Of a DNA stretch of 54,173 nt, positions 1-54,173 are shown piece by piece (the stretch's first letter is position 1; the number at the start of each line of letters is the position of its first letter). The position numbers and the translations under genes were made by a program. Source of the DNA: a virus. The stretch is from the IMG/VR virus record IMGVR_UViG_3300033153_007345, positions 1 through 54,173 of that record; one strand, written 5' to 3'. Under the pieces are notes generated by a model. That model was not told the DNA's origin. It made no database searches and saw nothing but the letters and a program-made list of their open reading frames with translations.

Positions 1-104
1 CCACCATGGAAAATGTGTACCCACACAAGAGGCTCCCTCTATCCTGCGGCGTTGACCACTCCTGGAAGAGTTGGGGAGACAAGGTTCCAGGTCTTCCGTC
101 CTAG
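1..104 (+). CDS. DNA polymerase A, 3' end only (same gene as 52361-54163)
   Basis: This is the last 33 codons and stop of the family A DNA polymerase, repeated because the circular genome was cut here. It encodes the end of the palm domain, after motif C. The full gene lies at the right end of the window. It is not a second gene and should not be counted as a truncated copy. Confidence 0.95.
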   Translation, partial: TMENVYPHKRLPLSCGVDHSWKSWGDKVPGLPS

Positions 105-114
105 GAAATACCGC
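1..114. repeat. Terminal direct repeat, left copy (circular closure)
   Basis: These 114 bases are identical to positions 54060-54173. The repeat covers the last part of the DNA polymerase gene and its stop codon. It may be a circular-assembly overlap or a short real terminal redundancy; either way the unique unit is 54,059 bp and left and right ends are adjacent. Confidence 0.97.
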
Positions 115-213
115 ACTTTTTTACCTCCACGGAAAAACATTTTATAGTTAATTTTTATAAAATTATTTTAAATTTTTTTATAAGGTCTAAGCACATGAAA
201 ACACTCGGTTTTC

Positions 214-232
214 AGGGTTTTTACCCTTTTTT
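214..232 (+). terminator. Intrinsic terminator after the polymerase operon
   Basis: A 5-bp stem AGGGT/ACCCT with a four-T loop is followed by a run of six T. It sits inside a wider inverted repeat (ATAAGGTC near 180-187 and GACCTTAT at 233-240). It lies about 110 bp after the polymerase stop and before the next promoter, in a very AT-rich stretch (about 115-185) that holds no gene. Confidence 0.55.
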
Positions 233-257
233 GACCTTATTTATGCCTTATGTTTTC

Positions 258-291
258 TTGAAATGTGCCGATAAGAGTATTATAAAAGGGG
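258..291 (+). promoter_or_regulatory. Promoter with repeated 24-bp element, copy 1
   Basis: TTGAAA (258-263), a 17-bp spacer and TATAAA (281-286) give a good sigma70-type promoter. The segment CCGATAAGAGTATTATAAAA followed by four G (268-291) is repeated at 529-552, again before a small gene. Promoter function is inferred from hexamers, spacing and repetition. Confidence 0.6.
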
Positions 292-331
292 CCAGTGAGG
301 CACCGGGAACCTAACAAAAAAGGGTAACATC

Positions 332-508
332 ATGGAAACTAAGGAAACAACAGAAAAAAAGTTTATAAGTAATGTCTTAAACGCTGGATCTGACACGCAA
401 ATAGACCCGGCAGTAAAGACGTTACTAATATACTTCGGTGGCCTACTAGTTAGTATAGTAGTAGGCAACTTGATTGGTGATGCTATCGCTGATAAGCTTA
501 TCAAATAA
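332..508 (+). CDS. Small single-pass membrane protein (58 aa)
   Basis: No family is recognised. The first 25 residues are charged and polar (METKETTEKK start). Residues about 31-50 form a hydrophobic segment (LLIYFGGLLVSIVVGNLIG), and the tail is short and charged. This is the pattern of a single-span inner-membrane protein. The start ATG follows a modest AAGGG site and lies about 45 bp after a promoter-like element. Its position suggests early expression and a role at the host membrane, but that is inference. Confidence 0.65.
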   Translation: METKETTEKKFISNVLNAGSDTQIDPAVKTLLIYFGGLLVSIVVGNLIGDAIADKLIK

Positions 509-528
509 TCTTTTGGGAAGGACTTGTA

Positions 529-552
529 CCGATAAGAGTATTATAAAAGGGG
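529..552 (+). promoter_or_regulatory. Promoter-like 24-bp element, copy 2
   Basis: This is a second exact copy of the CCGATAAGAGTATTATAAAA-GGGG element seen at 268-291, upstream of the next small gene. It has TATAAA at 542-547, but there is no clear -35 hexamer at 17 bp. Conservation of the whole 24-bp block rather than just the hexamers suggests either recent duplication or recognition by a specific factor. Confidence 0.5.
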
Positions 553-592
553 GGGACAACCCAACCTGAAACATTAATCGAAAGGTATTAAG

Positions 593-781
593 ATGAAATT
601 TCTAGAATCAATGAGCGGTTTAATTGTATCAGCAGTAATGGTAACAGCAGCATACAAGATAGCTGGTTATATTGTTGATACAGCAGCTGAAGCACTAACC
701 GAAGCGGAACTAGGGAACAAGTCAAAACGCCTTGCAGAACTGTTTACAGACCAAGCAAACAATAAGCAACAAAGCAAGTAA
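593..781 (+). CDS. Small membrane-associated protein (62 aa)
   Basis: No family is recognised. Residues 8-28 (SGLIVSAVMVTAAYKIAGYI) are hydrophobic and could be one membrane span. The C-terminal half is a charged amphipathic helix rich in Ala, Glu and Lys, ending in a Gln/Asn/Lys tail. The ATG has an AAGG ribosome site 8 bases upstream, and the gene follows the second copy of the repeated promoter element. With the neighbours at 332 and 827 it forms a group of three tiny membrane genes, typical of phage early regions. Confidence 0.65.
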   Translation: MKFLESMSGLIVSAVMVTAAYKIAGYIVDTAAEALTEAELGNKSKRLAELFTDQANNKQQSK

Positions 782-805
782 CTAATCAACTAATCAACTA
801 ATCAA
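782..805 (+). repeat. Three tandem copies of CTAATCAA
   Basis: An 8-bp unit is repeated three times exactly, starting right after the stop codon of the preceding gene and ending shortly before the ribosome site of the next. Function unknown; it could be a spacer generated by slippage. Confidence 0.9.
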
Positions 806-826
806 TACATACCATAGGAGTATGAC

Positions 827-1060
827 ATGCAAATAGTACGACGAGACGAATTAGGACGGTTCTCAACACCTTGGCAGCTGCCAAGCACCAATACGTTGAC
901 AATGTGGGCGGTCGGTGCCGTGGCCGTGGGTTATGGTGTCAAGTATCTATACGACAAATTTGGAGCCGATAATGGGACGACCGAAGAAGAAAGTCAAACG
1001 ACAGAAGCTGACAGTGACGTTGCCGCCGGGACTGATAAAAGAAGCAAGAAAGAAGCATGA
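827..1060 (+). CDS. Small membrane protein (77 aa)
   Basis: No family is recognised. A charged N-terminus (MQIVRRDELGRF) precedes a hydrophobic segment at about residues 25-42 (LTMWAVGAVAVGYGVKYLY) and an acidic, then basic, disordered tail. The ATG has a clear AGGAG site. The last 89 bases also encode the start of an RHH protein in another frame (972-1127), so the disordered tail may be tolerated because the overlapping frame carries the folded domain. Probable early gene of unknown role. Confidence 0.65.
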   Translation: MQIVRRDELGRFSTPWQLPSTNTLTMWAVGAVAVGYGVKYLYDKFGADNGTTEEESQTTEADSDVAAGTDKRSKKEA

Positions 1061-1127
1061 AGAAATGAGTCGGTATCTTGAATACTTAATTGTTGACGAT
1101 CTGAAAAAGGAGAAGAAAAGTGCTTAA
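972..1127 (+). CDS. Ribbon-helix-helix (CopG/Arc-like) DNA-binding protein (51 aa), overlapping the preceding gene
   Basis: The protein starts MGRPKKK, then has a basic beta-strand-like stretch (QKLTVTLPPGLIKEARKKHE) and two helices (MSRYLEYLIVDDLKK), the layout of minimal RHH repressors. It is read from an ATG inside the 827-1060 gene, with a TTTGGAG site 6-7 bases upstream. An upstream in-frame start at 915 would add 19 unlike residues and has no ribosome site. RHH proteins dimerise and bind short palindromes, often their own promoters. The target here is not visible. Confidence 0.65.
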   Translation: MGRPKKKVKRQKLTVTLPPGLIKEARKKHEEMSRYLEYLIVDDLKKEKKSA

Positions 1128-1196
1128 GGAAATTGAACGGACGGACGAGAGAAGAGTTTTTGAATGACCTTTTGTATTAAGATTTTGGAGAGGTAC

Positions 1197-1358
1197 ATGA
1201 CAATTGAAAAAATCACAAAAGTATATTTGGACGGCATCGAGTACTACAGAGTTTTTCTGAAAGAATCCAATTACTTCCACGATGTACGAGTACAAATGTA
1301 TGCTGCATGGAAAGAAAATTTAGGACATACTGAATTGGATGAACTAGAAGTATCTTAG
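1197..1358 (+). CDS. Hypothetical protein (53 aa)
   Basis: No family is recognised. This is a small soluble protein rich in Tyr, Glu and Lys (starts MTIEKITKVYLDG). I chose the ATG at 1197 because GGAGAGG lies 5-8 bases upstream; an earlier in-frame ATG at 1164 has no ribosome site. It is the last gene before a strong intrinsic terminator at 1361, so it closes the first short transcription unit. Confidence 0.6.
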   Translation: MTIEKITKVYLDGIEYYRVFLKESNYFHDVRVQMYAAWKENLGHTELDELEVS

Positions 1359-1360
1359 AT

Positions 1361-1393
1361 AAAAACCCCCAAGGTCTCACTTGGGGGTTTTTC
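1361..1393 (+). terminator. Strong intrinsic terminator
   Basis: An 8-bp perfect stem CCCCCAAG/CTTGGGGG (1366-1373 with 1380-1387) and a 6-base loop is flanked by five A before and five T after, which extend the stem. It ends the 258-1358 unit. From here to 1591 I see no gene, only a promoter-like site. Confidence 0.92.
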
Positions 1394-1463
1394 TAATACC
1401 CTCAAGCCTCAATCCCTCAAAACACCACCTACCAACCACTTCAAGTATACGTCAATAAAGTAC

Positions 1464-1492
1464 TTGCAATTGTGCTTGCAGGTGCGTACGTT
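1464..1492 (+). promoter_or_regulatory. Candidate sigma70-type promoter
   Basis: TTGCAA (1464-1469), 17 bases, then TACGTT (1487-1492). The upstream context AAAGTACTTGCA resembles AAAAGTGCTTGCA at the candidate promoter 41667-41695, the other main plus-strand intergenic start. It would drive the genes from 1592 to the terminator at 2555. Confidence 0.45.
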
Positions 1493-1591
1493 GCCAACAG
1501 CCAAGACAATCAAATAAATTTTTTGAACAATCACTTAGTACTTTTCCCGTTGGGGTACGCCAGCGGTTTGTCAACTTTTAGAGGGGGGACT

Positions 1592-1861
1592 ATGTCGATA
1601 ACTCAGAAGCATCTAGACGCTCTTTGTGAGCGATTGAACGAAGCAACAGAGAATCCATTGGCAACGTATACCAAGAGCGAAGAAGGAAAGTTCACTGCCA
1701 ACATTGGTAACTATCATTTGAGTGGTGCTTATGGTGGTTGGGCGCTCTATCAGATTTGCAATGAGGGTGGAGGGGTGCACGACATTTTTTCCGCTGGTCA
1801 CATAACAAAACCTAAGTTGTGGGATTTAATGCACGCCTATTTGAAAGGGATACGATTATGA
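1592..1861 (+). CDS. Conserved phage protein of unknown function (89 aa)
   Basis: I recognise this as a small protein found in many unrelated tailed phages. It has an N-terminal helix (ITQKHLDALCERLNEATENPL), a central GNYHLSGAYGGWALYQI core, a NEGGGV loop and a helical end (DLMHAYLKGI). No function is assigned to my knowledge. The ATG at 1592 follows GAGGGGGG at a good distance and begins the conserved part; the frame stays open upstream to 1472 but without conserved sequence. It overlaps the next gene by ATGA. Confidence 0.8.
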   Translation: MSITQKHLDALCERLNEATENPLATYTKSEEGKFTANIGNYHLSGAYGGWALYQICNEGGGVHDIFSAGHITKPKLWDLMHAYLKGIRL

Positions 1862-2031
1862 AGTGCGCAAAAGTTTATTTAGGTGACAGTGTTTATGTAG
1901 AGGTAGATAGAGGGATATTTAAATTGACAACTGAAAATGGTTATGGCGCTGAAGATACAATCTATTTAGAAGTACCCGTGTACAAATCTTTTGTCGAATA
2001 CGCAAAGTCAGCTATGGAGGAGGAAGAGTAA
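1858..2031 (+). CDS. Hypothetical protein (57 aa)
   Basis: No family is recognised. It is a small, acidic, probably beta-rich protein (starts MKCAKVYLGDSVYVEVD). Its ATG overlaps the preceding stop as ATGA and its stop overlaps the next start, so three genes appear translationally coupled. The C-terminal AMEEEE also encodes the GGAGGAGG ribosome site of the next gene. Confidence 0.65.
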   Translation: MKCAKVYLGDSVYVEVDRGIFKLTTENGYGAEDTIYLEVPVYKSFVEYAKSAMEEEE

Positions 2032-2375
2032 TGAAATTCCAAAAAGAAGAACCCCTGGAGGAAGGCGTCTTTTACATGGTGCAAGTTTTTGCCACGGGGG
2101 TAAAAAAGAAATGCCGTAAAGTTCAACGTCACATGCTCCCCATGGGATACACCAGCTACAAACAGAATCTTTCCGAGTCGGATAGGGAAGGTTTGAAGAA
2201 AGCAGCAAAGCTAACGATTGGTGCCGCCATGAGGAGCATTTACGACGACAACAGAAATTGCTATATATCACTAATCCGCGTCACGCGCACCAAAGTTTTC
2301 TACAAGAATGAACCTGCTTATTTTTCCGAGAGTTGGGAACCTTTCCACGAGCTAAACCAAGGATTCAAAATCTAA
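2031..2375 (+). CDS. Hypothetical basic protein (114 aa)
   Basis: No family is recognised. The protein is soluble and Lys/Arg-rich, with a predicted beta N-terminus (EGVFYMVQVFATGVKKKC) and a central helix. The TAATG overlap with the preceding stop and the very strong GGAGGAGGAAGAG site make the start secure. The composition could fit nucleic-acid or protein binding, but I do not assign a function. Confidence 0.65.
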   Translation: MKFQKEEPLEEGVFYMVQVFATGVKKKCRKVQRHMLPMGYTSYKQNLSESDREGLKKAAKLTIGAAMRSIYDDNRNCYISLIRVTRTKVFYKNEPAYFSESWEPFHELNQGFKI

Positions 2376-2388
2376 AAGGGGGGTGAGT

Positions 2389-2526
2389 ATGTTTGAACTA
2401 GACGACAAAAGCAGAAGAATAGTAAGCCTTTGTACTACGCTAATTTTTGCCGCTCTCCAGCTAAGAAAAGAACTTCGAACACAGAAAGCTAAACCTAGTA
2501 AACCGGGCCTAAGACTGGCAAGATAG
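2389..2526 (+). CDS. Hypothetical small basic protein (45 aa)
   Basis: This short frame starts MFELDDKSRRIV, has a weakly hydrophobic middle (LCTTLIFAALQL) and ends in a Lys/Arg/Pro-rich tail. A GGGGGGTGAG ribosome site precedes the ATG, and it lies 13 bp after the preceding stop. A strong terminator follows 30 bp later. Coding is supported by spacing and ribosome site only. Confidence 0.5.
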   Translation: MFELDDKSRRIVSLCTTLIFAALQLRKELRTQKAKPSKPGLRLAR

Positions 2527-2554
2527 AGTACTCATAGAACCTGCACAATGGTGT

Positions 2555-2586
2555 AGCCTAGTCGCTTTCAGTGACTAGGCTTTTTT
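2555..2586 (+). terminator. Strong intrinsic terminator
   Basis: Stem GCCTAGTC/GACTAGGC (2556-2563 with 2573-2580), loop of nine bases, then six T. It ends the 1592-2526 unit. Confidence 0.9.
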
Positions 2587-2658
2587 GCGTTGAGTAAAAG
2601 TAGTGCTTAAACTAAAATTAGGGATCAGTAACTTTTTTCCATAGGTATTGGTATAATG

Positions 2659-2856
2659 ATGGGAAGACCCAAGATCCCAAACATACAGAAAAAAGTGAAG
2701 GTCAACGTAGCGTTGGACCCAGACATTTACGAGTTCCTGTTAGGGATCAAAAACCGAAGCAAGTTCGTCAACGAAGCAACCAAAATTCTAGTCGAGGCGT
2801 ACAAGAATGAGGCCAAAAGAGAGCACTCTGAAGAAGAAAGTCCTACTCCAGCTTAA
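2659..2856 (+). CDS. Ribbon-helix-helix DNA-binding protein (65 aa)
   Basis: Starts MGRPKIPNIQKK, followed by a strand-like KVKVNVALDPD and two helices (IYEFLLGIKNRSKFVNEATKILVEA), the CopG/MetJ-like RHH layout. The start is one of two adjacent ATG codons (2656 or 2659); MGRPK matches the other RHH protein at 972, so I prefer 2659. No good ribosome site is present, and a perfect TATAAT (2652-2657) overlaps the start. The 3' end overlaps the VRR-NUC gene by 50 bases. Likely a transcriptional regulator; target unknown. Confidence 0.7.
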   Translation: MGRPKIPNIQKKVKVNVALDPDIYEFLLGIKNRSKFVNEATKILVEAYKNEAKREHSEEESPTPA

Positions 2857-3130
2857 AAGCCTGCCTAAGACATGGGCAGTCAAAATCCAACAAGCGTCAA
2901 TCGTGGGTACCCCAGATATCTTAGCTTGTGTGGCTGGGCATTTCATTTCCTTGGAGCTAAAACGGGACGATAAAGCCAAGACCACACCGATCCAGGACTA
3001 CAATCTCAAAAAAATAAAAGAGGCTGGCGGTAAGACCTACGTGGTCACACCAGCTAATTGGGACGAGGTGTTTGCGGAGTTGAAGAGCCTGGTGCAGGCT
3101 CCTCGGCCCTCGCTGCGAGATCCTTCTTGA
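2807..3130 (+). CDS. VRR-NUC domain endonuclease (107 aa)
   Basis: A single PD-(D/E)XK nuclease domain of the phage VRR-NUC type. I see GTPDILA with D37, then a strand carrying E50-L-K52, and Q63 in the following helix; the C-terminal AGGKTYVVTPANWDEV strand is typical. This family cleaves DNA junctions or flaps. The length fits stand-alone phage members. It overlaps the RHH gene upstream in another frame and runs 77 bp into the convergent gene at 3054-3293, so its Pro/Arg-rich C-terminus is probably dispensable. Confidence 0.85.
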   Translation: MRPKESTLKKKVLLQLKSLPKTWAVKIQQASIVGTPDILACVAGHFISLELKRDDKAKTTPIQDYNLKKIKEAGGKTYVVTPANWDEVFAELKSLVQAPRPSLRDPS

Positions 3131-3293
3131 TAGCGTCGTACTTCAGCTTCAGCTCCGAGTTCCTAGTGGCCATCCTGTCCATCTCTTTCACGATACGGGC
3201 AAACTGCTTCTCGGCCTTTTCCTTCTTGGCAGACCGATTGATAATCCAACCAAGCAACATGATTACAATACGTCCAACCATTCCCCAAGCCAT
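3054..3293 (-). CDS. Putative i-spanin-like small membrane protein (79 aa)
   Basis: An N-terminal membrane span (about residues 3-19, WGMVGRIVIMLLGWIIN) is followed by a long charged coiled coil (residues 22-64) and a Pro-rich end. This is the layout of inner-membrane spanin subunits, which act with an outer-membrane lipoprotein in the last step of lysis of Gram-negative hosts. The gene is the last of the late operon, has a strong AGGAGG site, and lies next to a lipoprotein and the endolysin. A holin accessory is the alternative. No family match is recognised. Confidence 0.5.
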   Translation of the reverse strand: MAWGMVGRIVIMLLGWIINRSAKKEKAEKQFARIVKEMDRMATRNSELKLKYDAIKKDLAARAEEPAPGSSTPQTPRPN

Positions 3294-3305
3294 GATGTCC
3301 TCCTG

Positions 3306-4034
3306 TTAGTTTCGTCTGCCGTGCCTGCTGCCACTGCTTTGGTTACTGGGTTTGATGACGTGCAGCAAAATGTCCGTGTACCCAAATACCGTGAGGCGAT
3401 GGTATGTTTTGGCTTCTGGTGCATAGAACACATGCGAGCAGACACCTTCAAGCAATGGTACAAGGAATGTTTTTTCATCTTCTGTCACGACCTCAGGACA
3501 ATTACCTATGTACGAGTCTACCAGTACTTTCTGTTGGAAACTGATCTGTTGCAACAGACCTACCCGAGATTGGCAAAGTGACACCCCTACGTTGTTTTCC
3601 TTGGTGCCATTGCACTTTACAACAGCGGGCAGTGTCTCATTGGTGATCTCGATCATTCCCGAGGCATGTTGCCCTTGAACATCGAAAGCGCCGATGTAGA
3701 TAGGGCAGAACCCATCACCTTCCATATCTGGCTGTAGATCAAACTCGAACGTGTGCTCCTTGCGAGAACGCCAGCCCTCTTTCTCTACAGGGATCTCCCT
3801 GTGGCACGTCATGAGCTTGATCAACTCCATACGGTCATCTAGCTTTAGTTCAATCTTGTAGTGCACAGTCTTGGGGACGACCATGGTACCACGTCTAGGA
3901 TGGCCGTTTACCTTCATATTTAGGGTTTTTTTGTATGTGGGGACATCATCATTAGTAGAGGAAAAATTTTTGGCATCTTGTGCAGTACAAGATGCCAAAA
4001 GAACAGAACTATACAAGATTGTCTTCAGCATCAT
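3306..4034 (-). CDS. Putative outer-membrane lipoprotein in the lysis module (242 aa)
   Basis: The N-terminus (MMLKTILYSSVLLASC) is a classic lipoprotein signal with lipobox LLASC, so the mature protein would begin at Cys16. The rest is soluble with several Cys (CHRE, FCPIY, VKCNG, LCQS, NCPE, VCSH), probably disulfide-bonded after export. The C-terminus is Ser/Arg-rich. The start overlaps the endolysin stop (TATGATG). It lies between the endolysin and a spanin-like gene, so an outer-membrane spanin partner role is possible, but it is much larger than usual o-spanins. Superinfection exclusion is another option. Confidence 0.6.
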   Translation of the reverse strand: MMLKTILYSSVLLASCTAQDAKNFSSTNDDVPTYKKTLNMKVNGHPRRGTMVVPKTVHYKIELKLDDRMELIKLMTCHREIPVEKEGWRSRKEHTFEFDLQPDMEGDGFCPIYIGAFDVQGQHASGMIEITNETLPAVVKCNGTKENNVGVSLCQSRVGLLQQISFQQKVLVDSYIGNCPEVVTEDEKTFLVPLLEGVCSHVFYAPEAKTYHRLTVFGYTDILLHVIKPSNQSSGSRHGRRN

Positions 4035-4483
4035 AGCACCCTTCTGTACCCGAGTACTCTAGATTTTTTGTACTTATTGATCCCAACTTTGTTGCTCTGA
4101 TTTCCACCGAGGCATATAATGTAGTCACCGTCTTCCCGAACGAAGAACGCAACGTGGCCTTTCCAACTTTTTGGGCTAGACCTCCAAAATACCACAACGT
4201 CTCCTTCCTTCGGTTTTTTTATTTTTCTGCCAATTTCCAACCAAGACCTAGCTGCTGCGCTTCGGGTGGACGGTACCCCTACTCGCTCATGGCACCAACA
4301 GACAAACGCACTACACCAGGCGACTGAGTCTTTGTGGTACTTAGCTTTCAGAGAGGTTTCCTTGTGGTACTCGACAATCCTTGGATTGTCTTTAGCACCA
4401 AGTACCTCTCTGATCCCCACCTCTTTCAAAGCCATATCATAAGGGCTGGCGGGGATCTCTTGTTTGCAGCATTGGCAAATCAT
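4031..4483 (-). CDS. Endolysin-like cysteine peptidase/amidase (CHAP/NlpC-P60-like, TIGR02594 type; 150 aa)
   Basis: The core matches TIGR02594-type proteins: VAWCSAFV with catalytic Cys57, a GDVVVFWR strand, GHVAFFV with His110, then LGGNQSNKV with Asn128 and an LGYRR end. These proteins cleave peptidoglycan stem peptides or amide bonds, so this is the best endolysin candidate. There is no signal peptide, so a holin would be needed. The N-terminus has a small Cys cluster (C3, C5, C6). It is coupled by ATGA overlaps to the genes on both sides. Confidence 0.8.
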   Translation of the reverse strand: MICQCCKQEIPASPYDMALKEVGIREVLGAKDNPRIVEYHKETSLKAKYHKDSVAWCSAFVCWCHERVGVPSTRSAAARSWLEIGRKIKKPKEGDVVVFWRSSPKSWKGHVAFFVREDGDYIICLGGNQSNKVGINKYKKSRVLGYRRVL

Positions 4484-4764
4484 GCCTCTTCTTTCTTCAC
4501 AAACACGTCAGCGATGTCAGAAAGACCAATCATCATAGATTTGTAAAAAGCAACCTTGTTCTCCTCCAGCTCCTCGCCCAAATCTGTCGCTGCCGTAATC
4601 GCTGGCAAAAGATCAGTGATACTGGATGTCATAATCCCAGGTAGATCATCTCCCGCATCCCATCCACCATTGTCTTTCACTTCAGCAACTATCGCTGCTA
4701 CGAACTTGGCCACGCCACTTGCCACTGCATATGCACTATCTGATACTTCTACTTCCACTTTCAT
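4480..4764 (-). CDS. Hypothetical lysis-module protein (94 aa)
   Basis: An acidic, mostly helical protein (starts MKVEVEVSDSAYAVASGVAKFV) with no clear membrane span. Similar proteins occur beside lysis genes of other phages, but I know of no function. It has a strong AAAGGAG site and an ATGA overlap with the endolysin gene. Confidence 0.65.
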   Translation of the reverse strand: MKVEVEVSDSAYAVASGVAKFVAAIVAEVKDNGGWDAGDDLPGIMTSSITDLLPAITAATDLGEELEENKVAFYKSMMIGLSDIADVFVKKEEA

Positions 4765-4812
4765 CTCAAACTCCTTTATAATGAATGGGGTAACAACTAC
4801 GATGAGGTTAGC

Positions 4813-4992
4813 ATGAATAAACTTTACGCTGAAGTAGTTAAGCTCCTTCTCCCAGTTCTCGTAGGTGTCATGGCTTGGTTCACGAATGACATAGCTACTT
4901 CAATCAATGCGATGAAGAACAACCAAGTCAAAATGAACCAGAAACTATTGCTACTTGATGGCGTTCATTCTGCCACGAAACCAGAAAACTGA
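4813..4992 (+). CDS. Orphan plus-strand small membrane protein, holin candidate (59 aa)
   Basis: This short frame runs against the surrounding late operon. It encodes an N-terminal membrane span (residues 5-23, YAEVVKLLLPVLVGVMAWF), a short polar helix and a soluble tail. The ATG has an ATGAGG site 6-7 bases upstream. There is no competing minus-strand gene in 4765-4964. Its 3' end overlaps the convergent 4965-5201 frame by 28 bases. Size, topology and position next to the endolysin fit a class III-like holin or holin regulator, but opposite orientation is unusual. Confidence 0.5.
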   Translation: MNKLYAEVVKLLLPVLVGVMAWFTNDIATSINAMKNNQVKMNQKLLLLDGVHSATKPEN

Positions 4993-5201
4993 TTCTGTAC
5001 AATGAGATCGCAAGCGAAGATCTTCTCAATCTGGAATTGTGGGGAGTCTTCCGCCTCGACCCACTCGGTATCATGGTCAGATAGGCAAGCGTCTATTGCC
5101 GGTTCAAAATCACCCGTATATCGAGCTAGCACGCCCTGATATAGAGCATTGTGATGGTCTCGCCTTGCTAGCTCCTGGAGGCGCTTAAACGCTTGTCCCA
5201 T
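4965..5201 (-). CDS. C-terminal part of a split secreted protein (78 aa)
   Basis: This frame continues the protein encoded at 5185-5787, whose C-terminus it overlaps by 17 bases in the other frame. The predicted helical stretch (QAFKRLQELARRDHHNALYQGVLARYT) reads as the natural continuation of a phage protein family in which both parts are one chain of roughly 270 residues. It has an ATG but only a poor ribosome site. Either the gene is broken by an indel, a +1 frameshift joins the parts, or translation restarts here. Confidence 0.55.
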   Translation of the reverse strand: MGQAFKRLQELARRDHHNALYQGVLARYTGDFEPAIDACLSDHDTEWVEAEDSPQFQIEKIFACDLIVQNQFSGFVAE

Positions 5202-5787
5202 TTAAGGCAATTCTCAAGACTAATAAATGGGCATGAAACCCCTCAAGACCGCTTGGATAGCTGCTGGGGAGTAGAATATTCAAATCCGAGTCGCCACCCA
5301 TCTTTTTGATTGCTCTGAATAATGTGCCGATCATATTTGGTGTGTAGTAGACTCGGCCATCTGCGAAGGGCTCTCCCATCTTCCAATTTTTCTTCTTGCC
5401 ATAGTTGCCATGCTCGACCAGGTTGTCTAGGTTCCCAGTGCGGAACATCCAGAACATGAACCCAAGGCCCATATCTCTAGACCAGGTGGTCTTGGATCCT
5501 AGGTCTTCTCCGTTGGCCCAACAAGGAACTGGTCTCCTGCCCCAACGGCCTTTCTCAAGCTTCGCAGCATCGACATTTCCGCCACCAACTACCGCTCGGT
5601 ACTTGCCTTCCCAGAGCATGGCGTCACAGCCATCGACTACCCAGCCGTGGTCATTCTCTTCGAGTTCCGACTTGAGGCGTTCGATCTTGGCTTGCACCAG
5701 CTCCATTTTGTCTGTGGGCTCTGGGTCTTGAGCTTCGACGGTTGAGCATGAGACGAATGCTAGGAATGAGAAGAGTAGTGTTTTCAT
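5185..5787 (-). CDS. Exported phage protein, N-terminal part of a split gene (200 aa)
   Basis: The N-terminus is an export signal (MKTLLFSFLAFVSCSTVEAQ), either a lipoprotein signal at Cys14 or signal peptidase I cleavage after VEA. A coiled coil (residues 27-45) precedes a conserved domain with VDGCDAMLW, TWSRDMGLGFMFWMF and an NWKMGEP...YYTPNM block, seen in other phages without known function. The frame ends in LNGTSV at a GUU UAA G sequence; the rest of the family domain lies in the +1 frame (4965-5201). An AAGGA site precedes the ATG. Confidence 0.65.
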   Translation of the reverse strand: MKTLLFSFLAFVSCSTVEAQDPEPTDKMELVQAKIERLKSELEENDHGWVVDGCDAMLWEGKYRAVVGGGNVDAAKLEKGRWGRRPVPCWANGEDLGSKTTWSRDMGLGFMFWMFRTGNLDNLVEHGNYGKKKNWKMGEPFADGRVYYTPNMIGTLFRAIKKMGGDSDLNILLPSSYPSGLEGFHAHLLVLRIALNGTSV

Positions 5788-6376
5788 GTTGGTGGTTCCT
5801 TAGTTTATCGAACTCGTATTGCGTAAAAGAACACGTCAACCGTAGTTTGTAAGTGTCGGACGAACTTATATTTAGAGAAACCGAGCCCGACACGTGCGGG
5901 TAGATCGTGGTGACATTTGGTTGGTTAATGCCTACAAAGAACGAACCTCCTGCAAGTGCAGTATCCCCACTATCTGTAACTGCGACACGGGCATAAATAT
6001 TGGCCGCCCCCCCAGAACTATTTTCTATGCTAATTGTAGCTCCCCATTTTATCTCCCACTGTCCCGCTGTCAGAGCTATTGATGCTCCATTGACATCGAC
6101 CGGAGTATCTGCAACTGACGTGTTTGTATTAGATGTAATACTAGCCGCAATCCTCTCGCCTATTTCCCCAGCAGCAGCAGCACTTCCATCGGTAACACCT
6201 TTAGCTTCAAGATTACCCGTTGGCCCATCTATGACAATCGGGCATTTCTCAACGCCACCATCGTTAACGCAGAGCTTCAAGTCTTGATCTAGTGCCCTGT
6301 TGGGCAATGTCTTTGAGGTCTGTCCGATAGCTATGCTCGATGAGAAGAGTATGGCTAGTGATATTAGGTATTTCAT
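5651..6376 (-). CDS. Exported tail-fibre-like protein with C-terminal frameshift (241 aa as read)
   Basis: A signal peptide (MKYLISLAILFSSSIAIGQ, cleavage after AIG) is followed by a linker and a beta-rich domain (GVTDGSAAAAGEIGERI to about residue 170) that resembles the C-terminal module of the 6937-9858 protein. As read, the last 50 residues are an Arg-rich run overlapping the next gene by 137 bp. In the -1 frame the sequence ends VFFYAIRVR then stops at 5805-5807, just before the next ribosome site, which matches the aromatic/Arg ending of its paralogue. The true gene is probably 5805-6376, about 190 residues, with an indel near 5825-5860. Confidence 0.6.
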   Translation of the reverse strand: MKYLISLAILFSSSIAIGQTSKTLPNRALDQDLKLCVNDGGVEKCPIVIDGPTGNLEAKGVTDGSAAAAGEIGERIAASITSNTNTSVADTPVDVNGASIALTAGQWEIKWGATISIENSSGGAANIYARVAVTDSGDTALAGGSFFVGINQPNVTTIYPHVSGSVSLNISSSDTYKLRLTCSFTQYEFDKLRNHQHENTTLLIPSIRLMLNRRSSRPRAHRQNGAGASQDRTPQVGTRRE

Positions 6377-6386
6377 GGTGTTCTCC

Positions 6387-6890
6387 TTAGTCTAATGTGT
6401 AGTGTCCCTGAAGGAACATTACTTTCTGTCCCGTAAAAGTAGCGGCCTGTATGAAAGTTACCCTCACGGAATCCGTTGAGGGTGTGATAGCACTAAAAAA
6501 GCCTGGTGTGATTCCTGCGAACTCAACGTGCAGTGTGGCCACAGCTTGAGCTCGGGTAGAGAAGTCAGTTTTTCTAACAATTGGCAATGTGAGATCGAAA
6601 GTACCAGTTGAGGTACTGGTTTTGTCCCCAAGAACACGACCCCAAACAGTTACTCGGTTGCCCTGTCTGAAATAGTGACCTTCAATCCAAGTTACACTTA
6701 TAAAATTAACTGCATTTGAAATAGTAGCTGTCCACTCACCCTCTGATTCTGGTGATACCATAACAAATGATTCTTCGCCTCTAACACTAGCCGTTAGATT
6801 CCCATCCGCATCAGTCCTAAGCGACTGCACATTTCCAGCAAAAGCACTGCCTGCTAGTAGCAAGGATAGTGCTGTGAGTATCTTTTTCAT
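6387..6890 (-). CDS. Exported tail-fibre-type domain protein (167 aa)
   Basis: A textbook signal peptide (MKKILTALSLLLAGSAFAG, cleavage after AFA) precedes a beta-rich domain with WTATISNAVNF, then GHYFRQGNRVTVWGRV and a GTFDLTLPI strand. This Y-x-R-x-G-x-x-V-x-V-x-G pattern is common in domains of phage fibres and receptor-binding proteins. A Sec signal on a fibre-like protein is unusual because virion proteins assemble in the cytoplasm. It is the second of four adjacent genes with export signals. Confidence 0.65.
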   Translation of the reverse strand: MKKILTALSLLLAGSAFAGNVQSLRTDADGNLTASVRGEESFVMVSPESEGEWTATISNAVNFISVTWIEGHYFRQGNRVTVWGRVLGDKTSTSTGTFDLTLPIVRKTDFSTRAQAVATLHVEFAGITPGFFSAITPSTDSVRVTFIQAATFTGQKVMFLQGHYTLD

Positions 6891-6936
6891 TTGGTTCTCC
6901 TTTGGTTCATTTCTAGGTTAGAGAAGAGTAATAGTT

Positions 6937-9858
6937 TCAGCGTCGCCTGCGCGCGAAAAACTTGTAGTTTACCGGGGTATCAAAGTTCGCTCCCTGCGCC
7001 TTAACTTTCCCATAGAAATTGTCTGCCACTGAAATGCTAGTTCGGTAATGGACAATTCCCGAGCCACCTATAGTTCCGTTCGTGGCGAACATCCCAATCG
7101 TGTAGTTGTCAATTTGTTCTGTTGATACAGTACTATTCCCAAGAGAAATTGACATCAGTTGCCCGGTACTAGAAGCATTCGCATCTCCATTGGAGTTCAC
7201 GAAAAACGATATGTCCCAATCTCCTGGAGGCAGTAGCAAGGCACTGGTGACTACAAACGCCGTGGTTACAGGCGTAAAGGAACCGATAATTTCAATGTAC
7301 TTACCGATATCGCCATCTGATGCAGAACTTCCATCATCAACACCAACTATCCCACCAGCAGGAATAATCGAGTCATTGAACGTCTTAGCCCCTCCAAACG
7401 TCTGCGCTACAGTTGTCACTGTCCCATTGGTAGTAGCATCGGCCGCAGGCACAGACAAAGCTATTGGAGCGCATGATGCTTCCAACTCAACCCTATGGGT
7501 ACCATCTATCGTGAGGGAGCTAAGGTCACAGGTCATTGTAGTATCGTCAGCAGAACAAAGACGATATGTTTTGTCCCAAGCGCCTGCGAGAGTAGCGCCT
7601 TCATGTCGCACGTAGGCGTCTTTTGGAGTACACCCAAGGTTATGCGTCTGTACACCAGGATCACTTGACTTTATGCCTGAAGTGAAAGTCTTGATTGGCA
7701 CCACATTCGTCGAGAACCCTGTATCTCGCATCTTAGTAGATATGGAGCTCCCTGCTGGTAGCCCTGTGCTCAGGAAGATGGAATCATTGGTAGAGTCAAG
7801 CAACCAGTCTGGAGAGAGCTGGTTGTTGATCTTGCCGTCCTCACGGCCCCAGCGAGATGCTGACCAGTCTTGATTCTCTATCGCTACGCTGACAGAGGCG
7901 AAGTCTATTCTTGCTGCTGCTAGCTTGCGGATGTCTTCTTCTGAGAATACATGGTTTTTGGCATAGTCAACACTTTGAACCCTACCAAAATAGTCATCTG
8001 AATAAGTCCCATCCCTTCTTGCCCCTACCATGAATTTGGTAGTAGCTGACCAATTGAGAGTACCCGCCAAAGGCTCGGAAATGACACGGACACCATCAAA
8101 ATATGCCTTTGCCCGGACTCCATCCCAAGTGAAACCCACATGGTGCCAAGAGCCGCTGATTGCATTAATAGGCGCAGAAAAAAGCTCTGTTCCAGACGTT
8201 GTTTCCGTCATTATCTGCAACTCACCCGCAATAGTTACTCGCAAGTTCCAGCCTGAAATAGAAGCCGAGTCAGTCAAAGATATTAGTGTTTGATTAGCAG
8301 CATCACCCCACTCAGCAGGAGCGAACAACCCGCTAAAGCTCAAGGTATCATCTACTGTTATTTGTAGATCAGCATCGGCAGACTCAAACCGCTCATTGAC
8401 AGCGCCATCATTCAAATACCCAACGTTTGCTTCACCGAAAATACCCAGATGCGTGAAAGTACTACCGCTAGAATCGGTTAGTGGCTTTCCATTTCCAGAC
8501 CCATCACTAAAGTCACCATCAAGCAAGTTCCAATAGTAGACTTTCCCAGTTAGGTCATCCAAAGGAAATGAGTCATCAGTCAGCACATGGCCGCCAGCTA
8601 CTTGCTGGTGGTTCGAGAAACGCTTGGAGTAGATGGCGTTGATCTGGGCTGCTGATAGCTCAGAATCAGTAAAGAAAAAATCTTGAAGTGACCCATCCAC
8701 ACGTTGCCCGGCTGAAGGCAATCCTCCGATTATGAGAGGACCTGTTCCTGTTTCGGTACCACAAGTCCCCGAAGCGACTGCTTGGCCGTTTATATGTAGC
8801 GTTACAGCGCTCCCGGCTGGGGAAGTTAGAGCAAGGTGAAGCCATTCCCAGTTCGCAAAGCCATCGTACTCAAAGGCTATGGCAGAAGCAGAATCAGAAC
8901 CACAGTTGACACGGATCTCTTTCACATTCTCTACAACCTGAATACCATATTCGAGATTTGCACCGTCGTATCGACTGAACAAGAATTGACCAGTAGAGTC
9001 AGGACCAGCCCAATCCAGCGAAGCCGAAATTCCTACAGAAAATGCTGCTGTACTAGGGTTGTCTACTTTAAAGAAAGCGTTCGAAGAGTTGAATTCACCA
9101 TCTTTGTGGAAAGAGACAACGTTCTCTCTACCAAAAAATCCTTTGCCCGTGTAAGAGACTGTCCCGCTTTCTGCTAAATCACCTCCTTGTACGGCGTCAT
9201 TTAAAGCATCACCAGCTAAGGGGAAATATGCCGAATCTGCAAACGTGATATCTCCATCAACCAACGGACCCTTGGCATTTGCAACAGATCCAACCGTGCC
9301 TATAGACCGCTCAATATTGTAGACAATGGGGTTGATATTGACCGATTGATCTAGGACCCTACCGACAAAGAAGCTATCCATGTAGATGATGGCAGCGTCT
9401 GCTGAAGCAATGACCCTTACTCCTAGAGTTCCACTTGATGGGCATGTGAAATTGAGTTGCACCCTAGACCAAGTAGTAGCTGTTACCACATCGAATTCAC
9501 TAAGGACCGATGAACCGTCCCAAGCTTGGATCTTGAGGTTGCCATCGCCACCCTTGTAGGCCCAGGAGACGACACACGCCTGCCCAAGCATCTCGTTTGG
9601 GATATCCTGCTGGGTTGAGCTCAAAGTCTGAGCCGCCGCACCAGCATCCCAGGATCCACTTGATTCCCCAAGGGCGAGATTGACACCAGAGGTCACGGTA
9701 TCAAACGTTCCGCCAGATGCCGACCACCGGGATTCCCCGTTTTCAAACCCGCCGTTCTCAATGATCGTGGTGGTTCGTAAATCTTGTTCCTCCACTCCAA
9801 AGAACGCACCCATCGCATGGGATGACATCAAGGATATGGCTAATAGTATTTTTTTCAT
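6937..9858 (-). CDS. Exported LamG/CBM-like adhesin or tail-fibre protein (973 aa)
   Basis: Signal peptide (MKKILLAISLMSSHAMGA), then a jelly-roll domain resembling carbohydrate-binding modules (about 30-170, with GGFENGESRW), two LamG/concanavalin-A-like domains (about 225-415 and 445-640, the second with SWHHVGFTWDGVRAKAYFDG), a linker, and a C-terminal beta module (about 845-973) ending in KFFARRRR. Such domains bind sugars, so host-surface recognition is likely. The gene lies between tail-tip and lysis genes where fibres usually sit, but the Sec signal implies export. It may be a displayed adhesin, or the N-terminus may be an assembly signal. Confidence 0.7.
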   Translation of the reverse strand: MKKILLAISLMSSHAMGAFFGVEEQDLRTTTIIENGGFENGESRWSASGGTFDTVTSGVNLALGESSGSWDAGAAAQTLSSTQQDIPNEMLGQACVVSWAYKGGDGNLKIQAWDGSSVLSEFDVVTATTWSRVQLNFTCPSSGTLGVRVIASADAAIIYMDSFFVGRVLDQSVNINPIVYNIERSIGTVGSVANAKGPLVDGDITFADSAYFPLAGDALNDAVQGGDLAESGTVSYTGKGFFGRENVVSFHKDGEFNSSNAFFKVDNPSTAAFSVGISASLDWAGPDSTGQFLFSRYDGANLEYGIQVVENVKEIRVNCGSDSASAIAFEYDGFANWEWLHLALTSPAGSAVTLHINGQAVASGTCGTETGTGPLIIGGLPSAGQRVDGSLQDFFFTDSELSAAQINAIYSKRFSNHQQVAGGHVLTDDSFPLDDLTGKVYYWNLLDGDFSDGSGNGKPLTDSSGSTFTHLGIFGEANVGYLNDGAVNERFESADADLQITVDDTLSFSGLFAPAEWGDAANQTLISLTDSASISGWNLRVTIAGELQIMTETTSGTELFSAPINAISGSWHHVGFTWDGVRAKAYFDGVRVISEPLAGTLNWSATTKFMVGARRDGTYSDDYFGRVQSVDYAKNHVFSEEDIRKLAAARIDFASVSVAIENQDWSASRWGREDGKINNQLSPDWLLDSTNDSIFLSTGLPAGSSISTKMRDTGFSTNVVPIKTFTSGIKSSDPGVQTHNLGCTPKDAYVRHEGATLAGAWDKTYRLCSADDTTMTCDLSSLTIDGTHRVELEASCAPIALSVPAADATTNGTVTTVAQTFGGAKTFNDSIIPAGGIVGVDDGSSASDGDIGKYIEIIGSFTPVTTAFVVTSALLLPPGDWDISFFVNSNGDANASSTGQLMSISLGNSTVSTEQIDNYTIGMFATNGTIGGSGIVHYRTSISVADNFYGKVKAQGANFDTPVNYKFFARRRR

Positions 9859-9860
9859 GG

Positions 9861-10709
9861 TTACTCCACCTCGGTTCCGTTGGGGATAAATCGAATGTCA
9901 GCCGTATCAGTATCAGTTGCCCGAGACAACTCAACTTTGATCAAATCACCAGGGCTTACACCTACACTGTTGATCTCACCCGAAGCGTCCGTTAGATCAC
10001 AAACAGTTTCTCGGTATTTGTTTGCAACCCCTGAATTAGCAAGGGCTGAATTTGTGCTGGTATGCTGGTTTGTGGTGCTTCCCATCCCGTCTAGACCCTC
10101 TCGGATGAGAGTTGAGACGGTCTCTAGGCGGATTGTGTTGATTGTCGATGGAGAGTAGAGAGCTATCCTCATGTTGATCTGGACCCCAGCGATGTACCCT
10201 TGAGGAACCTTGACGAAAGCAACCAGGCTGTTGGCTAGGCCACTCTCATACATGTAGATGAGTTGATCATTCTCAGATCCTTTTACCGGAGCACTCCCTG
10301 GCGGCTCGTCCCAGTTGAGACTCCCACCCCCACCGCCGCCAGCTCCAGAGCCAAGGTTCATGACCATGGCGATGGTCTTAGGACCACCAGAGCTGTTGGT
10401 TACGGTCACCGCTGTCTTCTCCGAGCCCACTTTAGCAATGGTCGTGAAGCCAGATGTGAGCTGAGAAATGAGCTCCCCTGTACCATCATCGTACTCGTAA
10501 AGGGTAAACCCCAAATCTGCAAAGTCTACGTTGAAGTTGTGGGTGAAGTCCACGCTGCCACTATCTGCCAGAGCAACCGCTGTGAAGAACCTTCCGTTGA
10601 TGTTGTCACCAACAGATGTCCACAAACCTTCGACAGAAGCATGCAGAGGTGCCCCACCAGCTGTTCCAAGCGCTGGGTGATCTAATTGTAATCTAGAAAC
10701 TGTACCCAT
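9861..10709 (-). CDS. Putative tail-tip/fibre protein (282 aa)
   Basis: No named family is recognised. The N-terminal half is beta-rich, a Gly stretch (GSGAGGGGGGS, about residues 121-131) acts as a hinge, and the C-terminal half is again beta-rich. There is no signal peptide, unlike the next four fibre-like genes. A GGGAG site precedes the ATG. Position downstream of the tail hub genes suggests a baseplate-distal or fibre-connecting structural protein. Confidence 0.6.
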   Translation of the reverse strand: MGTVSRLQLDHPALGTAGGAPLHASVEGLWTSVGDNINGRFFTAVALADSGSVDFTHNFNVDFADLGFTLYEYDDGTGELISQLTSGFTTIAKVGSEKTAVTVTNSSGGPKTIAMVMNLGSGAGGGGGGSLNWDEPPGSAPVKGSENDQLIYMYESGLANSLVAFVKVPQGYIAGVQINMRIALYSPSTINTIRLETVSTLIREGLDGMGSTTNQHTSTNSALANSGVANKYRETVCDLTDASGEINSVGVSPGDLIKVELSRATDTDTADIRFIPNGTEVE

Positions 10710-10721
10710 GTCACTTCTCCC

Positions 10722-11129
10722 TCATTTTCCATAGGTTGCGAGATTGAGCTTCTTTTCCTCTTCTTTCAGAGGCGTCACTATAATCTCACCCGTATCAAAA
10801 ACCTTTATCCGCTTTTCCGATGTCCACATCTCAAGACCAACCAGCTGGTGTATGGGCGTAACCGTCCCAATGTTGAAACCTGAGCCCGGTCTAGCTATCG
10901 CCATCCAAGAAAAGTTCCGAAACTTATCAGCTGGACAGTCTACGAGTAATACAACCTGTTGAGTTTCCAGATCCTTGCCTTCGATCTTCATTCGCACAGC
11001 GCCAGAGTTTTTGTTCCATGCCTGGTCCACGGGGTTTTTTGTCGTAAGTGACCACATCCCACAGGCACTCTGCTTGCTGGGGTAGTCAAACCGCCACCTA
11101 AGACGAAATTTTCTTGGTTTATTCAGCAT
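10722..11129 (-). CDS. Hypothetical tail-region protein (135 aa)
   Basis: No family is recognised. It has a basic N-terminus (MLNKPRKFRLRWRFDYP) and a beta-rich remainder (QQVVLLVDCPADKFRNFSWM), ending with a Lys/Glu-rich tail. It sits between two tail-tip genes in the late operon and is probably a small virion or assembly protein. Confidence 0.6.
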   Translation of the reverse strand: MLNKPRKFRLRWRFDYPSKQSACGMWSLTTKNPVDQAWNKNSGAVRMKIEGKDLETQQVVLLVDCPADKFRNFSWMAIARPGSGFNIGTVTPIHQLVGLEMWTSEKRIKVFDTGEIIVTPLKEEEKKLNLATYGK

Positions 11130-11136
11130 TTTACCC

Positions 11137-11883
11137 TCAGGCTGTATAGCTGAAGGCTATGACCCATTCCCATTGGACAATGCCTCCGTTTGCAAAGGAC
11201 CCTAGCAACTGGGATCGAAGCCCAATGTGCATATTATCCCCCAGTGCCGTATCGCCATCCTTACCAATCTGACCATCCACTGGTGCTGTCGGGATGTAGC
11301 CGTTGGTCACATCGCCACCTTGTGCCTGATCCGAGTCTATCACCATAGCCTCTGAGGCTGTTATGATTCCGTTAGCCAAGGAAGAGCCTTGCCCAGTAGC
11401 AGCACCTCCGGCCCTACCGTAAATCTCTACCGTGTCGTCGCCACCCTCGCCTACGCCGTTTGTGGCAAAATCAAACTGGTTGGCCTGGTTGCCAACCTCG
11501 GCGTTGATCGACTTGTGGTCGATCCAGAGACCGCCAGAGAGGTCATCGGCGTTGTTCTTGGATGTGCCAGAGACATTTCCAAGCGTTGTGAGCATAGTTG
11601 TGATGTCGTTTGCGGCTGTATCAGCACCCCCGTAGGTGAATCCAGTGCCCACTCCGAATGTCTGGAGGAATGTTTTCACATCGGTGATGGGGTCTATGGT
11701 CGCATCGTGCCTAACCCACACATCTTGCCTGCCCGAGTTATCGGCTGGGCCTCCTCCACCAATAGGAGCATAGCTCCCGTTGATTACTGAGCCTAAATCG
11801 ATTCCTGTGCCTCCACCAGCTAGACTGTCACTAGCGGCAGCACCATCTAAACCAAGATCTGAAACTGTAAGCAAAACTGTCAT
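11137..11883 (-). CDS. Putative tail structural protein (248 aa)
   Basis: Gly/Ala/Thr/Asp-rich, low in Lys and Cys, and beta-rich, as in many phage tail-tip proteins. Starts MTVLLTVSDLGLDG; the C-terminus ends in aromatic strands (GGIVQWEWVIAFSYTA). I do not recognise a named domain. Its place next to the hub gene supports a distal tail role. Confidence 0.6.
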   Translation of the reverse strand: MTVLLTVSDLGLDGAAASDSLAGGGTGIDLGSVINGSYAPIGGGGPADNSGRQDVWVRHDATIDPITDVKTFLQTFGVGTGFTYGGADTAANDITTMLTTLGNVSGTSKNNADDLSGGLWIDHKSINAEVGNQANQFDFATNGVGEGGDDTVEIYGRAGGAATGQGSSLANGIITASEAMVIDSDQAQGGDVTNGYIPTAPVDGQIGKDGDTALGDNMHIGLRSQLLGSFANGGIVQWEWVIAFSYTA

Positions 11884-11894
11884 AGGTCACTCCA

Positions 11895-13856
11895 TTATTC
11901 TTCGACTATGGTTGCAGTGGTACCGCCCGTTATACCCTCATGCCCCGGTGCGTATCCCGGAAAAGGAAGCATTTGGAAGCTCCATAACCTCATTGGTATC
12001 TTAATCCCTGCGGGATCATAACTAATCTGCCTAATTAAGCATGGAACATTGGTAAATAGTGTACCTTGTATGTTCACATTTAGTTTAACAAAATCACCGA
12101 TGTCTAGCAGCAGCGATCTCCAGGTCAGGTTGACATTCACGTTCTCTAGGTACGCCGATGTCAATCTCAGAATTTCACCAACCTGATTCTTAACCGTAGT
12201 ATTATCATAAAGATTTGGAAATACTACTCTTTTTGAGATTTCCCTTCCTGCTTGCGTAATCGCCAGTGTGTTCTTCTGTACCCTCGTCTCCTGGAAGTTC
12301 TCCTTGCGACTGGGTAAAAAGTTGAATTGGCCCTTCGCTCGGTTGAAGTTGTTTCGTTCGTCTAGTTTGAGTTTGAAGCTTTTCTGCTCAACATCCCAGT
12401 TCTTTATTTGGTATGCGGGAGACGCTTCGAAGTCATCCAGGTGGTTAGACAGAATTTGTAGCTTCTGTGATCTGTTCAGAAACACCTCAAGCCTCACCTG
12501 CTCAAGCAGTGAGAGAATAAACGTGAGTGCGCTCTGAGCTTCGTTTATGTAGATCCTGCTCAGAAAGTCACCTACGGCATTCTCTATGGAAGCCCCGCCG
12601 CTCACCGTTTTGTCTCTGAATGTGTCCCAGTTTGCTGCAAAATCACCCAAGGAAGCATCCGTGTACGTGGCTAGGATATCACGGGACTGCTCGATGATGT
12701 TGTCATCGTACCCACTCAGGTCTTTTCCCTTCACTTTCACCAGCACCATATCGGAGCTTTCGAACGCATACACCTGATCGGTGGTGTCTACTGTAATCGC
12801 CAGCATGCTGTTTGAATTTTGGGCTATTTGGAAATTGTTCTTCCCTGCGGGCACTGCGGAGATATCCGCTGCATCAACTCGCCATGCTTTCTCACCCCTT
12901 CGGATGTAGACCTCAGAGGTATCGAACGCTGTATTGTCGTTCGCAGAGATCACCACCTGGGTATTGTTGGTCCTGGAGGTGTCGCCGTTCATGTCGGCGT
13001 CTTTTCCATTGACCACAGTGCATGGGATGCTTGCTAGATTGGGCTCGACGTTGACTGTCCAATCACCATAGATGATGGGGATGAGTGCATTTTCTTTGTC
13101 AGACTCTATATTCGCATACGAGGATACTGCAAATATCTCAGAGGGGAAGCTGGCATTGATCTTGTCAAAGTCATCTCTTGCGAGGAAGGAGATGTCTGTT
13201 ATCGACCGTTTGAATCCTGCCTCTTCAGTAATCTTCCCGCTAAAAATGATCTTGTAGGTGGACCCAACGTCCCTCAGCCCAAGCTTTACAGTAATTTGGT
13301 TGCCTATCCATCCTGAAAAGTCATCCCCAGCTGGTAGGTACTTATTGTATTTCCCATCTGCGTTATTCAGAGTCAGCTCCTGGCTGGAAAACTCCAGCTG
13401 GGCACTCAGAAACTCCCCCACCGTTCGACTAATGACTGGGAAGTTGAGACGGGCCTCGTAGTACACCCCGTCTACATACTTGTTCCGGTCTGAAACGTGG
13501 ATGGTTCTCTCCGCAGACAGATCAAGCGTCCCTAGGGGGGATACAGCGCTTCCCTTGTCAAATCTAAGCCTACCTAGCCCAGGTACAGATGTGATTGTCT
13601 GGACCCCATCTAAGCCAGCGTCAGAGGCACTAGAGATAGTGATTGTCTCACCTGTTTTGAGACCATGCTCTGAGATAGTCACTTCCACAATATTGGCACT
13701 GGGGTTGGTGTACGCCAGCCATGTTCTGGATAGGGTAGGTGCCTCGATATCGACGATAAGCTCCAGCTGATTCACGAGTGAATCGTGGCACTGATCAAGA
13801 AAATCTTGATCAAGCACGGTAGCTGTTAGATATGGCCGTCGATCACTGTTGCCCAT
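11895..13856 (-). CDS. Tail hub / tail-tip (tail-associated) protein (653 aa)
   Basis: The size and beta-rich, mixed alpha-beta composition, the position after tape measure and distal-tail genes, and C-terminal features (VNLTWRSLLLDIGDFVKLNV and a Pro-rich end) fit siphophage hub proteins that form the baseplate core below the tail tube. Central residues include a helix-rich segment (AQSALTFILSLLEQVRLEVFLN). No enzymatic motif is visible. It abuts the upstream gene by one base. Confidence 0.65.
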   Translation of the reverse strand: MGNSDRRPYLTATVLDQDFLDQCHDSLVNQLELIVDIEAPTLSRTWLAYTNPSANIVEVTISEHGLKTGETITISSASDAGLDGVQTITSVPGLGRLRFDKGSAVSPLGTLDLSAERTIHVSDRNKYVDGVYYEARLNFPVISRTVGEFLSAQLEFSSQELTLNNADGKYNKYLPAGDDFSGWIGNQITVKLGLRDVGSTYKIIFSGKITEEAGFKRSITDISFLARDDFDKINASFPSEIFAVSSYANIESDKENALIPIIYGDWTVNVEPNLASIPCTVVNGKDADMNGDTSRTNNTQVVISANDNTAFDTSEVYIRRGEKAWRVDAADISAVPAGKNNFQIAQNSNSMLAITVDTTDQVYAFESSDMVLVKVKGKDLSGYDDNIIEQSRDILATYTDASLGDFAANWDTFRDKTVSGGASIENAVGDFLSRIYINEAQSALTFILSLLEQVRLEVFLNRSQKLQILSNHLDDFEASPAYQIKNWDVEQKSFKLKLDERNNFNRAKGQFNFLPSRKENFQETRVQKNTLAITQAGREISKRVVFPNLYDNTTVKNQVGEILRLTSAYLENVNVNLTWRSLLLDIGDFVKLNVNIQGTLFTNVPCLIRQISYDPAGIKIPMRLWSFQMLPFPGYAPGHEGITGGTTATIVEE

Positions 13857-15382
13857 TACTTGCTCTCATCCAATGTTAAGCCAAAGCTTGCGAAGTCGTA
13901 CTTAGGACCCTTGCTATTGTGCCTCTCTTTGGGGATTTTATCTATTTTCGAGAATGCAGCAAACCTTGCCGTAAACTCAGCATCGTTAATGTCTGGTGTT
14001 GGTATCCAAAGGCACTTCAGAGTGGTTCGCTTTTCTTGGAAGATCGCTTTCAGGATACCGTAGTTGCCTTGAGTGAACCCAAGACTCTTGAAATCAAGCC
14101 CCACAATCTTTTTCTGCGCCCTGGAGTTGGCAATATTCGTGAAGCCCTCAGTATTCACAGTATCAGCAAAGTCCTTGTTCTCCAGGTCTATGTTGTCGGT
14201 GATGCACTCGCCCGAGAACACACTAGAAGCACCAAATACTATTGTTCCAATCTCCACAGTATCGCTATTTGTGGAATCATCTATGGATACTCTCCAATAC
14301 CTGTACCCGGTAATAGGTAAGTTCTCCTCGATATGATAGATGTTGGGCTCATCTATGAGAGTCAGCACCCTAGTCACACCGATGGTCCCAAACGATGAAT
14401 CGTTAGACCCAAATAGCTGGACACTGGCCGATTTAGTCAGGTTGTGATTCAGTATCGCAAGGGTATCCAAGAACACCCCTTGAGTGAGCTCCGTATCGCA
14501 ATCTAGATTGATGCCCGACTTGGCTGTAGCAGCCTGCCACGTCTGCACAACAACATCCGTATTCAGGTTTTCGATGTTTTTGTCTGGGCCAGTATCAGTA
14601 ACTACGTTGGCTTTCCAGTTTTTGCCTACCCCAGCATCGTTACCCCAGGCATTTGTTCCTGTAGCCTCTGGGTTACCCCTGCTTAGGAACGTGCAGAGTA
14701 TCCGAAGGTTGGTGGTGTTGTAGAGAGTGGCTAGGAACTGCATGCCTGTAGCAGCAACTTGCGCAAAGTCAACCTGCATACCCAAGTAATCGAGGACGCC
14801 AGTCATTGTGAATTTGGTTTGCATGCCGTTGAAGGAGTCATCATCGGGACCAATGATGTTGAACTCGTTCTGCATGGCGGTGAAGTCTTTACCAACGATA
14901 AAGAACTCCATCTGCATACCCATGAATGCACACATGTACGACGACAGGTATGGGTTCTGTAGGTATGGAGTGTTCAGGTATGACGAGTGGAGCTTGTGGC
15001 TGAGAGAGTCCGCTTTGAACTCCATAGCTGCTAGCTTCTCAGTATCTTCAATGACGAAGTTCGTTTGAACTCCCGACAGTTTGAACGTACCTTCAATGTC
15101 AAAATTGGACTGCATGGCGTTGAAGGAGTCATCACCATCGGCAATGATGCTGAATTCTGTCTGCATCCCAGTATCTTTGTCAGCCTCAATAGTGAATTCG
15201 ACTTGCATCCCAGTATCTTTGTCAGCCTCGATGGTGGATTCGGCCTGCATCCCCGTCTGTTTAGCTGACTCGATAACAAAATTTATCTGCATGCCGTCAA
15301 CAGCATGCTGATCAGACTTCAGATACTCGCCTGATAGGTATGGCCGCTCAAGGTATGCTTTTAGGTTAGTGTGGGTCGTCAT
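13856..15382 (-). CDS. Tail-tip protein with GMQ repeats and a discoidin-like domain (508 aa)
   Basis: Residues about 30-235 carry ten to eleven repeats of 12-17 residues with consensus [GA]-M-Q-x-x-F-x-I, interrupted by two copies of a YL-x-x-PYL-x-x-x-YL motif (near residues 10-20 and 140-152). Residues about 240-390 look like a discoidin/galactose-binding jelly roll (NLRILCTFLSRG, DTLAILNHNLT, YRYWRVSIDD), and the rest is mixed. Comparable proteins occur at the distal-tail position of other phages. It lies directly after the tape measure gene, so a distal tail protein is likely; the repeat domain has no known role. Confidence 0.65.
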   Translation of the reverse strand: MTTHTNLKAYLERPYLSGEYLKSDQHAVDGMQINFVIESAKQTGMQAESTIEADKDTGMQVEFTIEADKDTGMQTEFSIIADGDDSFNAMQSNFDIEGTFKLSGVQTNFVIEDTEKLAAMEFKADSLSHKLHSSYLNTPYLQNPYLSSYMCAFMGMQMEFFIVGKDFTAMQNEFNIIGPDDDSFNGMQTKFTMTGVLDYLGMQVDFAQVAATGMQFLATLYNTTNLRILCTFLSRGNPEATGTNAWGNDAGVGKNWKANVVTDTGPDKNIENLNTDVVVQTWQAATAKSGINLDCDTELTQGVFLDTLAILNHNLTKSASVQLFGSNDSSFGTIGVTRVLTLIDEPNIYHIEENLPITGYRYWRVSIDDSTNSDTVEIGTIVFGASSVFSGECITDNIDLENKDFADTVNTEGFTNIANSRAQKKIVGLDFKSLGFTQGNYGILKAIFQEKRTTLKCLWIPTPDINDAEFTARFAAFSKIDKIPKERHNSKGPKYDFASFGLTLDESK

Positions 15383-18300
15383 TAGCTTCTAATCCCCCTG
15401 CTAGAAATCAAGAAATCCCCTCGGAGGCTTGCTTGCTTCAGTTCATCCTTGACCGCAGGTATGACCCTCGTTCTCATGAATTGCTCATCCACTGGCTCTG
15501 TTGTCTCAATTTCCATAGCCACTTCGATGTTGAACGTGTTGCCAGCGGTAGATTTGCCCAAGTTCGCCTGCTCTAGTATGTTGAGCCCGAGCCCCTGGAC
15601 ACCAGTCCTATTTACTACAAATTCACCCGGCTGTAGTAGGGATTGTGTCCCATCCTCGGAGGAGAAGCCGCCTACAAGCCCGCCCGTCTTGCCTCTGAGT
15701 ATGCTTGCGGAGCTCTCGATCATTTTGAGTAGCGAGCTTTTGATGTGCTTCATGATCTCTTTTTTAGGATCAAGCGTATCAACTAGACCTGTGACATCTT
15801 TTGTAACGCTTTCTACTGATACATCACCTCCACCGCCACCTGTACTATCTTTGTACGCTTTAGAAATAGCCCTTCCAATAGACCCGCCATATCCAAACTG
15901 CGGCATGTTGCCGCTTACAAGAGTTTCAAGGAGCTTGGCTATTTGTGGGTCCTGAGCTATGGACCTGGGGACGATGAACTCGCCAGGGCTTGCTAGGATA
16001 GGAACCGTGTCATTTTTCAGTGAGTCACCGGGTATACCAGCAAGCCCTGGTATCTCACCACCTCTGGCGAACTTCACAAAGGGTACGTTAACGCCAATGA
16101 GCTTCTCTACAGGACCCTTGGCTCCTGAGTCCCCAGATGTACTGAACAGCTTGGATAAAAGATTGCTTGGGTTCAGGCTGTTGAATGCCTCCTTGAATAT
16201 GTCTCCGAGCCCTGAGAGACTCGATTTGAGCCCCTCCCACATCTTGGTACCAAAGTCCGTGAATATGCTGCCAGCAGTATCCAGGCCAGCCTTGAGGCTC
16301 TCCCATATCTTGCTGCCCATGTTCTTAAGTGCTGCTATTGGCTTATCCCAGGCCAGCTCCACTATTTTGGAGAATGAATCCTGGAAGAAGTCAATCGCTC
16401 CTTGGAATGCTTCCTTGATATTCCCTTTGAATATACTTTTGAAGAAATCCTGCGTTGCTGCGAAGGCGTCTGTTACCAGCTCCTTCAATCCATTGAATGT
16501 GTCTATGATCGGATCAAATGCAGCTGTCGTTAGGCCACCAAATGTGTCCTTGAAGAAGCTGACAATCGGATCCCATGCTGAAGATACGAGTGTTGACCAG
16601 GAGTCCTTGAAGAAGTTGACAAACACCATCGCAGTGTCTGTGAAGACTTTGAATACTGATTCCAAAATCGGCCCGAAGGTATCCTTGATGAAGCCCATGA
16701 ACTTTTTGAAACCAGCGAAGACAAAATCAAAGGCACTATGAACGATTGATCCCAGCGTGGTGAATAGATTTATCACCACAGCAAACGCCTCTTGCACAAT
16801 CTCACCGAGTGTTTCAAATAGATGCAACACTCCATGCCATGCATCTCCTATAAGATCACCAAATGCTTCGAAGAAGTCGATAATGAACTCCCATGCGCCC
16901 TTGATGACCTCTGCAAAGTTTTCGAAGAAAGCGATTATGGCATCCCAGGCCCTCTTGACCAATTTCACGAAGCCCTTCCAGAACTTCATAACCTTTGCCC
17001 ACGCCCTACTCAGCAAATTAGCACCTATCGTGAACGATTCTCTGATTTTCTTCGCTATTTTCTCAGCTTGCTTTGCTGGGTCCAGGGCAGCACCAGCCTC
17101 CCCGAAATCCTTAACACTAAAGAGCTTGGAAGCCTCGCCAGTGATCTTGTCTAGCCCCGATTTGAACCCCTCAGAGATGGCAGCACCAGCCTCTTGTAGT
17201 TTGCTGGTGGGGAACTCAACACCTCCGAGTATATTATTAAGCGCCTTTTTCAGTCCGTTGATCACCCCTTTGATTATTGCAATGACAATCATGGGCACTA
17301 ATTTTGCGAACGCCAGGGCAATCTTCTCAAGCCCCCCACTCATTGCCACGTCGATTAGGGCAGCTACAATGGAGCCCATTGCATCTATAAGGCCCTCGAT
17401 AATTGCCCCTATGATGTCCGGCAAGGCTTCAAGTAGATTAATAAGCAAGTCCGGTATGATACTGATTATGCCCGCTATGATCTTTCCAAGAGCGGAGAAG
17501 ATTTTCATGATTATGGTAGGCATAGACTCAAGCAGCTGAGCAAAAATTGCCGGCAGAGCATCCAGGATCTGCATAATAAGCCCTGGAAGCATATCCAGGA
17601 GCTTGCCTAAGCCGTCTACGAGCGCACTGATAAACTTAGGGATCATAGCGATGATCCCGTCTATAATTTCAGGCAGCTTGTCTAGAAGTTTACTGAAAGC
17701 TTCCACAAATTGATCGATGAACTTATCCATGCTGCCCATGAGCTTGTCGAAAGCTTTGAGCAAAGCGTCTGGGAGTTCAGTCAGCATGTTGTCGATGGTG
17801 TCGGCTAGGCCACTTATGGTTTCTGGGCTGAACATATCACCAATAAAGTCACCAACGGCCATTATCCCCGATGCCATAGACTTGCCAGCCGATACGAGGT
17901 TTTTTTGGGTGAACATGTCCTTGCCAATCTCCTTCAGATTGGAGCCAATTACAGACATATTGTCCATGAACCCTACGCTCAGGTCCACCCCTTGGAATAC
18001 CTCTTCCCCTACTCGGAATGCTTCTCTGAGTTGTAATCCAGCCTTTGTAAAACTCTGGAATAGCCCTTTGATGACCTCTCCGCCAAAGTTCCGAGGCTTG
18101 AGATTAGAGAATACTTTGTCGAATTGGTTGAGGAGAGATGCCTCGTCAATTTTGACTTTTAGCTGTTCAGCCCCAGCAGTTTTTGATGCCTCAAGTATCG
18201 CCTTGTTGGCTTCAGTGAGTAGTCCCGAAGCAGCCAGCCGCTGTTCGAGCACGTCGAGCTGGGCAAGCTGAATGGCATACTCAGCATTAGCAAGCTTCAC

Positions 18301-21300
18301 AGTCTGGCCTGAGCCAGCTAGGTTAGCCAGGTTCAGTTTGCCTACTTGCTTCTGGAGAGACCCAAGAATCCTAGCCTGTCGTTCAAGCTTAGCATTTGCC
18401 CTGTCGAGGTTAGCCGCCTCTTTATCTGCGAAAGCATCAGCCAACTTTGCCTTTTTCAAAAGCGCCGCAGTAGCCTTTTTGGTCTGATCTGCCCTAGCTG
18501 CTGCAATAGCTACCTTGCTCTGAGCTATGATCGCTGCCTTGGCCTTGTTTATCTCAGCAGTGTGGCTTCTTCTGACAGCAACACTCTTACCCAGCAAATC
18601 AATACCCTTGCGGATAGTATCTAGGTCTTTTAGCTTCTCAGCAGTCTCTACTCTGATCTTAGCAATCACTCTGCCCTGAGCGGCAAGCTGTGCTTTTCTG
18701 GCGTCTGAGTTTATGGTCGCTGCTTGTGCAATAGCTGCGTCTCTTTTAGCAATAGCGTTGTACTCTGCCTGACTAACCTTCAGCGAAGCACTCGCAAATT
18801 TAGTCGCAACTTTGTGCAGCTCCTCGGATACTTCCTTAGCTACCTTAGCCCTCTTAATGAACCCATTAAAAGAATCAGCTGACTTTGAGAAGCTTTTCGC
18901 TATATCAACACCAGCTACCTTTTCTATAGCCTTGAAAGCTTCGCTTTTGACGGCCTTCAATTCAAATCTGGCATTTACAATTGCCTGGTTGGCCTTCTCA
19001 AATTCAGTTCCAAGAGCATTTATGCTGACGGTTGACTGACTCATATCAAGGCGCTTGGAAAAGATGCTTTGCATCTCCCTGCCTTTTTCATTTACATGCA
19101 CAAGTTGAGCAACAGTAGCCTCAGCAGCCGTAGCTGTTGAGGAGATCCCCTCAGTAACTGTAGCCCAAGCAGATTCACCAACTATCTCCAGCTCTACTAG
19201 CTGCTCGATTACCTTGTCACCCTCTTCAGTTAGTTTGACAATTTCCTCTGTACTGTCAGTAATCCAGGCTTTTAGCTTTTTCCATCCTATTATGGCTAGC
19301 TCGACAATCCTTACTGTCTTCATAAGACCTATGACCACCATTTTAGCGAGGCCAACAATCCTTCCGAACACGTTGCGGGCTATATCTCCGAGCTGCTTGA
19401 AGAAACCAGCGTTAGCTTTAGCGGATGCACCCGTTTTATCCATCTGTGGTTGTAGCTGCTTTAGTTCTTTGGACAACTCTCTGAACGCTTTAGCCAAAAG
19501 TGTAATGGACCCAATAATAAAAGCAGCTTTTAGGAATAAAGGATTAGATAAAAGCGCAAATGTAAATCGAACTATAGATGCAGTGACTGCTGTGAACCCT
19601 ACCACCAGCCCTTTGAGACCCGCTACCGTGAAAAAAGTGGATACTGTGAATGTTTTAAGTGCTGTTGCCCCTGACAGTAGCGCAGCAATAAACAATTTGA
19701 AATTCTTAGCTGCCATCACTCCCATAGCTACATTTAGTCTTACTACAGATGCTGCTGCTATGTTAATTTTTGTAGCCATACCTACAAGACCAGCTTGAGT
19801 AAATAGAAGCTGTGCTACATATGCTATGGCCGATTTGGTAGCAAGAATTGTACTGACAACCATCTTCTTAAATGCATCAGCTGCACCAGCCAACCCTACT
19901 TGTGTTAGGGCAATAAGAGCTGTTTTCAAATCAGTTACAACAGGTACTATAATATCTAGCTTTTTTGCTGCAATCCCCAGGATTGCGTTCATTCCAAATT
20001 GAAGAAAATTCAGATGCTGAATGGCTAAATTAACACCTACAATAGCAGCCTTAACTGTAGCCAGTGTGACTACAAAACTTAGGAAAATACCTAACACTTT
20101 TAGCCCAATACCGCCAAAATCAACAAACGCACTCACAGCATCGTGCACTATAGATGGCAAGTTACTAAGCATTTGGATGAACCTAGTTTGTACCTGCGTA
20201 ATTGATGCAAATAACGAGCTTTGGCTACCAAGCTTGGCTGTAAGATCCTTAGTCGCTTGCGCCAGTTGCTTCTGAGATCCGGCAATAGTATTCAATTGGT
20301 CAGCAGCGGCACCAACCAGCGGTATGGATTGCTCAAATATAGAGTTCATGACCAAAATAGCTTTTTCGTGCTTATCCAGTGCCTTGATACTAGTGCCCAG
20401 CTGATGAGCATACTTGGAATGGGATAGCGTTGCCTCATCGGTAAATAAACCAAGTGACTCGACAGCTGCCCCGTTGCCACCAAGTGCTTTAGCCACGCCC
20501 AGAGCTACCTCAGATAGCTTACGGCCAGTTGCAGCTGCAATATCGCCGGAAACTTTCAAGACCTTAGCATTTTGTTCAGCTGTAAGGCCAAGCGCAGAAC
20601 CTTCTGCTATCAATATTTTGATACTTTTCTGGATAGACGTAACACCGAAAGCAGTAGCCTCAACCATTTCTGCTATTTGTTCATTCCAGAAGGTCAGGCT
20701 TCCTGTAGCCTCTTCGCCAACAGCCTTGCCGAAACCTTTGATGACGAATGTAAACGCCCTAGTAACTGTTTCTGCTTTTACGAATGCCTTTTCCCATTCG
20801 TCCATTACCGATAGTAGCTTGTCACCTACTGCAATAGAGAAAGCTCCTAGTGCAGCTATTGCAAGTGTTAAACCAGCCGACACACTGAGGGATAAAACAC
20901 CAGCCATTTGGATTAACGACCCAGTAAAGCTGATCACTGAATTCTCTGATGAGGAAAGGTAAGATCCCAAAGCAAATAGGGATATCCCCATTGTTCCTGT
21001 TACCTCAATTAGCCCAATAATGGAGCCTTTCATAAACCCCATGTGGATAGCTGTGGATACAGCCTTAGCCCCAACTTTAACTGTGGCTTTAAGCATCGCA
21101 GCTAAGCCTTGCGCAAGCTTGGTATCAAAAAGTTTACTAAGATCGAGCCCAGTGAGTAGAAGCTTTTGGAAAGCTGGTACGAGCTTAGCGGTCACATCCT
21201 TGGCCGTTTTCACTGCGGCTACACCTAGTGACCTAATCCCCTTGTTAGCCGCCTGTAGGGTATCGTTGAGCCCTTTGCGCATGAATTTGTTAAGGTCCTC

Positions 21301-22170
21301 CATCCGGGCATGGAGGAAGTTGATCGACTGCTGGAACTTATTCACCTGCGCCGCACCAGCTGAGCTTGATCCGAACGTGCCAAACCAAGCCTGGTGGAAG
21401 TTTTGAACGGTTTTGACCGTTCCAAGAATACTGTCCCTAAGTATTTTGAATACAGACAGAATTCTAGTTAGTCGTTCTCTTGACCTACCCACAACTTCAA
21501 GAACGTCATGCATCGACCTTTGGAAGAAGGATGCAGTGCTACCTACTCGTTTGATGGATAGATTCAATTGCTCCATAAACTGAGTCATGCGTATCGTAGG
21601 GCCATGCATGCCCTTCATTACAGCCATCTGTTCTTTCATAGCTGGAATGAATAGCTGATACGTTTTCGTCAGATGGAGCACACTCTGATCGAGCCGAGTA
21701 AATCCGGCACTCATCAAGTGCTTAATAGTTGACAGTGCTGGACCAGTCTTGTTTATGAGGTTGTCGAGAGCATTTGCCCCCAGTACCACCCTGTTTGCAA
21801 AGCGAAGTGGAGCATCAAGAGTACCAAAGCCAATCAAAACAGACATAAGCCCAGCCATGGCTACTTCAGTATCCGATATCCTGTCTTTGACCACAGAAAC
21901 TTTTTTCGATGTTTTGTCAAACTGCTTCCCAAGCTGCTGAGTAGCCTTGGTCATTTTGCGGGTTGTCTTGTCTAGCTTCTCCAGGTCTTTTGTTGGGAGT
22001 TTTTTTGCGGCAGTAGCTATAGACTTGTAGTCCTTTTCGAGCTTCTTTAGCTCTTTTTGGATTGCGATAGTCTGCTTGGTATTGGCCTTTAGACTCTTGG
22101 TAAGATCGTCTACACCACGCTTGCCCTTCTTGGTGTTAACGTCTATATTTATGAGTAGATCTTCAGCCAT
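15382..22170 (-). CDS. Tail tape measure protein (2262 aa)
   Basis: The longest gene in the genome sits directly after the tail chaperones, as in nearly all siphophages. It has an N-terminal coiled coil (residues about 25-110), several hydrophobic segments in the middle (for example around 385-450, 690-730 and 780-900) that may insert in the host membrane, a long helical region, and near the C-terminus two PGEF[IV]V motifs (about 2060 and 2185), a hallmark of tape measure proteins. It sets tail length and helps DNA entry. At roughly 0.15 nm per residue the tail would be near 340 nm. Confidence 0.93.
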   Translation of the reverse strand: MAEDLLINIDVNTKKGKRGVDDLTKSLKANTKQTIAIQKELKKLEKDYKSIATAAKKLPTKDLEKLDKTTRKMTKATQQLGKQFDKTSKKVSVVKDRISDTEVAMAGLMSVLIGFGTLDAPLRFANRVVLGANALDNLINKTGPALSTIKHLMSAGFTRLDQSVLHLTKTYQLFIPAMKEQMAVMKGMHGPTIRMTQFMEQLNLSIKRVGSTASFFQRSMHDVLEVVGRSRERLTRILSVFKILRDSILGTVKTVQNFHQAWFGTFGSSSAGAAQVNKFQQSINFLHARMEDLNKFMRKGLNDTLQAANKGIRSLGVAAVKTAKDVTAKLVPAFQKLLLTGLDLSKLFDTKLAQGLAAMLKATVKVGAKAVSTAIHMGFMKGSIIGLIEVTGTMGISLFALGSYLSSSENSVISFTGSLIQMAGVLSLSVSAGLTLAIAALGAFSIAVGDKLLSVMDEWEKAFVKAETVTRAFTFVIKGFGKAVGEEATGSLTFWNEQIAEMVEATAFGVTSIQKSIKILIAEGSALGLTAEQNAKVLKVSGDIAAATGRKLSEVALGVAKALGGNGAAVESLGLFTDEATLSHSKYAHQLGTSIKALDKHEKAILVMNSIFEQSIPLVGAAADQLNTIAGSQKQLAQATKDLTAKLGSQSSLFASITQVQTRFIQMLSNLPSIVHDAVSAFVDFGGIGLKVLGIFLSFVVTLATVKAAIVGVNLAIQHLNFLQFGMNAILGIAAKKLDIIVPVVTDLKTALIALTQVGLAGAADAFKKMVVSTILATKSAIAYVAQLLFTQAGLVGMATKINIAAASVVRLNVAMGVMAAKNFKLFIAALLSGATALKTFTVSTFFTVAGLKGLVVGFTAVTASIVRFTFALLSNPLFLKAAFIIGSITLLAKAFRELSKELKQLQPQMDKTGASAKANAGFFKQLGDIARNVFGRIVGLAKMVVIGLMKTVRIVELAIIGWKKLKAWITDSTEEIVKLTEEGDKVIEQLVELEIVGESAWATVTEGISSTATAAEATVAQLVHVNEKGREMQSIFSKRLDMSQSTVSINALGTEFEKANQAIVNARFELKAVKSEAFKAIEKVAGVDIAKSFSKSADSFNGFIKRAKVAKEVSEELHKVATKFASASLKVSQAEYNAIAKRDAAIAQAATINSDARKAQLAAQGRVIAKIRVETAEKLKDLDTIRKGIDLLGKSVAVRRSHTAEINKAKAAIIAQSKVAIAAARADQTKKATAALLKKAKLADAFADKEAANLDRANAKLERQARILGSLQKQVGKLNLANLAGSGQTVKLANAEYAIQLAQLDVLEQRLAASGLLTEANKAILEASKTAGAEQLKVKIDEASLLNQFDKVFSNLKPRNFGGEVIKGLFQSFTKAGLQLREAFRVGEEVFQGVDLSVGFMDNMSVIGSNLKEIGKDMFTQKNLVSAGKSMASGIMAVGDFIGDMFSPETISGLADTIDNMLTELPDALLKAFDKLMGSMDKFIDQFVEAFSKLLDKLPEIIDGIIAMIPKFISALVDGLGKLLDMLPGLIMQILDALPAIFAQLLESMPTIIMKIFSALGKIIAGIISIIPDLLINLLEALPDIIGAIIEGLIDAMGSIVAALIDVAMSGGLEKIALAFAKLVPMIVIAIIKGVINGLKKALNNILGGVEFPTSKLQEAGAAISEGFKSGLDKITGEASKLFSVKDFGEAGAALDPAKQAEKIAKKIRESFTIGANLLSRAWAKVMKFWKGFVKLVKRAWDAIIAFFENFAEVIKGAWEFIIDFFEAFGDLIGDAWHGVLHLFETLGEIVQEAFAVVINLFTTLGSIVHSAFDFVFAGFKKFMGFIKDTFGPILESVFKVFTDTAMVFVNFFKDSWSTLVSSAWDPIVSFFKDTFGGLTTAAFDPIIDTFNGLKELVTDAFAATQDFFKSIFKGNIKEAFQGAIDFFQDSFSKIVELAWDKPIAALKNMGSKIWESLKAGLDTAGSIFTDFGTKMWEGLKSSLSGLGDIFKEAFNSLNPSNLLSKLFSTSGDSGAKGPVEKLIGVNVPFVKFARGGEIPGLAGIPGDSLKNDTVPILASPGEFIVPRSIAQDPQIAKLLETLVSGNMPQFGYGGSIGRAISKAYKDSTGGGGGDVSVESVTKDVTGLVDTLDPKKEIMKHIKSSLLKMIESSASILRGKTGGLVGGFSSEDGTQSLLQPGEFVVNRTGVQGLGLNILEQANLGKSTAGNTFNIEVAMEIETTEPVDEQFMRTRVIPAVKDELKQASLRGDFLISSRGIRS

Positions 22171-22173
22171 GTC

Positions 22174-22632
22174 CTACCTTCTCCTGGCCCGCGCTTGGCC
22201 ACCGGATTTTGATCTAGTCCCAGCCTTGCTCTTTGCTGAGGTATCGTCTGTCCCTAATACCATCCTGGCTTTCTGCATAAATTTCTGCATGTCGTAGTTT
22301 GGAGCAAACCAAGAAAGAAGTTCAATAAACCAGCCTGGTTGATCCGAGATCCCACCAGAGTTGAGTAGAACTTTTTGTTCGCATGCCACAGTCATAACCT
22401 CGAAAACAGTGATGGCCTCTTGGTCACATGTCGCTTTACCTGGACAAAAACCATAGAGGCCACCTCCTTCATGTATTCGTATGGGGAAGATATTAGAATC
22501 TTCAGCAGTGAAATTCCACCTATCCTCCCTACATCGTCTTAACGTCTGCACTCGTTCCGGACAACCTGAGCATATAAAATTGCGTCCACCCTTTTTCAAA
22601 GCTGCGTGATCTGCAAAATGCAGCTCAAGCAA
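22174..22632 (-). CDS. Tail assembly chaperone, frameshift extension (GT-type)
   Basis: This frame has no convincing start of its own (the first possible codon is TTG). It joins the preceding chaperone gene through a -1 slip at A-AAA-AAA (22644-22650), giving ...APKKKLESLLELHFADH. The extension carries several Cys (ICSGCPERV, CREDRW, FCPGKATC), which may bind zinc, and a Lys/Arg/Ser-rich tail. By analogy with lambda G/GT, the minor fusion product would recruit tail tube subunits while the major product coats the tape measure protein. Confidence 0.8.
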   Translation of the reverse strand: MLELHFADHAALKKGGRNFICSGCPERVQTLRRCREDRWNFTAEDSNIFPIRIHEGGGLYGFCPGKATCDQEAITVFEVMTVACEQKVLLNSGGISDQPGWFIELLSWFAPNYDMQKFMQKARMVLGTDDTSAKSKAGTRSKSGGQARARRR

Positions 22633-22637
22633 TGACT

Positions 22638-23084
22638 CTAGCTTTTTTTTGGAGCCTCATCACCTTCACCAGCTGCATTCTTGCGGCCATTGTAAAGGTC
22701 CATCAACACTCCACTGTTGTATAGTGCGTTCACAACATCCTTAGCTGCGTAGCCATCCTTGTCTTTCTTAAACCCTGCTGCCCCTGGGCCTTCCATGCCT
22801 ACCAAAGCGCAACGAACTTCATCCATCATGAAGCCCATATTGACGCTAGGCTTGTTGTCCACCCCTATAGTCACCTGGCTATTCATGACCTTCTTAGAGT
22901 CACGGTAGGGGAGTGTGTGCTTCATTACGAAGCGTGTAGGTTCGCCAACTATCGTAAGCTTTTTCTCATCCAAGTCTTCGAGATAGTTCTCGTAGTCTTC
23001 CTCGGAAACATCCTTGATGGATGAATCCTTGCTCACGATAATGGCGACAGTTTTTTCTGTGTCCATTGATAGTTTGAATGCCAT
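22638..23084 (-). CDS. Tail assembly chaperone (G-type, 148 aa)
   Basis: Located between the tail tube and tape measure genes, where tail assembly chaperones always lie. It is an acidic, soluble protein (DVSEEDYENYLEDLDEKKL) with a beta-rich middle (TRFVMKHTLPYRDSKKVMN) and ends APKKS just after the slippery A run. It is expected to wrap the tape measure protein during tail assembly. A fraction of ribosomes should shift frame to make a longer form including 22174-22632. Confidence 0.82.
   Translation of the reverse strand: MAFKLSMDTEKTVAIIVSKDSSIKDVSEEDYENYLEDLDEKKLTIVGEPTRFVMKHTLPYRDSKKVMNSQVTIGVDNKPSVNMGFMMDEVRCALVGMEGPGAAGFKKDKDGYAAKDVVNALYNSGVLMDLYNGRKNAAGEGDEAPKKS
22644..22650 (-). promoter_or_regulatory. 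Programmed -1 frameshift site (A AAA AAA)
   Basis: On the minus strand the codons read CCA AAA AAA AGC TAG, with eight A in a row. The heptamer A-AAA-AAA sits in the right register for a -1 slip two codons before the stop. The -1 frame then stays open to 22174. Position and outcome match the tail-chaperone frameshift known in many phages. Confidence 0.85.
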
Positions 23085-23111
23085 GCAAGTACTCCAAAGC
23101 GCAAATTAGGG

Positions 23112-24344
23112 TTATAGGAAGCTAGCCGTTACTTCATCGGCAGCATCCAGGGCAGTCTGGTAAGCATTACCAGTAAAGCTGATTGGGATTGTTCCAGTAT
23201 CTGGAACGGGAATCTCTGGGATAGCAAAAATCGCTTTAGGAACTTCCATTTTGAAGTGCCTCCCAGTCACATCACCAAGAATCAAGGTGATATCCTCGCC
23301 AGTGAAGTCTCGAAGACCATTGAGGAAGCCAGAAATCTCTTTGTTGAGGTTAAGCTCCATAGAAATCTCAGCAGTGAACCTTCCGCCTGGTGTGAACAAG
23401 CGTCCACCCAAGCCTTCTTCGCCGTAGCAGAAGTCTTGAAGCTCATGGTTGTTGACCATGTTAACGGTTGCTGATCGAACACAGTCAGTACTGGAGAGAC
23501 CAACGATAGTGATTGAACCCTTGAGCCCAGTCTGAGGATCGTTGATGGCTACGTGAGGCTCTTCAGGCTCGTAGTAGGCCAGTATGGTATCGGCCAACGC
23601 TGATACCAGAGCAACACCATCGACAGTTACCACGTCGCCAACTACACCAGTTACCGCTCTTGGTGCGGAATCTGTCCCATCGAGGCGAGTAACACCATCG
23701 GTGGAGTCAACCCACATGACCTGAGCGCCGACTGGGAACCGAATACCCTCGCCAGAGGCTACTGTGATTGTGTTGCCGCCAGAGTTGTCTACAAGTGAGT
23801 TGCCAATACCTACTGTAAGGGCAGTCTTGGCCATTCCGGCCCACTCTGTTTGAGCTTGTCCGTCACCTGGGAAAGATGCGTTGTTGGACTCGACAAAGGC
23901 ACCAGGTGCTTGGACTGCCCAAAGGTCGCCGTTCTCGTAGATTGAGAAAGTGATACTGGGAGCTTCACCTGAAGTGTATACAGGAGAACCACCCGTTACA
24001 TCCTCTTTGCCCATTAGAGACTTCCAAAGAACCCTCATCGCTGGGTCAATCTCGGCAGTATTCAAAGAGCCGAGAGACGTGTCGATATTGAAGAACGTAG
24101 GAAGACTCCACTCAGTAGAGGTCTTCTGTTTGATGACACTGGTATGGTGTCTACCCGACCTATGTGGACTTGACTCTACCTCTTGAGTAAAGTTCACAGC
24201 TCCACCACTGAGCGTAAACATAAAGTCAGCCGCAGTAGGGGCTACAAAAGTGCCTCTTGTTGTTTCTTCTACGATGAAAAACTTCTGCTCTAGTGCGATA
24301 GCATCGTTTGGCGAATCGTAGATGGTCTTAAAGTTCTTAGCCAT
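23112..24344 (-). CDS. Major tail tube protein (410 aa)
   Basis: A beta-rich protein upstream of the tail chaperones. The N-terminus (VEETTRGTFVAPTAADF) and late strands (LKGSITIVGLSSTDCVRS, GGRFTAEISMELNLNKE) match the style of siphophage tail tube proteins. It is larger than the minimal 200-250 residues; residues about 180-260 (NSGGNTITVASGEGIRFPVG to ILAYYEPEEPH) look like an extra inserted beta domain exposed on the tail. It would polymerise as hexameric rings around the tape measure protein. Confidence 0.78.
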   Translation of the reverse strand: MAKNFKTIYDSPNDAIALEQKFFIVEETTRGTFVAPTAADFMFTLSGGAVNFTQEVESSPHRSGRHHTSVIKQKTSTEWSLPTFFNIDTSLGSLNTAEIDPAMRVLWKSLMGKEDVTGGSPVYTSGEAPSITFSIYENGDLWAVQAPGAFVESNNASFPGDGQAQTEWAGMAKTALTVGIGNSLVDNSGGNTITVASGEGIRFPVGAQVMWVDSTDGVTRLDGTDSAPRAVTGVVGDVVTVDGVALVSALADTILAYYEPEEPHVAINDPQTGLKGSITIVGLSSTDCVRSATVNMVNNHELQDFCYGEEGLGGRLFTPGGRFTAEISMELNLNKEISGFLNGLRDFTGEDITLILGDVTGRHFKMEVPKAIFAIPEIPVPDTGTIPISFTGNAYQTALDAADEVTASFL

Positions 24345-24380
24345 GGTTACTCACTCCTTGTAAAAAATTTTAAGCTCCAC

Positions 24381-24818
24381 CTAGCATGCAGCCACCAATG
24401 TATCATAGTATTGGACAACGAAGTCGATCCTGGCTATGTAGTTAGGCTGTAACAGGTGCAAGTCTGTTATATTACCAGTATAAATCAAATGAACAACACC
24501 TGGTATCCCTAAATTGGGCTGGTCCCAAAGAGCCAGCTGGATTTCCCGCCTCTTTTCAAACAACCCCTGCTGATTTACCTCGCCAGTTATCTCTGAACGC
24601 ATAATCAGCTCTAATGATAAGTTCCAATCTACTAGAATCCTACCCCTTTCGTGCTTGACTGTCTGCCCATTATCCCAAATCTGTACAGCGGGCAGTTCGA
24701 AGGGCTCAAAATCGGTAGTGCTGAGCTTTATTCTATCAAAGCTGACGTAGTTTATCCCAGCAACATCCGTCTTCACGATTGAAACAATTTTGTCCACAAT
24801 GTCAGACTCAATACTCAA
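24381..24818 (-). CDS. Tail terminator/completion-like protein (145 aa)
   Basis: Small alpha/beta protein (starts MSIESDIVDKIVSIV) with strands ELPAVQIWDNGQTV and WNLSLELIMRSE, in the operon slot of lambda gpU-like terminators, just before the tail tube gene. The terminator caps the tail and joins it to the head. Its start overlaps the upstream stop (ATGA). Family assignment rests mainly on size and order. Confidence 0.65.
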   Translation of the reverse strand: MSIESDIVDKIVSIVKTDVAGINYVSFDRIKLSTTDFEPFELPAVQIWDNGQTVKHERGRILVDWNLSLELIMRSEITGEVNQQGLFEKRREIQLALWDQPNLGIPGVVHLIYTGNITDLHLLQPNYIARIDFVVQYYDTLVAAC

Positions 24819-25291
24819 GAGATTAGACCCCTTATAATGCTGATTATGCGACCTTTTGTTGATTCTACAGCCGGTCTAAGGAACGGTCTAGCCATAAATC
24901 GACTGCCCTGTATCACGCCTTTGCCGGGGGTTCTTACCGGGCCTAGCTGGCCTCGATCTCTCAAGGAAGCAAACATAGCTTTGCGTTGAGGATCAGTAAA
25001 AGGACCGCCGAACTCATGTTGAGCGGCGTAGGGAACCCCAAATGACCCGACCCGGACCCCCACAGAATCTCGCCGCTGGTAAATCTCCGATTTGATCGAG
25101 TTCAGAAGCCTACCAGTATCTATAATACCCTTGCGACGGATGTTCTGCTTGGTTTCCGCCTCTATCAAAAGCCCTATTCGGAACAAAGCCTGCTTGATTT
25201 TAGGGTCACCAATATCAAAACCCTTGATCCGCCTGCGGATCCTGGCTTCTAATTCGGTGCCAATGTTTTCAAGTCGTACAGTTTCCGGCAT
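24815..25291 (-). CDS. HK97 gp10-like head-tail joining protein (158 aa)
   Basis: The order of features fits gp10-like virion morphogenesis proteins: an N-terminal helix-rich part (IKQALFRIGLLIEAETKQNI), then DTGRLLNSIKSEI, VRVGSFGVPYAAQHEFGG and the C-terminal RPFLRPAVESTKGRI. These proteins sit at the head-tail interface and help tail attachment. It lies between the connector and the terminator gene, as expected. Confidence 0.8.
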   Translation of the reverse strand: MPETVRLENIGTELEARIRRRIKGFDIGDPKIKQALFRIGLLIEAETKQNIRRKGIIDTGRLLNSIKSEIYQRRDSVGVRVGSFGVPYAAQHEFGGPFTDPQRKAMFASLRDRGQLGPVRTPGKGVIQGSRFMARPFLRPAVESTKGRIISIIRGLIS

Positions 25292-25920
25292 CAGTACGTT
25301 CCTACGGCTTTCTGCGAGTTAGGTATCTCCAGCCTGGTGTATGCGTCGATGGTGTCTTGTATGTACTGGGGCATAGCCTCTCGGAAAGTGACGTTCTCCT
25401 GGTTCTTACCCTTGACCATGGTCCCAATACTGTCATCTGAGCGCATATTCCACAGAAACTCCACTCCCCAGAAGGCTGCGTCCTGGAGATCATAGGGCAC
25501 GGTGGCATACCCGCCGTCGTATACGATCTTGACGTTGCGCTTCCCGCGGGGAAATAGGCGACGGCATCCAATCAGGACTATCCCCACGCCCTCTCCTCTG
25601 GTGCTGAGCTCCAGCTCATAGTCGGCTGTATCCAGCTGATCCTCGGCTGTTGTAAACAGCGAATTGCTATCTATCCACACCTCGGTAGGCTTCGCACATG
25701 GCCACTCGTTGAGCAAGAAGCTGTCGTTGCCAATACCATCGTGGTACTCAGTGATACTAGCTCTCTGGGCCAAACGACGACCTGTGATCTTCTCGATCCT
25801 ATCGGTCGTGGCGTTTATAAACCTCTCGATAATGGTATCAAAGTCGGTATTGGTCGCAGGCACCCCCAAATGTTCTCTGGTGTCCGCCAGGCTGACTAAA
25901 GCGTAAGAAAGTAGTGCCAC
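25291..25920 (-). CDS. Head-tail connector protein, gp6-like (209 aa)
   Basis: The N-terminal helices (SLADTREHLGVPATNTDFDTIIERFINATTDRIEKITGR) are characteristic of the adaptor that binds the portal (HK97 gp6 or SPP1 gp15 type). A beta part with FLLNEWPCAKPTEVWIDS and a helical end follow. It would form a ring below the portal. It overlaps the gp10-like gene by one base and lies downstream of the small head genes. Confidence 0.78.
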   Translation of the reverse strand: MALLSYALVSLADTREHLGVPATNTDFDTIIERFINATTDRIEKITGRRLAQRASITEYHDGIGNDSFLLNEWPCAKPTEVWIDSNSLFTTAEDQLDTADYELELSTRGEGVGIVLIGCRRLFPRGKRNVKIVYDGGYATVPYDLQDAAFWGVEFLWNMRSDDSIGTMVKGKNQENVTFREAMPQYIQDTIDAYTRLEIPNSQKAVGTY

Positions 25921-25929
25921 GGTAACCCC

Positions 25930-26214
25930 CTAAAGAGACTTGTTTGCATATGCTTGAGCCCTTCGAGTAGCAGCCCCGACTACATTTCCTTCCTGATCCC
26001 TTTTCTCTGGCTCTTTTAGAGGAGCTTTCCTTACAGGAGCTTTCGCTACAGCCTGCTTTAGCATATCTGGGTACTTGCCCAGCAGCGAATGGCCTATTGA
26101 GTCTTCCACTTCGATCTTTTGACCAACTTTTGACCATTTGAACGAGCCAGACGCAGTATGCTCCAGTAGCACATTACCTTTACGGAATTTAACAAGTTCT
26201 ATTAGCACGTGCAC
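25930..26214 (-). CDS. Hypothetical head-region protein (94 aa)
   Basis: No family is recognised. It has a beta-rich N-terminal half (VLIELVKFRKGNVLLEHTASG) and a basic, Ala/Lys/Pro-rich, probably disordered tail. The first codon is GTG; an internal GTG two codons later lies at a better distance from the AAGGGG site and may be the real start. Position suggests a minor head or connector protein. Confidence 0.6.
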   Translation of the reverse strand: MHVLIELVKFRKGNVLLEHTASGSFKWSKVGQKIEVEDSIGHSLLGKYPDMLKQAVAKAPVRKAPLKEPEKRDQEGNVVGAATRRAQAYANKSL

Positions 26215-26272
26215 CCCCTTGAAGTTGTTTATCCTATATACTTTATCCCATTTTTATTGGGCTTGACAATGC

Positions 26273-26530
26273 TTACCACTTGCCTTGTGGGCACTTAGAC
26301 CCAGATAGTGCTATCTTCTTGCGATACCCACACCCACACACTGCACAGTACCAGTAGGCAATACTCCTGCGCTCCTTGACCGTTAGATACTCGCAACTCT
26401 CGCATATCGCCAGCCTCTTTTGGGCGGTCTCTTCGTCTGTGATGATGGATTTGTTCTTGAGAGAGGCACTAATTGCGCCAATTATGGTTTTGGCTTGCTC
26501 AAGTCTGGACATGTGAACCTTTTTGGTCAT
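26273..26530 (-). CDS. Zinc-ribbon protein of the head region (85 aa)
   Basis: A helical N-terminus is followed by CESCEY, then CAVCGCGYRKK and a KCPQGKW ending. The CxxC, CxxCxC and final CPxGKW pattern is typical of small phage zinc-ribbon proteins found beside structural genes, which have no proven function. The Cys pattern supports one bound zinc ion. Confidence 0.7.
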   Translation of the reverse strand: MTKKVHMSRLEQAKTIIGAISASLKNKSIITDEETAQKRLAICESCEYLTVKERRSIAYWYCAVCGCGYRKKIALSGSKCPQGKW

Positions 26531-26533
26531 GTC

Positions 26534-26824
26534 CTACACTTTCAATGAGTGTCTGTGGTCATCCATCTTTGCTTTAACCAAGGCATCACGAGCCTTTTCC
26601 TTGGCTTCCATTTCCTCAGCAAAGAGGACTTCAAACTTGCTCATCCTCTCGTTGAACTCTGCTTTTAGCTTCGTGTTCACTTGAGAATACGACTGTACAA
26701 CACTCTCAAATCTAGCTAGTTCACCTCCAAGACTCATTCCGGCGTCTGTCAGCTGGACATTTAAGCCGTCTGTGAGCCTTCTTTCTAGACTGAACAACCT
26801 GATAAATTTCTTGAATATATTCAT
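26534..26824 (-). CDS. Coiled-coil protein (96 aa)
   Basis: Almost wholly helical and charged, with a long amphipathic helix (about residues 35-85, FESVVQSYSQVNTKLKAEF then ERMSKFEVLFAEEMEAKEK). No named family. A small scaffold or connector role in the head is possible. Its start overlaps the upstream stop as ATGA. Confidence 0.6.
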   Translation of the reverse strand: MNIFKKFIRLFSLERRLTDGLNVQLTDAGMSLGGELARFESVVQSYSQVNTKLKAEFNERMSKFEVLFAEEMEAKEKARDALVKAKMDDHRHSLKV

Positions 26825-27186
26825 GTATCACCTATCCTCTTGAAACCCTCTGCCATCAAGAACATTTCCTTGGATGAAGCCGATTTGTTCAGCCTGATAT
26901 ATCTGAACTTCTTCACCCCATCTCCTGTGAATGCCCTGTTGACCTTGAACTCCATAGTGTTTCCAGTCAACCACGCTGCGGCAATTACTTCCCAAGAACC
27001 ACCATTGCCCCAATCGACCTGGAAGCCGCCCGACATACCGTCGCCAATAGCTCTGTCTCCAAAGATCACTCGGCTGATCTGCCATGACTGACCAGCTGGG
27101 ATTATCGGGCTAGTCTCAATAACTACAGATGTTGGAGCCACTTCATTGTTATAAACGACTTGCACTCTGTCTCTGGAGATTGTCAT
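26821..27186 (-). CDS. Small beta-sandwich virion protein (121 aa)
   Basis: Predicted all-beta (RDRVQVVYNNEVAPTSVVIE, SWQISRVIFGDRA, WEVIAAAWLTG, KFRYIRLNKSA). It resembles in style the adjacent genes 27183-27515, 28669-28989 and 29625-30494, several of which pair an ordered set of strands with an RYIRL-like or RICL strand. These may be head decoration or fibre proteins derived from one another. No family name can be given. Confidence 0.6.
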   Translation of the reverse strand: MTISRDRVQVVYNNEVAPTSVVIETSPIIPAGQSWQISRVIFGDRAIGDGMSGGFQVDWGNGGSWEVIAAAWLTGNTMEFKVNRAFTGDGVKKFRYIRLNKSASSKEMFLMAEGFKRIGDT

Positions 27187-27515
27187 AGCTTCACCGCTTG
27201 AAAGTACCCACCCATATGAGCTGGTTCAGTGAGATCATTTGTGAGACATATCCTCATGACCTTTGTCCCGTCTCCAATGTATGTTTTGTTTATGTTTTCA
27301 TGATGAGATTCGCCATAGCTTGACATCACAATCTCTGGTGTACCCGCTGGATCCCATACGATGCATGCTACTGTAGCCGGTACCTGAGAGCTGCTAACAC
27401 CAGCATTGACCAAGAACATCTCTTCACCATTCGTAGGCGTATAGTCTAGCGTCTCAGCGCTTGAGGCTGCAACGTTCTTGTATATGCGCTTATTGATATC
27501 AAACACGAATGACAT
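27183..27515 (-). CDS. Small beta-sandwich virion protein (110 aa)
   Basis: All-beta in appearance, with EEMFLVNAGVSSSQVPATVACIVWDP and a late GDGTKVMRICLTND strand that parallels GDGVKKFRYIRLNK in the next gene. A distant duplication of the neighbouring gene is likely. Probably a head decoration or collar protein. Coupled by ATGA on both sides. Confidence 0.6.
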   Translation of the reverse strand: MSFVFDINKRIYKNVAASSAETLDYTPTNGEEMFLVNAGVSSSQVPATVACIVWDPAGTPEIVMSSYGESHHENINKTYIGDGTKVMRICLTNDLTEPAHMGGYFQAVKL

Positions 27516-28672
27516 TACGGTTCCTTCTCGAATCCTTTAGCCCAAAACTCCAACTCTGATTGCGTCGAAGTTATGTTGTCGTTGATCGTTATTTTCACAT
27601 GGTCGTCGGTTGTGAATGTGCCCTGGACCCTAAGAATAAAGGGGTTTGCGAAGGTGAAAACACCAATCACATCATCTCGACCCGAAGCAATATCTAGGGC
27701 AAACCCTGTTGCTCCCTGGCCAAATGCAAACTTGTTCTTTATGTCTGCTGTTGTCTTGAGCATAGGCAAGGTTGTTATGATATTGTCGGACTGAATCTGA
27801 ATCGCTAGTCCATTGCTAAGAGGTTGGTTCCCGGCTAACCAGTTCTTAAACTGAAGGCCGTTCCCCTGTCCGAAGATTCTAAGCTCCTCAATGAACAGGT
27901 CGGTGTTGGCAGATGCCGGAATAATGAACTCTTGAGGAGTACCTGAGCCATTGACACCCATGTCTGTGATCACACCTAGCCCGTCGAGGCTAGCCTGACC
28001 GATGAACAGGTCACTGAGCTCCTTGGCACTAACCAAGACGCTACCCGTGATCCCGAATAGTCCCAGCCTGTGAGGAGAGTCAAAATCCTTGGTAATGGAT
28101 ACGGGCTTGGGACGTGAGATCAGATTGTCAAAGCCCAACACAACAACGCCGTCGCCAGGGGTGCCCGCGACGCCCATGTTGAAGTCACCAGACAATGGTC
28201 TCTCAAAGAACTCGCCTGATAGTGAGAACTTCTCGGAATAGATATGGATGATGCCACGGTCCGTAGCTTTCTCAGCCTTCAGGAATACCGTCTGCCTGAA
28301 CACAATGTCTGCATTCAACTCTTGAATGATACGGTTTCTGAATAGAATTTCATCACCAACTTCACCGGCGAGTACGGTGAATATCTTCTGGTACGCTGGG
28401 AGGTCTCTGTCTGGTGCAGAGGGATCGACACTTGTCCCGGCTATATCTAGGGTCCAGGTCGTGCCTGCGCCGCCTGTATCGACGATTTTGAAGAAGCTAT
28501 CGGGCTGCTGGTCTTGGCCAAACGTGGTTTCTACGATAACGGTGGCATCTGTGACAAGCGCAGTTAGGCCGTCTGAACGAACCTTGGTCTGAACAGCCCG
28601 ATCTACGTTAGACCCATCCTTACCAATGAGCCTACCCACAAACTGACCAAATTTTTGACCAATGCTACTCAT
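27515..28672 (-). CDS. Putative structural protein (385 aa)
   Basis: No named family. The N-terminus (MSSIGQKFGQFVGRLIGKDGSNVDRAVQ) is a short helix, and the rest is beta-rich with Gly/Asp turns (FFKIVDTGGAGTTWTLDIAG). It is the largest of a group of beta-rich genes between the capsid and connector genes, where decoration or head fibre proteins are found in other phages. Confidence 0.6.
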   Translation of the reverse strand: MSSIGQKFGQFVGRLIGKDGSNVDRAVQTKVRSDGLTALVTDATVIVETTFGQDQQPDSFFKIVDTGGAGTTWTLDIAGTSVDPSAPDRDLPAYQKIFTVLAGEVGDEILFRNRIIQELNADIVFRQTVFLKAEKATDRGIIHIYSEKFSLSGEFFERPLSGDFNMGVAGTPGDGVVVLGFDNLISRPKPVSITKDFDSPHRLGLFGITGSVLVSAKELSDLFIGQASLDGLGVITDMGVNGSGTPQEFIIPASANTDLFIEELRIFGQGNGLQFKNWLAGNQPLSNGLAIQIQSDNIITTLPMLKTTADIKNKFAFGQGATGFALDIASGRDDVIGVFTFANPFILRVQGTFTTDDHVKITINDNITSTQSELEFWAKGFEKEP

Positions 28673-28989
28673 ATTTCCTCAAAATTTATGATCGCTTTGT
28701 ACTTAACCCCAGCCGTTGATCCTTTGATATGGATAACCCTCTTGTCACCCTTTGGCGACCAGTTTATTCCTTCGCCATACTTGAATGTAGAGTAATTTGT
28801 CCCACCATCAAAGGATACCAGCAGATCTTTTATTATTGGAGTATTGGTTTGGTCGTTCTCTATCCACAACTCGGAAATGATCTTGTCGGGAGAGCTTGGA
28901 AGAGTCACTGGGGTTGTCCCAACATTACTTTCGTAATGCTCGGTGGAACCTTTCGTGTCTGTCATCTCAAACTGAGGCTTAACGTTCAT
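28669..28989 (-). CDS. Small beta-sandwich virion protein (106 aa)
   Basis: Starts MNVKPQFEMTDTKGSTEHY, then strands around ELWIENDQTNTPIIKDLLVSF and KRVIHIKGSTAGVKYKAIINF, as in small jelly-roll decoration proteins. No named family. Upstream on the same strand lies a long hairpin (29004-29037) with no T run. Confidence 0.6.
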   Translation of the reverse strand: MNVKPQFEMTDTKGSTEHYESNVGTTPVTLPSSPDKIISELWIENDQTNTPIIKDLLVSFDGGTNYSTFKYGEGINWSPKGDKRVIHIKGSTAGVKYKAIINFEEI

Positions 28990-29003
28990 AAAATCCTTTT
29001 GCA

Positions 29004-29037
29004 GAGTAGAGGAGGGTCACCAAGTCCCCCTCTACTC
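29004..29037 (-). promoter_or_regulatory. Long intergenic hairpin in the late operon
   Basis: GAGTAGAGG-A-GGG (29004-29016) pairs with CCCCCTCTACTC (29026-29037), leaving one bulge and a 9-base loop. No T run follows on the minus strand, so it is more likely an mRNA processing or stabilising element than a terminator. Confidence 0.55.
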
Positions 29038-29047
29038 ATAGCTACCC

Positions 29048-29608
29048 TTACTCAGTAATTTCATGCAGCCATAGCGTACCAGCAATCTCTGAACCAGTAG
29101 CTTCCAAAAGCTTGGCACGAAGCGTGATCGCCTGTATTCCAGTGCCCGCTGTTGTGTCAACTTCAACACAACTCATCTCGCAACAAAATGAGTACTGGCC
29201 GGGGCCAGTTGAGAAGTGACCAAGGATGGTCTCTGTATCGCCAACGCCCACATCGTCAATGTAGACTAGCTCGTAGTCAGCTTCCGTGCAGGAAGAGATT
29301 GCAAAACCAATCTTGTTGTACTTCTTGAGCAATGCCGCAGCAAAAGAACCCAAGTCCTGATAGGACGTTGATCCAGTTACTAGTGCATAAGCATGATGAC
29401 AAGCACCTGCTTCGTCTGTGGTTACTGGCAGTCTTCCTTCAGAATCCAATTGAGGAAAGACAAGAACTCCAGCTGCGTCTATGAAAGCAGGTGACGCAAT
29501 TGTCTTGTCAATCGCACTGCCCAACGTGGTATCTGGATTGGCAATATCAACGCCAGAACCAGTACCATCTCCATTGTCTAGAACTGCAAATAAGCCTTTT
29601 TTGTTCAT
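29048..29608 (-). CDS. Putative head decoration protein (186 aa)
   Basis: No named family. Starts MNKKGLFAVLDNGDGTGSGV; the middle has a helix (GSFAAALLKKYNKIGFAIS) and the C-terminus is beta-rich with paired Cys (FCCEMSCVEV). Two genes after the major capsid gene is a common place for decoration proteins. It is flanked by a hairpin downstream, which may set its expression level. Confidence 0.55.
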   Translation of the reverse strand: MNKKGLFAVLDNGDGTGSGVDIANPDTTLGSAIDKTIASPAFIDAAGVLVFPQLDSEGRLPVTTDEAGACHHAYALVTGSTSYQDLGSFAAALLKKYNKIGFAISSCTEADYELVYIDDVGVGDTETILGHFSTGPGQYSFCCEMSCVEVDTTAGTGIQAITLRAKLLEATGSEIAGTLWLHEITE

Positions 29609-29624
29609 GAGTACACTCCTTTAC

Positions 29625-30494
29625 CTAAGTTACATCCAACGCCGAGATAAACCCTCTAACAGGACATCCAAATGTGGGCTCCGCTTCAGCTGTGAACTTC
29701 AGCTCTACCAGAGTACCTGCGCTGATCGGATACGAGGGATCCAGTTTTAACTCGATGTTCTTCCTCGCTTCATAGAAGACTCCCCCGTCAATCTCCGACC
29801 CGCCTACCAACAAAGAGAAGTCCCCAGAAGCACTAGTAGTTATGTTCAGGCGCTTTATTTTTCTGGTAACTCCAGCTGGCACAGTAAATGATACCACATT
29901 TATGACTGCACCGGGAATACTGGTCTCAGATCCCGACGCAAAGAAGGGATTACCCTCCTCCACAGCGGTAAAAGTACCATCTACTTTGAGTCCGTTATCG
30001 GTGCACTCTGCAAAATGTAATGTGTTAGTTGTCCTGTTTAAACATACAAATGGGATCCCCTTGTTGATAAGGGGTTCGAATATGTCCCCGTCCCGAACAA
30101 GAGCATTGTCTAAATCAGTAACAAAGGAACTAACCACAGTGATGTACACACCAAAGACTACATTCCCGCCTGTTACAATAGCTTCGATCTGTGGTTTGTT
30201 GTGGATTCTAGAAACTGTTACTCGGAAAGTTTTACCAACGTCAGCATCAGTAATTAGATCATGCCCTACTAGATCGAAACGTTCAGAAAGTGCGTCAGTT
30301 CCAGTAGTTGTATCGTAGTAGTTTACTTGGAGAGTTGCGCCGGGATCTATGCTTTGTACAAACACAGAGGATAAAAGAGAGTTACCTCTGATAGCCATCT
30401 TCGACTGATACGTTCCAGCTGCTCTTGACTCCAGCTTGAATATGTTGTTCGTTTCAAACTGATCTAAGTTGATGGTGGTGGGTATTACAGCCAT
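29625..30494 (-). CDS. Putative structural protein (289 aa)
   Basis: Beta-rich throughout (KTFRVTVSRIHNKPQIEAIV, VSFTVPAGVTRKIKRLNITT, IELKLDPSYPISAGTLVELK). It follows the major capsid gene directly, so it is probably a decoration or head-fibre protein. The VPAG-T-RKIKRLNITTSA-GDF style is also seen in phage fibre domains. No family name is given. Confidence 0.6.
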   Translation of the reverse strand: MAVIPTTINLDQFETNNIFKLESRAAGTYQSKMAIRGNSLLSSVFVQSIDPGATLQVNYYDTTTGTDALSERFDLVGHDLITDADVGKTFRVTVSRIHNKPQIEAIVTGGNVVFGVYITVVSSFVTDLDNALVRDGDIFEPLINKGIPFVCLNRTTNTLHFAECTDNGLKVDGTFTAVEEGNPFFASGSETSIPGAVINVVSFTVPAGVTRKIKRLNITTSASGDFSLLVGGSEIDGGVFYEARKNIELKLDPSYPISAGTLVELKFTAEAEPTFGCPVRGFISALDVT

Positions 30495-30512
30495 TTATCT
30501 TCCCACAAGTTA

Positions 30513-30544
30513 AGAAGGGGGTGCTAGATCACCCAACACCCCCC
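30513..30544 (-). terminator. Weak terminator or attenuator after the capsid gene
   Basis: GGGGGTG (30517-30523) pairs with CACCCCC (30537-30543). On the minus strand the stem is followed by TTCTTAACTT, an imperfect T run. It lies between the major capsid gene and the next gene, where partial termination would favour capsid expression. Confidence 0.5.
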
Positions 30545-30569
30545 ACGAATAGTATAGATAAATGTTGTT

Positions 30570-31958
30570 TTATACTACGTTTATGCCCTGAGCAATAGAC
30601 ACTTCATTTGCACTCTGAGCATGCCCTTGGAAGTCTCCTCTCCACCAAGAAGCCACTAGCCAGCGATCTCCAGGAGGTGTTGGATCCATGACAGCCCGTA
30701 CACGAATTGGGCGTCTAACACCCGACATGAATCGGCTTCGGTTAACCAACTTTACCTCAGAAAGGTCAGTGGTGACTCCATCATAAACACCAGAGGCGTT
30801 CAGGTCATCCCTGTTGTACTCAGTGATCACAATTGGAACACCGTCAAGAGCACTCAATGCACCCCGAAGGATGGTTGCCATCGGTCCAAACTTCTCGACA
30901 CTGGTTACTTCAGCCAGTGCTCTCATTTGGTGATAGGCTTTGGAAGAAACCATCCAAACAAGATCCCGCTCAGCTACACCAAACTTGCCCATGGCAGTTC
31001 GCATGTCTCGAAGCTTGGCAGTTGTAAGTGCCGCTCCCAAGAAGTCAATGACTGATCCATTCGCAGAGTTCGCCAAGGCTAGCTTACGAAGGCCATCCCA
31101 GCTCTTTCTTGCGTCCGCCGCTGCGGTGACATCTGAATCCTGGTGAGTACCAGCGATGTCTCCGTTGAGGATCGCAGTCTCTACGGCACGCCCCTGAGCT
31201 CGGACAACCTCAGATCTCACTAGGGAAAGGATCTGTGGTGCAGAGTCCTCGTTTAGCTCCTCTGGAAGGCACATGTACTCAACAAGCTTCTCAGCCTCTA
31301 GAGTGATCTTGCCGGTCCCAAAGGATGCTGCTGCAATGTTGTCCGCTGGATCGCAAGACTCAGCTTGCTTCCGTGCAACAGTGATATCTGTTTGGATTGG
31401 GACATCGAAAGGACTTGAAGGCATGGTCACTTGACGGAATTGAGCAGCAATCTGTCGGTCTAGCTCGAATTCCTCAATGTAGGAAGAAGAAACGATTGTA
31501 GGTACCCAATCATCATTAGTAGTCGTGCTGAAAGCCTTAAGCTTAGGAGCCAGAACGTGCTTAGCAAAGTAGGAACCGTCTAGAATTCCCTTGACATTAG
31601 AGAAATTATCGCTATCGCCTACTGGTCCTCGGTCCAAAGTTTCCCCGTGAAGGACTTGCTGGATCATTCGAGAAGTATCAAAATCTTTCTTGAGCTGGCG
31701 AACTAGATGTCCTAGCTCCTGGGGAACATGGGTAAAGTCCTCATGCGCCGTGTTGACTTGAATCAAGTCTTTAACACTTCCACAACCGAAATAGCGCAAT
31801 GCTCGCATCTCGTCGCTGTTACCATTGGGGCCTGCATTCGTTTGAAAACCGCCGTTGGCAATCAATGCTGCCTGCTGGTTTTCATAGTTGGCTTTAGCAG
31901 CTTCTGCCTTCGCCACCCTAGCCTCCAAGTCTTTTATCTTCTTCTCTTGTGGTTCCAT
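30570..31958 (-). CDS. Major capsid protein, HK97 fold (462 aa)
   Basis: An N-terminal coiled coil (residues 1-35), presumably the delta/scaffold segment removed by the protease, is followed by a typical HK97-fold chain. I see LERQIAAQFRQVTMPSSPFDVPIQ-like strands with AAASFGTGKITLEAEKL, the spine-helix region EDSAPQILSLVRSEVVRAQGRAVE, a DLVWMVSSKAYHQMRAL P-domain stretch and a C-terminal KLVNRSRF. The upstream gene is the protease, as expected. An AAGGAGG site precedes the ATG. Confidence 0.92.
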   Translation of the reverse strand: MEPQEKKIKDLEARVAKAEAAKANYENQQAALIANGGFQTNAGPNGNSDEMRALRYFGCGSVKDLIQVNTAHEDFTHVPQELGHLVRQLKKDFDTSRMIQQVLHGETLDRGPVGDSDNFSNVKGILDGSYFAKHVLAPKLKAFSTTTNDDWVPTIVSSSYIEEFELDRQIAAQFRQVTMPSSPFDVPIQTDITVARKQAESCDPADNIAAASFGTGKITLEAEKLVEYMCLPEELNEDSAPQILSLVRSEVVRAQGRAVETAILNGDIAGTHQDSDVTAAADARKSWDGLRKLALANSANGSVIDFLGAALTTAKLRDMRTAMGKFGVAERDLVWMVSSKAYHQMRALAEVTSVEKFGPMATILRGALSALDGVPIVITEYNRDDLNASGVYDGVTTDLSEVKLVNRSRFMSGVRRPIRVRAVMDPTPPGDRWLVASWWRGDFQGHAQSANEVSIAQGINVV

Positions 31959-31983
31959 CGGCGAAGCCTCCTTGCCTAAATTA

Positions 31984-32002
31984 AATATCTTACTACAAGA
32001 TA
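31984..32002 (-). terminator. Weak hairpin between protease and capsid genes
   Basis: TATCTT/AAGATA (6 bp) with a 5-base loop, followed on the minus strand by TTTAATTT. Likely only a partial terminator or mRNA end; the capsid ribosome site follows. Confidence 0.35.
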
Positions 32003-32013
32003 CCGAATACTAA

Positions 32014-33561
32014 TCAACACCCTAAATTATTAAGTCTTTTGCTTAAGTTGTCCAAGCTTTTCTGAGCACGGGCTATTGTCTTATCTGAAACCGGCTCATC
32101 TTCTTCGCTATTTTCAACTTTTTCAGACTCATTATCTTCACTATCTGTGGATAATGTATCATTTTTTTGGCCCATGTCTGCAATTATTTGTGACAGCTTC
32201 TGTATCTCACCAATCAATACACCCATCATCACATTTGTCTGCTTCTGAGCCTCTAAAAATGGACTACCAAAGTTATCCTCATCAGGAGCCGTTTTTATAG
32301 GGACTGTTACCCCATCATCGCCCTCCTGCTCAGCTTGCTTAACTTCAGTAGCATCTACGTTAAGTGTAACAGCTTCTTGAAGTTTTGAAAAATCCCACTC
32401 GCCAGTCTCTTTGAAAGCCTCCATAGCATCAAAACATACTGAGAACACCTCACTCTTAGATTCTGGGGATAGTGTACACTTCCCGCTTTCCTGGCATTCG
32501 CTTACAGCAACGGCTACAGCCTGGTCTTGCTCCATTCCCTCGTTTACTAATGCAGGGACTTTGGAAGATACGCAGTCCTCAAAATCCTGCTTGGTAGAGT
32601 CTACGTCGTCTTCGTCTTCGTCGTCCTCTGACTCTTCTGACTTTTTGTCAGGATCCTCCTCGTCTTCTTCTTTATCGTCTCCTGCATCTTCTCCTTCTTC
32701 ATCTTCTCCGTCTTTGCCCTTTTCTTCTTTATCGTCTTCGTCTTCTGGGCTTTCGTCATCTTCGTCTTTGGGCTCTTCATCTGCTTTTTCTTCATTCTTA
32801 CCCTCGTCCTTGAAAATAGCAGCTACAGCAGCCTTGAAATCGTCAGTGGGCTCTACGTTGCCCGCCAGGATGTCCTTAACCTCATCATTGGTGATACTAG
32901 CAGCCTCTGCCAGCATCTCGGTAAGATCCAGTCTGTCCTGTCCCTGAGCTTCTAGCATGTGAATTTGCTCATGGGTCTTCTGTGCAAACTCTGCGCCCTT
33001 CTGCTCAAGAACTTCCTTCTTGATCTCGTAGAGAGACTTTGTGGTCAAGGATTTCTCAGAAACAGTGAACAGAGAGTCCTGGTTCATTGGGACGCCCACA
33101 ATGGATACTTCAAACAGCTCGGCTTTAGTAATCCGGGTTATTTCCTTTACGTCCTCCCCCTCACCAATCTGAGATTTCTCAGTCTCCTTTGGGTCAAATC
33201 CCACAGAAAAAGCCTGGAGGATTTTCTCTTCCACCAGGTCTCGTACCATTCGAATACCGGGGGCCTCTGAATTAGATAGTCGGACCTTAAGAAAGAGCCC
33301 TTCGTCAGTCTCCTTGACCTGGGTAGCAGTACCCACTGGCGTACCGCCAAGAGTATCGAAGCCATGGTTGAACAAAATAACCGGGTTCTTTTTGAAATTG
33401 TCAAGCTCCCAGGCATTTGTTGCGATGATCTCATCACCTCGGTCAAGAGTAGCCTTGTTTGCGAACCCCTCAATGAAAGTGGCCCCACCCTTTTGCTTGA
33501 TGCTAAAGGTGTCCATAGAGGCCAGCTTCTTCACTACTTTGTTGTTCCGCTTCACATCCAT
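32014..33561 (-). CDS. Prohead protease with acidic scaffold extension (515 aa)
   Basis: Residues about 20-185 are a U35/HK97-type prohead serine protease: GFANKATLDRGDEII, then FNHGFD with the catalytic His near 66 and an AFSVGFDP motif with the Ser near 118. A helical segment is followed by a very acidic Glu/Asp/Lys stretch (about 245-325), then a Cys-bounded DFEDCVSSKVPALVNEGMEQ...AVSECQE motif seen in other phage proteases, and a coiled-coil tail. The fused region probably works as internal scaffold and is degraded during maturation. Confidence 0.88.
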   Translation of the reverse strand: MDVKRNNKVVKKLASMDTFSIKQKGGATFIEGFANKATLDRGDEIIATNAWELDNFKKNPVILFNHGFDTLGGTPVGTATQVKETDEGLFLKVRLSNSEAPGIRMVRDLVEEKILQAFSVGFDPKETEKSQIGEGEDVKEITRITKAELFEVSIVGVPMNQDSLFTVSEKSLTTKSLYEIKKEVLEQKGAEFAQKTHEQIHMLEAQGQDRLDLTEMLAEAASITNDEVKDILAGNVEPTDDFKAAVAAIFKDEGKNEEKADEEPKDEDDESPEDEDDKEEKGKDGEDEEGEDAGDDKEEDEEDPDKKSEESEDDEDEDDVDSTKQDFEDCVSSKVPALVNEGMEQDQAVAVAVSECQESGKCTLSPESKSEVFSVCFDAMEAFKETGEWDFSKLQEAVTLNVDATEVKQAEQEGDDGVTVPIKTAPDEDNFGSPFLEAQKQTNVMMGVLIGEIQKLSQIIADMGQKNDTLSTDSEDNESEKVENSEEDEPVSDKTIARAQKSLDNLSKRLNNLGC

Positions 33562-33563
33562 GC

Positions 33564-35792
33564 TTATACCCCTAAAAAATCTTCGTCATCCGGTGCTACC
33601 AATAACAGCGTGCATCGGCAGTTGACTACATCCTCAGCCTGTCTTGACTTTATATCTCTAGGGTGACGCAGGCCGTTGCTGAATTTAGCATTGGCATCAA
33701 TAATATCACCATCCAAAGCTCTGTGCGAGTCCCTAACCCTATCATCCCCCGACGTTAACCACGACTTCTTTAGCCCCGGAATAACCTCCAGCGCGTTCTC
33801 TACAGCCCCCGCTTGGCCTATAGACACGGCAGTCAGCGTCTCCGTCCTAGCAATCATCTCGGCTTTGCCAGCCAGTTCTCCGGGTGTCCCTAGCTCCTTA
33901 GCAACTCGCCTCATGATCGCCGTTATGCTCTCCCCGCGCTTCTGTCCTTGCGTGATTTGACGCATTATGCGCTCGGTGTGCGTCTTGCTTATGCTCTCAA
34001 AAGACTCTATGCCCCTGGCCTCTAGGATCAACCTACGCTTCTCAGCATCACGAGCGCCCAGTGTCGCCACCTCTTGACGGGCTTCGGCGTTGAACACCAG
34101 GTCCAGTTGTTGGTCAAACCCAAGGTCCACGCTTGATTCTAGAGTCCTTGCCACATCAGTAGTCCAACTCTCCTCGAACTGCTCAGATATGGCACGCATT
34201 ATCCTTCTGGTCAGCACCTTGTCAGAAGGTAGGTCATCCTGCTTGATATCTTTGAATGACTTCAACGCAGCTATTACCGTCTCAATCGCAGCAGTGGTCA
34301 TCCCCACTAGCAGCTCCACAGCCGTCTCGGCTAGCTTGATAATCTGGCGCTGCTCCTCATCTGCCAGCTGCTTAGTAACGTGTGCCCTGAAGTCCTCCAC
34401 CTTAGCACTAAGCTGGATCTTCCTAACACCCTTCTCCTCGGCTTCGTCGGCCTCCTCGGCATCCTCAGCTGGTGAAGGTGATGCCTGTGCATTTGCATGG
34501 AAAGCATTGCTCCTCATAGTCGCTAGAGGAAACGGGGTATCCGCTGCCTCATCTTCATATATATCAACTTCCCAAACCTGCTGCCTGACCTCATTGAGCG
34601 ATAGGCCACCCTCTAGCATCGCCTTTGCAATACCAGCCTTTGCGTGCAGATCATCTTTGAGAGCTGCTACATCAGACAAATCGAACTGAAAGAAGCGATC
34701 CTCCCCAAGCTCCATCTGGAAGTGCTTGGTAAGAATACCGGCTATCCGGTTCATGGTAGGCTTGAGTGTAGACTCCCAGAAATTGCGAAGGGCAATACGA
34801 TGCTCCTCTGATCCCAAGCTCCCGGCAGTCTGTAGCCCCAGCTCGTGCTTGGGTACCTTCAGGAGTCCGAGCAGTGTTTCCCTGTTTGTGTTGATGTGAT
34901 CTAGGAGTTTTTGATCGGCTAGGGAGTGTGTCAGAGGTGTTGCCTTAACACCTTTGGGCAGCACAAGAGTACGCCTGGTGTTCTTCCTGCCCTGATACGC
35001 CTGCTCGAAGCTCTTGAGCTGCCGCAGAGCCACGTCTTCATTAACCATTCGGTCCAAGGATAGTGCCAGCCCTGGTGTCGCTTGCTTCAAGTAGAACGCA
35101 TTCAGGTAGTCGCTTGAATACCTGTTGAATAGGATCGACTTCCTGCCCGCTATAAACGGAGAAAGCCCCCATAGTAAGCTGTTAGGGTTCGGTCTGCGAG
35201 TGTGTACGATATCCTTTACGGCGAATTGCTGCATGGCCTGAGCTGTTTGTTCACCTTCATTTGCTGAGGACATCGCATAGTTTTTAACTTTGCCCTTATT
35301 GTCAAATTCAATCGTCAGGTTCTCAGTAGGTAGCACAAGCATCTGCCCGCTACTCGGCGCATTCCACACGATGCCGTTGCCCATGAGCGTATCTTCGACC
35401 ACCCAATTATACATGAACTGAGCATAGTCCTGCCACTCGTTGGGCTGCCTCAGTAGCTCGTTTAGGGGATGCTCCACGTCAGGCTCAGTAACCATGTTGC
35501 CATCGCGCATCTCTTTCTGCATGACCACCAAGGGCTGAGAACTGATCTTGTTGGCTATCAGATCCACGACGATGTAAACCCAGTCCTCTGAAAAGAAGAG
35601 GCTCTTAAGAAGCTCTCCCTCCATCCATGCCGATATCTCTTCTCGCCATATCTCCGTTGAACTACCGCCGCCGCCGCCGTACTGGGATAGATCAAACGAC
35701 TTACCTACGTACTCTTCCAAGCCACGTGCTACCTGCATCTGATCCCGTAGTTGTATTACCTTGCCTTTTTTGGGAGCTTTAGTCTCACTCAT
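33564..35792 (-). CDS. Portal protein fused to a MuF-like minor head domain (742 aa)
   Basis: Residues about 50-430 are an HK97-family portal (EDWVYIVVDLIANKISSQPL, then PNSLLWGLSPF, LKVPKHELGL and GSEEHRIALRNFWESTLKP). An acidic Ala/Glu linker (about 445-465) joins a helical part and a C-terminal SPP1 gp7/MuF-like domain with ARTETLTAVSIGQAGA, SGDDRVRDSHRALDG and NCRCTLL. Portals are usually about 400-450 residues and MuF proteins are usually separate, so this is a fusion. The portal forms the packaging ring; MuF proteins enter the head. Confidence 0.9.
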   Translation of the reverse strand: MSETKAPKKGKVIQLRDQMQVARGLEEYVGKSFDLSQYGGGGGSSTEIWREEISAWMEGELLKSLFFSEDWVYIVVDLIANKISSQPLVVMQKEMRDGNMVTEPDVEHPLNELLRQPNEWQDYAQFMYNWVVEDTLMGNGIVWNAPSSGQMLVLPTENLTIEFDNKGKVKNYAMSSANEGEQTAQAMQQFAVKDIVHTRRPNPNSLLWGLSPFIAGRKSILFNRYSSDYLNAFYLKQATPGLALSLDRMVNEDVALRQLKSFEQAYQGRKNTRRTLVLPKGVKATPLTHSLADQKLLDHINTNRETLLGLLKVPKHELGLQTAGSLGSEEHRIALRNFWESTLKPTMNRIAGILTKHFQMELGEDRFFQFDLSDVAALKDDLHAKAGIAKAMLEGGLSLNEVRQQVWEVDIYEDEAADTPFPLATMRSNAFHANAQASPSPAEDAEEADEAEEKGVRKIQLSAKVEDFRAHVTKQLADEEQRQIIKLAETAVELLVGMTTAAIETVIAALKSFKDIKQDDLPSDKVLTRRIMRAISEQFEESWTTDVARTLESSVDLGFDQQLDLVFNAEARQEVATLGARDAEKRRLILEARGIESFESISKTHTERIMRQITQGQKRGESITAIMRRVAKELGTPGELAGKAEMIARTETLTAVSIGQAGAVENALEVIPGLKKSWLTSGDDRVRDSHRALDGDIIDANAKFSNGLRHPRDIKSRQAEDVVNCRCTLLLVAPDDEDFLGV

Positions 35793-35803
35793 AACACAAC
35801 CCT

Positions 35804-37225
35804 CTAAAACGGTGAATCGTCGCTGTCCATCTTCAGATCAGTATACCACTTATCCACCGATAGTTTGGAGTCTGGTAAATCCTCAAGAAACTGTAGCTTA
35901 AAATCAGAGGCGTACTCTTGTATTGCACTGTTTGCCAGCATCAGACTCGACACAATATCATCATGCATCCCCGTAGGAGCTGAGTACTTGAAATTCCCAG
36001 AGTCGCTAGTGGTCACTTCGTAGCTCTCCAATTCCTTAAGCATATCGGGCCAGTTAGCCAGTATGATACCCTTTGTCTCAAAAGTCAGCATCAACTGATT
36101 TACCATCGCTGATTTACTCTGGTTCGTAAACACCAGCCCCTCAAATGGGAAATCAAACTGTCCTAGCATGTCGTCTATTGCTTCACCTACACCAGTTCTA
36201 TCATGCTTTACTAGGATGATGTTCTTAAACTTCTTTATGAACTTGTATAGTTCACCCAAAGCTTCCACGTACCCAATACCTTGGAACCGCATGAACCCCA
36301 GCATCTTGGGTACGCCCGCACCAGAGGAGAGCGCAGTGAAAACCGTGTAGTCCTGCTTCTTGGCCCAGTCAACCCCGATCACCACGTCGTGCTTAAGCGC
36401 ATCCGGGTGGATCCAGTACTGCGTTGCGCCGTACAGATCATCGAGAGGATCCCCCTCGACGCAGTCACGAAACCCCACGAAGGTTGAGCCGTCATCGAGG
36501 AATTCAGCCATATAGTACTGCTGGAACAACCTATGCGAGAGCGAGCCCTTCGCCCGTTCTACTACCGCAGGATCAATGTACGGGTTGTCAAGCGTGCTGG
36601 CCGTGATGAATGCCTGCTCGGGAGTCTTGCCCGTCTTGAACGCCCACTCCATGTGTTCTTTGGCTTCCATCGCTCCTTTGTAGAAGTGGTTCTTGCCGAA
36701 GGGGGTACTGATGAACATCTCAGGCCCACCAGTGAACGTGAGTGTGGTCCCAGCGGACACGTAAGCGGCGTAAGGGCACTTTGCAGCCTCATCGAATATG
36801 TGGCCATTGATTCCGCCCCCCTCCATGCTCTTGGGGTCCTTACAGTGCCAGAATTCGATCTTGGATTGGATCTTAGGTAGGTCAATGTACATTTTGCCAT
36901 CATGGAACTTGGAGTGCGGCTCGGGAGGCAGCATCCCACGGAAATACTCCATCCCGATGCGAGCCTGGTCGTAGATCGGTGCGATCCACCGCCACTTGGT
37001 ACGGGGTCGATTCAGCAGCACGTTGGACATGCACACCGAGGCGCTGATTGATTTCCCAAATTTGGTCCCACATGAAACATAGAGCTTCTTCAAGCCCTTA
37101 GTGTTGAACGCATTCATGATCAGCTGCTGCTTCTTTGAGTGCGCTTCGGGGAACTTGACCTTGACTTTTACACTATTTCCCAAGTGTGCCTTCCTCTTTG
37201 TGAATGCTCTGCAACAAGGTCCCAT
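35804..37225 (-). CDS. Terminase large subunit (473 aa)
   Basis: The packaging motor ATPase and nuclease. I see an adapted Walker A (CGTKFGKSIS, about 52-61), Walker B with HIFDEAA (about 143-149), a coupling STPFGKNHF motif, and an RNase H-like nuclease beginning VIGVDWAKKQDYTVF (about 282) with GMHDDIVSSLMLA near the end. The ATG at 37225 overlaps the small terminase gene by 53 bases; a TTG at 37183 preceded by AGGAAGG is an alternative start that removes 14 unlike residues. Confidence 0.92.
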   Translation of the reverse strand: MGPCCRAFTKRKAHLGNSVKVKVKFPEAHSKKQQLIMNAFNTKGLKKLYVSCGTKFGKSISASVCMSNVLLNRPRTKWRWIAPIYDQARIGMEYFRGMLPPEPHSKFHDGKMYIDLPKIQSKIEFWHCKDPKSMEGGGINGHIFDEAAKCPYAAYVSAGTTLTFTGGPEMFISTPFGKNHFYKGAMEAKEHMEWAFKTGKTPEQAFITASTLDNPYIDPAVVERAKGSLSHRLFQQYYMAEFLDDGSTFVGFRDCVEGDPLDDLYGATQYWIHPDALKHDVVIGVDWAKKQDYTVFTALSSGAGVPKMLGFMRFQGIGYVEALGELYKFIKKFKNIILVKHDRTGVGEAIDDMLGQFDFPFEGLVFTNQSKSAMVNQLMLTFETKGIILANWPDMLKELESYEVTTSDSGNFKYSAPTGMHDDIVSSLMLANSAIQEYASDFKLQFLEDLPDSKLSVDKWYTDLKMDSDDSPF

Positions 37226-37586
37226 CGTCCTGAACTTCAGTCTCGTAGGTCACATCAACAATCTCGTACTCATGCTTATCAGCAACTTTGCCAATAGTCC
37301 GCTCCAGAAGGAAGTTGATCTTGCTCTGATCTCCATGCTTGATGGCATTGACAGCCACGCTCGCCAGCATCATCTCAAGAGCAGGAACTTCCATGTTCGT
37401 AGACAGGTCGATCAGTTCTTGCGGCGTCATGTCCACAATCTTCTGAATCAAGCGCCTCATGTCCGACTTTGTCATGAGCTTGACTTCTTTGAGGTTGTCC
37501 CTGATTTTGGGCCTGCCTTTTTTATTGCCGCTGACCCCCGGACGAAAAGGCTTCAGGTTCTGGGGGTTTCCTTTTGGGTTAGCCAT
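37173..37586 (-). CDS. Terminase small subunit-like protein (137 aa)
   Basis: The N-terminus NPQNLKPFRPGVSGNKKGRP is the DUF5681-type motif common at the start of small terminase-like proteins. It is followed by helices (RRLIQKIVDMTPQELIDLS, EMMLASVAVNAIKHGDQ) and an acidic tail. It lies directly before the large subunit, so it probably recognises the packaging site. The first bases overlap the HNH gene by 8. Confidence 0.8.
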   Translation of the reverse strand: MANPKGNPQNLKPFRPGVSGNKKGRPKIRDNLKEVKLMTKSDMRRLIQKIVDMTPQELIDLSTNMEVPALEMMLASVAVNAIKHGDQSKINFLLERTIGKVADKHEYEIVDVTYETEVQDDGTLLQSIHKEEGTLGK

Positions 37587-38142
37587 ACTCTCTACCCTCT
37601 TCCTTAGCCTTAGCCCTTCGCATACGCTGCCTCATATTAGTGTAATCTCTGCGCTTTATCCGCATTATATAATCACATTCTTTACATCTTCCGGTTCCTC
37701 GATCATGGCCACGCTTGCATATACTCGGAATAGAATACACATTATTTTCTAACGTAGTACATACTTCCAAATGCTCTGGGTTAACACATGCTGGGGTTTC
37801 ACACAGATGATTTATGACTAGTCCCAAGGGGATAGGCGCAACAAAATTTCCATACGACCACCGATGCGCAAGTACACTCTTGCTTTTTCCATCAGGCCCA
37901 TTAAGCGTAAAGCGTCCATACCCTTCTTTGAACGTTTTTGCTTTGTACGCAAACTTGCTGGCTGTCCAAAACCAACAAGTATCAGTCTTATCTACATGCG
38001 ACAAAAATCTTTCTTCCAACGACATTTCTAATTTGGAAGGAAGATGAACAACCATGCCTCTACGTAAACGGTTGTAGTGCTTGGTACAGTATCCCTTTGC
38101 TACATGTTTATTCTCACATTTAGGTACGCTACAACCCCTCAC
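37579..38142 (-). CDS. HNH endonuclease (187 aa)
   Basis: An N-terminal zinc-binding part (CSVPKCENKHVAKGYCTKHY) is followed by an HNH_3-type core: AHRWSYGNFV, then VINHLCETPACVNPEHLEV, and a C-terminal Cys pair region (CKRGHDRGTGRCKECD). Such enzymes near terminase genes either help cos cleavage or are homing endonucleases. It starts at GTG with AAAGGAACAG upstream and overlaps both neighbours, so it is integrated into the operon rather than inserted as an extra element. Confidence 0.88.
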   Translation of the reverse strand: MRGCSVPKCENKHVAKGYCTKHYNRLRRGMVVHLPSKLEMSLEERFLSHVDKTDTCWFWTASKFAYKAKTFKEGYGRFTLNGPDGKSKSVLAHRWSYGNFVAPIPLGLVINHLCETPACVNPEHLEVCTTLENNVYSIPSICKRGHDRGTGRCKECDYIMRIKRRDYTNMRQRMRRAKAKEEGREYG

Positions 38143-38362
38143 GTTTCTCTGTTCCTTTCATTGTTTTAGTAGTGCTTTTAGTCGAAGCCCCCGTTTCTAG
38201 GGCGTTTTCCAGTAGGGTTTGTAAGTCACTACGGGAATCTATGTACTCGTAAAAAGCAACGTACATGAGCTCGCCCTTACTTTGCTGAGTCAAAGCAGCA
38301 GCCACCGTCAGCCTCTTGTCTGTACTCGGATCAATGCGCATGTTGAATTGCTTACTCTTCAT
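38129..38362 (-). CDS. Ribbon-helix-helix regulator at the head of the late operon (77 aa)
   Basis: Residues 1-45 (SKQFNMRIDPSTDKRLTVAAALTQQSKGELMYVAFYEYI) have the strand-helix-helix layout of Arc/CopG-type proteins; the tail is Thr/Lys-rich and disordered. A 20-bp palindrome overlapping a good promoter lies 9 bases before the start (38371-38390). This is the classic arrangement of an RHH autorepressor, so it may control the whole late operon. There is almost no 5' leader and no ribosome site. Confidence 0.7.
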   Translation of the reverse strand: MKSKQFNMRIDPSTDKRLTVAAALTQQSKGELMYVAFYEYIDSRSDLQTLLENALETGASTKSTTKTMKGTEKREGL

Positions 38363-38369
38363 ATTCTAC

Positions 38370-38398
38370 AATGTATATCCAGATATACATGCTGTAAA
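38370..38398 (-). promoter_or_regulatory. Late-operon promoter with overlapping operator palindrome
   Basis: On the minus strand: TTTACA (38398-38393), 17 bases, TACATT (38375-38370). The perfect 9-bp arms ATGTATATC and GATATACAT, two bases apart (38371-38390), fill the spacer and touch the -10. Transcription would start at or next to the RHH start codon, making a leaderless or near-leaderless mRNA. Confidence 0.6.
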
Positions 38399-38660
38399 GT
38401 AGATTTTAGGGTAAGCGCCAGTAGGTGAAGTGATATTCTGGACTCGGGCGAGGCTACATAGTCCTAGGTGTAGCTGGACTGATCAACCTAGCGAGTTTTA
38501 ACTGCGGCTCGCTCCCTGCAAATAGCTAACCCCACCACAATGGCAGGGCTAGCTAAACTTGCATGATCCCCCGGATCGCGCTCGGCCCCACGAGTTTACC
38601 CCAGCTCTCTCCCAAAGTTCCCCCAAAAGTATCATGATTAATATTTAAGCAGCTGGCAAA
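38399..38660. other. Non-coding, GC-richer stretch with inverted repeats; packaging-site candidate
   Basis: I find no plausible gene. Several short inverted repeats occur, such as GCTACA/TGTAGC, CTAGGT/ACCTAG and TAGCTA copies. It lies upstream of the RHH-HNH-terminase genes, where cos or pac sites often lie. No tRNA-like T-arm is seen. Function is not established. Confidence 0.4.
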
Positions 38661-38970
38661 TCAGGCGCAGGACACCAGGACAGAAGTGGGGGGTTTCCCC
38701 ATAGGGTTATATTTTTACTCCCCCCAGTGTGTGTGTGTGTATTATATATAATGTTCCTCTACTATGTAAAAAATGCTGTCCTCCTGTCCTATATCCTTCC
38801 AAAAAAATGAAATCATTGACAAAATTGGAGGACTGCATTTTTTTATTTGATGTCCACAGGACTGCATTTTGCTGTCCCAAACAGGTAAAAAGCGTGGATA
38901 ATGACGAAATGCTCAAAAACTATGCAAACCCTGTGTATAACTTTATTTTCAAACTGTTTGGAAAAACAGT

Positions 38971-38991
38971 GATATTGCTGTCCCTGCTGTC
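38971..38991 (+). repeat. 21-bp direct repeat, copy 1 (in ~46-bp imperfect repeat)
   Basis: GATATTGCTGTCCCTGCTGT plus C is repeated exactly at 39036-39056. The preceding bases (TTTCAAACTGTTTGGAAAAA here, TTTCAAACAGTGTGGAAAAA there) are also similar, so the true repeat is about 46 bp with a period of 65. Confidence 0.9.
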
Positions 38992-39035
38992 CTGCTGTCC
39001 ACACTCCTGGTCTTTCAAACAGTGTGGAAAAAGAC

Positions 39036-39056
39036 GATATTGCTGTCCCTGCTGTC
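39036..39056 (+). repeat. 21-bp direct repeat, copy 2
   Basis: Exact second copy of 38971-38991, 13 bp before a perfect DnaA box at 39069. Confidence 0.9.
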
Positions 39057-39173
39057 ACATTTTCGAAGTTATCCACAGCCCCCGCACCGTGAAAACCGCA
39101 TTATTTTGTCACCACAGCCTGGTATTTTGTAGAGATTAGTGTTCTGGATTTTAGAGAAGATGATGCTCTAGAC

Positions 39174-39209
39174 AAAGAAAAGGCTGGCGAGAGGAGCCCC
39201 CCGCCAGCC
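39174..39209 (-). terminator. Intrinsic terminator after the primase-helicase gene
   Basis: Stem GGCTGGC/GCCAGCC (39203-39209 with 39182-39188), GC-rich loop, then TTTTCTTT on the minus strand. It starts 13 bp after the primase-helicase stop and isolates this gene from the late operon. Confidence 0.85.
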
Positions 39210-39221
39210 AACCACAACCTG

Positions 39222-41579
39222 CTATCCAAAAGTCTGAATACTCACTCCTTGCAAGCCTCGTACTCTCTTCTGATTCACCACGGGTCTTTTGTAGCGTCTC
39301 TCGTACCCCGGCACAAGTTTCCTGAGTGTCTTCGCAAACTTCTGCATGGTGACTGGGTACCCGCCGTCTGACTGTACCTCAAACTTGTAGTTGTCATACA
39401 TGGTGCGCATTGGTGTGAAGTTCTCATCATAGCCTCCATTGGTATGAACAGTCATATTCTCCCCAAACCATCTGAAAACGGTATCGTTATCCAGCCTGTA
39501 GTCCTCCAGCGCATCGTCAATCTGTGCAGATGTAGAGAATTTCTGCTGCTTAATGAGGCGCTGGTATCCCGCCATCACCAGATTGAATATGCCACTGAGC
39601 TCCTTCTTCAGCTTCAGCCCTATATGGGGATCATACCCTGGCATATCCTTGGTAAACGTGGCGTTGAAGGGCACGACGATGAGCCGTCTCCAGTACCCGT
39701 AGCTAGTATCTGTTGATCCCGGCAGCTCGTTAGCCGAGAAGATGAGCTTGGCTAGAGATTTGAAGAAGTAGGGCTCCTTGTAGGGTGCCCGAGCCTGCAC
39801 CTCGTCTCCCGTAGCGAGTGACTTGAAGAGACTGTTATCTGCCATGGCTTTGGTGGGGGTTTCCTCAGAGATATTGAACAGCTTTCCATCAAGCCCCTGG
39901 CGATTGTACTCTGATTCGTTGAGCTGCTTCATGGCGTAGCTGGTGTAGTTGCCGTACCCAGCCAATTCTCTGAGAATGTCCAAGAGCGTGGATTTACCGT
40001 TGGCTCCGTCTCCGACTAAAAGTAGTGCTTTTTGTGTCCAGCAGTCATCGTTGGAGAGGGCGTACCCCATGAACTCTAGTAGTACGTTGATTCTGGCTTG
40101 GTCGTTCTCTGTGATCATTCCCAGCATCTTCTCAAACGATGGGGCCTTTGCTGTGGGATCATAGCTATATGGTAGGACGTATCGGAAGCCCATGTCTGGG
40201 TCGTGGGGCATGAAATTGTGAGACCGGACATCCAGGTATCCATTTTTGAAATTGATCTTGCCTTTGGTCCTCTCGGTCCACCAGTCCATTGTTTTCAAAT
40301 TAGACCTGGCGACCCGCGCAGCAAATTCCTTGGTCATGTTGGATCTAGCAGCTGGGTTGAAGTGGGTCTGAGCAAACTCTTCGAGACGGAGCCTCCCCAT
40401 TGACTCGTAGTGGTCCTTGCTCCAGATGTGCACCATGCCGCTGTCGTCCAGTCCTTTGTAGGTAGTGTCCCTGGCAAAGAACCTGGCGAGGTCTTCGTAG
40501 TTGGGGGTTGGCTTGCCTTTCCCAGTAAACGGCTGGTTATGGAAACCAGTATGTTCGGTGGGGATGGCGTCCTTTCCTCTGAGGAGGATGGGTGAGGAGA
40601 CTTTGTCCTTGTTGTCGCATTGTCCACAACCTGTCCACATGCTGTTGATATTGTCGCAAGTCCTTGGGCCGCTTGACTCCAGGGCTTGTTCAATTTTTTG
40701 GTCAGTCTCGTCTGGGTCGTAGCCCTTGTAGCCCTTGGATAGCTCATGGGACCACTCGTACCCATCCTTGGTTGACTCGTCGTTCATCCTGCCTGTGATC
40801 GACAGAGCGGCATACCACTGGTGTTCTGAGATCTCATTGGGCCTCGTCTTGCAATGCTTCAGGAAATCACACCCATCCATAATGGCTGTGGAGTCAACCC
40901 TGGGGTATTTCGCAAGAACCCTGATGTTCAGCTGAGCGGTCTCAGATATGTCGGGGAGGCCGCTGATAGTCTTGAGGTTGAATTCGAGGGGGGTTATGTT
41001 ACTCTGCATCAGTTCCGAGAGGACGTCTACTTTACTGGGCTTTCGGTTGATGGTACGTGGTAAGCGCAAGATGCGGCGGGGTTCAAATATCGTCGTGTCT
41101 GTGCTTCCTATCAGCCCCGCATCGAACATCGCCTTGTTGATCTGGGTGCAGACAGCTTTGTAGTGTGGTTTCAGGGATTTGAATTCTTCCTTGGATGTGA
41201 TGGGGGTTTTGATCCCGATAAGAAAGTGGAGACCATGACCGCTACTGACAATACCCACCTCGGAGCGTGATAGTTTAAGGCGAGATAGTATAACTTCAAT
41301 GTAGCTTTCGAGATACTTCTTGTTGATGCCGTCGATATCAAAGGCGATGACCGAGAGGCTGTCAAACTCTCTTTTCCCCTCTTTGCAATTGGCCAGCGTA
41401 TAGAATAGGTTCCACCTGTCTTGCTCCGGTATTTTTTGTAGTACCCCATCCAAGTTATGGAAAAGATCGGGCACTGACTTCGCTCTCCAATATTTCTCGT
41501 GAAACGCATCATAGGTTATCTCCTTGCCATCTTTTGAATCTTTGGGGATAAACTTCCGTAAGCCTAGAATCTGGATCAT
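39222..41579 (-). CDS. Primase-helicase (AEP-like primase + SF3 helicase, 785 aa)
   Basis: The N-terminal half looks like an archaeo-eukaryotic-type primase: VIAFDIDG with the metal-binding DxD near residue 77, SSGHGLHFLIG and RRILRLPRT. The middle has a Cys cluster (CDNINSMWTGCGQC). The C-terminal half is a P4/D5-type SF3 helicase with Walker A GDGANGKST (about 525), LFNISEETP and FSANELP (motif C). This one protein can prime and unwind. It is the only replication gene on the minus strand and has its own promoter region and terminator. Confidence 0.9.
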   Translation of the reverse strand: MIQILGLRKFIPKDSKDGKEITYDAFHEKYWRAKSVPDLFHNLDGVLQKIPEQDRWNLFYTLANCKEGKREFDSLSVIAFDIDGINKKYLESYIEVILSRLKLSRSEVGIVSSGHGLHFLIGIKTPITSKEEFKSLKPHYKAVCTQINKAMFDAGLIGSTDTTIFEPRRILRLPRTINRKPSKVDVLSELMQSNITPLEFNLKTISGLPDISETAQLNIRVLAKYPRVDSTAIMDGCDFLKHCKTRPNEISEHQWYAALSITGRMNDESTKDGYEWSHELSKGYKGYDPDETDQKIEQALESSGPRTCDNINSMWTGCGQCDNKDKVSSPILLRGKDAIPTEHTGFHNQPFTGKGKPTPNYEDLARFFARDTTYKGLDDSGMVHIWSKDHYESMGRLRLEEFAQTHFNPAARSNMTKEFAARVARSNLKTMDWWTERTKGKINFKNGYLDVRSHNFMPHDPDMGFRYVLPYSYDPTAKAPSFEKMLGMITENDQARINVLLEFMGYALSNDDCWTQKALLLVGDGANGKSTLLDILRELAGYGNYTSYAMKQLNESEYNRQGLDGKLFNISEETPTKAMADNSLFKSLATGDEVQARAPYKEPYFFKSLAKLIFSANELPGSTDTSYGYWRRLIVVPFNATFTKDMPGYDPHIGLKLKKELSGIFNLVMAGYQRLIKQQKFSTSAQIDDALEDYRLDNDTVFRWFGENMTVHTNGGYDENFTPMRTMYDNYKFEVQSDGGYPVTMQKFAKTLRKLVPGYERRYKRPVVNQKRVRGLQGVSIQTFG

Positions 41580-41666
41580 GTAGCTTTACTCCTATGCTAG
41601 CAGTTATGATTGTGGGATATCAGTGTTGACCAAAAACGTGGTATATGTCAAGCAGAAGAAAAGTGC

Positions 41667-41695
41667 TTGCACACCTCTAGGCAGCATGCTACCAA
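41667..41695 (+). promoter_or_regulatory. Candidate promoter of the replication operon
   Basis: TTGCAC (41667-41672), 17 bases, TACCAA (41690-41695). The context AAAAGTGCTTGCA resembles the candidate at 1464. The 160-bp divergent region also has facing TTGAC/GTCAA motifs around 41627-41651, which could serve either strand. Confidence 0.4.
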
Positions 41696-41742
41696 TGTGC
41701 CTGGTGCTTGGCACTGTGTAACAAAGTTTTAGGAGACATGTT

Positions 41743-41976
41743 GTGACGGACAAAACCCCAGATAATCTACTCTACCCAAGAATGGCTAAAATGGCAGAAG
41801 GATACGGGATTAACCACGTGCTGGTTTCTTGCGGGATGCTTTTGAAACATGCCGTACTCCACGTACCTCCTCCCCATGTGCGAGGAGCCATCGAGTTCAT
41901 CCACCAAGTAGCCAATGACGTAAAAAGTGAATACGAGCGCAAGTATCAAATCAGTCTAGATGAGGATAGTGAATGA
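41743..41976 (+). CDS. Hypothetical protein (77 aa)
   Basis: No family is recognised. Helical and soluble, with a Pro/His-rich middle (HAVLHVPPPHVRGAIEFIHQ). It starts at GTG with an AGGAG site 7 bases upstream; the ATG at 41738 opens only a two-codon frame. It is the first gene of the plus-strand replication operon and overlaps MazG by ATGA. Confidence 0.65.
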   Translation: MTDKTPDNLLYPRMAKMAEGYGINHVLVSCGMLLKHAVLHVPPPHVRGAIEFIHQVANDVKSEYERKYQISLDEDSE

Positions 41977-42260
41977 AAAAGATATATCTCGACGCAATCA
42001 GCACGTTCGGAGTGGAGGCGCAGCTTAACCAAGTCAAAGAAGAAGCTGCTGAGTTGATTGTAGCCGTATCGCACTACCAAAGAGAGCGGATAGGGCTTGT
42101 AGAGATCGCAGACGAGATAGCCGATGTAACAATCATGTTAGAGCAGCTGGTGTTGCTTCTGGATGCTGAGCAGCTGGTGGGATCTATAAAGATTATCAAG
42201 TTAGACAGGCTACGTGAGTCAGTCGATAAGCACAGAGGAGAGAAAGATGGATACGAATGA
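41973..42260 (+). CDS. MazG-like nucleotide pyrophosphohydrolase (95 aa)
   Basis: One all-helical MazG domain. The metal-binding pattern is present: EEAAEL (ExxE) around residues 23-28 and DEIADV (ExxD) around 48-53, followed by a leucine-rich helix. This family hydrolyses non-canonical or signalling nucleotides; phage versions may lower alarmone or sanitise the dNTP pool. Its length fits single-domain phage MazG proteins. Confidence 0.82.
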   Translation: MKKIYLDAISTFGVEAQLNQVKEEAAELIVAVSHYQRERIGLVEIADEIADVTIMLEQLVLLLDAEQLVGSIKIIKLDRLRESVDKHRGEKDGYE

Positions 42261-42528
42261 ATGGCTGCGGAAACTCCAGGATCAACAAGCACTAATTCGG
42301 ATGTTTCAATCAGCAGTCAAAAGTAAGTGGAAGAATGACATGCCAAAGCAACTTATAGAACCGATGGAGATGGCGGAAAAGATGCTTGAACCCAAGGAGG
42401 AACCAGTCCTAATACCACTTAGTAACGCTGCTGGGATGTGGGTAGAGACGGATGACCCCGACCCATGTGACCGCCACTACGATGCTTACGTAGACAGAAA
42501 GCTGGAAGAGAGTGCATGCATATTATGA
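42247..42528 (+). CDS. Hypothetical protein (93 aa)
   Basis: No family is recognised. Mostly helical N-terminal half (MDTNEWLRKLQDQQALIRMF), acidic C-terminal half. I chose the ATG at 42247 because GGAG precedes it; it overlaps MazG by 14 bases. An earlier in-frame ATG at 42214 lies deep in MazG. It overlaps the next small membrane gene by ATGA. Confidence 0.6.
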   Translation: MDTNEWLRKLQDQQALIRMFQSAVKSKWKNDMPKQLIEPMEMAEKMLEPKEEPVLIPLSNAAGMWVETDDPDPCDRHYDAYVDRKLEESACIL

Positions 42529-42686
42529 ATATGGATTTTGTGGAGATATGGACTGTATCAGCTACAGGGGTGGTCGTGTACGCACTACTGGTTGAGAGCG
42601 ATAAGTTCAAGCATAAACTCCTGGGAATAACAGGTTTTATAGTAATGGTTGGTGTGCCCTTCGGAAGAGTGTGGGGCTGGTGGTAA
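42525..42686 (+). CDS. Small membrane protein ending GRVWGWW (53 aa)
   Basis: Two short hydrophobic segments (VEIWTVSATGVVVYALLV, and LLGITGFIVMVGVPF) flank a charged turn, suggesting a two-span hairpin in the membrane. The Trp-rich end GRVWGWW is encoded by a 28-bp sequence repeated exactly at 42979-43006. Coupled to the preceding gene by ATGA. No family is recognised. Confidence 0.6.
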   Translation: MNMDFVEIWTVSATGVVVYALLVESDKFKHKLLGITGFIVMVGVPFGRVWGWW

Positions 42687-42688
42687 TA
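42661..42688 (+). repeat. 28-bp direct repeat, copy 1
   Basis: Identical to 42979-43006. It encodes the C-terminal GRVWGWW and stop of the 42525 gene. Confidence 0.95.
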
Positions 42689-42712
42689 CTACTGGGATGT
42701 AGGAGGAAGCTA

Positions 42713-42961
42713 ATGAGTGAGATTGAAAGAAAAATAAGGATTGAGCTAGAGCCTTGGGAAGTGGCCAAGGGGTTCTGCGACCTGAATAACGACCAACAGG
42801 CTATGTTCTTCAATGAGGTATTTCGAATAACATCGCAGTGGGGTCCAGGAGGGTTTCCTAAACAACTTGGAATGGTACGCACCAGCACCAACATAGCGCC
42901 AGGGGGTTTGAGTATTATGAGAGAAATAGGAGAGTATGGGAATGACGAGAGAGAAGCTTGA
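42713..42961 (+). CDS. Hypothetical protein (82 aa)
   Basis: No family is recognised. Soluble, starts MSEIERKIRIELEPWEVAKG, with a C-terminal Gly-rich loop (WGPGGFPKQLG). The ATG at 42713 follows AGGAGG; the frame is open upstream to 42671 but that part overlaps the repeat. Replication-operon accessory of unknown role. Confidence 0.65.
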   Translation: MSEIERKIRIELEPWEVAKGFCDLNNDQQAMFFNEVFRITSQWGPGGFPKQLGMVRTSTNIAPGGLSIMREIGEYGNDEREA

Positions 42962-43004
42962 AGTAGTTGTAATGCCTCTCGGAAGAGTGTGGGGCTGGTG
43001 GTAA
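42942..43004 (+). CDS. Micro-ORF ending GRVWGWW, duplication remnant (20 aa)
   Basis: MTREKLEVVVMPLGRVWGWW is read from an ATG with a GGAGAG site upstream, overlapping the end of the preceding gene. Its last ten residues nearly match the end of the 42525 protein through the 28-bp repeat. It may be a decayed duplicate or a tiny functional membrane-binding peptide. Coding is uncertain. Confidence 0.35.
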   Translation: MTREKLEVVVMPLGRVWGWW

Positions 43005-43006
43005 TA
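42979..43006 (+). repeat. 28-bp direct repeat, copy 2
   Basis: Exact copy of 42661-42688, 318 bp downstream. The first copy ends a membrane protein gene; this copy ends a 20-codon frame. Confidence 0.95.
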
Positions 43007-43026
43007 ATTTTTTGTAAGGAGAAGAC

Positions 43027-43230
43027 ATGGAAGCAGTAGAAACAGTGGAAACAGAAGCAAACAACAAGAACTACAAGCACAACTACTATGTAGTTAATGT
43101 TGTGGAGGAGCTTACCGGGAAGCGGGAAGCGGAGAAGTGGATCAACGAATATGTCTTGCCTGAGAACACGATCATCATCAAAGGCAGAGAGATCGAGACT
43201 ACCGAGAAAGTAACAAAAGTCTTGAACTAA
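43027..43230 (+). CDS. Hypothetical protein (67 aa)
   Basis: No family is recognised. Starts MEAVETVETEANNKNYKHNYY, followed by a helix (VNVVEELTGKREAEKWINEY) and strands (NTIIIKGREIETTEKVTKV). TAAGGAG precedes the ATG. A terminator follows the stop at once, so it ends a sub-operon. Confidence 0.65.
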   Translation: MEAVETVETEANNKNYKHNYYVVNVVEELTGKREAEKWINEYVLPENTIIIKGREIETTEKVTKVLN

Positions 43231-43238
43231 CATTTTTT

Positions 43239-43271
43239 AAGAACAGCTGGTGTACGCCAGCTGTTCTTTTT
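43239..43271 (+). terminator. Intrinsic terminator
   Basis: A 12-bp perfect stem AAGAACAGCTGG/CCAGCTGTTCTT with a 6-base loop, followed by TTT. Strong stem, short T run. It separates 41743-43230 from the SNF2 helicase group, so some read-through or a promoter beyond it is expected. Confidence 0.85.
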
Positions 43272-43283
43272 GGGGGGCAGGAA

Positions 43284-43523
43284 ATGATCAGTGATGCGCG
43301 GATCAAAGAGATTGAAGAGGACATGTTTGAGACTATTGACTGGAGAGATAGTGCTGCCAGCAATGTTATGAGTGAGCTACTAGAAGAACGCAAGCAGCTA
43401 GTGGCGATTGCTGAGGCTGCTGAAGATTTCGGTCGAGTGTGGGCGGAAGGTACCGACGCAGGAATGGAACGCAGCAGAACGCTACGGGCTTTGAAAGCTT
43501 GGAAGAACGAGGAGGCAAAATGA
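43284..43523 (+). CDS. Hypothetical helical protein (79 aa)
   Basis: No family is recognised. A helical, acidic protein (ARIKEIEEDMFETIDWRDSA, SELLEERKQLVAIAEAAED). Both it and the next gene share an I-x-x-I-[ED]-E-x-M start and an LLxER motif, so they may be distant duplicates. GGGGGGCAGG precedes the ATG. It is ATGA-coupled to the next gene. Confidence 0.65.
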   Translation: MISDARIKEIEEDMFETIDWRDSAASNVMSELLEERKQLVAIAEAAEDFGRVWAEGTDAGMERSRTLRALKAWKNEEAK

Positions 43524-43771
43524 TTAGTAGAGATAGGCTAGAAAGTATTGATGAGACTATGCGTCGGTACGCTAGCCACAATCATTATGACGTGCATATC
43601 TTGCTTGCGATAGTCAAAGACCTATTGGCCGAGCGCCGGGGGTTGATAGATAGAGGAGATGGGTTCAAAAAGTCATCCGCAACATGGCAGAGCAATTACC
43701 AGAAGCTAAAAAATATGGTTGAACAGCATATTGAAAAGGGTAAGGGCGAGATGATGGAGCAAGGAAAATGA
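43520..43771 (+). CDS. Hypothetical helical protein (83 aa)
   Basis: No family is recognised. Starts MISRDRLESIDETMRRYASH and is helical throughout (LLAIVKDLLAERRGLIDRG). It resembles the preceding protein in layout (MIS-R-I/LESIDE-M and LLAER). It is coupled by ATGA to both neighbours, including the SNF2 helicase gene downstream. Confidence 0.65.
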   Translation: MISRDRLESIDETMRRYASHNHYDVHILLAIVKDLLAERRGLIDRGDGFKKSSATWQSNYQKLKNMVEQHIEKGKGEMMEQGK

Positions 43772-46035
43772 AATACCTCGTAACCCCATGGGCACACCAG
43801 CTGAAGTCAATAGAGAAGGCAGCTACCATGCCTAACTATGCGCTGTTTTTTGAAATGGGGTGCCTGTCCAGAGACACTAAAATAAAAGCAAATATTAATG
43901 GATGCTCCAGAGAGTACACCATTGAAGAGTTCTACAGGAAATGGAATAAAGTTGAGCTTAGCGAAAGAGAGAACGGGTTTTCGGGAGTTGCTAGAATCAG
44001 AGCATGGAAAGAAGACCATGTAGGGCTGCATAAAATAGTGGGCGTTATAAGGTCAGGCGAGAAAGAAGTATATGCATTAAAAGTTAAAGGACAACCTAGG
44101 CTTAAGCTAACAAAGGATCATCGTATCCTCACAAAAAGAGGATGGGTTGAGGCGGGGGATCTGCTTGAGGATGACCAGATAGCTTGTGATAGAACAACCA
44201 AGCACCAAAAAAAGAAAACCAAGGTTCAGGGGAGAAAACCTAGATACAACTACCTTCAAATAGGCAAACACCACCCCTATGGGCACAACACCACGGGTTA
44301 TAAAGGTAAGTCCATACGCAGAATCGAGAAGCACAGAGCCATATATGAAGCCAATCTAAATAAGAAAACTTTAGTGGAGTTTCAAGAAGCTACAAAAAAC
44401 AAACTAGCAGCTAGTAAACTGGAGTTTGTAGACCCAGGTAAATATCATATCCACCATGTTGACCATGACCACAAGAATAATGACGTAAGCAACCTTGCAA
44501 AACTATCAGCTAAAGATCATTTGTCCATGCACAGCAAGGGTTATGTAAATTTCTCCCATGGTACATTAAGCTGGGCACGTATGGAGTCTTTCAAAAAAGT
44601 AGGCGTAGAAATGACCTACGATATATCGTGCGCTTCTCCTTACCATAATTTTGTGGCTAATGGAATTGTAGTTCACAACTGTGGCAAGACGGCTACTGCC
44701 ATCAACATACTGAGGAAGAAGTACTACGAGCATGGCCGCATCCTAAGAACCCTGGTGCTATGCCCACCCGTCGTTAGGACAAACTGGAAGCGTGAGTTTG
44801 CCATGCACGCATCGGGTAAGGTAGCAAAGCACAGCGTGGTACTAGAGGGCAGCGGAGTGAAGCGAGCAGCTACTTTTGACAAGCATGCATTCAGTCCACT
44901 GGAGGGCAAGTTGAATGCGATATTTATTACCAACTACGAATCCCTGACCATGGAAAAACTGTGGCGGCTTCTGAAGCTATGGGGACCGGAGGCGATTGTA
45001 TTCGATGAGTCACACAAGCTCAAAAATTATAAGACCAAACGTACCAAGTTGGCGACGGAGCTCGCGGATCAAGCAGCGTGTAAGCTCATCCTTACGGGGA
45101 CACCCATACTCAACAGCCCTATGGATATTTGGAGCCAGTATCGTATTCTCGATGGTGGTGAAACATTTGACCGCAACTTCTTCGCCTTCCGAGCCAGGTA
45201 CTTCGTAGACAGAAACGCCGGGATGCCAAAACAGAAGTACTTCCCTGACTGGCGTCCAATTCAAGGGCTCGGCGGGATACTCCACGCCAAGATCTATAAG
45301 AAGGCTGCTCGGGTACTCAAGAGCGAGTGCCTAGACCTCCCTCCGCTTGTCAGAAAGCGTATCGAGGTGGAGATGTCAGCCGACCAGAAGAAGCTCTATA
45401 CGGACATGGCTAAGAGCTACATCGCCTATCTGAATGACAAGGCATGCGTTGCCACTATCGCTCTGACTCGGGGCCTCCGTCTCCAGCAGATAATCAGTGG
45501 GTTCTTCGTTGACGATGAGGACAATACCCATGAATTCAGAAGTAACCAACGGCTGGATACCCTCATCGACCTGGTGGAGCAACTCGTTGACGAGCATAAG
45601 ATAATCATTTGGGCGTCGTTCAAAGTGAATTACACACAGATCGCCGCCAAACTCAAGGCCCTTTTTGAAAAAAATAGAAAGACCTATGAGATATGCCAGC
45701 TGACTGGTGGGATGACAGACAAAGCCAGGCAGACATCCATCGACAAATTCCAAGAAGACCACACCCATAGGGTCATGATCGCAAATCAACAAGCAGGTGG
45801 GGTAGGCGTGAATCTGACAGCTGCTAGCTACGCGCTGTATTACTCCAGGTCTTTTTCTTTGGAGGCTGACCTTCAGTCTGAGGCACGTAATCATAGAGGG
45901 GGCAGTCAGCAGCACAAGTCTATTACCAGAGTAGACCTGGTGGTCAAAGATACTATAGACGATGTGATTCTGGGGGCTCTTGCTCGGAAAGAGAACCTCG
46001 CCAACGACATACTGAGACTGAGGGAGTTACTGTAG
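43768..46035 (+). CDS. SNF2-type DEAD/H helicase with an intein in the Walker A loop (755 aa; 482 aa mature)
   Basis: After removal of the intein (32-304) the protein is an SF2 Swi2/Snf2-like ATPase: EMG-CGKTATAI Walker A, VFDESHKLKN (DEAH-type, about 411), LTGTPILNSP, and C-terminal IIWASF, QQAGGVGVNLTAA and a QSEARNHRGGS motif VI-like region. Such phage enzymes translocate on DNA and may act in recombination or replication restart. ATPase activity needs splicing because the intein divides the P-loop. It is ATGA-coupled to the preceding gene. Confidence 0.9.
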   Translation: MKYLVTPWAHQLKSIEKAATMPNYALFFEMGCLSRDTKIKANINGCSREYTIEEFYRKWNKVELSERENGFSGVARIRAWKEDHVGLHKIVGVIRSGEKEVYALKVKGQPRLKLTKDHRILTKRGWVEAGDLLEDDQIACDRTTKHQKKKTKVQGRKPRYNYLQIGKHHPYGHNTTGYKGKSIRRIEKHRAIYEANLNKKTLVEFQEATKNKLAASKLEFVDPGKYHIHHVDHDHKNNDVSNLAKLSAKDHLSMHSKGYVNFSHGTLSWARMESFKKVGVEMTYDISCASPYHNFVANGIVVHNCGKTATAINILRKKYYEHGRILRTLVLCPPVVRTNWKREFAMHASGKVAKHSVVLEGSGVKRAATFDKHAFSPLEGKLNAIFITNYESLTMEKLWRLLKLWGPEAIVFDESHKLKNYKTKRTKLATELADQAACKLILTGTPILNSPMDIWSQYRILDGGETFDRNFFAFRARYFVDRNAGMPKQKYFPDWRPIQGLGGILHAKIYKKAARVLKSECLDLPPLVRKRIEVEMSADQKKLYTDMAKSYIAYLNDKACVATIALTRGLRLQQIISGFFVDDEDNTHEFRSNQRLDTLIDLVEQLVDEHKIIIWASFKVNYTQIAAKLKALFEKNRKTYEICQLTGGMTDKARQTSIDKFQEDHTHRVMIANQQAGGVGVNLTAASYALYYSRSFSLEADLQSEARNHRGGSQQHKSITRVDLVVKDTIDDVILGALARKENLANDILRLRELL
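43861..44679 (+). mobile_element. Intein with HNH homing endonuclease domain (273 aa), within the helicase gene
   Basis: The intein begins with Cys32 (CLSRDTKI) and ends VVHN before extein Cys305. I see the N-terminal splicing block, a block B-like LKLTKDHRILTKRGW (TxxH), and C-terminal MTYDISCASPYHNFVANGIVVHN. Between them lies an HNH-type endonuclease (IHHVDHDHKNNDVSNLAKLS, about residues 226-245) with a KHRAIYE helix. All key splicing residues look intact, so it should be active both as intein and homing element. Confidence 0.92.
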
Positions 46036-46340
46036 TGCTTGATTTTAGACTTGAGACTTTGAAAAAGACCATGTTCAAAAGTGGCAAGGGAGACTGGAAG
46101 GGCAAGGAGCCATGGGAGCGTAGAGCGATCCTTTGGAAGCTGACAGCCATGGCTCTCTATGCCAAGCGTGACGCGGAGGTGATGGACGAGCACTACAAGG
46201 TGATGATGCGTGCGGACCAGCACCGAGCACCGACAGATAAGGAGATGCTACAAATTGCAGGCTTCTTGCAGGCATTTATTCTGAAGAACCAAGAGAAGAC
46301 GGATGTGAAAGTCAGTAAGGAGGACAAGGTTGAGGAGTAG
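46035..46340 (+). CDS. Hypothetical protein (101 aa)
   Basis: No family is recognised. Lys/Trp-rich N-terminus (FRLETLKKTMFKSGKGDWKG), then helices (RRAILWKLTAMALYAKRDAE). It starts at GTG overlapping the helicase stop (TAGTG), so it is translationally coupled and may work with the helicase. Confidence 0.6.
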   Translation: MLDFRLETLKKTMFKSGKGDWKGKEPWERRAILWKLTAMALYAKRDAEVMDEHYKVMMRADQHRAPTDKEMLQIAGFLQAFILKNQEKTDVKVSKEDKVEE

Positions 46341-46548
46341 ATTTACTGCGCACACATTAGAAGATAAGCAAGATGCTTGGGCCGACGTAAAAAAGTACGG
46401 TGGCTTGTATGTCACAGAGTGGATACCGCGCAGGAGTGGCGGCGTGAAAGCCACGCTTAAATGGTTGCCTTTCAAGAAAAGAGATCTTTGGTCTAAGAAG
46501 GTCAACGCATGGCGAGATGAAATGGAAGAGAGGTACGGGGATGATTGA
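46330..46548 (+). CDS. Hypothetical basic protein (72 aa)
   Basis: No family is recognised. Basic, aromatic-rich (YGGLYVTEWIPRRSGGVKAT, LKWLPFKKRDLW), which could fit nucleic-acid binding. The only good start is TTG at 46330, with AAGGAGG eight bases upstream. It overlaps the preceding and following genes. Confidence 0.6.
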   Translation: MRSRFTAHTLEDKQDAWADVKKYGGLYVTEWIPRRSGGVKATLKWLPFKKRDLWSKKVNAWRDEMEERYGDD

Positions 46549-46711
46549 AAAACTGGTGATACCAATACTGCAAAGCATATTTATATTTCTGCTTAGTTTC
46601 CTTGTTTCATTGATAATTTTCAGAATGGTTTTTCCAAGAGAGCTTACATTTACGAAAGCAGAATGCCAGGAAATTGCAGAAGATGTACTAGAGGAACTAC
46701 ACGATGACTAA
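46541..46711 (+). CDS. Small single-pass membrane protein (56 aa)
   Basis: A strong N-terminal membrane span (residues 3-28, EKLVIPILQSIFIFLLSFLV then SLIIF) is followed by an acidic helical tail (KAECQEIAEDVLEELHDD). No family is recognised. It starts inside the preceding gene and overlaps the next by 8 bases, consistent with the tightly packed operon. Confidence 0.65.
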   Translation: MIEKLVIPILQSIFIFLLSFLVSLIIFRMVFPRELTFTKAECQEIAEDVLEELHDD

Positions 46712-46946
46712 AGAGGACTACGCTAGGTTCAAAAGCCTCTCTGTTTCTATACCCAAAAGAGGCATGGAGCTGGCCGACTATATGTTCCTTGGCGATAAGC
46801 TTCCAGAGGTGGTTGAGATGGTGGAGAAGCTGACAGAGGTAGTAAGCTCCCTCAAGTATAAGAATGAATTCGATTGTACAATTGTAGAGGCTAATTCATG
46901 GGAACGAATGCAAGATGTGTTTAGAGAGGTTTGGGGGGCTGAGTGA
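46704..46946 (+). CDS. Hypothetical protein (80 aa)
   Basis: No family is recognised. Helical (KLPEVVEMVEKLTEVVSSLK) and acidic, ends VWGAE. Its start overlaps the membrane protein gene and its stop overlaps the next GTG start. Confidence 0.6.
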   Translation: MTKEDYARFKSLSVSIPKRGMELADYMFLGDKLPEVVEMVEKLTEVVSSLKYKNEFDCTIVEANSWERMQDVFREVWGAE

Positions 46947-47149
46947 TAAAGTGCACTTTTGATTTCGCTAAAGAGCATGGAAAGATGGAAGCAACCATTG
47001 ACATTGCATTAGGGTATTTGGACAGAACCAATGCTGTGAAACATCCGGAAACAAGCGCTATGTTGATTGACCTGGCAAGGGATATGTTACGCAAAACGCA
47101 GAAAGAGATAGCAAAGGGGAGAAGTGATGAGAAGAAGAGTTTGGGTTGA
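46943..47149 (+). CDS. Hypothetical protein (68 aa)
   Basis: No family is recognised. Small helical protein (MEATIDIALGYLDRTNAVKH, ETSAMLIDLARDMLRKTQKE) starting at GTG, coupled to the preceding stop (GTGA). The basic tail overlaps the start of the metallophosphatase gene. Confidence 0.6.
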   Translation: MIKCTFDFAKEHGKMEATIDIALGYLDRTNAVKHPETSAMLIDLARDMLRKTQKEIAKGRSDEKKSLG

Positions 47150-47600
47150 TGTCCACAAGGGCGGAGTACATGAGATCGACGTACCTGAGATTGAGACAGA
47201 TGATGATTGTTATCATCTTGGTGACATCCACGATCTAAAGGGATGCAAGAAGAAGAGGGTTAATGCTGTCAAGTACCTCATCGGTCGTCTGCGTACAGCA
47301 AGCGCCCACTATGTCTCTGGTAACCACGAGCTGGGGACGGATAGCGAATTCTTCCATCACGTCCATAACGGCGTCTTATTCACGCATGGGGATATCCCAG
47401 CGTGGGGTTTTGCGAAGGCTAAGAAGTTCAGGAACAAGAAACCAGGGCGTGGGTTCTTTAGTCGCAATCTTCTGCGTCCGATCTACTCGCTGCGAGGACT
47501 CAAGAATATGGCGACCTGCGCATCATTCTACTGTCCCGTGGCTACCACGAACTGGATATATAGAAAGGAAATTGGAAAATGGACACAGTACTTACAATGA
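47127..47600 (+). CDS. Minimal calcineurin-like metallophosphatase (157 aa)
   Basis: The motifs HLGDIHD (GD), VSGNHE (GNH-E) and FTHGDIP (GH/D) come in the right order for the metallophosphoesterase superfamily, but spacing is short: there are only about 30-40 residues between them. The usual first DxH motif is only weakly matched by WVDVHKG near the N-terminus. Substrate unknown; phage homologues act on nucleotides or nucleic-acid ends. ATG at 47127 with GGGGAG upstream is preferred over the GTG just before it. Confidence 0.7.
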   Translation: MRRRVWVDVHKGGVHEIDVPEIETDDDCYHLGDIHDLKGCKKKRVNAVKYLIGRLRTASAHYVSGNHELGTDSEFFHHVHNGVLFTHGDIPAWGFAKAKKFRNKKPGRGFFSRNLLRPIYSLRGLKNMATCASFYCPVATTNWIYRKEIGKWTQYLQ

Positions 47601-47857
47601 AAGACTCTAGGCAGGAAGCTATCTTGAAGATGGCTGAGGGCAACCCAGGGGCTCTAAATGTTTTGTTGATGCTATGTCTGGGGGAATCACCTTTGACAGG
47701 ATTTTCAGAAATGCTGCGGTTAGACAGTCTAGACATTCGTGGACCTAAGATTTGGGTTGGGTACAAAGATGTCTGCGGCAAGGACCTAGAAGTCTTTCGA
47801 GACAAAATAAAAAAATCTGGTGATGAACTGAAGAAAGCCATAGCAAGTAACTTTTGA
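47579..47857 (+). CDS. Hypothetical protein (92 aa)
   Basis: No named family. Helix-rich N-terminus (DSRQEAILKMAEGNPGALNV) and a KIWVGYKDVCGKDLEVFRD strand-helix segment. Small phage proteins of this type (GNPGALNVL...GP.IW..YKD.CG.D...F) are common, with no known function. It overlaps the metallophosphatase gene. Confidence 0.65.
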   Translation: MDTVLTMKDSRQEAILKMAEGNPGALNVLLMLCLGESPLTGFSEMLRLDSLDIRGPKIWVGYKDVCGKDLEVFRDKIKKSGDELKKAIASNF

Positions 47858-47888
47858 CGAACTTATGACAGAACTAGGAGAAAAGATC

Positions 47889-48314
47889 ATGGAACAATTT
47901 TTAGAATTGTGCAGACAAGCATGGGAACAGAAGGCGGAAGTTGAAAAGATCAGGGAAGAGCTCAAGAAGGCTAACGCCAGCCTGGTTAAGACAAAGGCGT
48001 CCGTAGACAAATGGATGGAGGAGACCGAGCTGGAGAAGCAGCACGTACCAGGGTTTGGTACTCTCTATCGCCAGAAGAAGTTCTCCATAAAGGTACCCAA
48101 GACACCAGAGGACAAGCTGGCGCTATTCAATTGGATATCGGCCAACAAGGGCGAGGATGTCCTATTTGCGCTCCAGTCCATAGCGAGCCCTACGGTCAAC
48201 GCACTATACAAAGAGGAGCTGGAGATCGCTAAAAAGGAGGGTAACGTGGACTTCAATATCCCTGGTATCTCGGGGCCGAAACTCTACTGGGATATTGGGA
48301 TGAGAAAAGGCTAG
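47889..48314 (+). CDS. Hypothetical replication-module protein (141 aa)
   Basis: An N-terminal coiled coil (LCRQAWEQKAEVEKIREELK, about residues 8-45) precedes a conserved-looking domain (VPGFGTLYRQKKFSIKVPKT, ALFNWISANKGEDVLFALQS, LYWDIGMRKG). Similar proteins occur before SSB- or recombinase-like genes in other phages. The ATG at 47889 has AGGAG at the right distance; an ATG at 47865 adds eight residues but lacks a ribosome site. Confidence 0.6.
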   Translation: MEQFLELCRQAWEQKAEVEKIREELKKANASLVKTKASVDKWMEETELEKQHVPGFGTLYRQKKFSIKVPKTPEDKLALFNWISANKGEDVLFALQSIASPTVNALYKEELEIAKKEGNVDFNIPGISGPKLYWDIGMRKG

Positions 48315-48319
48315 TACCG

Positions 48320-48347
48320 TGCTAGCGGATGTGCTAGCATTGTTTTT
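48320..48347 (+). terminator. Intrinsic terminator
   Basis: Stem TGCTAGC/GCTAGCA (48320-48326 with 48333-48339), 6-base loop, then TTGTTTTT. It lies between the 47889 gene and the SSB-like gene. Confidence 0.75.
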
Positions 48348-48382
48348 AGTAGAGCAATTCATTTTGTAAAGGAACGTGAGAC

Positions 48383-49108
48383 ATGACAGCAGTAGCAAAA
48401 AAGCAAGAAGACGCAGCAATGGCAGCCTACGCAAATGACCTAATGGATGATGTGCCCGTGGAAGTGCAGGACATAACCATCCCCAAGATTCTTTTGCAAC
48501 AGTCCCAGTCTGGGATGTTTAAAGAGGGGAAGTCAAAGATAGGTGAGATCCGAGGATCCATGGAAGCAAACCTCATTGCAGGATCAGGGGAAGAAGTTGA
48601 GTTCATTCCTTTTGGTGTATTCAAAACGTGGGTGACAGTAAAAGTGGCTGGTGGTCAGTTCGTGACCGAGATCCCATACGCCAGTGCTCGGCTTGAAAGA
48701 GAGTCAGTCTTGGATGGGGTTGATGTGCGCAACTACCAGCAGCTTAACTACTACTGCTTGCTGCCCAAGGATATAGAGACAGGAGTCTACATGCCCTACG
48801 TGATCAGCTTCCGGTCTACTAGCTACATGGCTGGCAAAGCCCTGGAGACTAAGCGCGCGCTGCTTGCTGAGTTCAATAAGCCACTATGCTTCAAGACATT
48901 CAAGCTGTGGAGCAAAGGCGATAGGAACGATGCGGGTAACGACTACCAGGTATTCAACGTATCCGAGTCTAGGAACACAGAGCCCAAGGAGCTAGAAGCT
49001 GTGGCAGAGTGGAATAAAATAATCAAAACCAAAAACGTCGTTGTGGATGACAGCGACAACACAGCCACGGAAAAACGAGAAGGTTCCTCTGGCCAAGATG
49101 AATTTTAG
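48383..49108 (+). CDS. SSB-like protein, candidate (241 aa)
   Basis: A beta-rich core (DITIPKILLQQSQSGMFKEG, EVEFIPFGVFKTWVTVKVAG, MPYVISFRSTSYMAGKALET) followed by an acidic, disordered tail ending GSSGQDEF. The acidic C-terminus with a final Phe is typical of single-stranded DNA-binding proteins such as T7 gp2.5, where it contacts polymerase. The family occurs near phage replication genes. It lies after a terminator, so it should have its own promoter, which I could not define. Assignment is by analogy. Confidence 0.55.
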   Translation: MTAVAKKQEDAAMAAYANDLMDDVPVEVQDITIPKILLQQSQSGMFKEGKSKIGEIRGSMEANLIAGSGEEVEFIPFGVFKTWVTVKVAGGQFVTEIPYASARLERESVLDGVDVRNYQQLNYYCLLPKDIETGVYMPYVISFRSTSYMAGKALETKRALLAEFNKPLCFKTFKLWSKGDRNDAGNDYQVFNVSESRNTEPKELEAVAEWNKIIKTKNVVVDDSDNTATEKREGSSGQDEF

Positions 49109-49137
49109 TCCGACCGTGAGCTAGAAAGGTGAAACCA

Positions 49138-49773
49138 ATGTATCGACGATTCATGCTCTGGCTCATGACCACCCCTTTTTACAAGTGGGTGGTGCTTACC
49201 GTCATTCCCAAAGTACGCTTTTCAACAGGATACACCATGCTGACTGGTCGACACTATCACGCCCTTTACGAGGCTATGGAAACAGGAGACTGGATCTTCA
49301 CCGTGGACAAGAGTTCCCTAACCGGGTGGTCTATCATGAAGCTGACAGGTGGTTCTGTGAGCCACGCAGCGCAGTGCGTGGATAAAGGGAATCCTGAATG
49401 GGAAATTGGCGAGATGATCGGTACAGGATATGAGAAAGCTACGCTCTTCGATCTCGTCCACCAAGCATCGAGAGTCATCATCGCAGACCACCCCGACTGG
49501 TTTAGCGAATATCGTTTTGATATGGCATGCAGAAACAAGTCGTTTGTAGACGCAATATACGACACCCAATTTGACCTTGATGAGCTACCAGTTGGAACTT
49601 CGATGCTGGCGTGTTCAGAGCTTCTCTATCACAGTGATTTCGATCGTACTGTAGAGGTCAACCTGGAGGATGTAGGGGGGCTTGGGAAACCCTACATATC
49701 TCCGCAAGGGCTTTTGAATGGCAAGGGCTTACGGATCAAGGCAGACACTGCCAAGATGAACTTTGAGGAGTAG
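49138..49773 (+). CDS. YiiX/NlpC-P60-like papain-fold protein (211 aa)
   Basis: The order GDWIFTVDKS...TGGSVSHAAQ...MLACSELLYH matches permuted NlpC/P60 (YiiX/LRAT-like) proteins, with His of SHAA and Cys of ACSE as likely catalytic pair. An N-terminal basic, hydrophobic stretch (YRRFMLWLMTTPFYKWVVLT) may bind the membrane. Such proteins hydrolyse amide or ester bonds in peptides or lipids. It lies among takeover and replication genes, not lysis genes, so host targeting is likelier than lysis. ATG 49138 follows AAAGGTG. Confidence 0.65.
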   Translation: MYRRFMLWLMTTPFYKWVVLTVIPKVRFSTGYTMLTGRHYHALYEAMETGDWIFTVDKSSLTGWSIMKLTGGSVSHAAQCVDKGNPEWEIGEMIGTGYEKATLFDLVHQASRVIIADHPDWFSEYRFDMACRNKSFVDAIYDTQFDLDELPVGTSMLACSELLYHSDFDRTVEVNLEDVGGLGKPYISPQGLLNGKGLRIKADTAKMNFEE

Positions 49774-49776
49774 CAT

Positions 49777-50022
49777 ATGAAATTTAAGATTCAACTGATC
49801 ACAAAATGCGGATGCACAAAGATGGTTGATCAGGTTTTTGATGCGCCTCCGCACAGAACGCACAGAACGTACAGAGTACCGCTAGTCACGATGACGGTAT
49901 TCAACATAGAGATAACTCCTTCTCCTTCTTTTGTTACCGATGCTAGGGAGTTTGAATACAAAGGCAAAACAGTAACTAATGACGACTACGATGTATGTGT
50001 TTTTATTTATGAGGAAATCTGA
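49777..50022 (+). CDS. Hypothetical protein (81 aa)
   Basis: No family is recognised. Beta-rich, with an early CGC and an RTHRTYRVPLV strand. Strong GAGGAG ribosome site. Small phage proteins with a KCGC start, His/Arg strands and an aromatic end are known without function. Confidence 0.6.
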   Translation: MKFKIQLITKCGCTKMVDQVFDAPPHRTHRTYRVPLVTMTVFNIEITPSPSFVTDAREFEYKGKTVTNDDYDVCVFIYEEI

Positions 50023-50033
50023 GGAGTAAGAAG

Positions 50034-50384
50034 ATGGCATTAGAAACGCTCAAAGGCGTGAAAGAAATAGGTGGGTTTGGAGTTTGTGAATATTACAAGG
50101 ATCAAATTATCAAGGAAAAAGATCAATTTGTAGAAGTTGATCACAGATTTAATTCTCTTCACTTTCAGCTACAGAATGGCCCGATCAAAGAGGTTGGGGT
50201 CAATGGCTGTCGAGTAGATACCTTGATCCACGCTGCTTGGCTTATTATTGGTATGCTAAATGGAAAGTATCACAGCGACTACAACGTAGAAGCATTGAAC
50301 CACCTGGGCCTAGCTATACAGGCGTTGGATGCTAGGACAAGGGACCGTGAGATTAGTGGCGTAGAGGGAACAAGTAAAGCATAA
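50034..50384 (+). CDS. Tad1/Acb2-like candidate anti-defence protein (116 aa)
   Basis: The C-terminal 75 residues match the pattern I know from the Acb2/Tad1 hairpin family: a HFQLQNGPIKEVGVNGC block (43-59), a helix with IHAAWLIIGML, then EALNHLGLAIQALDARTRDRE and GVEGT (109-113). Members bind cyclic (oligo)nucleotide signals and block Thoeris or CBASS defence. Arg101 and Arg105, four apart, are placed like ligand-binding arginines of Tad1 as I recall them. The N-terminal 40 residues are unusual. Function in this phage is inferred. Confidence 0.65.
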   Translation: MALETLKGVKEIGGFGVCEYYKDQIIKEKDQFVEVDHRFNSLHFQLQNGPIKEVGVNGCRVDTLIHAAWLIIGMLNGKYHSDYNVEALNHLGLAIQALDARTRDREISGVEGTSKA

Positions 50385-50582
50385 GCAGCTGGGAGCGATG
50401 TGGGAAGCTGGGCGGCCCTCTCTGCGATGGCCTTAATCACAGACTAGCCCTGGAGACACACAGGAAGACCCGTAGGTTAGCCTTAATTGTCTAGATCGGA
50501 TGAATAGACGGGGGTAAACCGATCATGGCCCTGGTCGCGTGGGGCCTCCCAGTAGAACAAAACAACAATTAAAGGAATTGAA
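50385..50582 (+). other. Non-coding 198-bp stretch
   Basis: No plausible gene. It is GC-richer than its surroundings and holds short inverted repeats such as GATCGG/CCGATC (about 50494 and 50518) and GGGCGGCCC. It ends in the 20-bp repeat found again at 51339. A structured 5' leader or small RNA is possible; no known RNA family is recognised. Confidence 0.4.
50549..50568 (+). repeat. 20-bp direct repeat, copy 1
   Basis: CCAGTAGAACAAAACAACAA is identical to 51339-51358. Both copies lie just before the ribosome site of a gene and bracket the 50583 gene plus the hexanucleotide arrays. Confidence 0.9.
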
Positions 50583-50897
50583 ATGCAGTTATCGTTAAAA
50601 GATTTGAAAGAACTATTTGGCAGCTCAGAAGAGCCACACCCGTACAAAATTGGAGAGAAGTACTTAGTTAGAACTATCACTATGATTTACACTGGCAGGC
50701 TAAAGGCTGTGTATAAGCAAGAGCTAGTACTTGAAGATGTGGCTTGGGTAGCAGAAACATCTAGATGGGCAGAATGCTTGAAGAATGGGGATATGGAAGA
50801 GATAGAACCGTACCCCACTGGTGAGGTTATTATCGGAAGAGGAGCTATTTTAGATGTTCCTGTCTGGGCTCATGATTTGCTGAGAGAACAGAAGTGA
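50583..50897 (+). CDS. Conserved phage protein next to a simple-repeat array (104 aa)
   Basis: A beta-rich protein with KIGEKYLVRTITMIYTGRLK, LVLEDVAWVAETSRWAECLK, and GEVIIGRGAILDVPVW. I believe similar proteins occur in other phages and prophage-like elements, often beside genes of simple dipeptide repeats, but no function is known to me. AAAGG precedes the ATG. Its stop overlaps the GTG start of the first repeat frame (GTGA). Confidence 0.65.
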   Translation: MQLSLKDLKELFGSSEEPHPYKIGEKYLVRTITMIYTGRLKAVYKQELVLEDVAWVAETSRWAECLKNGDMEEIEPYPTGEVIIGRGAILDVPVWAHDLLREQK

Positions 50898-51088
50898 ATC
50901 AAGCATTAATGAGTGAATCGTGGTCTAGGTCTTGGTCTTGGTCTGTGTCTGTGTCTAGGTCTAGGTCTAGGTTTTGGTCTAGGTCTAGGTCTAGGTCTAG
51001 GTCTAGGTCTGGGTCTAGGTCTTGGTCTAGGTCTAGGTCTGGGTCTAGGTCTTGGTCTGGGTCTTGGTCTAGGAGTAAATGTATATGA
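50894..51088 (+). CDS. Ser-[Arg/Trp/Gly] repeat protein 1, candidate (64 aa)
   Basis: Read in this frame the array encodes a leader MNQALMSES then (Ser-Arg/Trp/Gly/Val/Phe) dipeptides, ending SKCI. It starts at GTG overlapping the preceding stop and its own stop overlaps the ATG of the second repeat frame, the coupling style of this operon. Two other plus-strand frames are also open (Gly-Leu repeats from 50913). Whether any is translated is uncertain. An Arg/Ser-rich chain would be disordered and could bind nucleic acid. Confidence 0.4.
   Translation: MNQALMSESWSRSWSWSVSVSRSRSRFWSRSRSRSRSRSGSRSWSRSRSGSRSWSGSWSRSKCI
50921..51073 (+). repeat. GGTCTN hexanucleotide array 1
   Basis: About 25 tandem GGTCTN units with N = A, T or G, never C, plus a few variants (TGTCTG, GGTTTT). 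The leader sequence 50895-50932 is repeated at 51086-51123. The plus strand has a GG tract every 6 bases, which could form two-tetrad G-quadruplexes. Confidence 0.97.
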
Positions 51089-51345
51089 ATCAAGCATTAA
51101 TGAGTGAATCGTGGTCTAGGTCTAGGTCTAGGTCTTGGTCTAGGTCTAGGTCTAGGTCTGGGTCTAGGTCTTGGTCTTGTTCTGGGTCTTGGTCTTGTTC
51201 TGGGTCTAGGTCTTGGTCTGGGTCTAGGTCTGGGTCTAGGTCTAGGTCTAGGTCTGGGTCTAGGTCTAGGTCTAGGTCTTGGTCTTGGTCTTGGTCTGGG
51301 TCTTGGTCTGGGTCTAGGTCTGGGTCTAGGTCTAGGAACCAGTAG
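51085..51345 (+). CDS. Ser-[Arg/Trp/Gly] repeat protein 2, candidate (86 aa)
   Basis: A second copy of the repeat frame with the same leader MNQALMSES, then Ser-Arg/Trp/Gly/Cys dipeptides, ending SRSRNQ. The ATG has an AGGAG site 9 bases upstream and overlaps the stop of the first copy (ATGA), which favours this frame. A Gly-Leu frame (51104-51379) also stays open. The array is longer than copy 1, consistent with unit expansion by slippage. Not a confirmed gene. Confidence 0.4.
   Translation: MNQALMSESWSRSRSRSWSRSRSRSGSRSWSCSGSWSCSGSRSWSGSRSGSRSRSRSGSRSRSRSWSWSWSGSWSGSRSGSRSRNQ
51112..51336 (+). repeat. GGTCTN hexanucleotide array 2
   Basis: About 37 tandem GGTCTN units, with TGTTCT variants in the middle. 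N is again A, T or G only. Together with array 1 it makes about 380 bp of near-perfect hexanucleotide repeat, very unusual for a compact phage genome. Confidence 0.97.
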
Positions 51346-51358
51346 AACAAAACAACAA
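51339..51358 (+). repeat. 20-bp direct repeat, copy 2
   Basis: Exact copy of 50549-50568, directly after the second array and before the next ribosome site. Confidence 0.9.
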
Positions 51359-51371
51359 GGAGAACAGAGTA

Positions 51372-51482
51372 ATGATTAGCATAACCACACTAGTATTTTT
51401 TTGTATTGCTGCGTGTAGTTTTGGGTTTGCTGGAGGAATTAAGTACACACAAAAGATATACGGCAGGAGGATCAGTAAGTGA
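51372..51482 (+). CDS. Small membrane protein (36 aa)
   Basis: A single N-terminal membrane span (ISITTLVFFCIAACSFGFAG) and a short basic tail (KYTQKIYGRRISK), so it should sit in the inner membrane with the tail inside. AAGGAGAACAGAGTA precedes the ATG. Its stop overlaps the GTG start of the exonuclease gene (GTGA). Confidence 0.55.
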   Translation: MISITTLVFFCIAACSFGFAGGIKYTQKIYGRRISK

Positions 51483-52210
51483 TAGTACTTGGATTAGACG
51501 TAGAAACTACAGGGCTCAGCGCAGACAAAGACAGAATCACGGAACTGGGGATGGTGCTCTACGATACGGAGCGCAAGCAACCGATCAAAATGTACAGCGA
51601 GTATGTCAAGATCGAAGGCGAGGTCTCCGCACTCATCACAGAATTGACTGGCATAACCAACGGTGACCTACAAACTTACGGTTTGCCCATCGAAAAGGTA
51701 CTCGCAGACTATATAGACTTTGCAAACGATGCCGAATACATCGTTGCACATAACGCTCCCTTTGATCGGGGCTTTCTAGTGTCGGAGTTTAGTAGAGAAT
51801 ACGCACAAGACAAGATACCCAGTAACCCGTGGCTAGACACCAGCTGTGATGTGGACTACCCAGAGGGGATTAAGACAAGAAAGCTGGAGTTCCTCGCAGC
51901 ATCCCACGGGTTTATAAACCCATGGAGTCACCGAGCCATATTCGATGTGCTCACGATGTTGAAGGTGTTGGACAACTACGATGTTGAACAGGTAACCAAA
52001 CTCGCTGCGGAGGAAAAAGTAACTCTCGTGGCAGTTTGTATGAAACCTTGGTTGGATAAAGCAGAAGATGGGAAGAAGGAAACGGATATAGCTAGGTCTT
52101 TGGGTTTCAGATGGAGCGGAGGAAAGAAGTCATGGTTAAAAGAAGTAAGGTCAAGCCAAGTAAAGGCGGAACAAAGCAACAGCAAAATAATGGTACGGGT
52201 GCTGGTATGA
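51479..52210 (+). CDS. DnaQ-like DEDDh 3'-5' exonuclease (243 aa)
   Basis: An RNase H-like exonuclease of the DnaQ superfamily: motif I GLDVETTGL (Asp7, Glu9), motif II VAHNAPFDRGFL (about 88-99) and motif III with HRAIFDVL (His about 151, Asp about 155), the DEDDh set. Domain residues 1-170; the Lys-rich C-terminal part (about 175-243) has a GFRWSGGKKSWLKEV segment, similar to short domains added to other phage exonucleases. It may proofread or trim 3' ends for the adjacent polymerase. Starts at GTG. Confidence 0.88.
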   Translation: MIVLGLDVETTGLSADKDRITELGMVLYDTERKQPIKMYSEYVKIEGEVSALITELTGITNGDLQTYGLPIEKVLADYIDFANDAEYIVAHNAPFDRGFLVSEFSREYAQDKIPSNPWLDTSCDVDYPEGIKTRKLEFLAASHGFINPWSHRAIFDVLTMLKVLDNYDVEQVTKLAAEEKVTLVAVCMKPWLDKAEDGKKETDIARSLGFRWSGGKKSWLKEVRSSQVKAEQSNSKIMVRVLV

Positions 52211-52389
52211 AGAAGACAACATTTGCAATCCCGGCTAAAAGGAATGTAGTTCTCTACGCCAGGGTGACTGAGAAAAACAAAACCTTTTTGGCAAAAGCGG
52301 CCAAGAAGGAAGGTGTTAGCGAGTCCGCTTTGGTTGACCACGTACTGGATTGGTATAGAAATGCTAGTAACAAGAGAAAATCAAAGTGA
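52132..52389 (+). CDS. Ribbon-helix-helix-like protein overlapping exonuclease and polymerase genes (85 aa)
   Basis: A Lys-rich disordered leader (VKRSKVKPSKGGTKQQQNNG) is followed by a strand-helix-helix domain (RNVVLYARVTEKNKTFLAKA, SESALVDHVLDWYRNA) typical of RHH proteins. The ATG at 52132 follows GGAGG; an ATG at 52207 would give just the RHH part. It overlaps the exonuclease by 79 bases and the polymerase start by 29, an economical arrangement. Likely a regulator or DNA-binding accessory. Confidence 0.65.
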   Translation: MVKRSKVKPSKGGTKQQQNNGTGAGMKKTTFAIPAKRNVVLYARVTEKNKTFLAKAAKKEGVSESALVDHVLDWYRNASNKRKSK

Positions 52390-54163
52390 AGTCTGTGCGA
52401 GGTTTGCTAACTCAGGAGAGTATGGACTGGACACTGAGACAACTGGTCTCAGAGCTTACCACGATGACTCTGCTTTTAGTCTTATACTTAGTGATAGTTC
52501 TGGGGCATTTTATTTCAACTTCCAAGCCTACGACTTGGATGAAAGCTTTGTTCTCGAAAAGGACGAAGTCTTCTCGCTACTAGCACCAGCCTTTGACAAT
52601 ACAGAAACCACGTGGTTCATCGGAAATGCCAAATTCGACATGGGCATGCTGGCAAAAGAGGGCGTGTTCCTCAGTGGCAAGATCCACGACACCGAGGTGA
52701 CAGGCAGAATCATCTACAACGCTGACTTTAGGTATGGTGTGGACGCCCTGGCTAAGCGGTACGGGGAGGAAAAAGACCAAGGGGTAGACGACTACATAGC
52801 CAAGAACAGGCTCTACACATGGCTTCATGCCCCTGGGAAAAAGAAGAAGGCCAAGCAGCCCCACTATGATAAAGTGCCCTTCAGCATCATTGTGCCCTAC
52901 GGTGAGAAGGATGGGATGGTGATCAGGCACATAGGCATGGAACAAAAGAAAGAGCTGGCGGCAATCGACGAGTCGATGCCAGGCTGGGATGTCCCCAGGC
53001 TATGTGAAAATGATTGGGAGCTGACCAAGACATGCTTTGCCATGGAGCGGGTTGGGATCAAAATCGACAGGGCATACTGCGAGCAGCAGTACCAAGCTGA
53101 GACTGCCCGGATGGCGGACTACGCCAGGGACTTCACTGAAACCAGCGGGTTTGAGTTCAAAGATAGTAACAAACAGCTGGCGATGGCGTTCGATGCAGCT
53201 GGGGAAAAATACCCAATGACTGAGAAGGGGAACCCATCATTCAAAGACTCGGTGCTCCAAGGATTCACATCCCCACTAGCGAAGCTCCTCCAGGGCTACC
53301 GGGACGCCAGTAAAAAGTCTGGGACCTACTATGGGAATTTTCTCTACTACGCAGACGACCAGGATCTAGTCCACGCCAACATAAGAATGGCTGGTACTAA
53401 GACGGGTCGCTTTTCGTACGCAGACCCCAACCTCCAAAATATCCCACGCAACAGCGCAGACAACCCAGGTGGTGCTCAGGTGCGCAAGTCGTTCATCCCA
53501 CGCTCTGATGAGTGGTGCTTCGTTATGATTGACTTCGATCAGATGGAGTACAGGTTGATGCTGGACTATGCTGGGGAGGAGGGGATCATAAGCAAGATCC
53601 TAGACCACGGCCTAGACGTGCACGAGGCCACAGCTGAGATGATGGGCGTAGCACGCTACGCAGCCAAGACAATCAATTTCATGCTCCTCTATGGCGGCGG
53701 AGACCAAAAGCTGGCGACTGCCCTAGACATTAGCTTCGTGGAAGCCAAGAACCTCAAGCGCCAATACTTTTCAACTTTGCCCAAAGTCGCTAGTTTCATC
53801 AACAGGGTTCGGAGGAAAGCCGAGACGGGTTTCGTGGTTAATTGGGCCGGGCGTCGGTATTTCTTCGCTGACCCCAACGATGCTTATAAGGCACCCAATC
53901 ACCTGATCCAAGGTGGCTGTGCGGACATCATGCGCTTTGGTATGAATTCTCTTTCTGATATATTGGAAAATTATAGAACCAGGATGTTAGTACAGGTCCA
54001 TGATGAAATCGTCTTCGCAGTTCACAAGTCAGAGTTTGACATTATACCTACCTTAAAGTCCACCATGGAAAATGTGTACCCACACAAGAGGCTCCCTCTA
54101 TCCTGCGGCGTTGACCACTCCTGGAAGAGTTGGGGAGACAAGGTTCCAGGTCTTCCGTCCTAG
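52361..54163 (+). CDS. DNA polymerase, family A with 3'-5' exonuclease domain (600 aa)
   Basis: Residues 20-170 form a DEDD exonuclease (LDTETTGL near 23, IGNAKFDMGML near 87). The polymerase part has KTGRFSYADPNLQNIP (about 347), motif A DFDQMEYRL (about 390), motif B RYAAKTINFMLLYGGG (about 431; the residue equivalent to E. coli Pol I Phe762 is Phe) and motif C VQVHDE (about 545). This is the replicative enzyme. I chose the ATG at 52361; an upstream start at 52313 lies inside the RHH gene. Confidence 0.95.
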   Translation: MLVTRENQSEVCARFANSGEYGLDTETTGLRAYHDDSAFSLILSDSSGAFYFNFQAYDLDESFVLEKDEVFSLLAPAFDNTETTWFIGNAKFDMGMLAKEGVFLSGKIHDTEVTGRIIYNADFRYGVDALAKRYGEEKDQGVDDYIAKNRLYTWLHAPGKKKKAKQPHYDKVPFSIIVPYGEKDGMVIRHIGMEQKKELAAIDESMPGWDVPRLCENDWELTKTCFAMERVGIKIDRAYCEQQYQAETARMADYARDFTETSGFEFKDSNKQLAMAFDAAGEKYPMTEKGNPSFKDSVLQGFTSPLAKLLQGYRDASKKSGTYYGNFLYYADDQDLVHANIRMAGTKTGRFSYADPNLQNIPRNSADNPGGAQVRKSFIPRSDEWCFVMIDFDQMEYRLMLDYAGEEGIISKILDHGLDVHEATAEMMGVARYAAKTINFMLLYGGGDQKLATALDISFVEAKNLKRQYFSTLPKVASFINRVRRKAETGFVVNWAGRRYFFADPNDAYKAPNHLIQGGCADIMRFGMNSLSDILENYRTRMLVQVHDEIVFAVHKSEFDIIPTLKSTMENVYPHKRLPLSCGVDHSWKSWGDKVPGLPS

Positions 54164-54173
54164 GAAATACCGC
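54060..54173. repeat. Terminal direct repeat, right copy
   Basis: Identical to positions 1-114. See the left copy. Confidence 0.97.

Follow-up and report, generated by a model that had tools for sequence, protein, structure and literature searches.

By the textbook account, virions of tailed phages are assembled in the cytoplasm, before lysis. The viral DNA analysed here (IMG/VR record IMGVR_UViG_3300033153_007345; the whole stretch of 54,173 nucleotides is referred to as the window) raises the question of why proteins that look like tail fibres should carry signals for export. The initial annotation assigned Sec or lipoprotein signals to five genes between the tail-tip and lysis modules, described three of them as being of fibre or LamG type, and offered three functions: adhesins that are displayed or periplasmic, decoys against re-infection, or fibres that join virions after lysis. 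Fibre-like proteins with export signals recur in this uncultured tailed phage and in many of its relatives, whereas other phages hold their fibres inside the cell until lysis.

Export signals of the late genes

All five open reading frames (3306-4034, 5185-5787, 5651-6376, 6387-6890 and 6937-9858) are present on the minus strand. The cleavage points, shown here by a slash, come from visual inspection or from a rule-based script. The N-termini are MMLKTILYSSVLLASC/TAQ for 3306-4034 (lipobox LASC) and MKTLLFSFLAFVSC/STVEAQ for 5185-5787 (lipobox), and, with Sec signals, MKYLISLAILFSSSIAIG/Q for 5651-6376, MKKILTALSLLLAGSAFA/G for 6387-6890 and MKKILLAISLMSSHAMG/A for 6937-9858. A basic n-region, a hydrophobic h-region and an AxA or lipobox site are found at the true start, as in substrates of Sec and signal peptidase I or II. 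The Shine-Dalgarno sequence is clear 5' of the signal-coding ATG in the genes starting at 5185, 5651, 6387 and 6937, and weak in 3306-4034. Canonical in form and served by ribosome-binding sites that suit the signal-coding start, these N-termini bear out the five signals first proposed; the remaining late genes, from 9861 to 42000 of the window, gave no signal calls. An assembly artefact was rejected as the source of the signals because unrelated contigs also have them. The five genes do not form one class: two encode lipoproteins, and one of these is probably a spanin-type lysis protein.

Lysis genes and the conserved lipoprotein

The lipobox protein of 3306-4034 (242 aa) adjoins the gene of an Rz-like inner-membrane spanin at 3054-3293 (minus strand; phrog_739, 4.6e-4; N-terminal hydrophobic segment) and that of a CHAP/NlpC-type endolysin without export signal at 4031-4483 (minus strand; CHAP 5.4e-9, phrog_1259 5.4e-32). 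Because of these two neighbours it probably belongs to lysis, as a probable outer-membrane lysis lipoprotein. The arrangement resembles that of Rz/Rz1 spanins in that the match to the Rz-like profile has a lipoprotein as its neighbour, but the protein is far longer than a typical Rz1 and matches no profile above threshold (PHROG spanin 0.063, not significant). It has no homologues among the downstream open reading frames of the relatives. A small lysis-region protein, assigned by position, is encoded at 4480-4764 (minus strand), for which Pfam and PHROG searches were empty.

The second lipoprotein gene, 5185-5787, is not fibre-like: its product has a lipoprotein signal and corresponds to the first two thirds of a lipoprotein whose family is conserved in phages and has an invariant Cys and an SRDM motif. 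The C-terminal piece lies in another frame at 4965-5201 (minus strand), as seen from alignment with intact relatives, so the gene is frameshifted in this contig, possibly as an artefact of assembly. The 5185-5787 protein is 40% identical to the members of the related phages L035, L042 and L043, and the family alignment holds 12 members of about 300 aa. Signals were called in 12 of 13 members, and the gene is conserved beside the fibres. The AlphaFold2 model of the L020 member is all-alpha (pLDDT 78, pTM 0.79), and a carbohydrate-enzyme toroid was considered as its fold. Pfam gave nothing convincing, the PDB sequence search gave no match, and the best PDB fold had an E of 0.43, which is not significant; one uncharacterised viral homologue was found. 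The family alignment is too diverged for scans of sequence collections.

Fibre-like proteins of the window with export signals

The largest exported protein, 6937-9858, contains behind its Sec signal a CBM-like domain, two LamG-type domains (Laminin_G_3, E=7.5e-21), a cysteine-rich domain and a fibre-tip domain. In blastp comparisons the anchored fibre of L009/L023, which is not exported, aligns with its residues 175-812 (about 640 residues; 6.5e-32), and that of L056, which is exported, aligns with residues 167-838 (1.3e-24). Of its 8 Cys, four or more are at positions kept in L002. From its sequence, this protein appears to be the exported counterpart of a fibre shaft. The fibre or LamG type claimed for three genes thus stands for this one, with a significant LamG match; it is weak for 5651-6376, and 6387-6890 has no significant relative. 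The 5651-6376 protein consists of a Sec signal, a short conserved segment (QDLKLCVNDGG), otherwise found after the signal only in L002/L020 and L049, in proteins that are exported as well, and a fibre-tip domain resembling the anchored fibre of L048 (3.4e-9); its match to a tail-fibre profile is weak (3.4e-4). Its final 45 residues are coded where the next gene also runs, in another frame, and may be an artefact. The 6387-6890 product is a small beta-rich protein with a Sec signal and the look of a fibre tip; Pfam, PHROG and PDB searches gave no significant match, and a viral scan gave no relatives. As a group, the genes have the character of siphovirus tail fibres in their LamG domains, their homology to anchored fibres and their synteny, with fibre-type domains following the tail tip. 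The same domain types and the same position are seen in ordinary siphovirus fibres with LamG, CBM and S74 tips (e.g. Roseobacter phage CRP-212). The difference is the signal peptide, which is present on the window fibres and absent from all nine of the cultured-phage fibre proteins sampled.

Searches beyond the group gave little. The window (1-25000) has no nucleotide match in cultured phages, and tblastn with 5185, 5651, 6937 and the tip protein found none there either, so that a function cannot be borrowed from a cultured phage. Two scans of 84,980 prokaryote genomes returned no relatives, and viral scans with 5185, 6387 and 6937 as queries returned none or one weak relative. In the literature that we searched, whose coverage was incomplete, no precedent for Sec-exported tail fibres was found.

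Distribution of the signals across related phages

Relatives in IMG/VR were found with the tail-tip type protein of 11895-13856 (minus strand) as query, to which they show 53-69% identity. Downstream of the tail tip, 55 of 268 open reading frames carry a signal, against 3 of 191 on the upstream side (Fisher p=4e-11), a placement that is not due to chance, and 23 of 34 phages have at least one. The surprise voiced in the initial annotation, that fibre-like proteins should bear export signals, therefore extends to the whole phage group. L009 encodes an exported fibre ending in an S74 chaperone, as in ordinary tail fibres. No docking domain is common to all exported proteins; the anchor is found in some and is absent in most. 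Exported proteins have 0.57 Cys per 100 aa against 0.32 in non-exported fibres (p=0.063, no parity signal). The extra cysteines are only suggestive, and this weak, non-significant disulphide signature was left out as proof.

The gene 9861-10709 (minus strand) encodes a short anchored fibre without signal, in which a Gly-rich linker joins a conserved N-terminal domain (VSRLQLDHPALGT..GGA.LHASIE...) to a second beta-sandwich. It has blastp matches in 30 or more relatives, where the N-terminal domain opens the main fibre, and the anchored fibre is single-copy in all 17 records (16 relatives and the window). AlphaFold2 predicts a helix and a beta-sandwich (pLDDT 72, pTM 0.43), and the anchor domain gave weak CBM22-like fold matches with low global TM. 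From the position of its gene, the anchored fibre would be a virion protein. The locus is marked by a conserved RWRFDY-type gene at 10722-11129 (minus strand), signal-bearing in 0 of 34 phages, and by a conserved tail-region protein at 11137-11883 (minus strand; alignment A4, 40 related viral contigs). At this one locus the anchored fibre has no signal in most relatives, whereas five, L026 (same contig as L005), L033 (protein start the same as in L032), L035, L047 and L056, have a signal directly in front of that domain. L056 and L035 (records of 50-56 kb) have no anchored fibre besides the exported one. The tail-tip tree requires five or more changes of signal state, as forced by well-supported branches, and the tree of the fibre domain itself requires two or more; exported and non-exported fibres thus swap at one locus. 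In several phages the anchored fibre is full-length and not exported, and other fibres are exported beside it.

Possible roles of the exported fibres

Export signals on fibre-like proteins suggest that part of the adhesive equipment is sent outside the host cytoplasm. Among the three functions first offered, attachment to virions after lysis ranks first, since a single-copy fibre has exported and non-exported versions that take each other's place at one locus. The canonical form of the signals, their concentration behind the tail tip, the long alignment of the LamG protein with a non-exported fibre and the S74-tipped exported fibre of L009 speak for it too. We regard it as a tentative but quite possible explanation that the fibres are exported, folded in the periplasm and joined to virions at lysis. 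The genes would then supply a siphovirus tail with its adhesive end by way of Sec: once late expression is under way, the fibre-like proteins would be exported and lose their signals, in the periplasm they would fold and in part form disulphides, and on breakage of the envelope at lysis they would bind particles. The fibre of the window would be split into a short anchored part that stays cytoplasmic (9861-10709) and a distal, lectin-like part that is exported (6937-9858), probably alongside the 6387 and 5651 proteins. Like T5 Llp, the lipoprotein of 5185/4965 may shield the envelope, or the progeny once released, against re-adsorption.

The extra exported fibres beside a retained anchored fibre fit a separate role, which speaks against virion joining, as do the lack of a common docking domain, the weak cysteine enrichment and the absence of a precedent in the literature searched. 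Exported fibres that never reach virions could act as soluble or periplasmic lectins covering receptors on the host, debris and neighbouring cells, which would spare progeny from re-adsorption, while the lipoprotein had the same effect from within the outer membrane, comparable to the jamming of FhuA by T5 Llp. Of the other readings this is the strongest, though in our view rather unlikely. The absence of an anchor domain from many exported proteins is consistent with it, as is the conservation of the signal-bearing lipoprotein beside the fibres; in T5, too, the gene of the Llp/Cor-type superinfection-exclusion lipoprotein adjoins the receptor-binding gene (PMC9586334). Llp, however, has 77 codons and its own promoter, whereas the lipoprotein family here is about 300 aa long, predicted all-alpha and read with the late genes, and the virions of L056 and L035 would be left without an anchored fibre. 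Surface display on the infected cell, for binding other cells or surfaces before lysis, is very unlikely, even though Bdellovibrio bacteriovorus exports phage-fibre-like, trimeric adhesins with signal peptides to its surface (mosaic adhesive trimers, MATs), some of them S74-tipped (PMC10769870) like the exported fibre of L009. MATs, which have a common N-terminal domain of about 130 aa, are encoded on the chromosome of a predator and serve as its surface adhesins; the genes here are phage late-operon genes, no domain of that kind was identified, and PDB searches with 5651, 6387, 6937 and the S74 fibre of L009 gave no MAT match. The fibre proteins also have no visible outer-membrane anchor or secretion domain, and a lytic phage would gain little from display just before lysis.

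It is improbable that the hydrophobic N-termini do not serve export at all, being tail-tip docking segments or being overridden by fast folding in the cytoplasm. Such a role would suit the normally cytoplasmic assembly of virions and the weak cysteine evidence for an oxidising compartment, and the exchange of exported and non-exported versions would become a change of docking peptide. Yet the segments are typical of signals, in that the n-regions are basic, the h-regions short and the cleavage sites of AxA or lipobox type; they have no common sequence, and the same kind of segment occurs on unrelated small proteins and true lipoproteins of the same operons.

With joining at lysis as the preferred reading, this group of tailed phages may, as a still more tentative proposal, complete its virions outside the cytoplasm: fibres, and perhaps small decoration proteins, would be exported by Sec, reach their mature form in the periplasm and attach to particles no earlier than lysis, and exchanges of fibre modules would account for the gain and loss of export. 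Orthologous fibres that switch between exported and non-exported forms allow addition to virions in the periplasm and flooding with soluble adhesins to be tested directly against each other, and either outcome would alter the annotation of receptor-binding proteins in metagenomes.

Genome layout and export signals

The window (54,173 bases, an IMG/VR virus record) has a siphovirus layout. The minus strand carries terminase, portal, protease, major head protein, tape measure protein (2,262 aa), tail tip, fibre region and lysis genes; the plus strand carries an SNF2 helicase, an exonuclease and DNA polymerase A. The SNF2-type helicase (43768-46035) contains an intein that weakly matches HNH, and low-complexity tandem repeats reading SRSWS/GLGLGL are found at 50894-51379 and at about 21118-21523 of the related contig L009. 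A nucleotide search of 50,697 phage records gave no match to positions 1-25000 of the window, and scans of GTDB genomes with two different queries found no relative.

The initial annotation assigned N-terminal export signals to five minus-strand ORFs; both ORFs and signals were confirmed, and cleavage was judged with a rule-based script. SPase I-type signals are present in three (5651-6376, 6387-6890 and 6937-9858) and a lipobox in two (3306-4034 and 5185-5787). A Shine-Dalgarno sequence precedes the signal-coding ATG in all of these except 3306-4034, where it is weak. The script called no signals in the other late genes of the window, from 9861 to 42000. Directly past the stop of 6937-9858 lies a degenerate signal start (MKLLLFSNL, then a stop; 6913-6939) resembling the start of the 5185-5787 gene (5760-5786), and the regions upstream of 5651-6376 and 6387-6890 are 72% alike, which looks like the copying of signal-start cassettes.

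Exported and non-exported fibres

The main fibre of the relatives opens with the N-terminal domain of window 9861-10709 (anchored fibre), which is single-copy in the window and in 16 of 16 records tested. In most relatives the protein begins at the domain itself, without a signal (e.g. MADVSRLVLTHPALGTTGGAGLHASI), whereas in the records L026, L033, L035, L047 and L056 a signal peptide stands immediately N-terminal to it (e.g. MRTLFKVLFLTLVCGLLTA followed by HTTTTTISRSNLAHPDLGYDGGAGLHTTM), with His-Thr right after the probable cleavage point in four of the five. The exported copy is the sole one found in L056 (50 kb) and L035 (56 kb). Because the tree of tip (11895-13856) and marker (11137-11883) proteins requires at least five signal-state changes, all forced by well-supported branches, and that of the domain itself at least two, exported and non-exported modules swap at one locus, partly via exchange between phages.

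In the window and its nearest relative, L002 (= L020), the fibre gene is in two parts, of which the distal one alone bears a signal. Residues 175-812 of the window's distal part, 6937-9858, align with the anchored fibre of L009/L023, which has no signal (E=6.5e-32), and residues 167-838 with the exported one of L056 (E=1.3e-24). Cys 95/139 and 768/777 of 6937-9858 line up with cysteines in the exported protein of L002, and non-exported homologues have fewer cysteines in most aligned stretches. Over all fibres, though, the number of cysteines per 100 aa is only 0.57 in exported against 0.32 in non-exported proteins (p=0.063), and there is no parity effect; cysteine content is only suggestive as an independent sign of export. 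In addition to its non-exported anchored fibre, L009 has an exported fibre of 364 aa that ends in an S74 chaperone domain. This tip matches 709 phage records, the annotated ones being tail fibres; sampling nine fibre proteins across six of these records gave none with a signal.

Distribution across related phages

Searches with the tip and marker proteins returned 18 and 40 viral loci, respectively, several contigs being common to both. L002 has the gene order of the window: a signal-less anchored fibre is followed by an exported CBM/fibre protein (14031-15578), then by a pair of small exported proteins, a lipobox protein, a holin-like gene and an amidase. Among ORFs with a minimum length of 80 aa, the rule-based script called signals in 55 of 268 downstream of the tail tip vs 3 of 191 upstream (Fisher p=4e-11; near-identical contigs counted). 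With the worst duplicates removed, 23 of 34 phages carry one or more signal-bearing ORFs. Signals were called in 13 of 46 members of the fibre cluster, 12 of 13 of the lipoprotein cluster and 0 of 34 of the RWRFDY family (window 10722-11129), which neighbours the fibre. Five records scanned piecewise contain 2-9 signal-bearing ORFs per genome, mostly in fibre, lysis and small-structural-protein regions.

Small structural-looking proteins with signals (L035 16172; L042 16935 and 17300; L053 17230 and 17598; G002 31159-32678) are possibly exported decoration proteins; a relative of one, in L037, has no signal. L024 encodes an exported papain-type C1 cysteine protease (18303-19408, E=1.6e-47) adjoining the fibres, and L002 a PDZ-domain protein with a signal (18985-19395, 4.6e-7) 3' of the amidase. 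Between the marker and RWRFDY genes of L002 lies a probable homing endonuclease (NUMOD3; 11838-12752), with similar ORFs in L007, L024, L041, L043 and L053.

Lipoprotein and lysis genes

ORFs 5185-5787 and 4965-5201 form a single, frameshift-interrupted lipoprotein gene. Its family contains an invariant lipobox Cys, two more invariant Cys and an SRDM-like motif. The structure predicted for the L020 member is all-alpha (pLDDT 78, pTM 0.79); a PDB fold search with it gave nothing significant, and there is a single, uncharacterised viral match. T5 has a phage exclusion lipoprotein (PMC9586334), Llp, which adjoins the receptor-binding protein; as the window-group lipoprotein is likewise conserved beside fibres, a putative exclusion role is proposed. 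ORF 3306-4034 sits between the genes for an Rz-like spanin and a CHAP endolysin and probably encodes a lipoprotein of the lysis module. On the plus strand, opposite to the lysis operon that contains it, a 59-aa holin-like ORF (4813-4992) has a hydrophobic N-terminal segment and a GAGG-type site 5' of its ATG.

Possible roles of the exported fibres

We favour, tentatively and at somewhat less than even odds, a reading in which fibre-like proteins would be exported from the cytoplasm, mature in the periplasm and join virions at lysis, mainly because exported and non-exported forms of a single-copy fibre occupy the same place. The exported proteins have no docking domain common to all, which counts against joining. 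That they are instead soluble adhesins blocking receptors is a less probable, though serious, alternative. It is unlikely that the N-termini are unused for export or serve as docking segments, and surface display of the exported fibres seems more improbable still.

Exported phage-like fibres, the MATs (mosaic adhesive trimers), are encoded on Bdellovibrio chromosomes (PMC10769870). A literature search of incomplete coverage turned up no description of Sec-exported tail-fibre genes recurring across a phage group. If true, the completion of virions outside the cytoplasm, with fibres Sec-exported, matured in the periplasm and bound to the particle only at lysis, would be categorically new, an outcome to which we give roughly one chance in three.

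Follow-up and report, generated by a model that had tools for sequence, protein, structure and literature searches.

What does a tandem array of GGTCTN hexanucleotides do in the genome of a tailed phage? The array lies in the window analyzed here, a single virus record from IMG/VR, 54,173 bases long, whose genes are those of a tailed phage (terminase, portal, tape-measure protein, primase, helicase, RNase_T exonuclease and family A DNA polymerase). The first-pass annotation had left three answers side by side, namely a translated, disordered RS-like protein, a structural or protein-binding DNA or RNA element, and a locus made variable by slippage. Here, we report on this locus and on its counterparts in other viral contigs.

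Layout and reading frame of the array

TRF found one period-6 array in the window, on the plus strand at 50922-51336 (68.3 copies, 80% matches, consensus GGTCTA). We counted 57 exact GGTCTN units in it, which can equally be written TCT-NGG, with N being A in 31, T in 15, G in 11 and C in none; the earlier estimate of about 62 units was close, and the restriction of N to A, T or G was accurate. Three plus-strand genes follow one another here. The first (50583-50897, 104 aa), hereafter the partner gene, belongs to a family without a name and encodes a predicted Sm/LSm-like beta-barrel. Ser-X gene 1 (50894-51088, 64 aa) begins with a GTG in a GTGA overlap with the partner stop (50894-50897), and its product reads VNQALMSESW(SX)n, X being Arg, Trp or Gly, with SRSKCI at the C-terminal end. 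Ser-X gene 2 (51085-51345, 86 aa) encodes MNQALMSESW followed by Ser-X dipeptides and begins with an ATG in an ATGA overlap with the gene 1 stop (51085-51088), 9 nt downstream of a Shine-Dalgarno-like AGGAG recognized from the sequence (51071-51075, plus strand), and an in-frame ATG at 51079 is a possible alternative start. The duplicated 38-bp leader described at first reading is an exact plus-strand repeat (50895-50932 and 51086-51123) comprising the upstream stop, the leader MNQALMSES and the first repeat unit. Each copy begins at the TGA that ends the gene before it, and the duplicated unit is therefore an entire small gene that shares bases between its start codon and the upstream stop.

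The Ser-X, Gly-Leu and minus-strand Arg-Pro frames listed in the first-pass annotation are indeed all open, but openness says little in this case, since a stop codon cannot arise from GGT CTN or from AGA CCN. Besides the window, more than 120 IMG/VR contigs contain GGTCTN x5, and GGTCTN arrays in the IMG/VR loci mostly lie in short Ser-X-frame ORFs opening with a short leader. Across the loci selected by the partner gene, the frame entered from the coupled start codon always reads Ser-(Arg/Trp/Gly). Since the serine codon differs between phages, the other plus-strand frame is inconstant, reading Gly-Leu, Gly-Arg, Gly-Ala or Gly-Gln/His, and the residues of the Arg-Pro frame likewise shift with the serine codon of each phage. 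The Gly-Leu and Arg-Pro frames were therefore rejected as products, and the suggested RS-like protein stood, with Ser-X as the only frame constant across phages. Translational coupling, also suggested earlier, is borne out by the four-base overlaps at both Ser-X starts and by the relatives, in which the offset of the Ser-X start from the partner stop is most commonly −1 (NTGA overlap; 65 of 113), with +2 in 17 of 113. The leader has the consensus MN[AQ]A[IVL]LR[TA]G[FYW]D and is followed by 25-40 Ser-X dipeptides. Frame and translation signals are thus evident from comparison of the loci, on which basis the array codes for protein solely in the Ser-X frame and makes up two genes. Some phages carry many tandem Ser-X copies (L010, L024, L091 and L121); in L010 (on the minus strand), L024 and L121, a single stretch contains as many as roughly 15 Ser-X genes in tandem, each with a copy of the leader.

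A 20-bp direct repeat, CCAGTAGAACAAAACAACAA, flanks the module on the plus strand. Its first copy (50549-50568) is just 5′ of the partner gene and its second (51339-51358) overlaps the end of Ser-X gene 2 and precedes the next gene start; exactly two copies occur in the window, with 0 expected, and the whole module lies between them. The two copies may represent a 5′ leader used in common or a trace of recombination. A cassette bounded by direct repeats does hold for the window, but elsewhere a 15-mer is shared across the module in only 6 of 92 modules, 2 of those 6 being repeat-derived, and a mobile cassette was rejected as a general candidate. A 36-aa ORF (51372-51482) that separates the module from the exonuclease gene contains a hydrophobic segment and has no family match. 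Two further features of the window were recorded: degenerate 15- to 24-bp TCGTCTTCTTC-like repeats at 32660-32782, within a head-protein ORF on the minus strand (32014-33561), and HNH endonuclease family matches at residues 223-266 of the helicase ORF (43768-46035, 755 aa), ahead of the main helicase match, which possibly mark an intein or homing element.

The partner gene family and its predicted fold

Profile searches found 370 relatives of the partner protein in IMG/VR and 14 in genome_contigs, the latter all on contigs labelled as MAG contigs. At 68 of the 77 partner-profile loci with at least 250 nt of downstream sequence, a Ser-X gene, detected by a simple alternation score, directly follows the partner gene, whereas control windows in the same loci gave 8 of 222; a recognizable Ser-X gene was absent at 9 of the 77. 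The first-pass annotation had placed the gene at 50583 often beside simple-repeat genes in other phages, and these counts support it. The reverse also holds. Among 74 loci with Arg/Trp/Gly arrays chosen by the repeat alone, an iterated profile placed a member of the partner family on the same strand within 259 nt upstream in 53, and several of the others are cut upstream by the contig end; the sets of 74 and 77 both include some related phages. With tblastn, 22 repeat-chosen loci contained a relative of the partner protein, leaving out L129, a 23rd row fetched via the partner protein itself. As a control pattern, Ala, Pro or Thr codons before NGG yielded 120 loci and 48 arrays of 10 or more units, of which 2 had the Arg/Trp/Gly mix, and the partner was present at 1 locus. 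In INPHARED (50,697 records), one record was retrieved per subfamily query, both from Manatee Spring viromes and both with a Ser-X gene 3′ of the partner gene. MW202573 and MW202825, two circular and complete virome genomes, carry the module. At the level of gene order, these comparisons show a near-constant partnership between the two families. Around the module, we found no third conserved neighbor, the adjacent genes being diverse early or replication genes.

The partner family consists of two mutually homologous subfamilies (hhalign probability 96, E 1e-9). Neither had a meaningful match in Pfam or PHROGs; searches of NCBIfam and PDB sequences with subfamily I and of PADLOC with three members gave no match. 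AlphaFold2 models of the two reached pLDDT 92 (the subfamily of the window protein) and 91, and the PDB matches listed by Foldseek for both were nearly all Sm/LSm chains, with probability 1.00, TMt up to 0.83 and modest E-values (5e-4 to 1e-3). Both subfamilies are thus predicted to adopt an Sm/LSm-like fold, with an N-terminal helix and a bent five-stranded barrel. Two strings in the right order, TGrLxxVxxxELVLEDA resembling the Sm1 motif and VIVGRGAIID the Sm2 motif of Sm/LSm/Hfq proteins (PF01423), were recognized by eye and carry no statistical support. Profiles gave no link: none of the 107 + 29 partner members matched Pfam LSM (PF01423), and hhalign against collected archaeal LSm sequences scored 14.9, below the reversed control of 16.1. 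Since the profile comparison does not exceed its control, membership among Sm proteins is a statement about predicted fold.

The partner tree shows a single change of leader type (MNAAILRTGFD-like or basic), whereas 26.7 changes would be expected if labels were shuffled. This single deep split demonstrates co-inheritance of leader and partner and only suggests contact between them; the link could reflect shared ancestry instead of docking.

Composition, codon use and turnover

If the peptide is what matters, how freely does the DNA beneath it vary? The serine codon of the arrays differs among phages (TCT, TCG, AGC, TCA or AGT) while the peptide pattern is kept, and the trinucleotides before NGG are almost all Ser codons, from both codon families (TCN and AGY). 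On the partner tree, we counted 31 changes of serine codon and 13 switches between TCN and AGY, the latter about as frequent as with shuffled labels, and the Ser-X pattern persists through them. Codon choice follows the flanking GC content, with a mean of 0.418 for arrays using the Arg codon AGG and 0.529 for those using CGG (p = 7e-9), and a corresponding separation of A/T-ending from G/C-ending Ser codons (p = 1e-9). These comparisons show a pattern that is independent of the codons that write it.

The alphabet of N is almost always three letters, A, G and T or C, G and T. The absence of C from N in the window is most simply read as the use of one Arg codon per array, because CGG is merely synonymous with AGG. 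Avoidance of the BsaI/Eco31I site (GGTCTC) was considered and rejected: many arrays with other serine codons also use three letters, and 22 GGTCTN arrays have C, G and T but no A. Over the family, Arg:Trp:Gly is.346:.328:.326, close to 1:1:1, in an order close to random in very different phages, and the minor Arg codon makes up 2.3% of Arg. Amino-acid types are therefore mixed within arrays, whereas synonymous variants are not.

Single-change variants of the Ser codon comprised 17 synonymous and 129 nonsynonymous cases, where about 32% synonymous would be expected (p = 8e-9), and the nonsynonymous excess also appeared within the partner-selected set alone (p = 4e-3). Inside arrays, synonymous changes were the rarest kind. 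The comparisons show a strong excess of amino-acid-changing variants, which is not proof of positive selection. Identical X residues stood next to each other a little less often than shuffling would give (z = −3.6), whereas single-unit slippage should leave the reverse. Loci with 97-100% identical upstream flanks had clearly different arrays (L068/L121, L031/L043 and L187/L198), showing rapid turnover at the level of aligned loci, as the proposal of a rapidly variable locus had anticipated. We read these observations as fast turnover of units under selection that keeps the composition mixed and diverse.

Candidate functions and related systems

Sm-type barrels bind RNA, and Arg and Trp with Ser and Gly spacers form the composition of a sticker-spacer polymer. 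With moderate confidence, we propose that the locus encodes a two-component module made of an Sm-like partner and a translationally coupled, disordered sticker-spacer protein, Ser-X. Component 1 (50583-50897) would be a small Sm-like nucleic-acid-binding beta-barrel, judging by its predicted fold. Component 2, doubled here (50894-51088 and 51085-51345), would be a coupled leader plus Ser-X protein, intrinsically disordered by composition, in which Arg and Trp may act as cation-pi and nucleic-acid stickers and Ser and Gly as spacers. The leader may dock on the Sm-like partner. During infection, the pair may build an assembly or condensate that binds RNA or DNA; we infer both nucleic-acid binding and phase separation from composition only. 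On this reading composition, length and leader alone would matter, leaving the array free to gain, lose or reorder units in frame-keeping 6-nt steps. More tentatively, and with somewhat less than even confidence, we suggest that the module represents an as yet unnamed, globally widespread class of phage ribonucleoprotein module, in which an Sm-like protein is accompanied by a separate, coupled, hypervariable Ser-Arg/Trp/Gly polymer selected for composition and diversity and not for order.

Turnover of this kind would also suit a host-facing factor, with Ser-X as a diversifying decoy or inhibitor of host defence or a host regulator, the barrel as its chaperone or co-factor, and an arms race as the source of diversity. 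The predominance of nonsynonymous variants, the differing arrays of near-identical phages and the early or replication genes nearby are all consistent with such a role. That dissimilar phages keep nearly equal shares of Arg, Trp and Gly in a near-random order suggests one general physical property and not a specific target, and PADLOC, a library of defence and not of counter-defence, gave no match; we consider this explanation unlikely. Less probable still, Ser-X, rich in Arg and Trp, could act on membranes or be toxic in host takeover or lysis, with the barrel as antidote or regulator. Trp and Arg contents are very high (in Ser-X gene 2, 18 Arg and 9 Trp per 85 counted residues), and the small coupled pair recalls toxin-antitoxin operons, but strict Ser alternation gives a hydrophilic chain with no transmembrane segment, a lysis gene is not a consistent neighbor, and L010, L024 and L121 carry the gene in many copies.

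A DNA or RNA element (a G-quadruplex, hairpin, or protein-binding or recombination site), with translation incidental, is very unlikely, even though GG recurs every 6 nt in all codon classes and the window array RNA is predicted to fold better than shuffled versions (z = −12). The remaining bases vary with the serine codon; phages do not share a GGTCT core; predicted RNA folding spans −0.45 to 0.00 kcal/mol per nt among codon classes, and the order of N gives no folding gain. This variation by codon class and the irrelevance of N order disfavor structure as the function, and such an element would leave the start-codon overlap, the leader peptides and the tracking of GC by codons unexplained. 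A neutral microsatellite expansion or assembly artefact has a negligible chance of being correct: the repeat is slippage-prone and hard to assemble, with contig ends piling up as expected if arrays break assemblies (17 of 94 relatives within 250 nt 3′ of the partner gene, 3 just 5′ of it), but arrays are tied to one gene family with balanced Arg, Trp and Gly, avoid identical neighbors, occur in circular complete genomes and recur, as pairs of identical composition, in records of different metagenomes (L031/L075), which together with the other viral contigs carrying GGTCTN x5 answers the artefact concern raised at the outset.

The proposed module of Sm-like partner and Ser-X polymer can be compared with three known systems besides the Sm/LSm proteins. 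Eukaryotic RNA-binding proteins carry SR and RGG low-complexity domains, and SmB, D1 and D3 have RG tails. Ser-X has in common with these domains Ser-Arg dipeptides, Arg and aromatic stickers and Gly/Ser spacers, but differs in its strict Ser alternation, in having Trp at one third of X positions, and in standing alone without an RRM, for which neither window protein tested had a Pfam match. Diversity-generating retroelements combine a reverse transcriptase with template and variable repeats; Ser-X variation is similarly focused on one codon position but arises through unit shuffling in arrays, and no reverse transcriptase was found among the part of the window ORFs that was scanned. The closest parallel is the Sm ribonucleoproteins of Borgs, extrachromosomal elements in which Sm proteins carry fast-evolving tandem-repeat disordered regions; in 5 of 19 proteins, units of 4-17 residues make up the N-terminal stretch of the Sm chain itself (PMC9879509). 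Common to both are an Sm-type protein, predicted in the phages, and a fast-evolving, in-frame, disordered tandem repeat, the 6-nt Ser-X unit being a multiple of 3 and rapidly evolving. The phage repeat differs in its dipeptide unit and in forming a separate coupled gene (in the 68 of 77 cases above); no fused partner-Ser-X ORF was found.

The pair was not found in open-access PMC papers on phage simple-repeat proteins or phage condensates, or in family libraries. It apparently constitutes an undescribed, widespread and very fast-evolving two-gene viral system, carried by hundreds of viral contigs although both members are missing from Pfam, PHROGs, NCBIfam, PADLOC and, by sequence, the PDB. 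Standard pipelines can overlook such a module, because its arrays disrupt assembly, the gene is hidden by low-complexity masking and a trypsin digest would leave only tiny peptides of the product. If the proposed reading holds, phages may deploy Sm-like RNA machinery of their own, and Ser-X would be a natural minimal sticker-spacer polymer that asks what selection preserves in disordered proteins; it would offer a clean system for studying selection on disorder, since composition is conserved while order is free. At one locus (L264, 11425-11912), a partner-family gene is followed by a GCT-NGG array, giving Ala-X with an Arg/Trp/Gly-type mix in place of Ser-X, a variant that would mean that Ser is replaceable.
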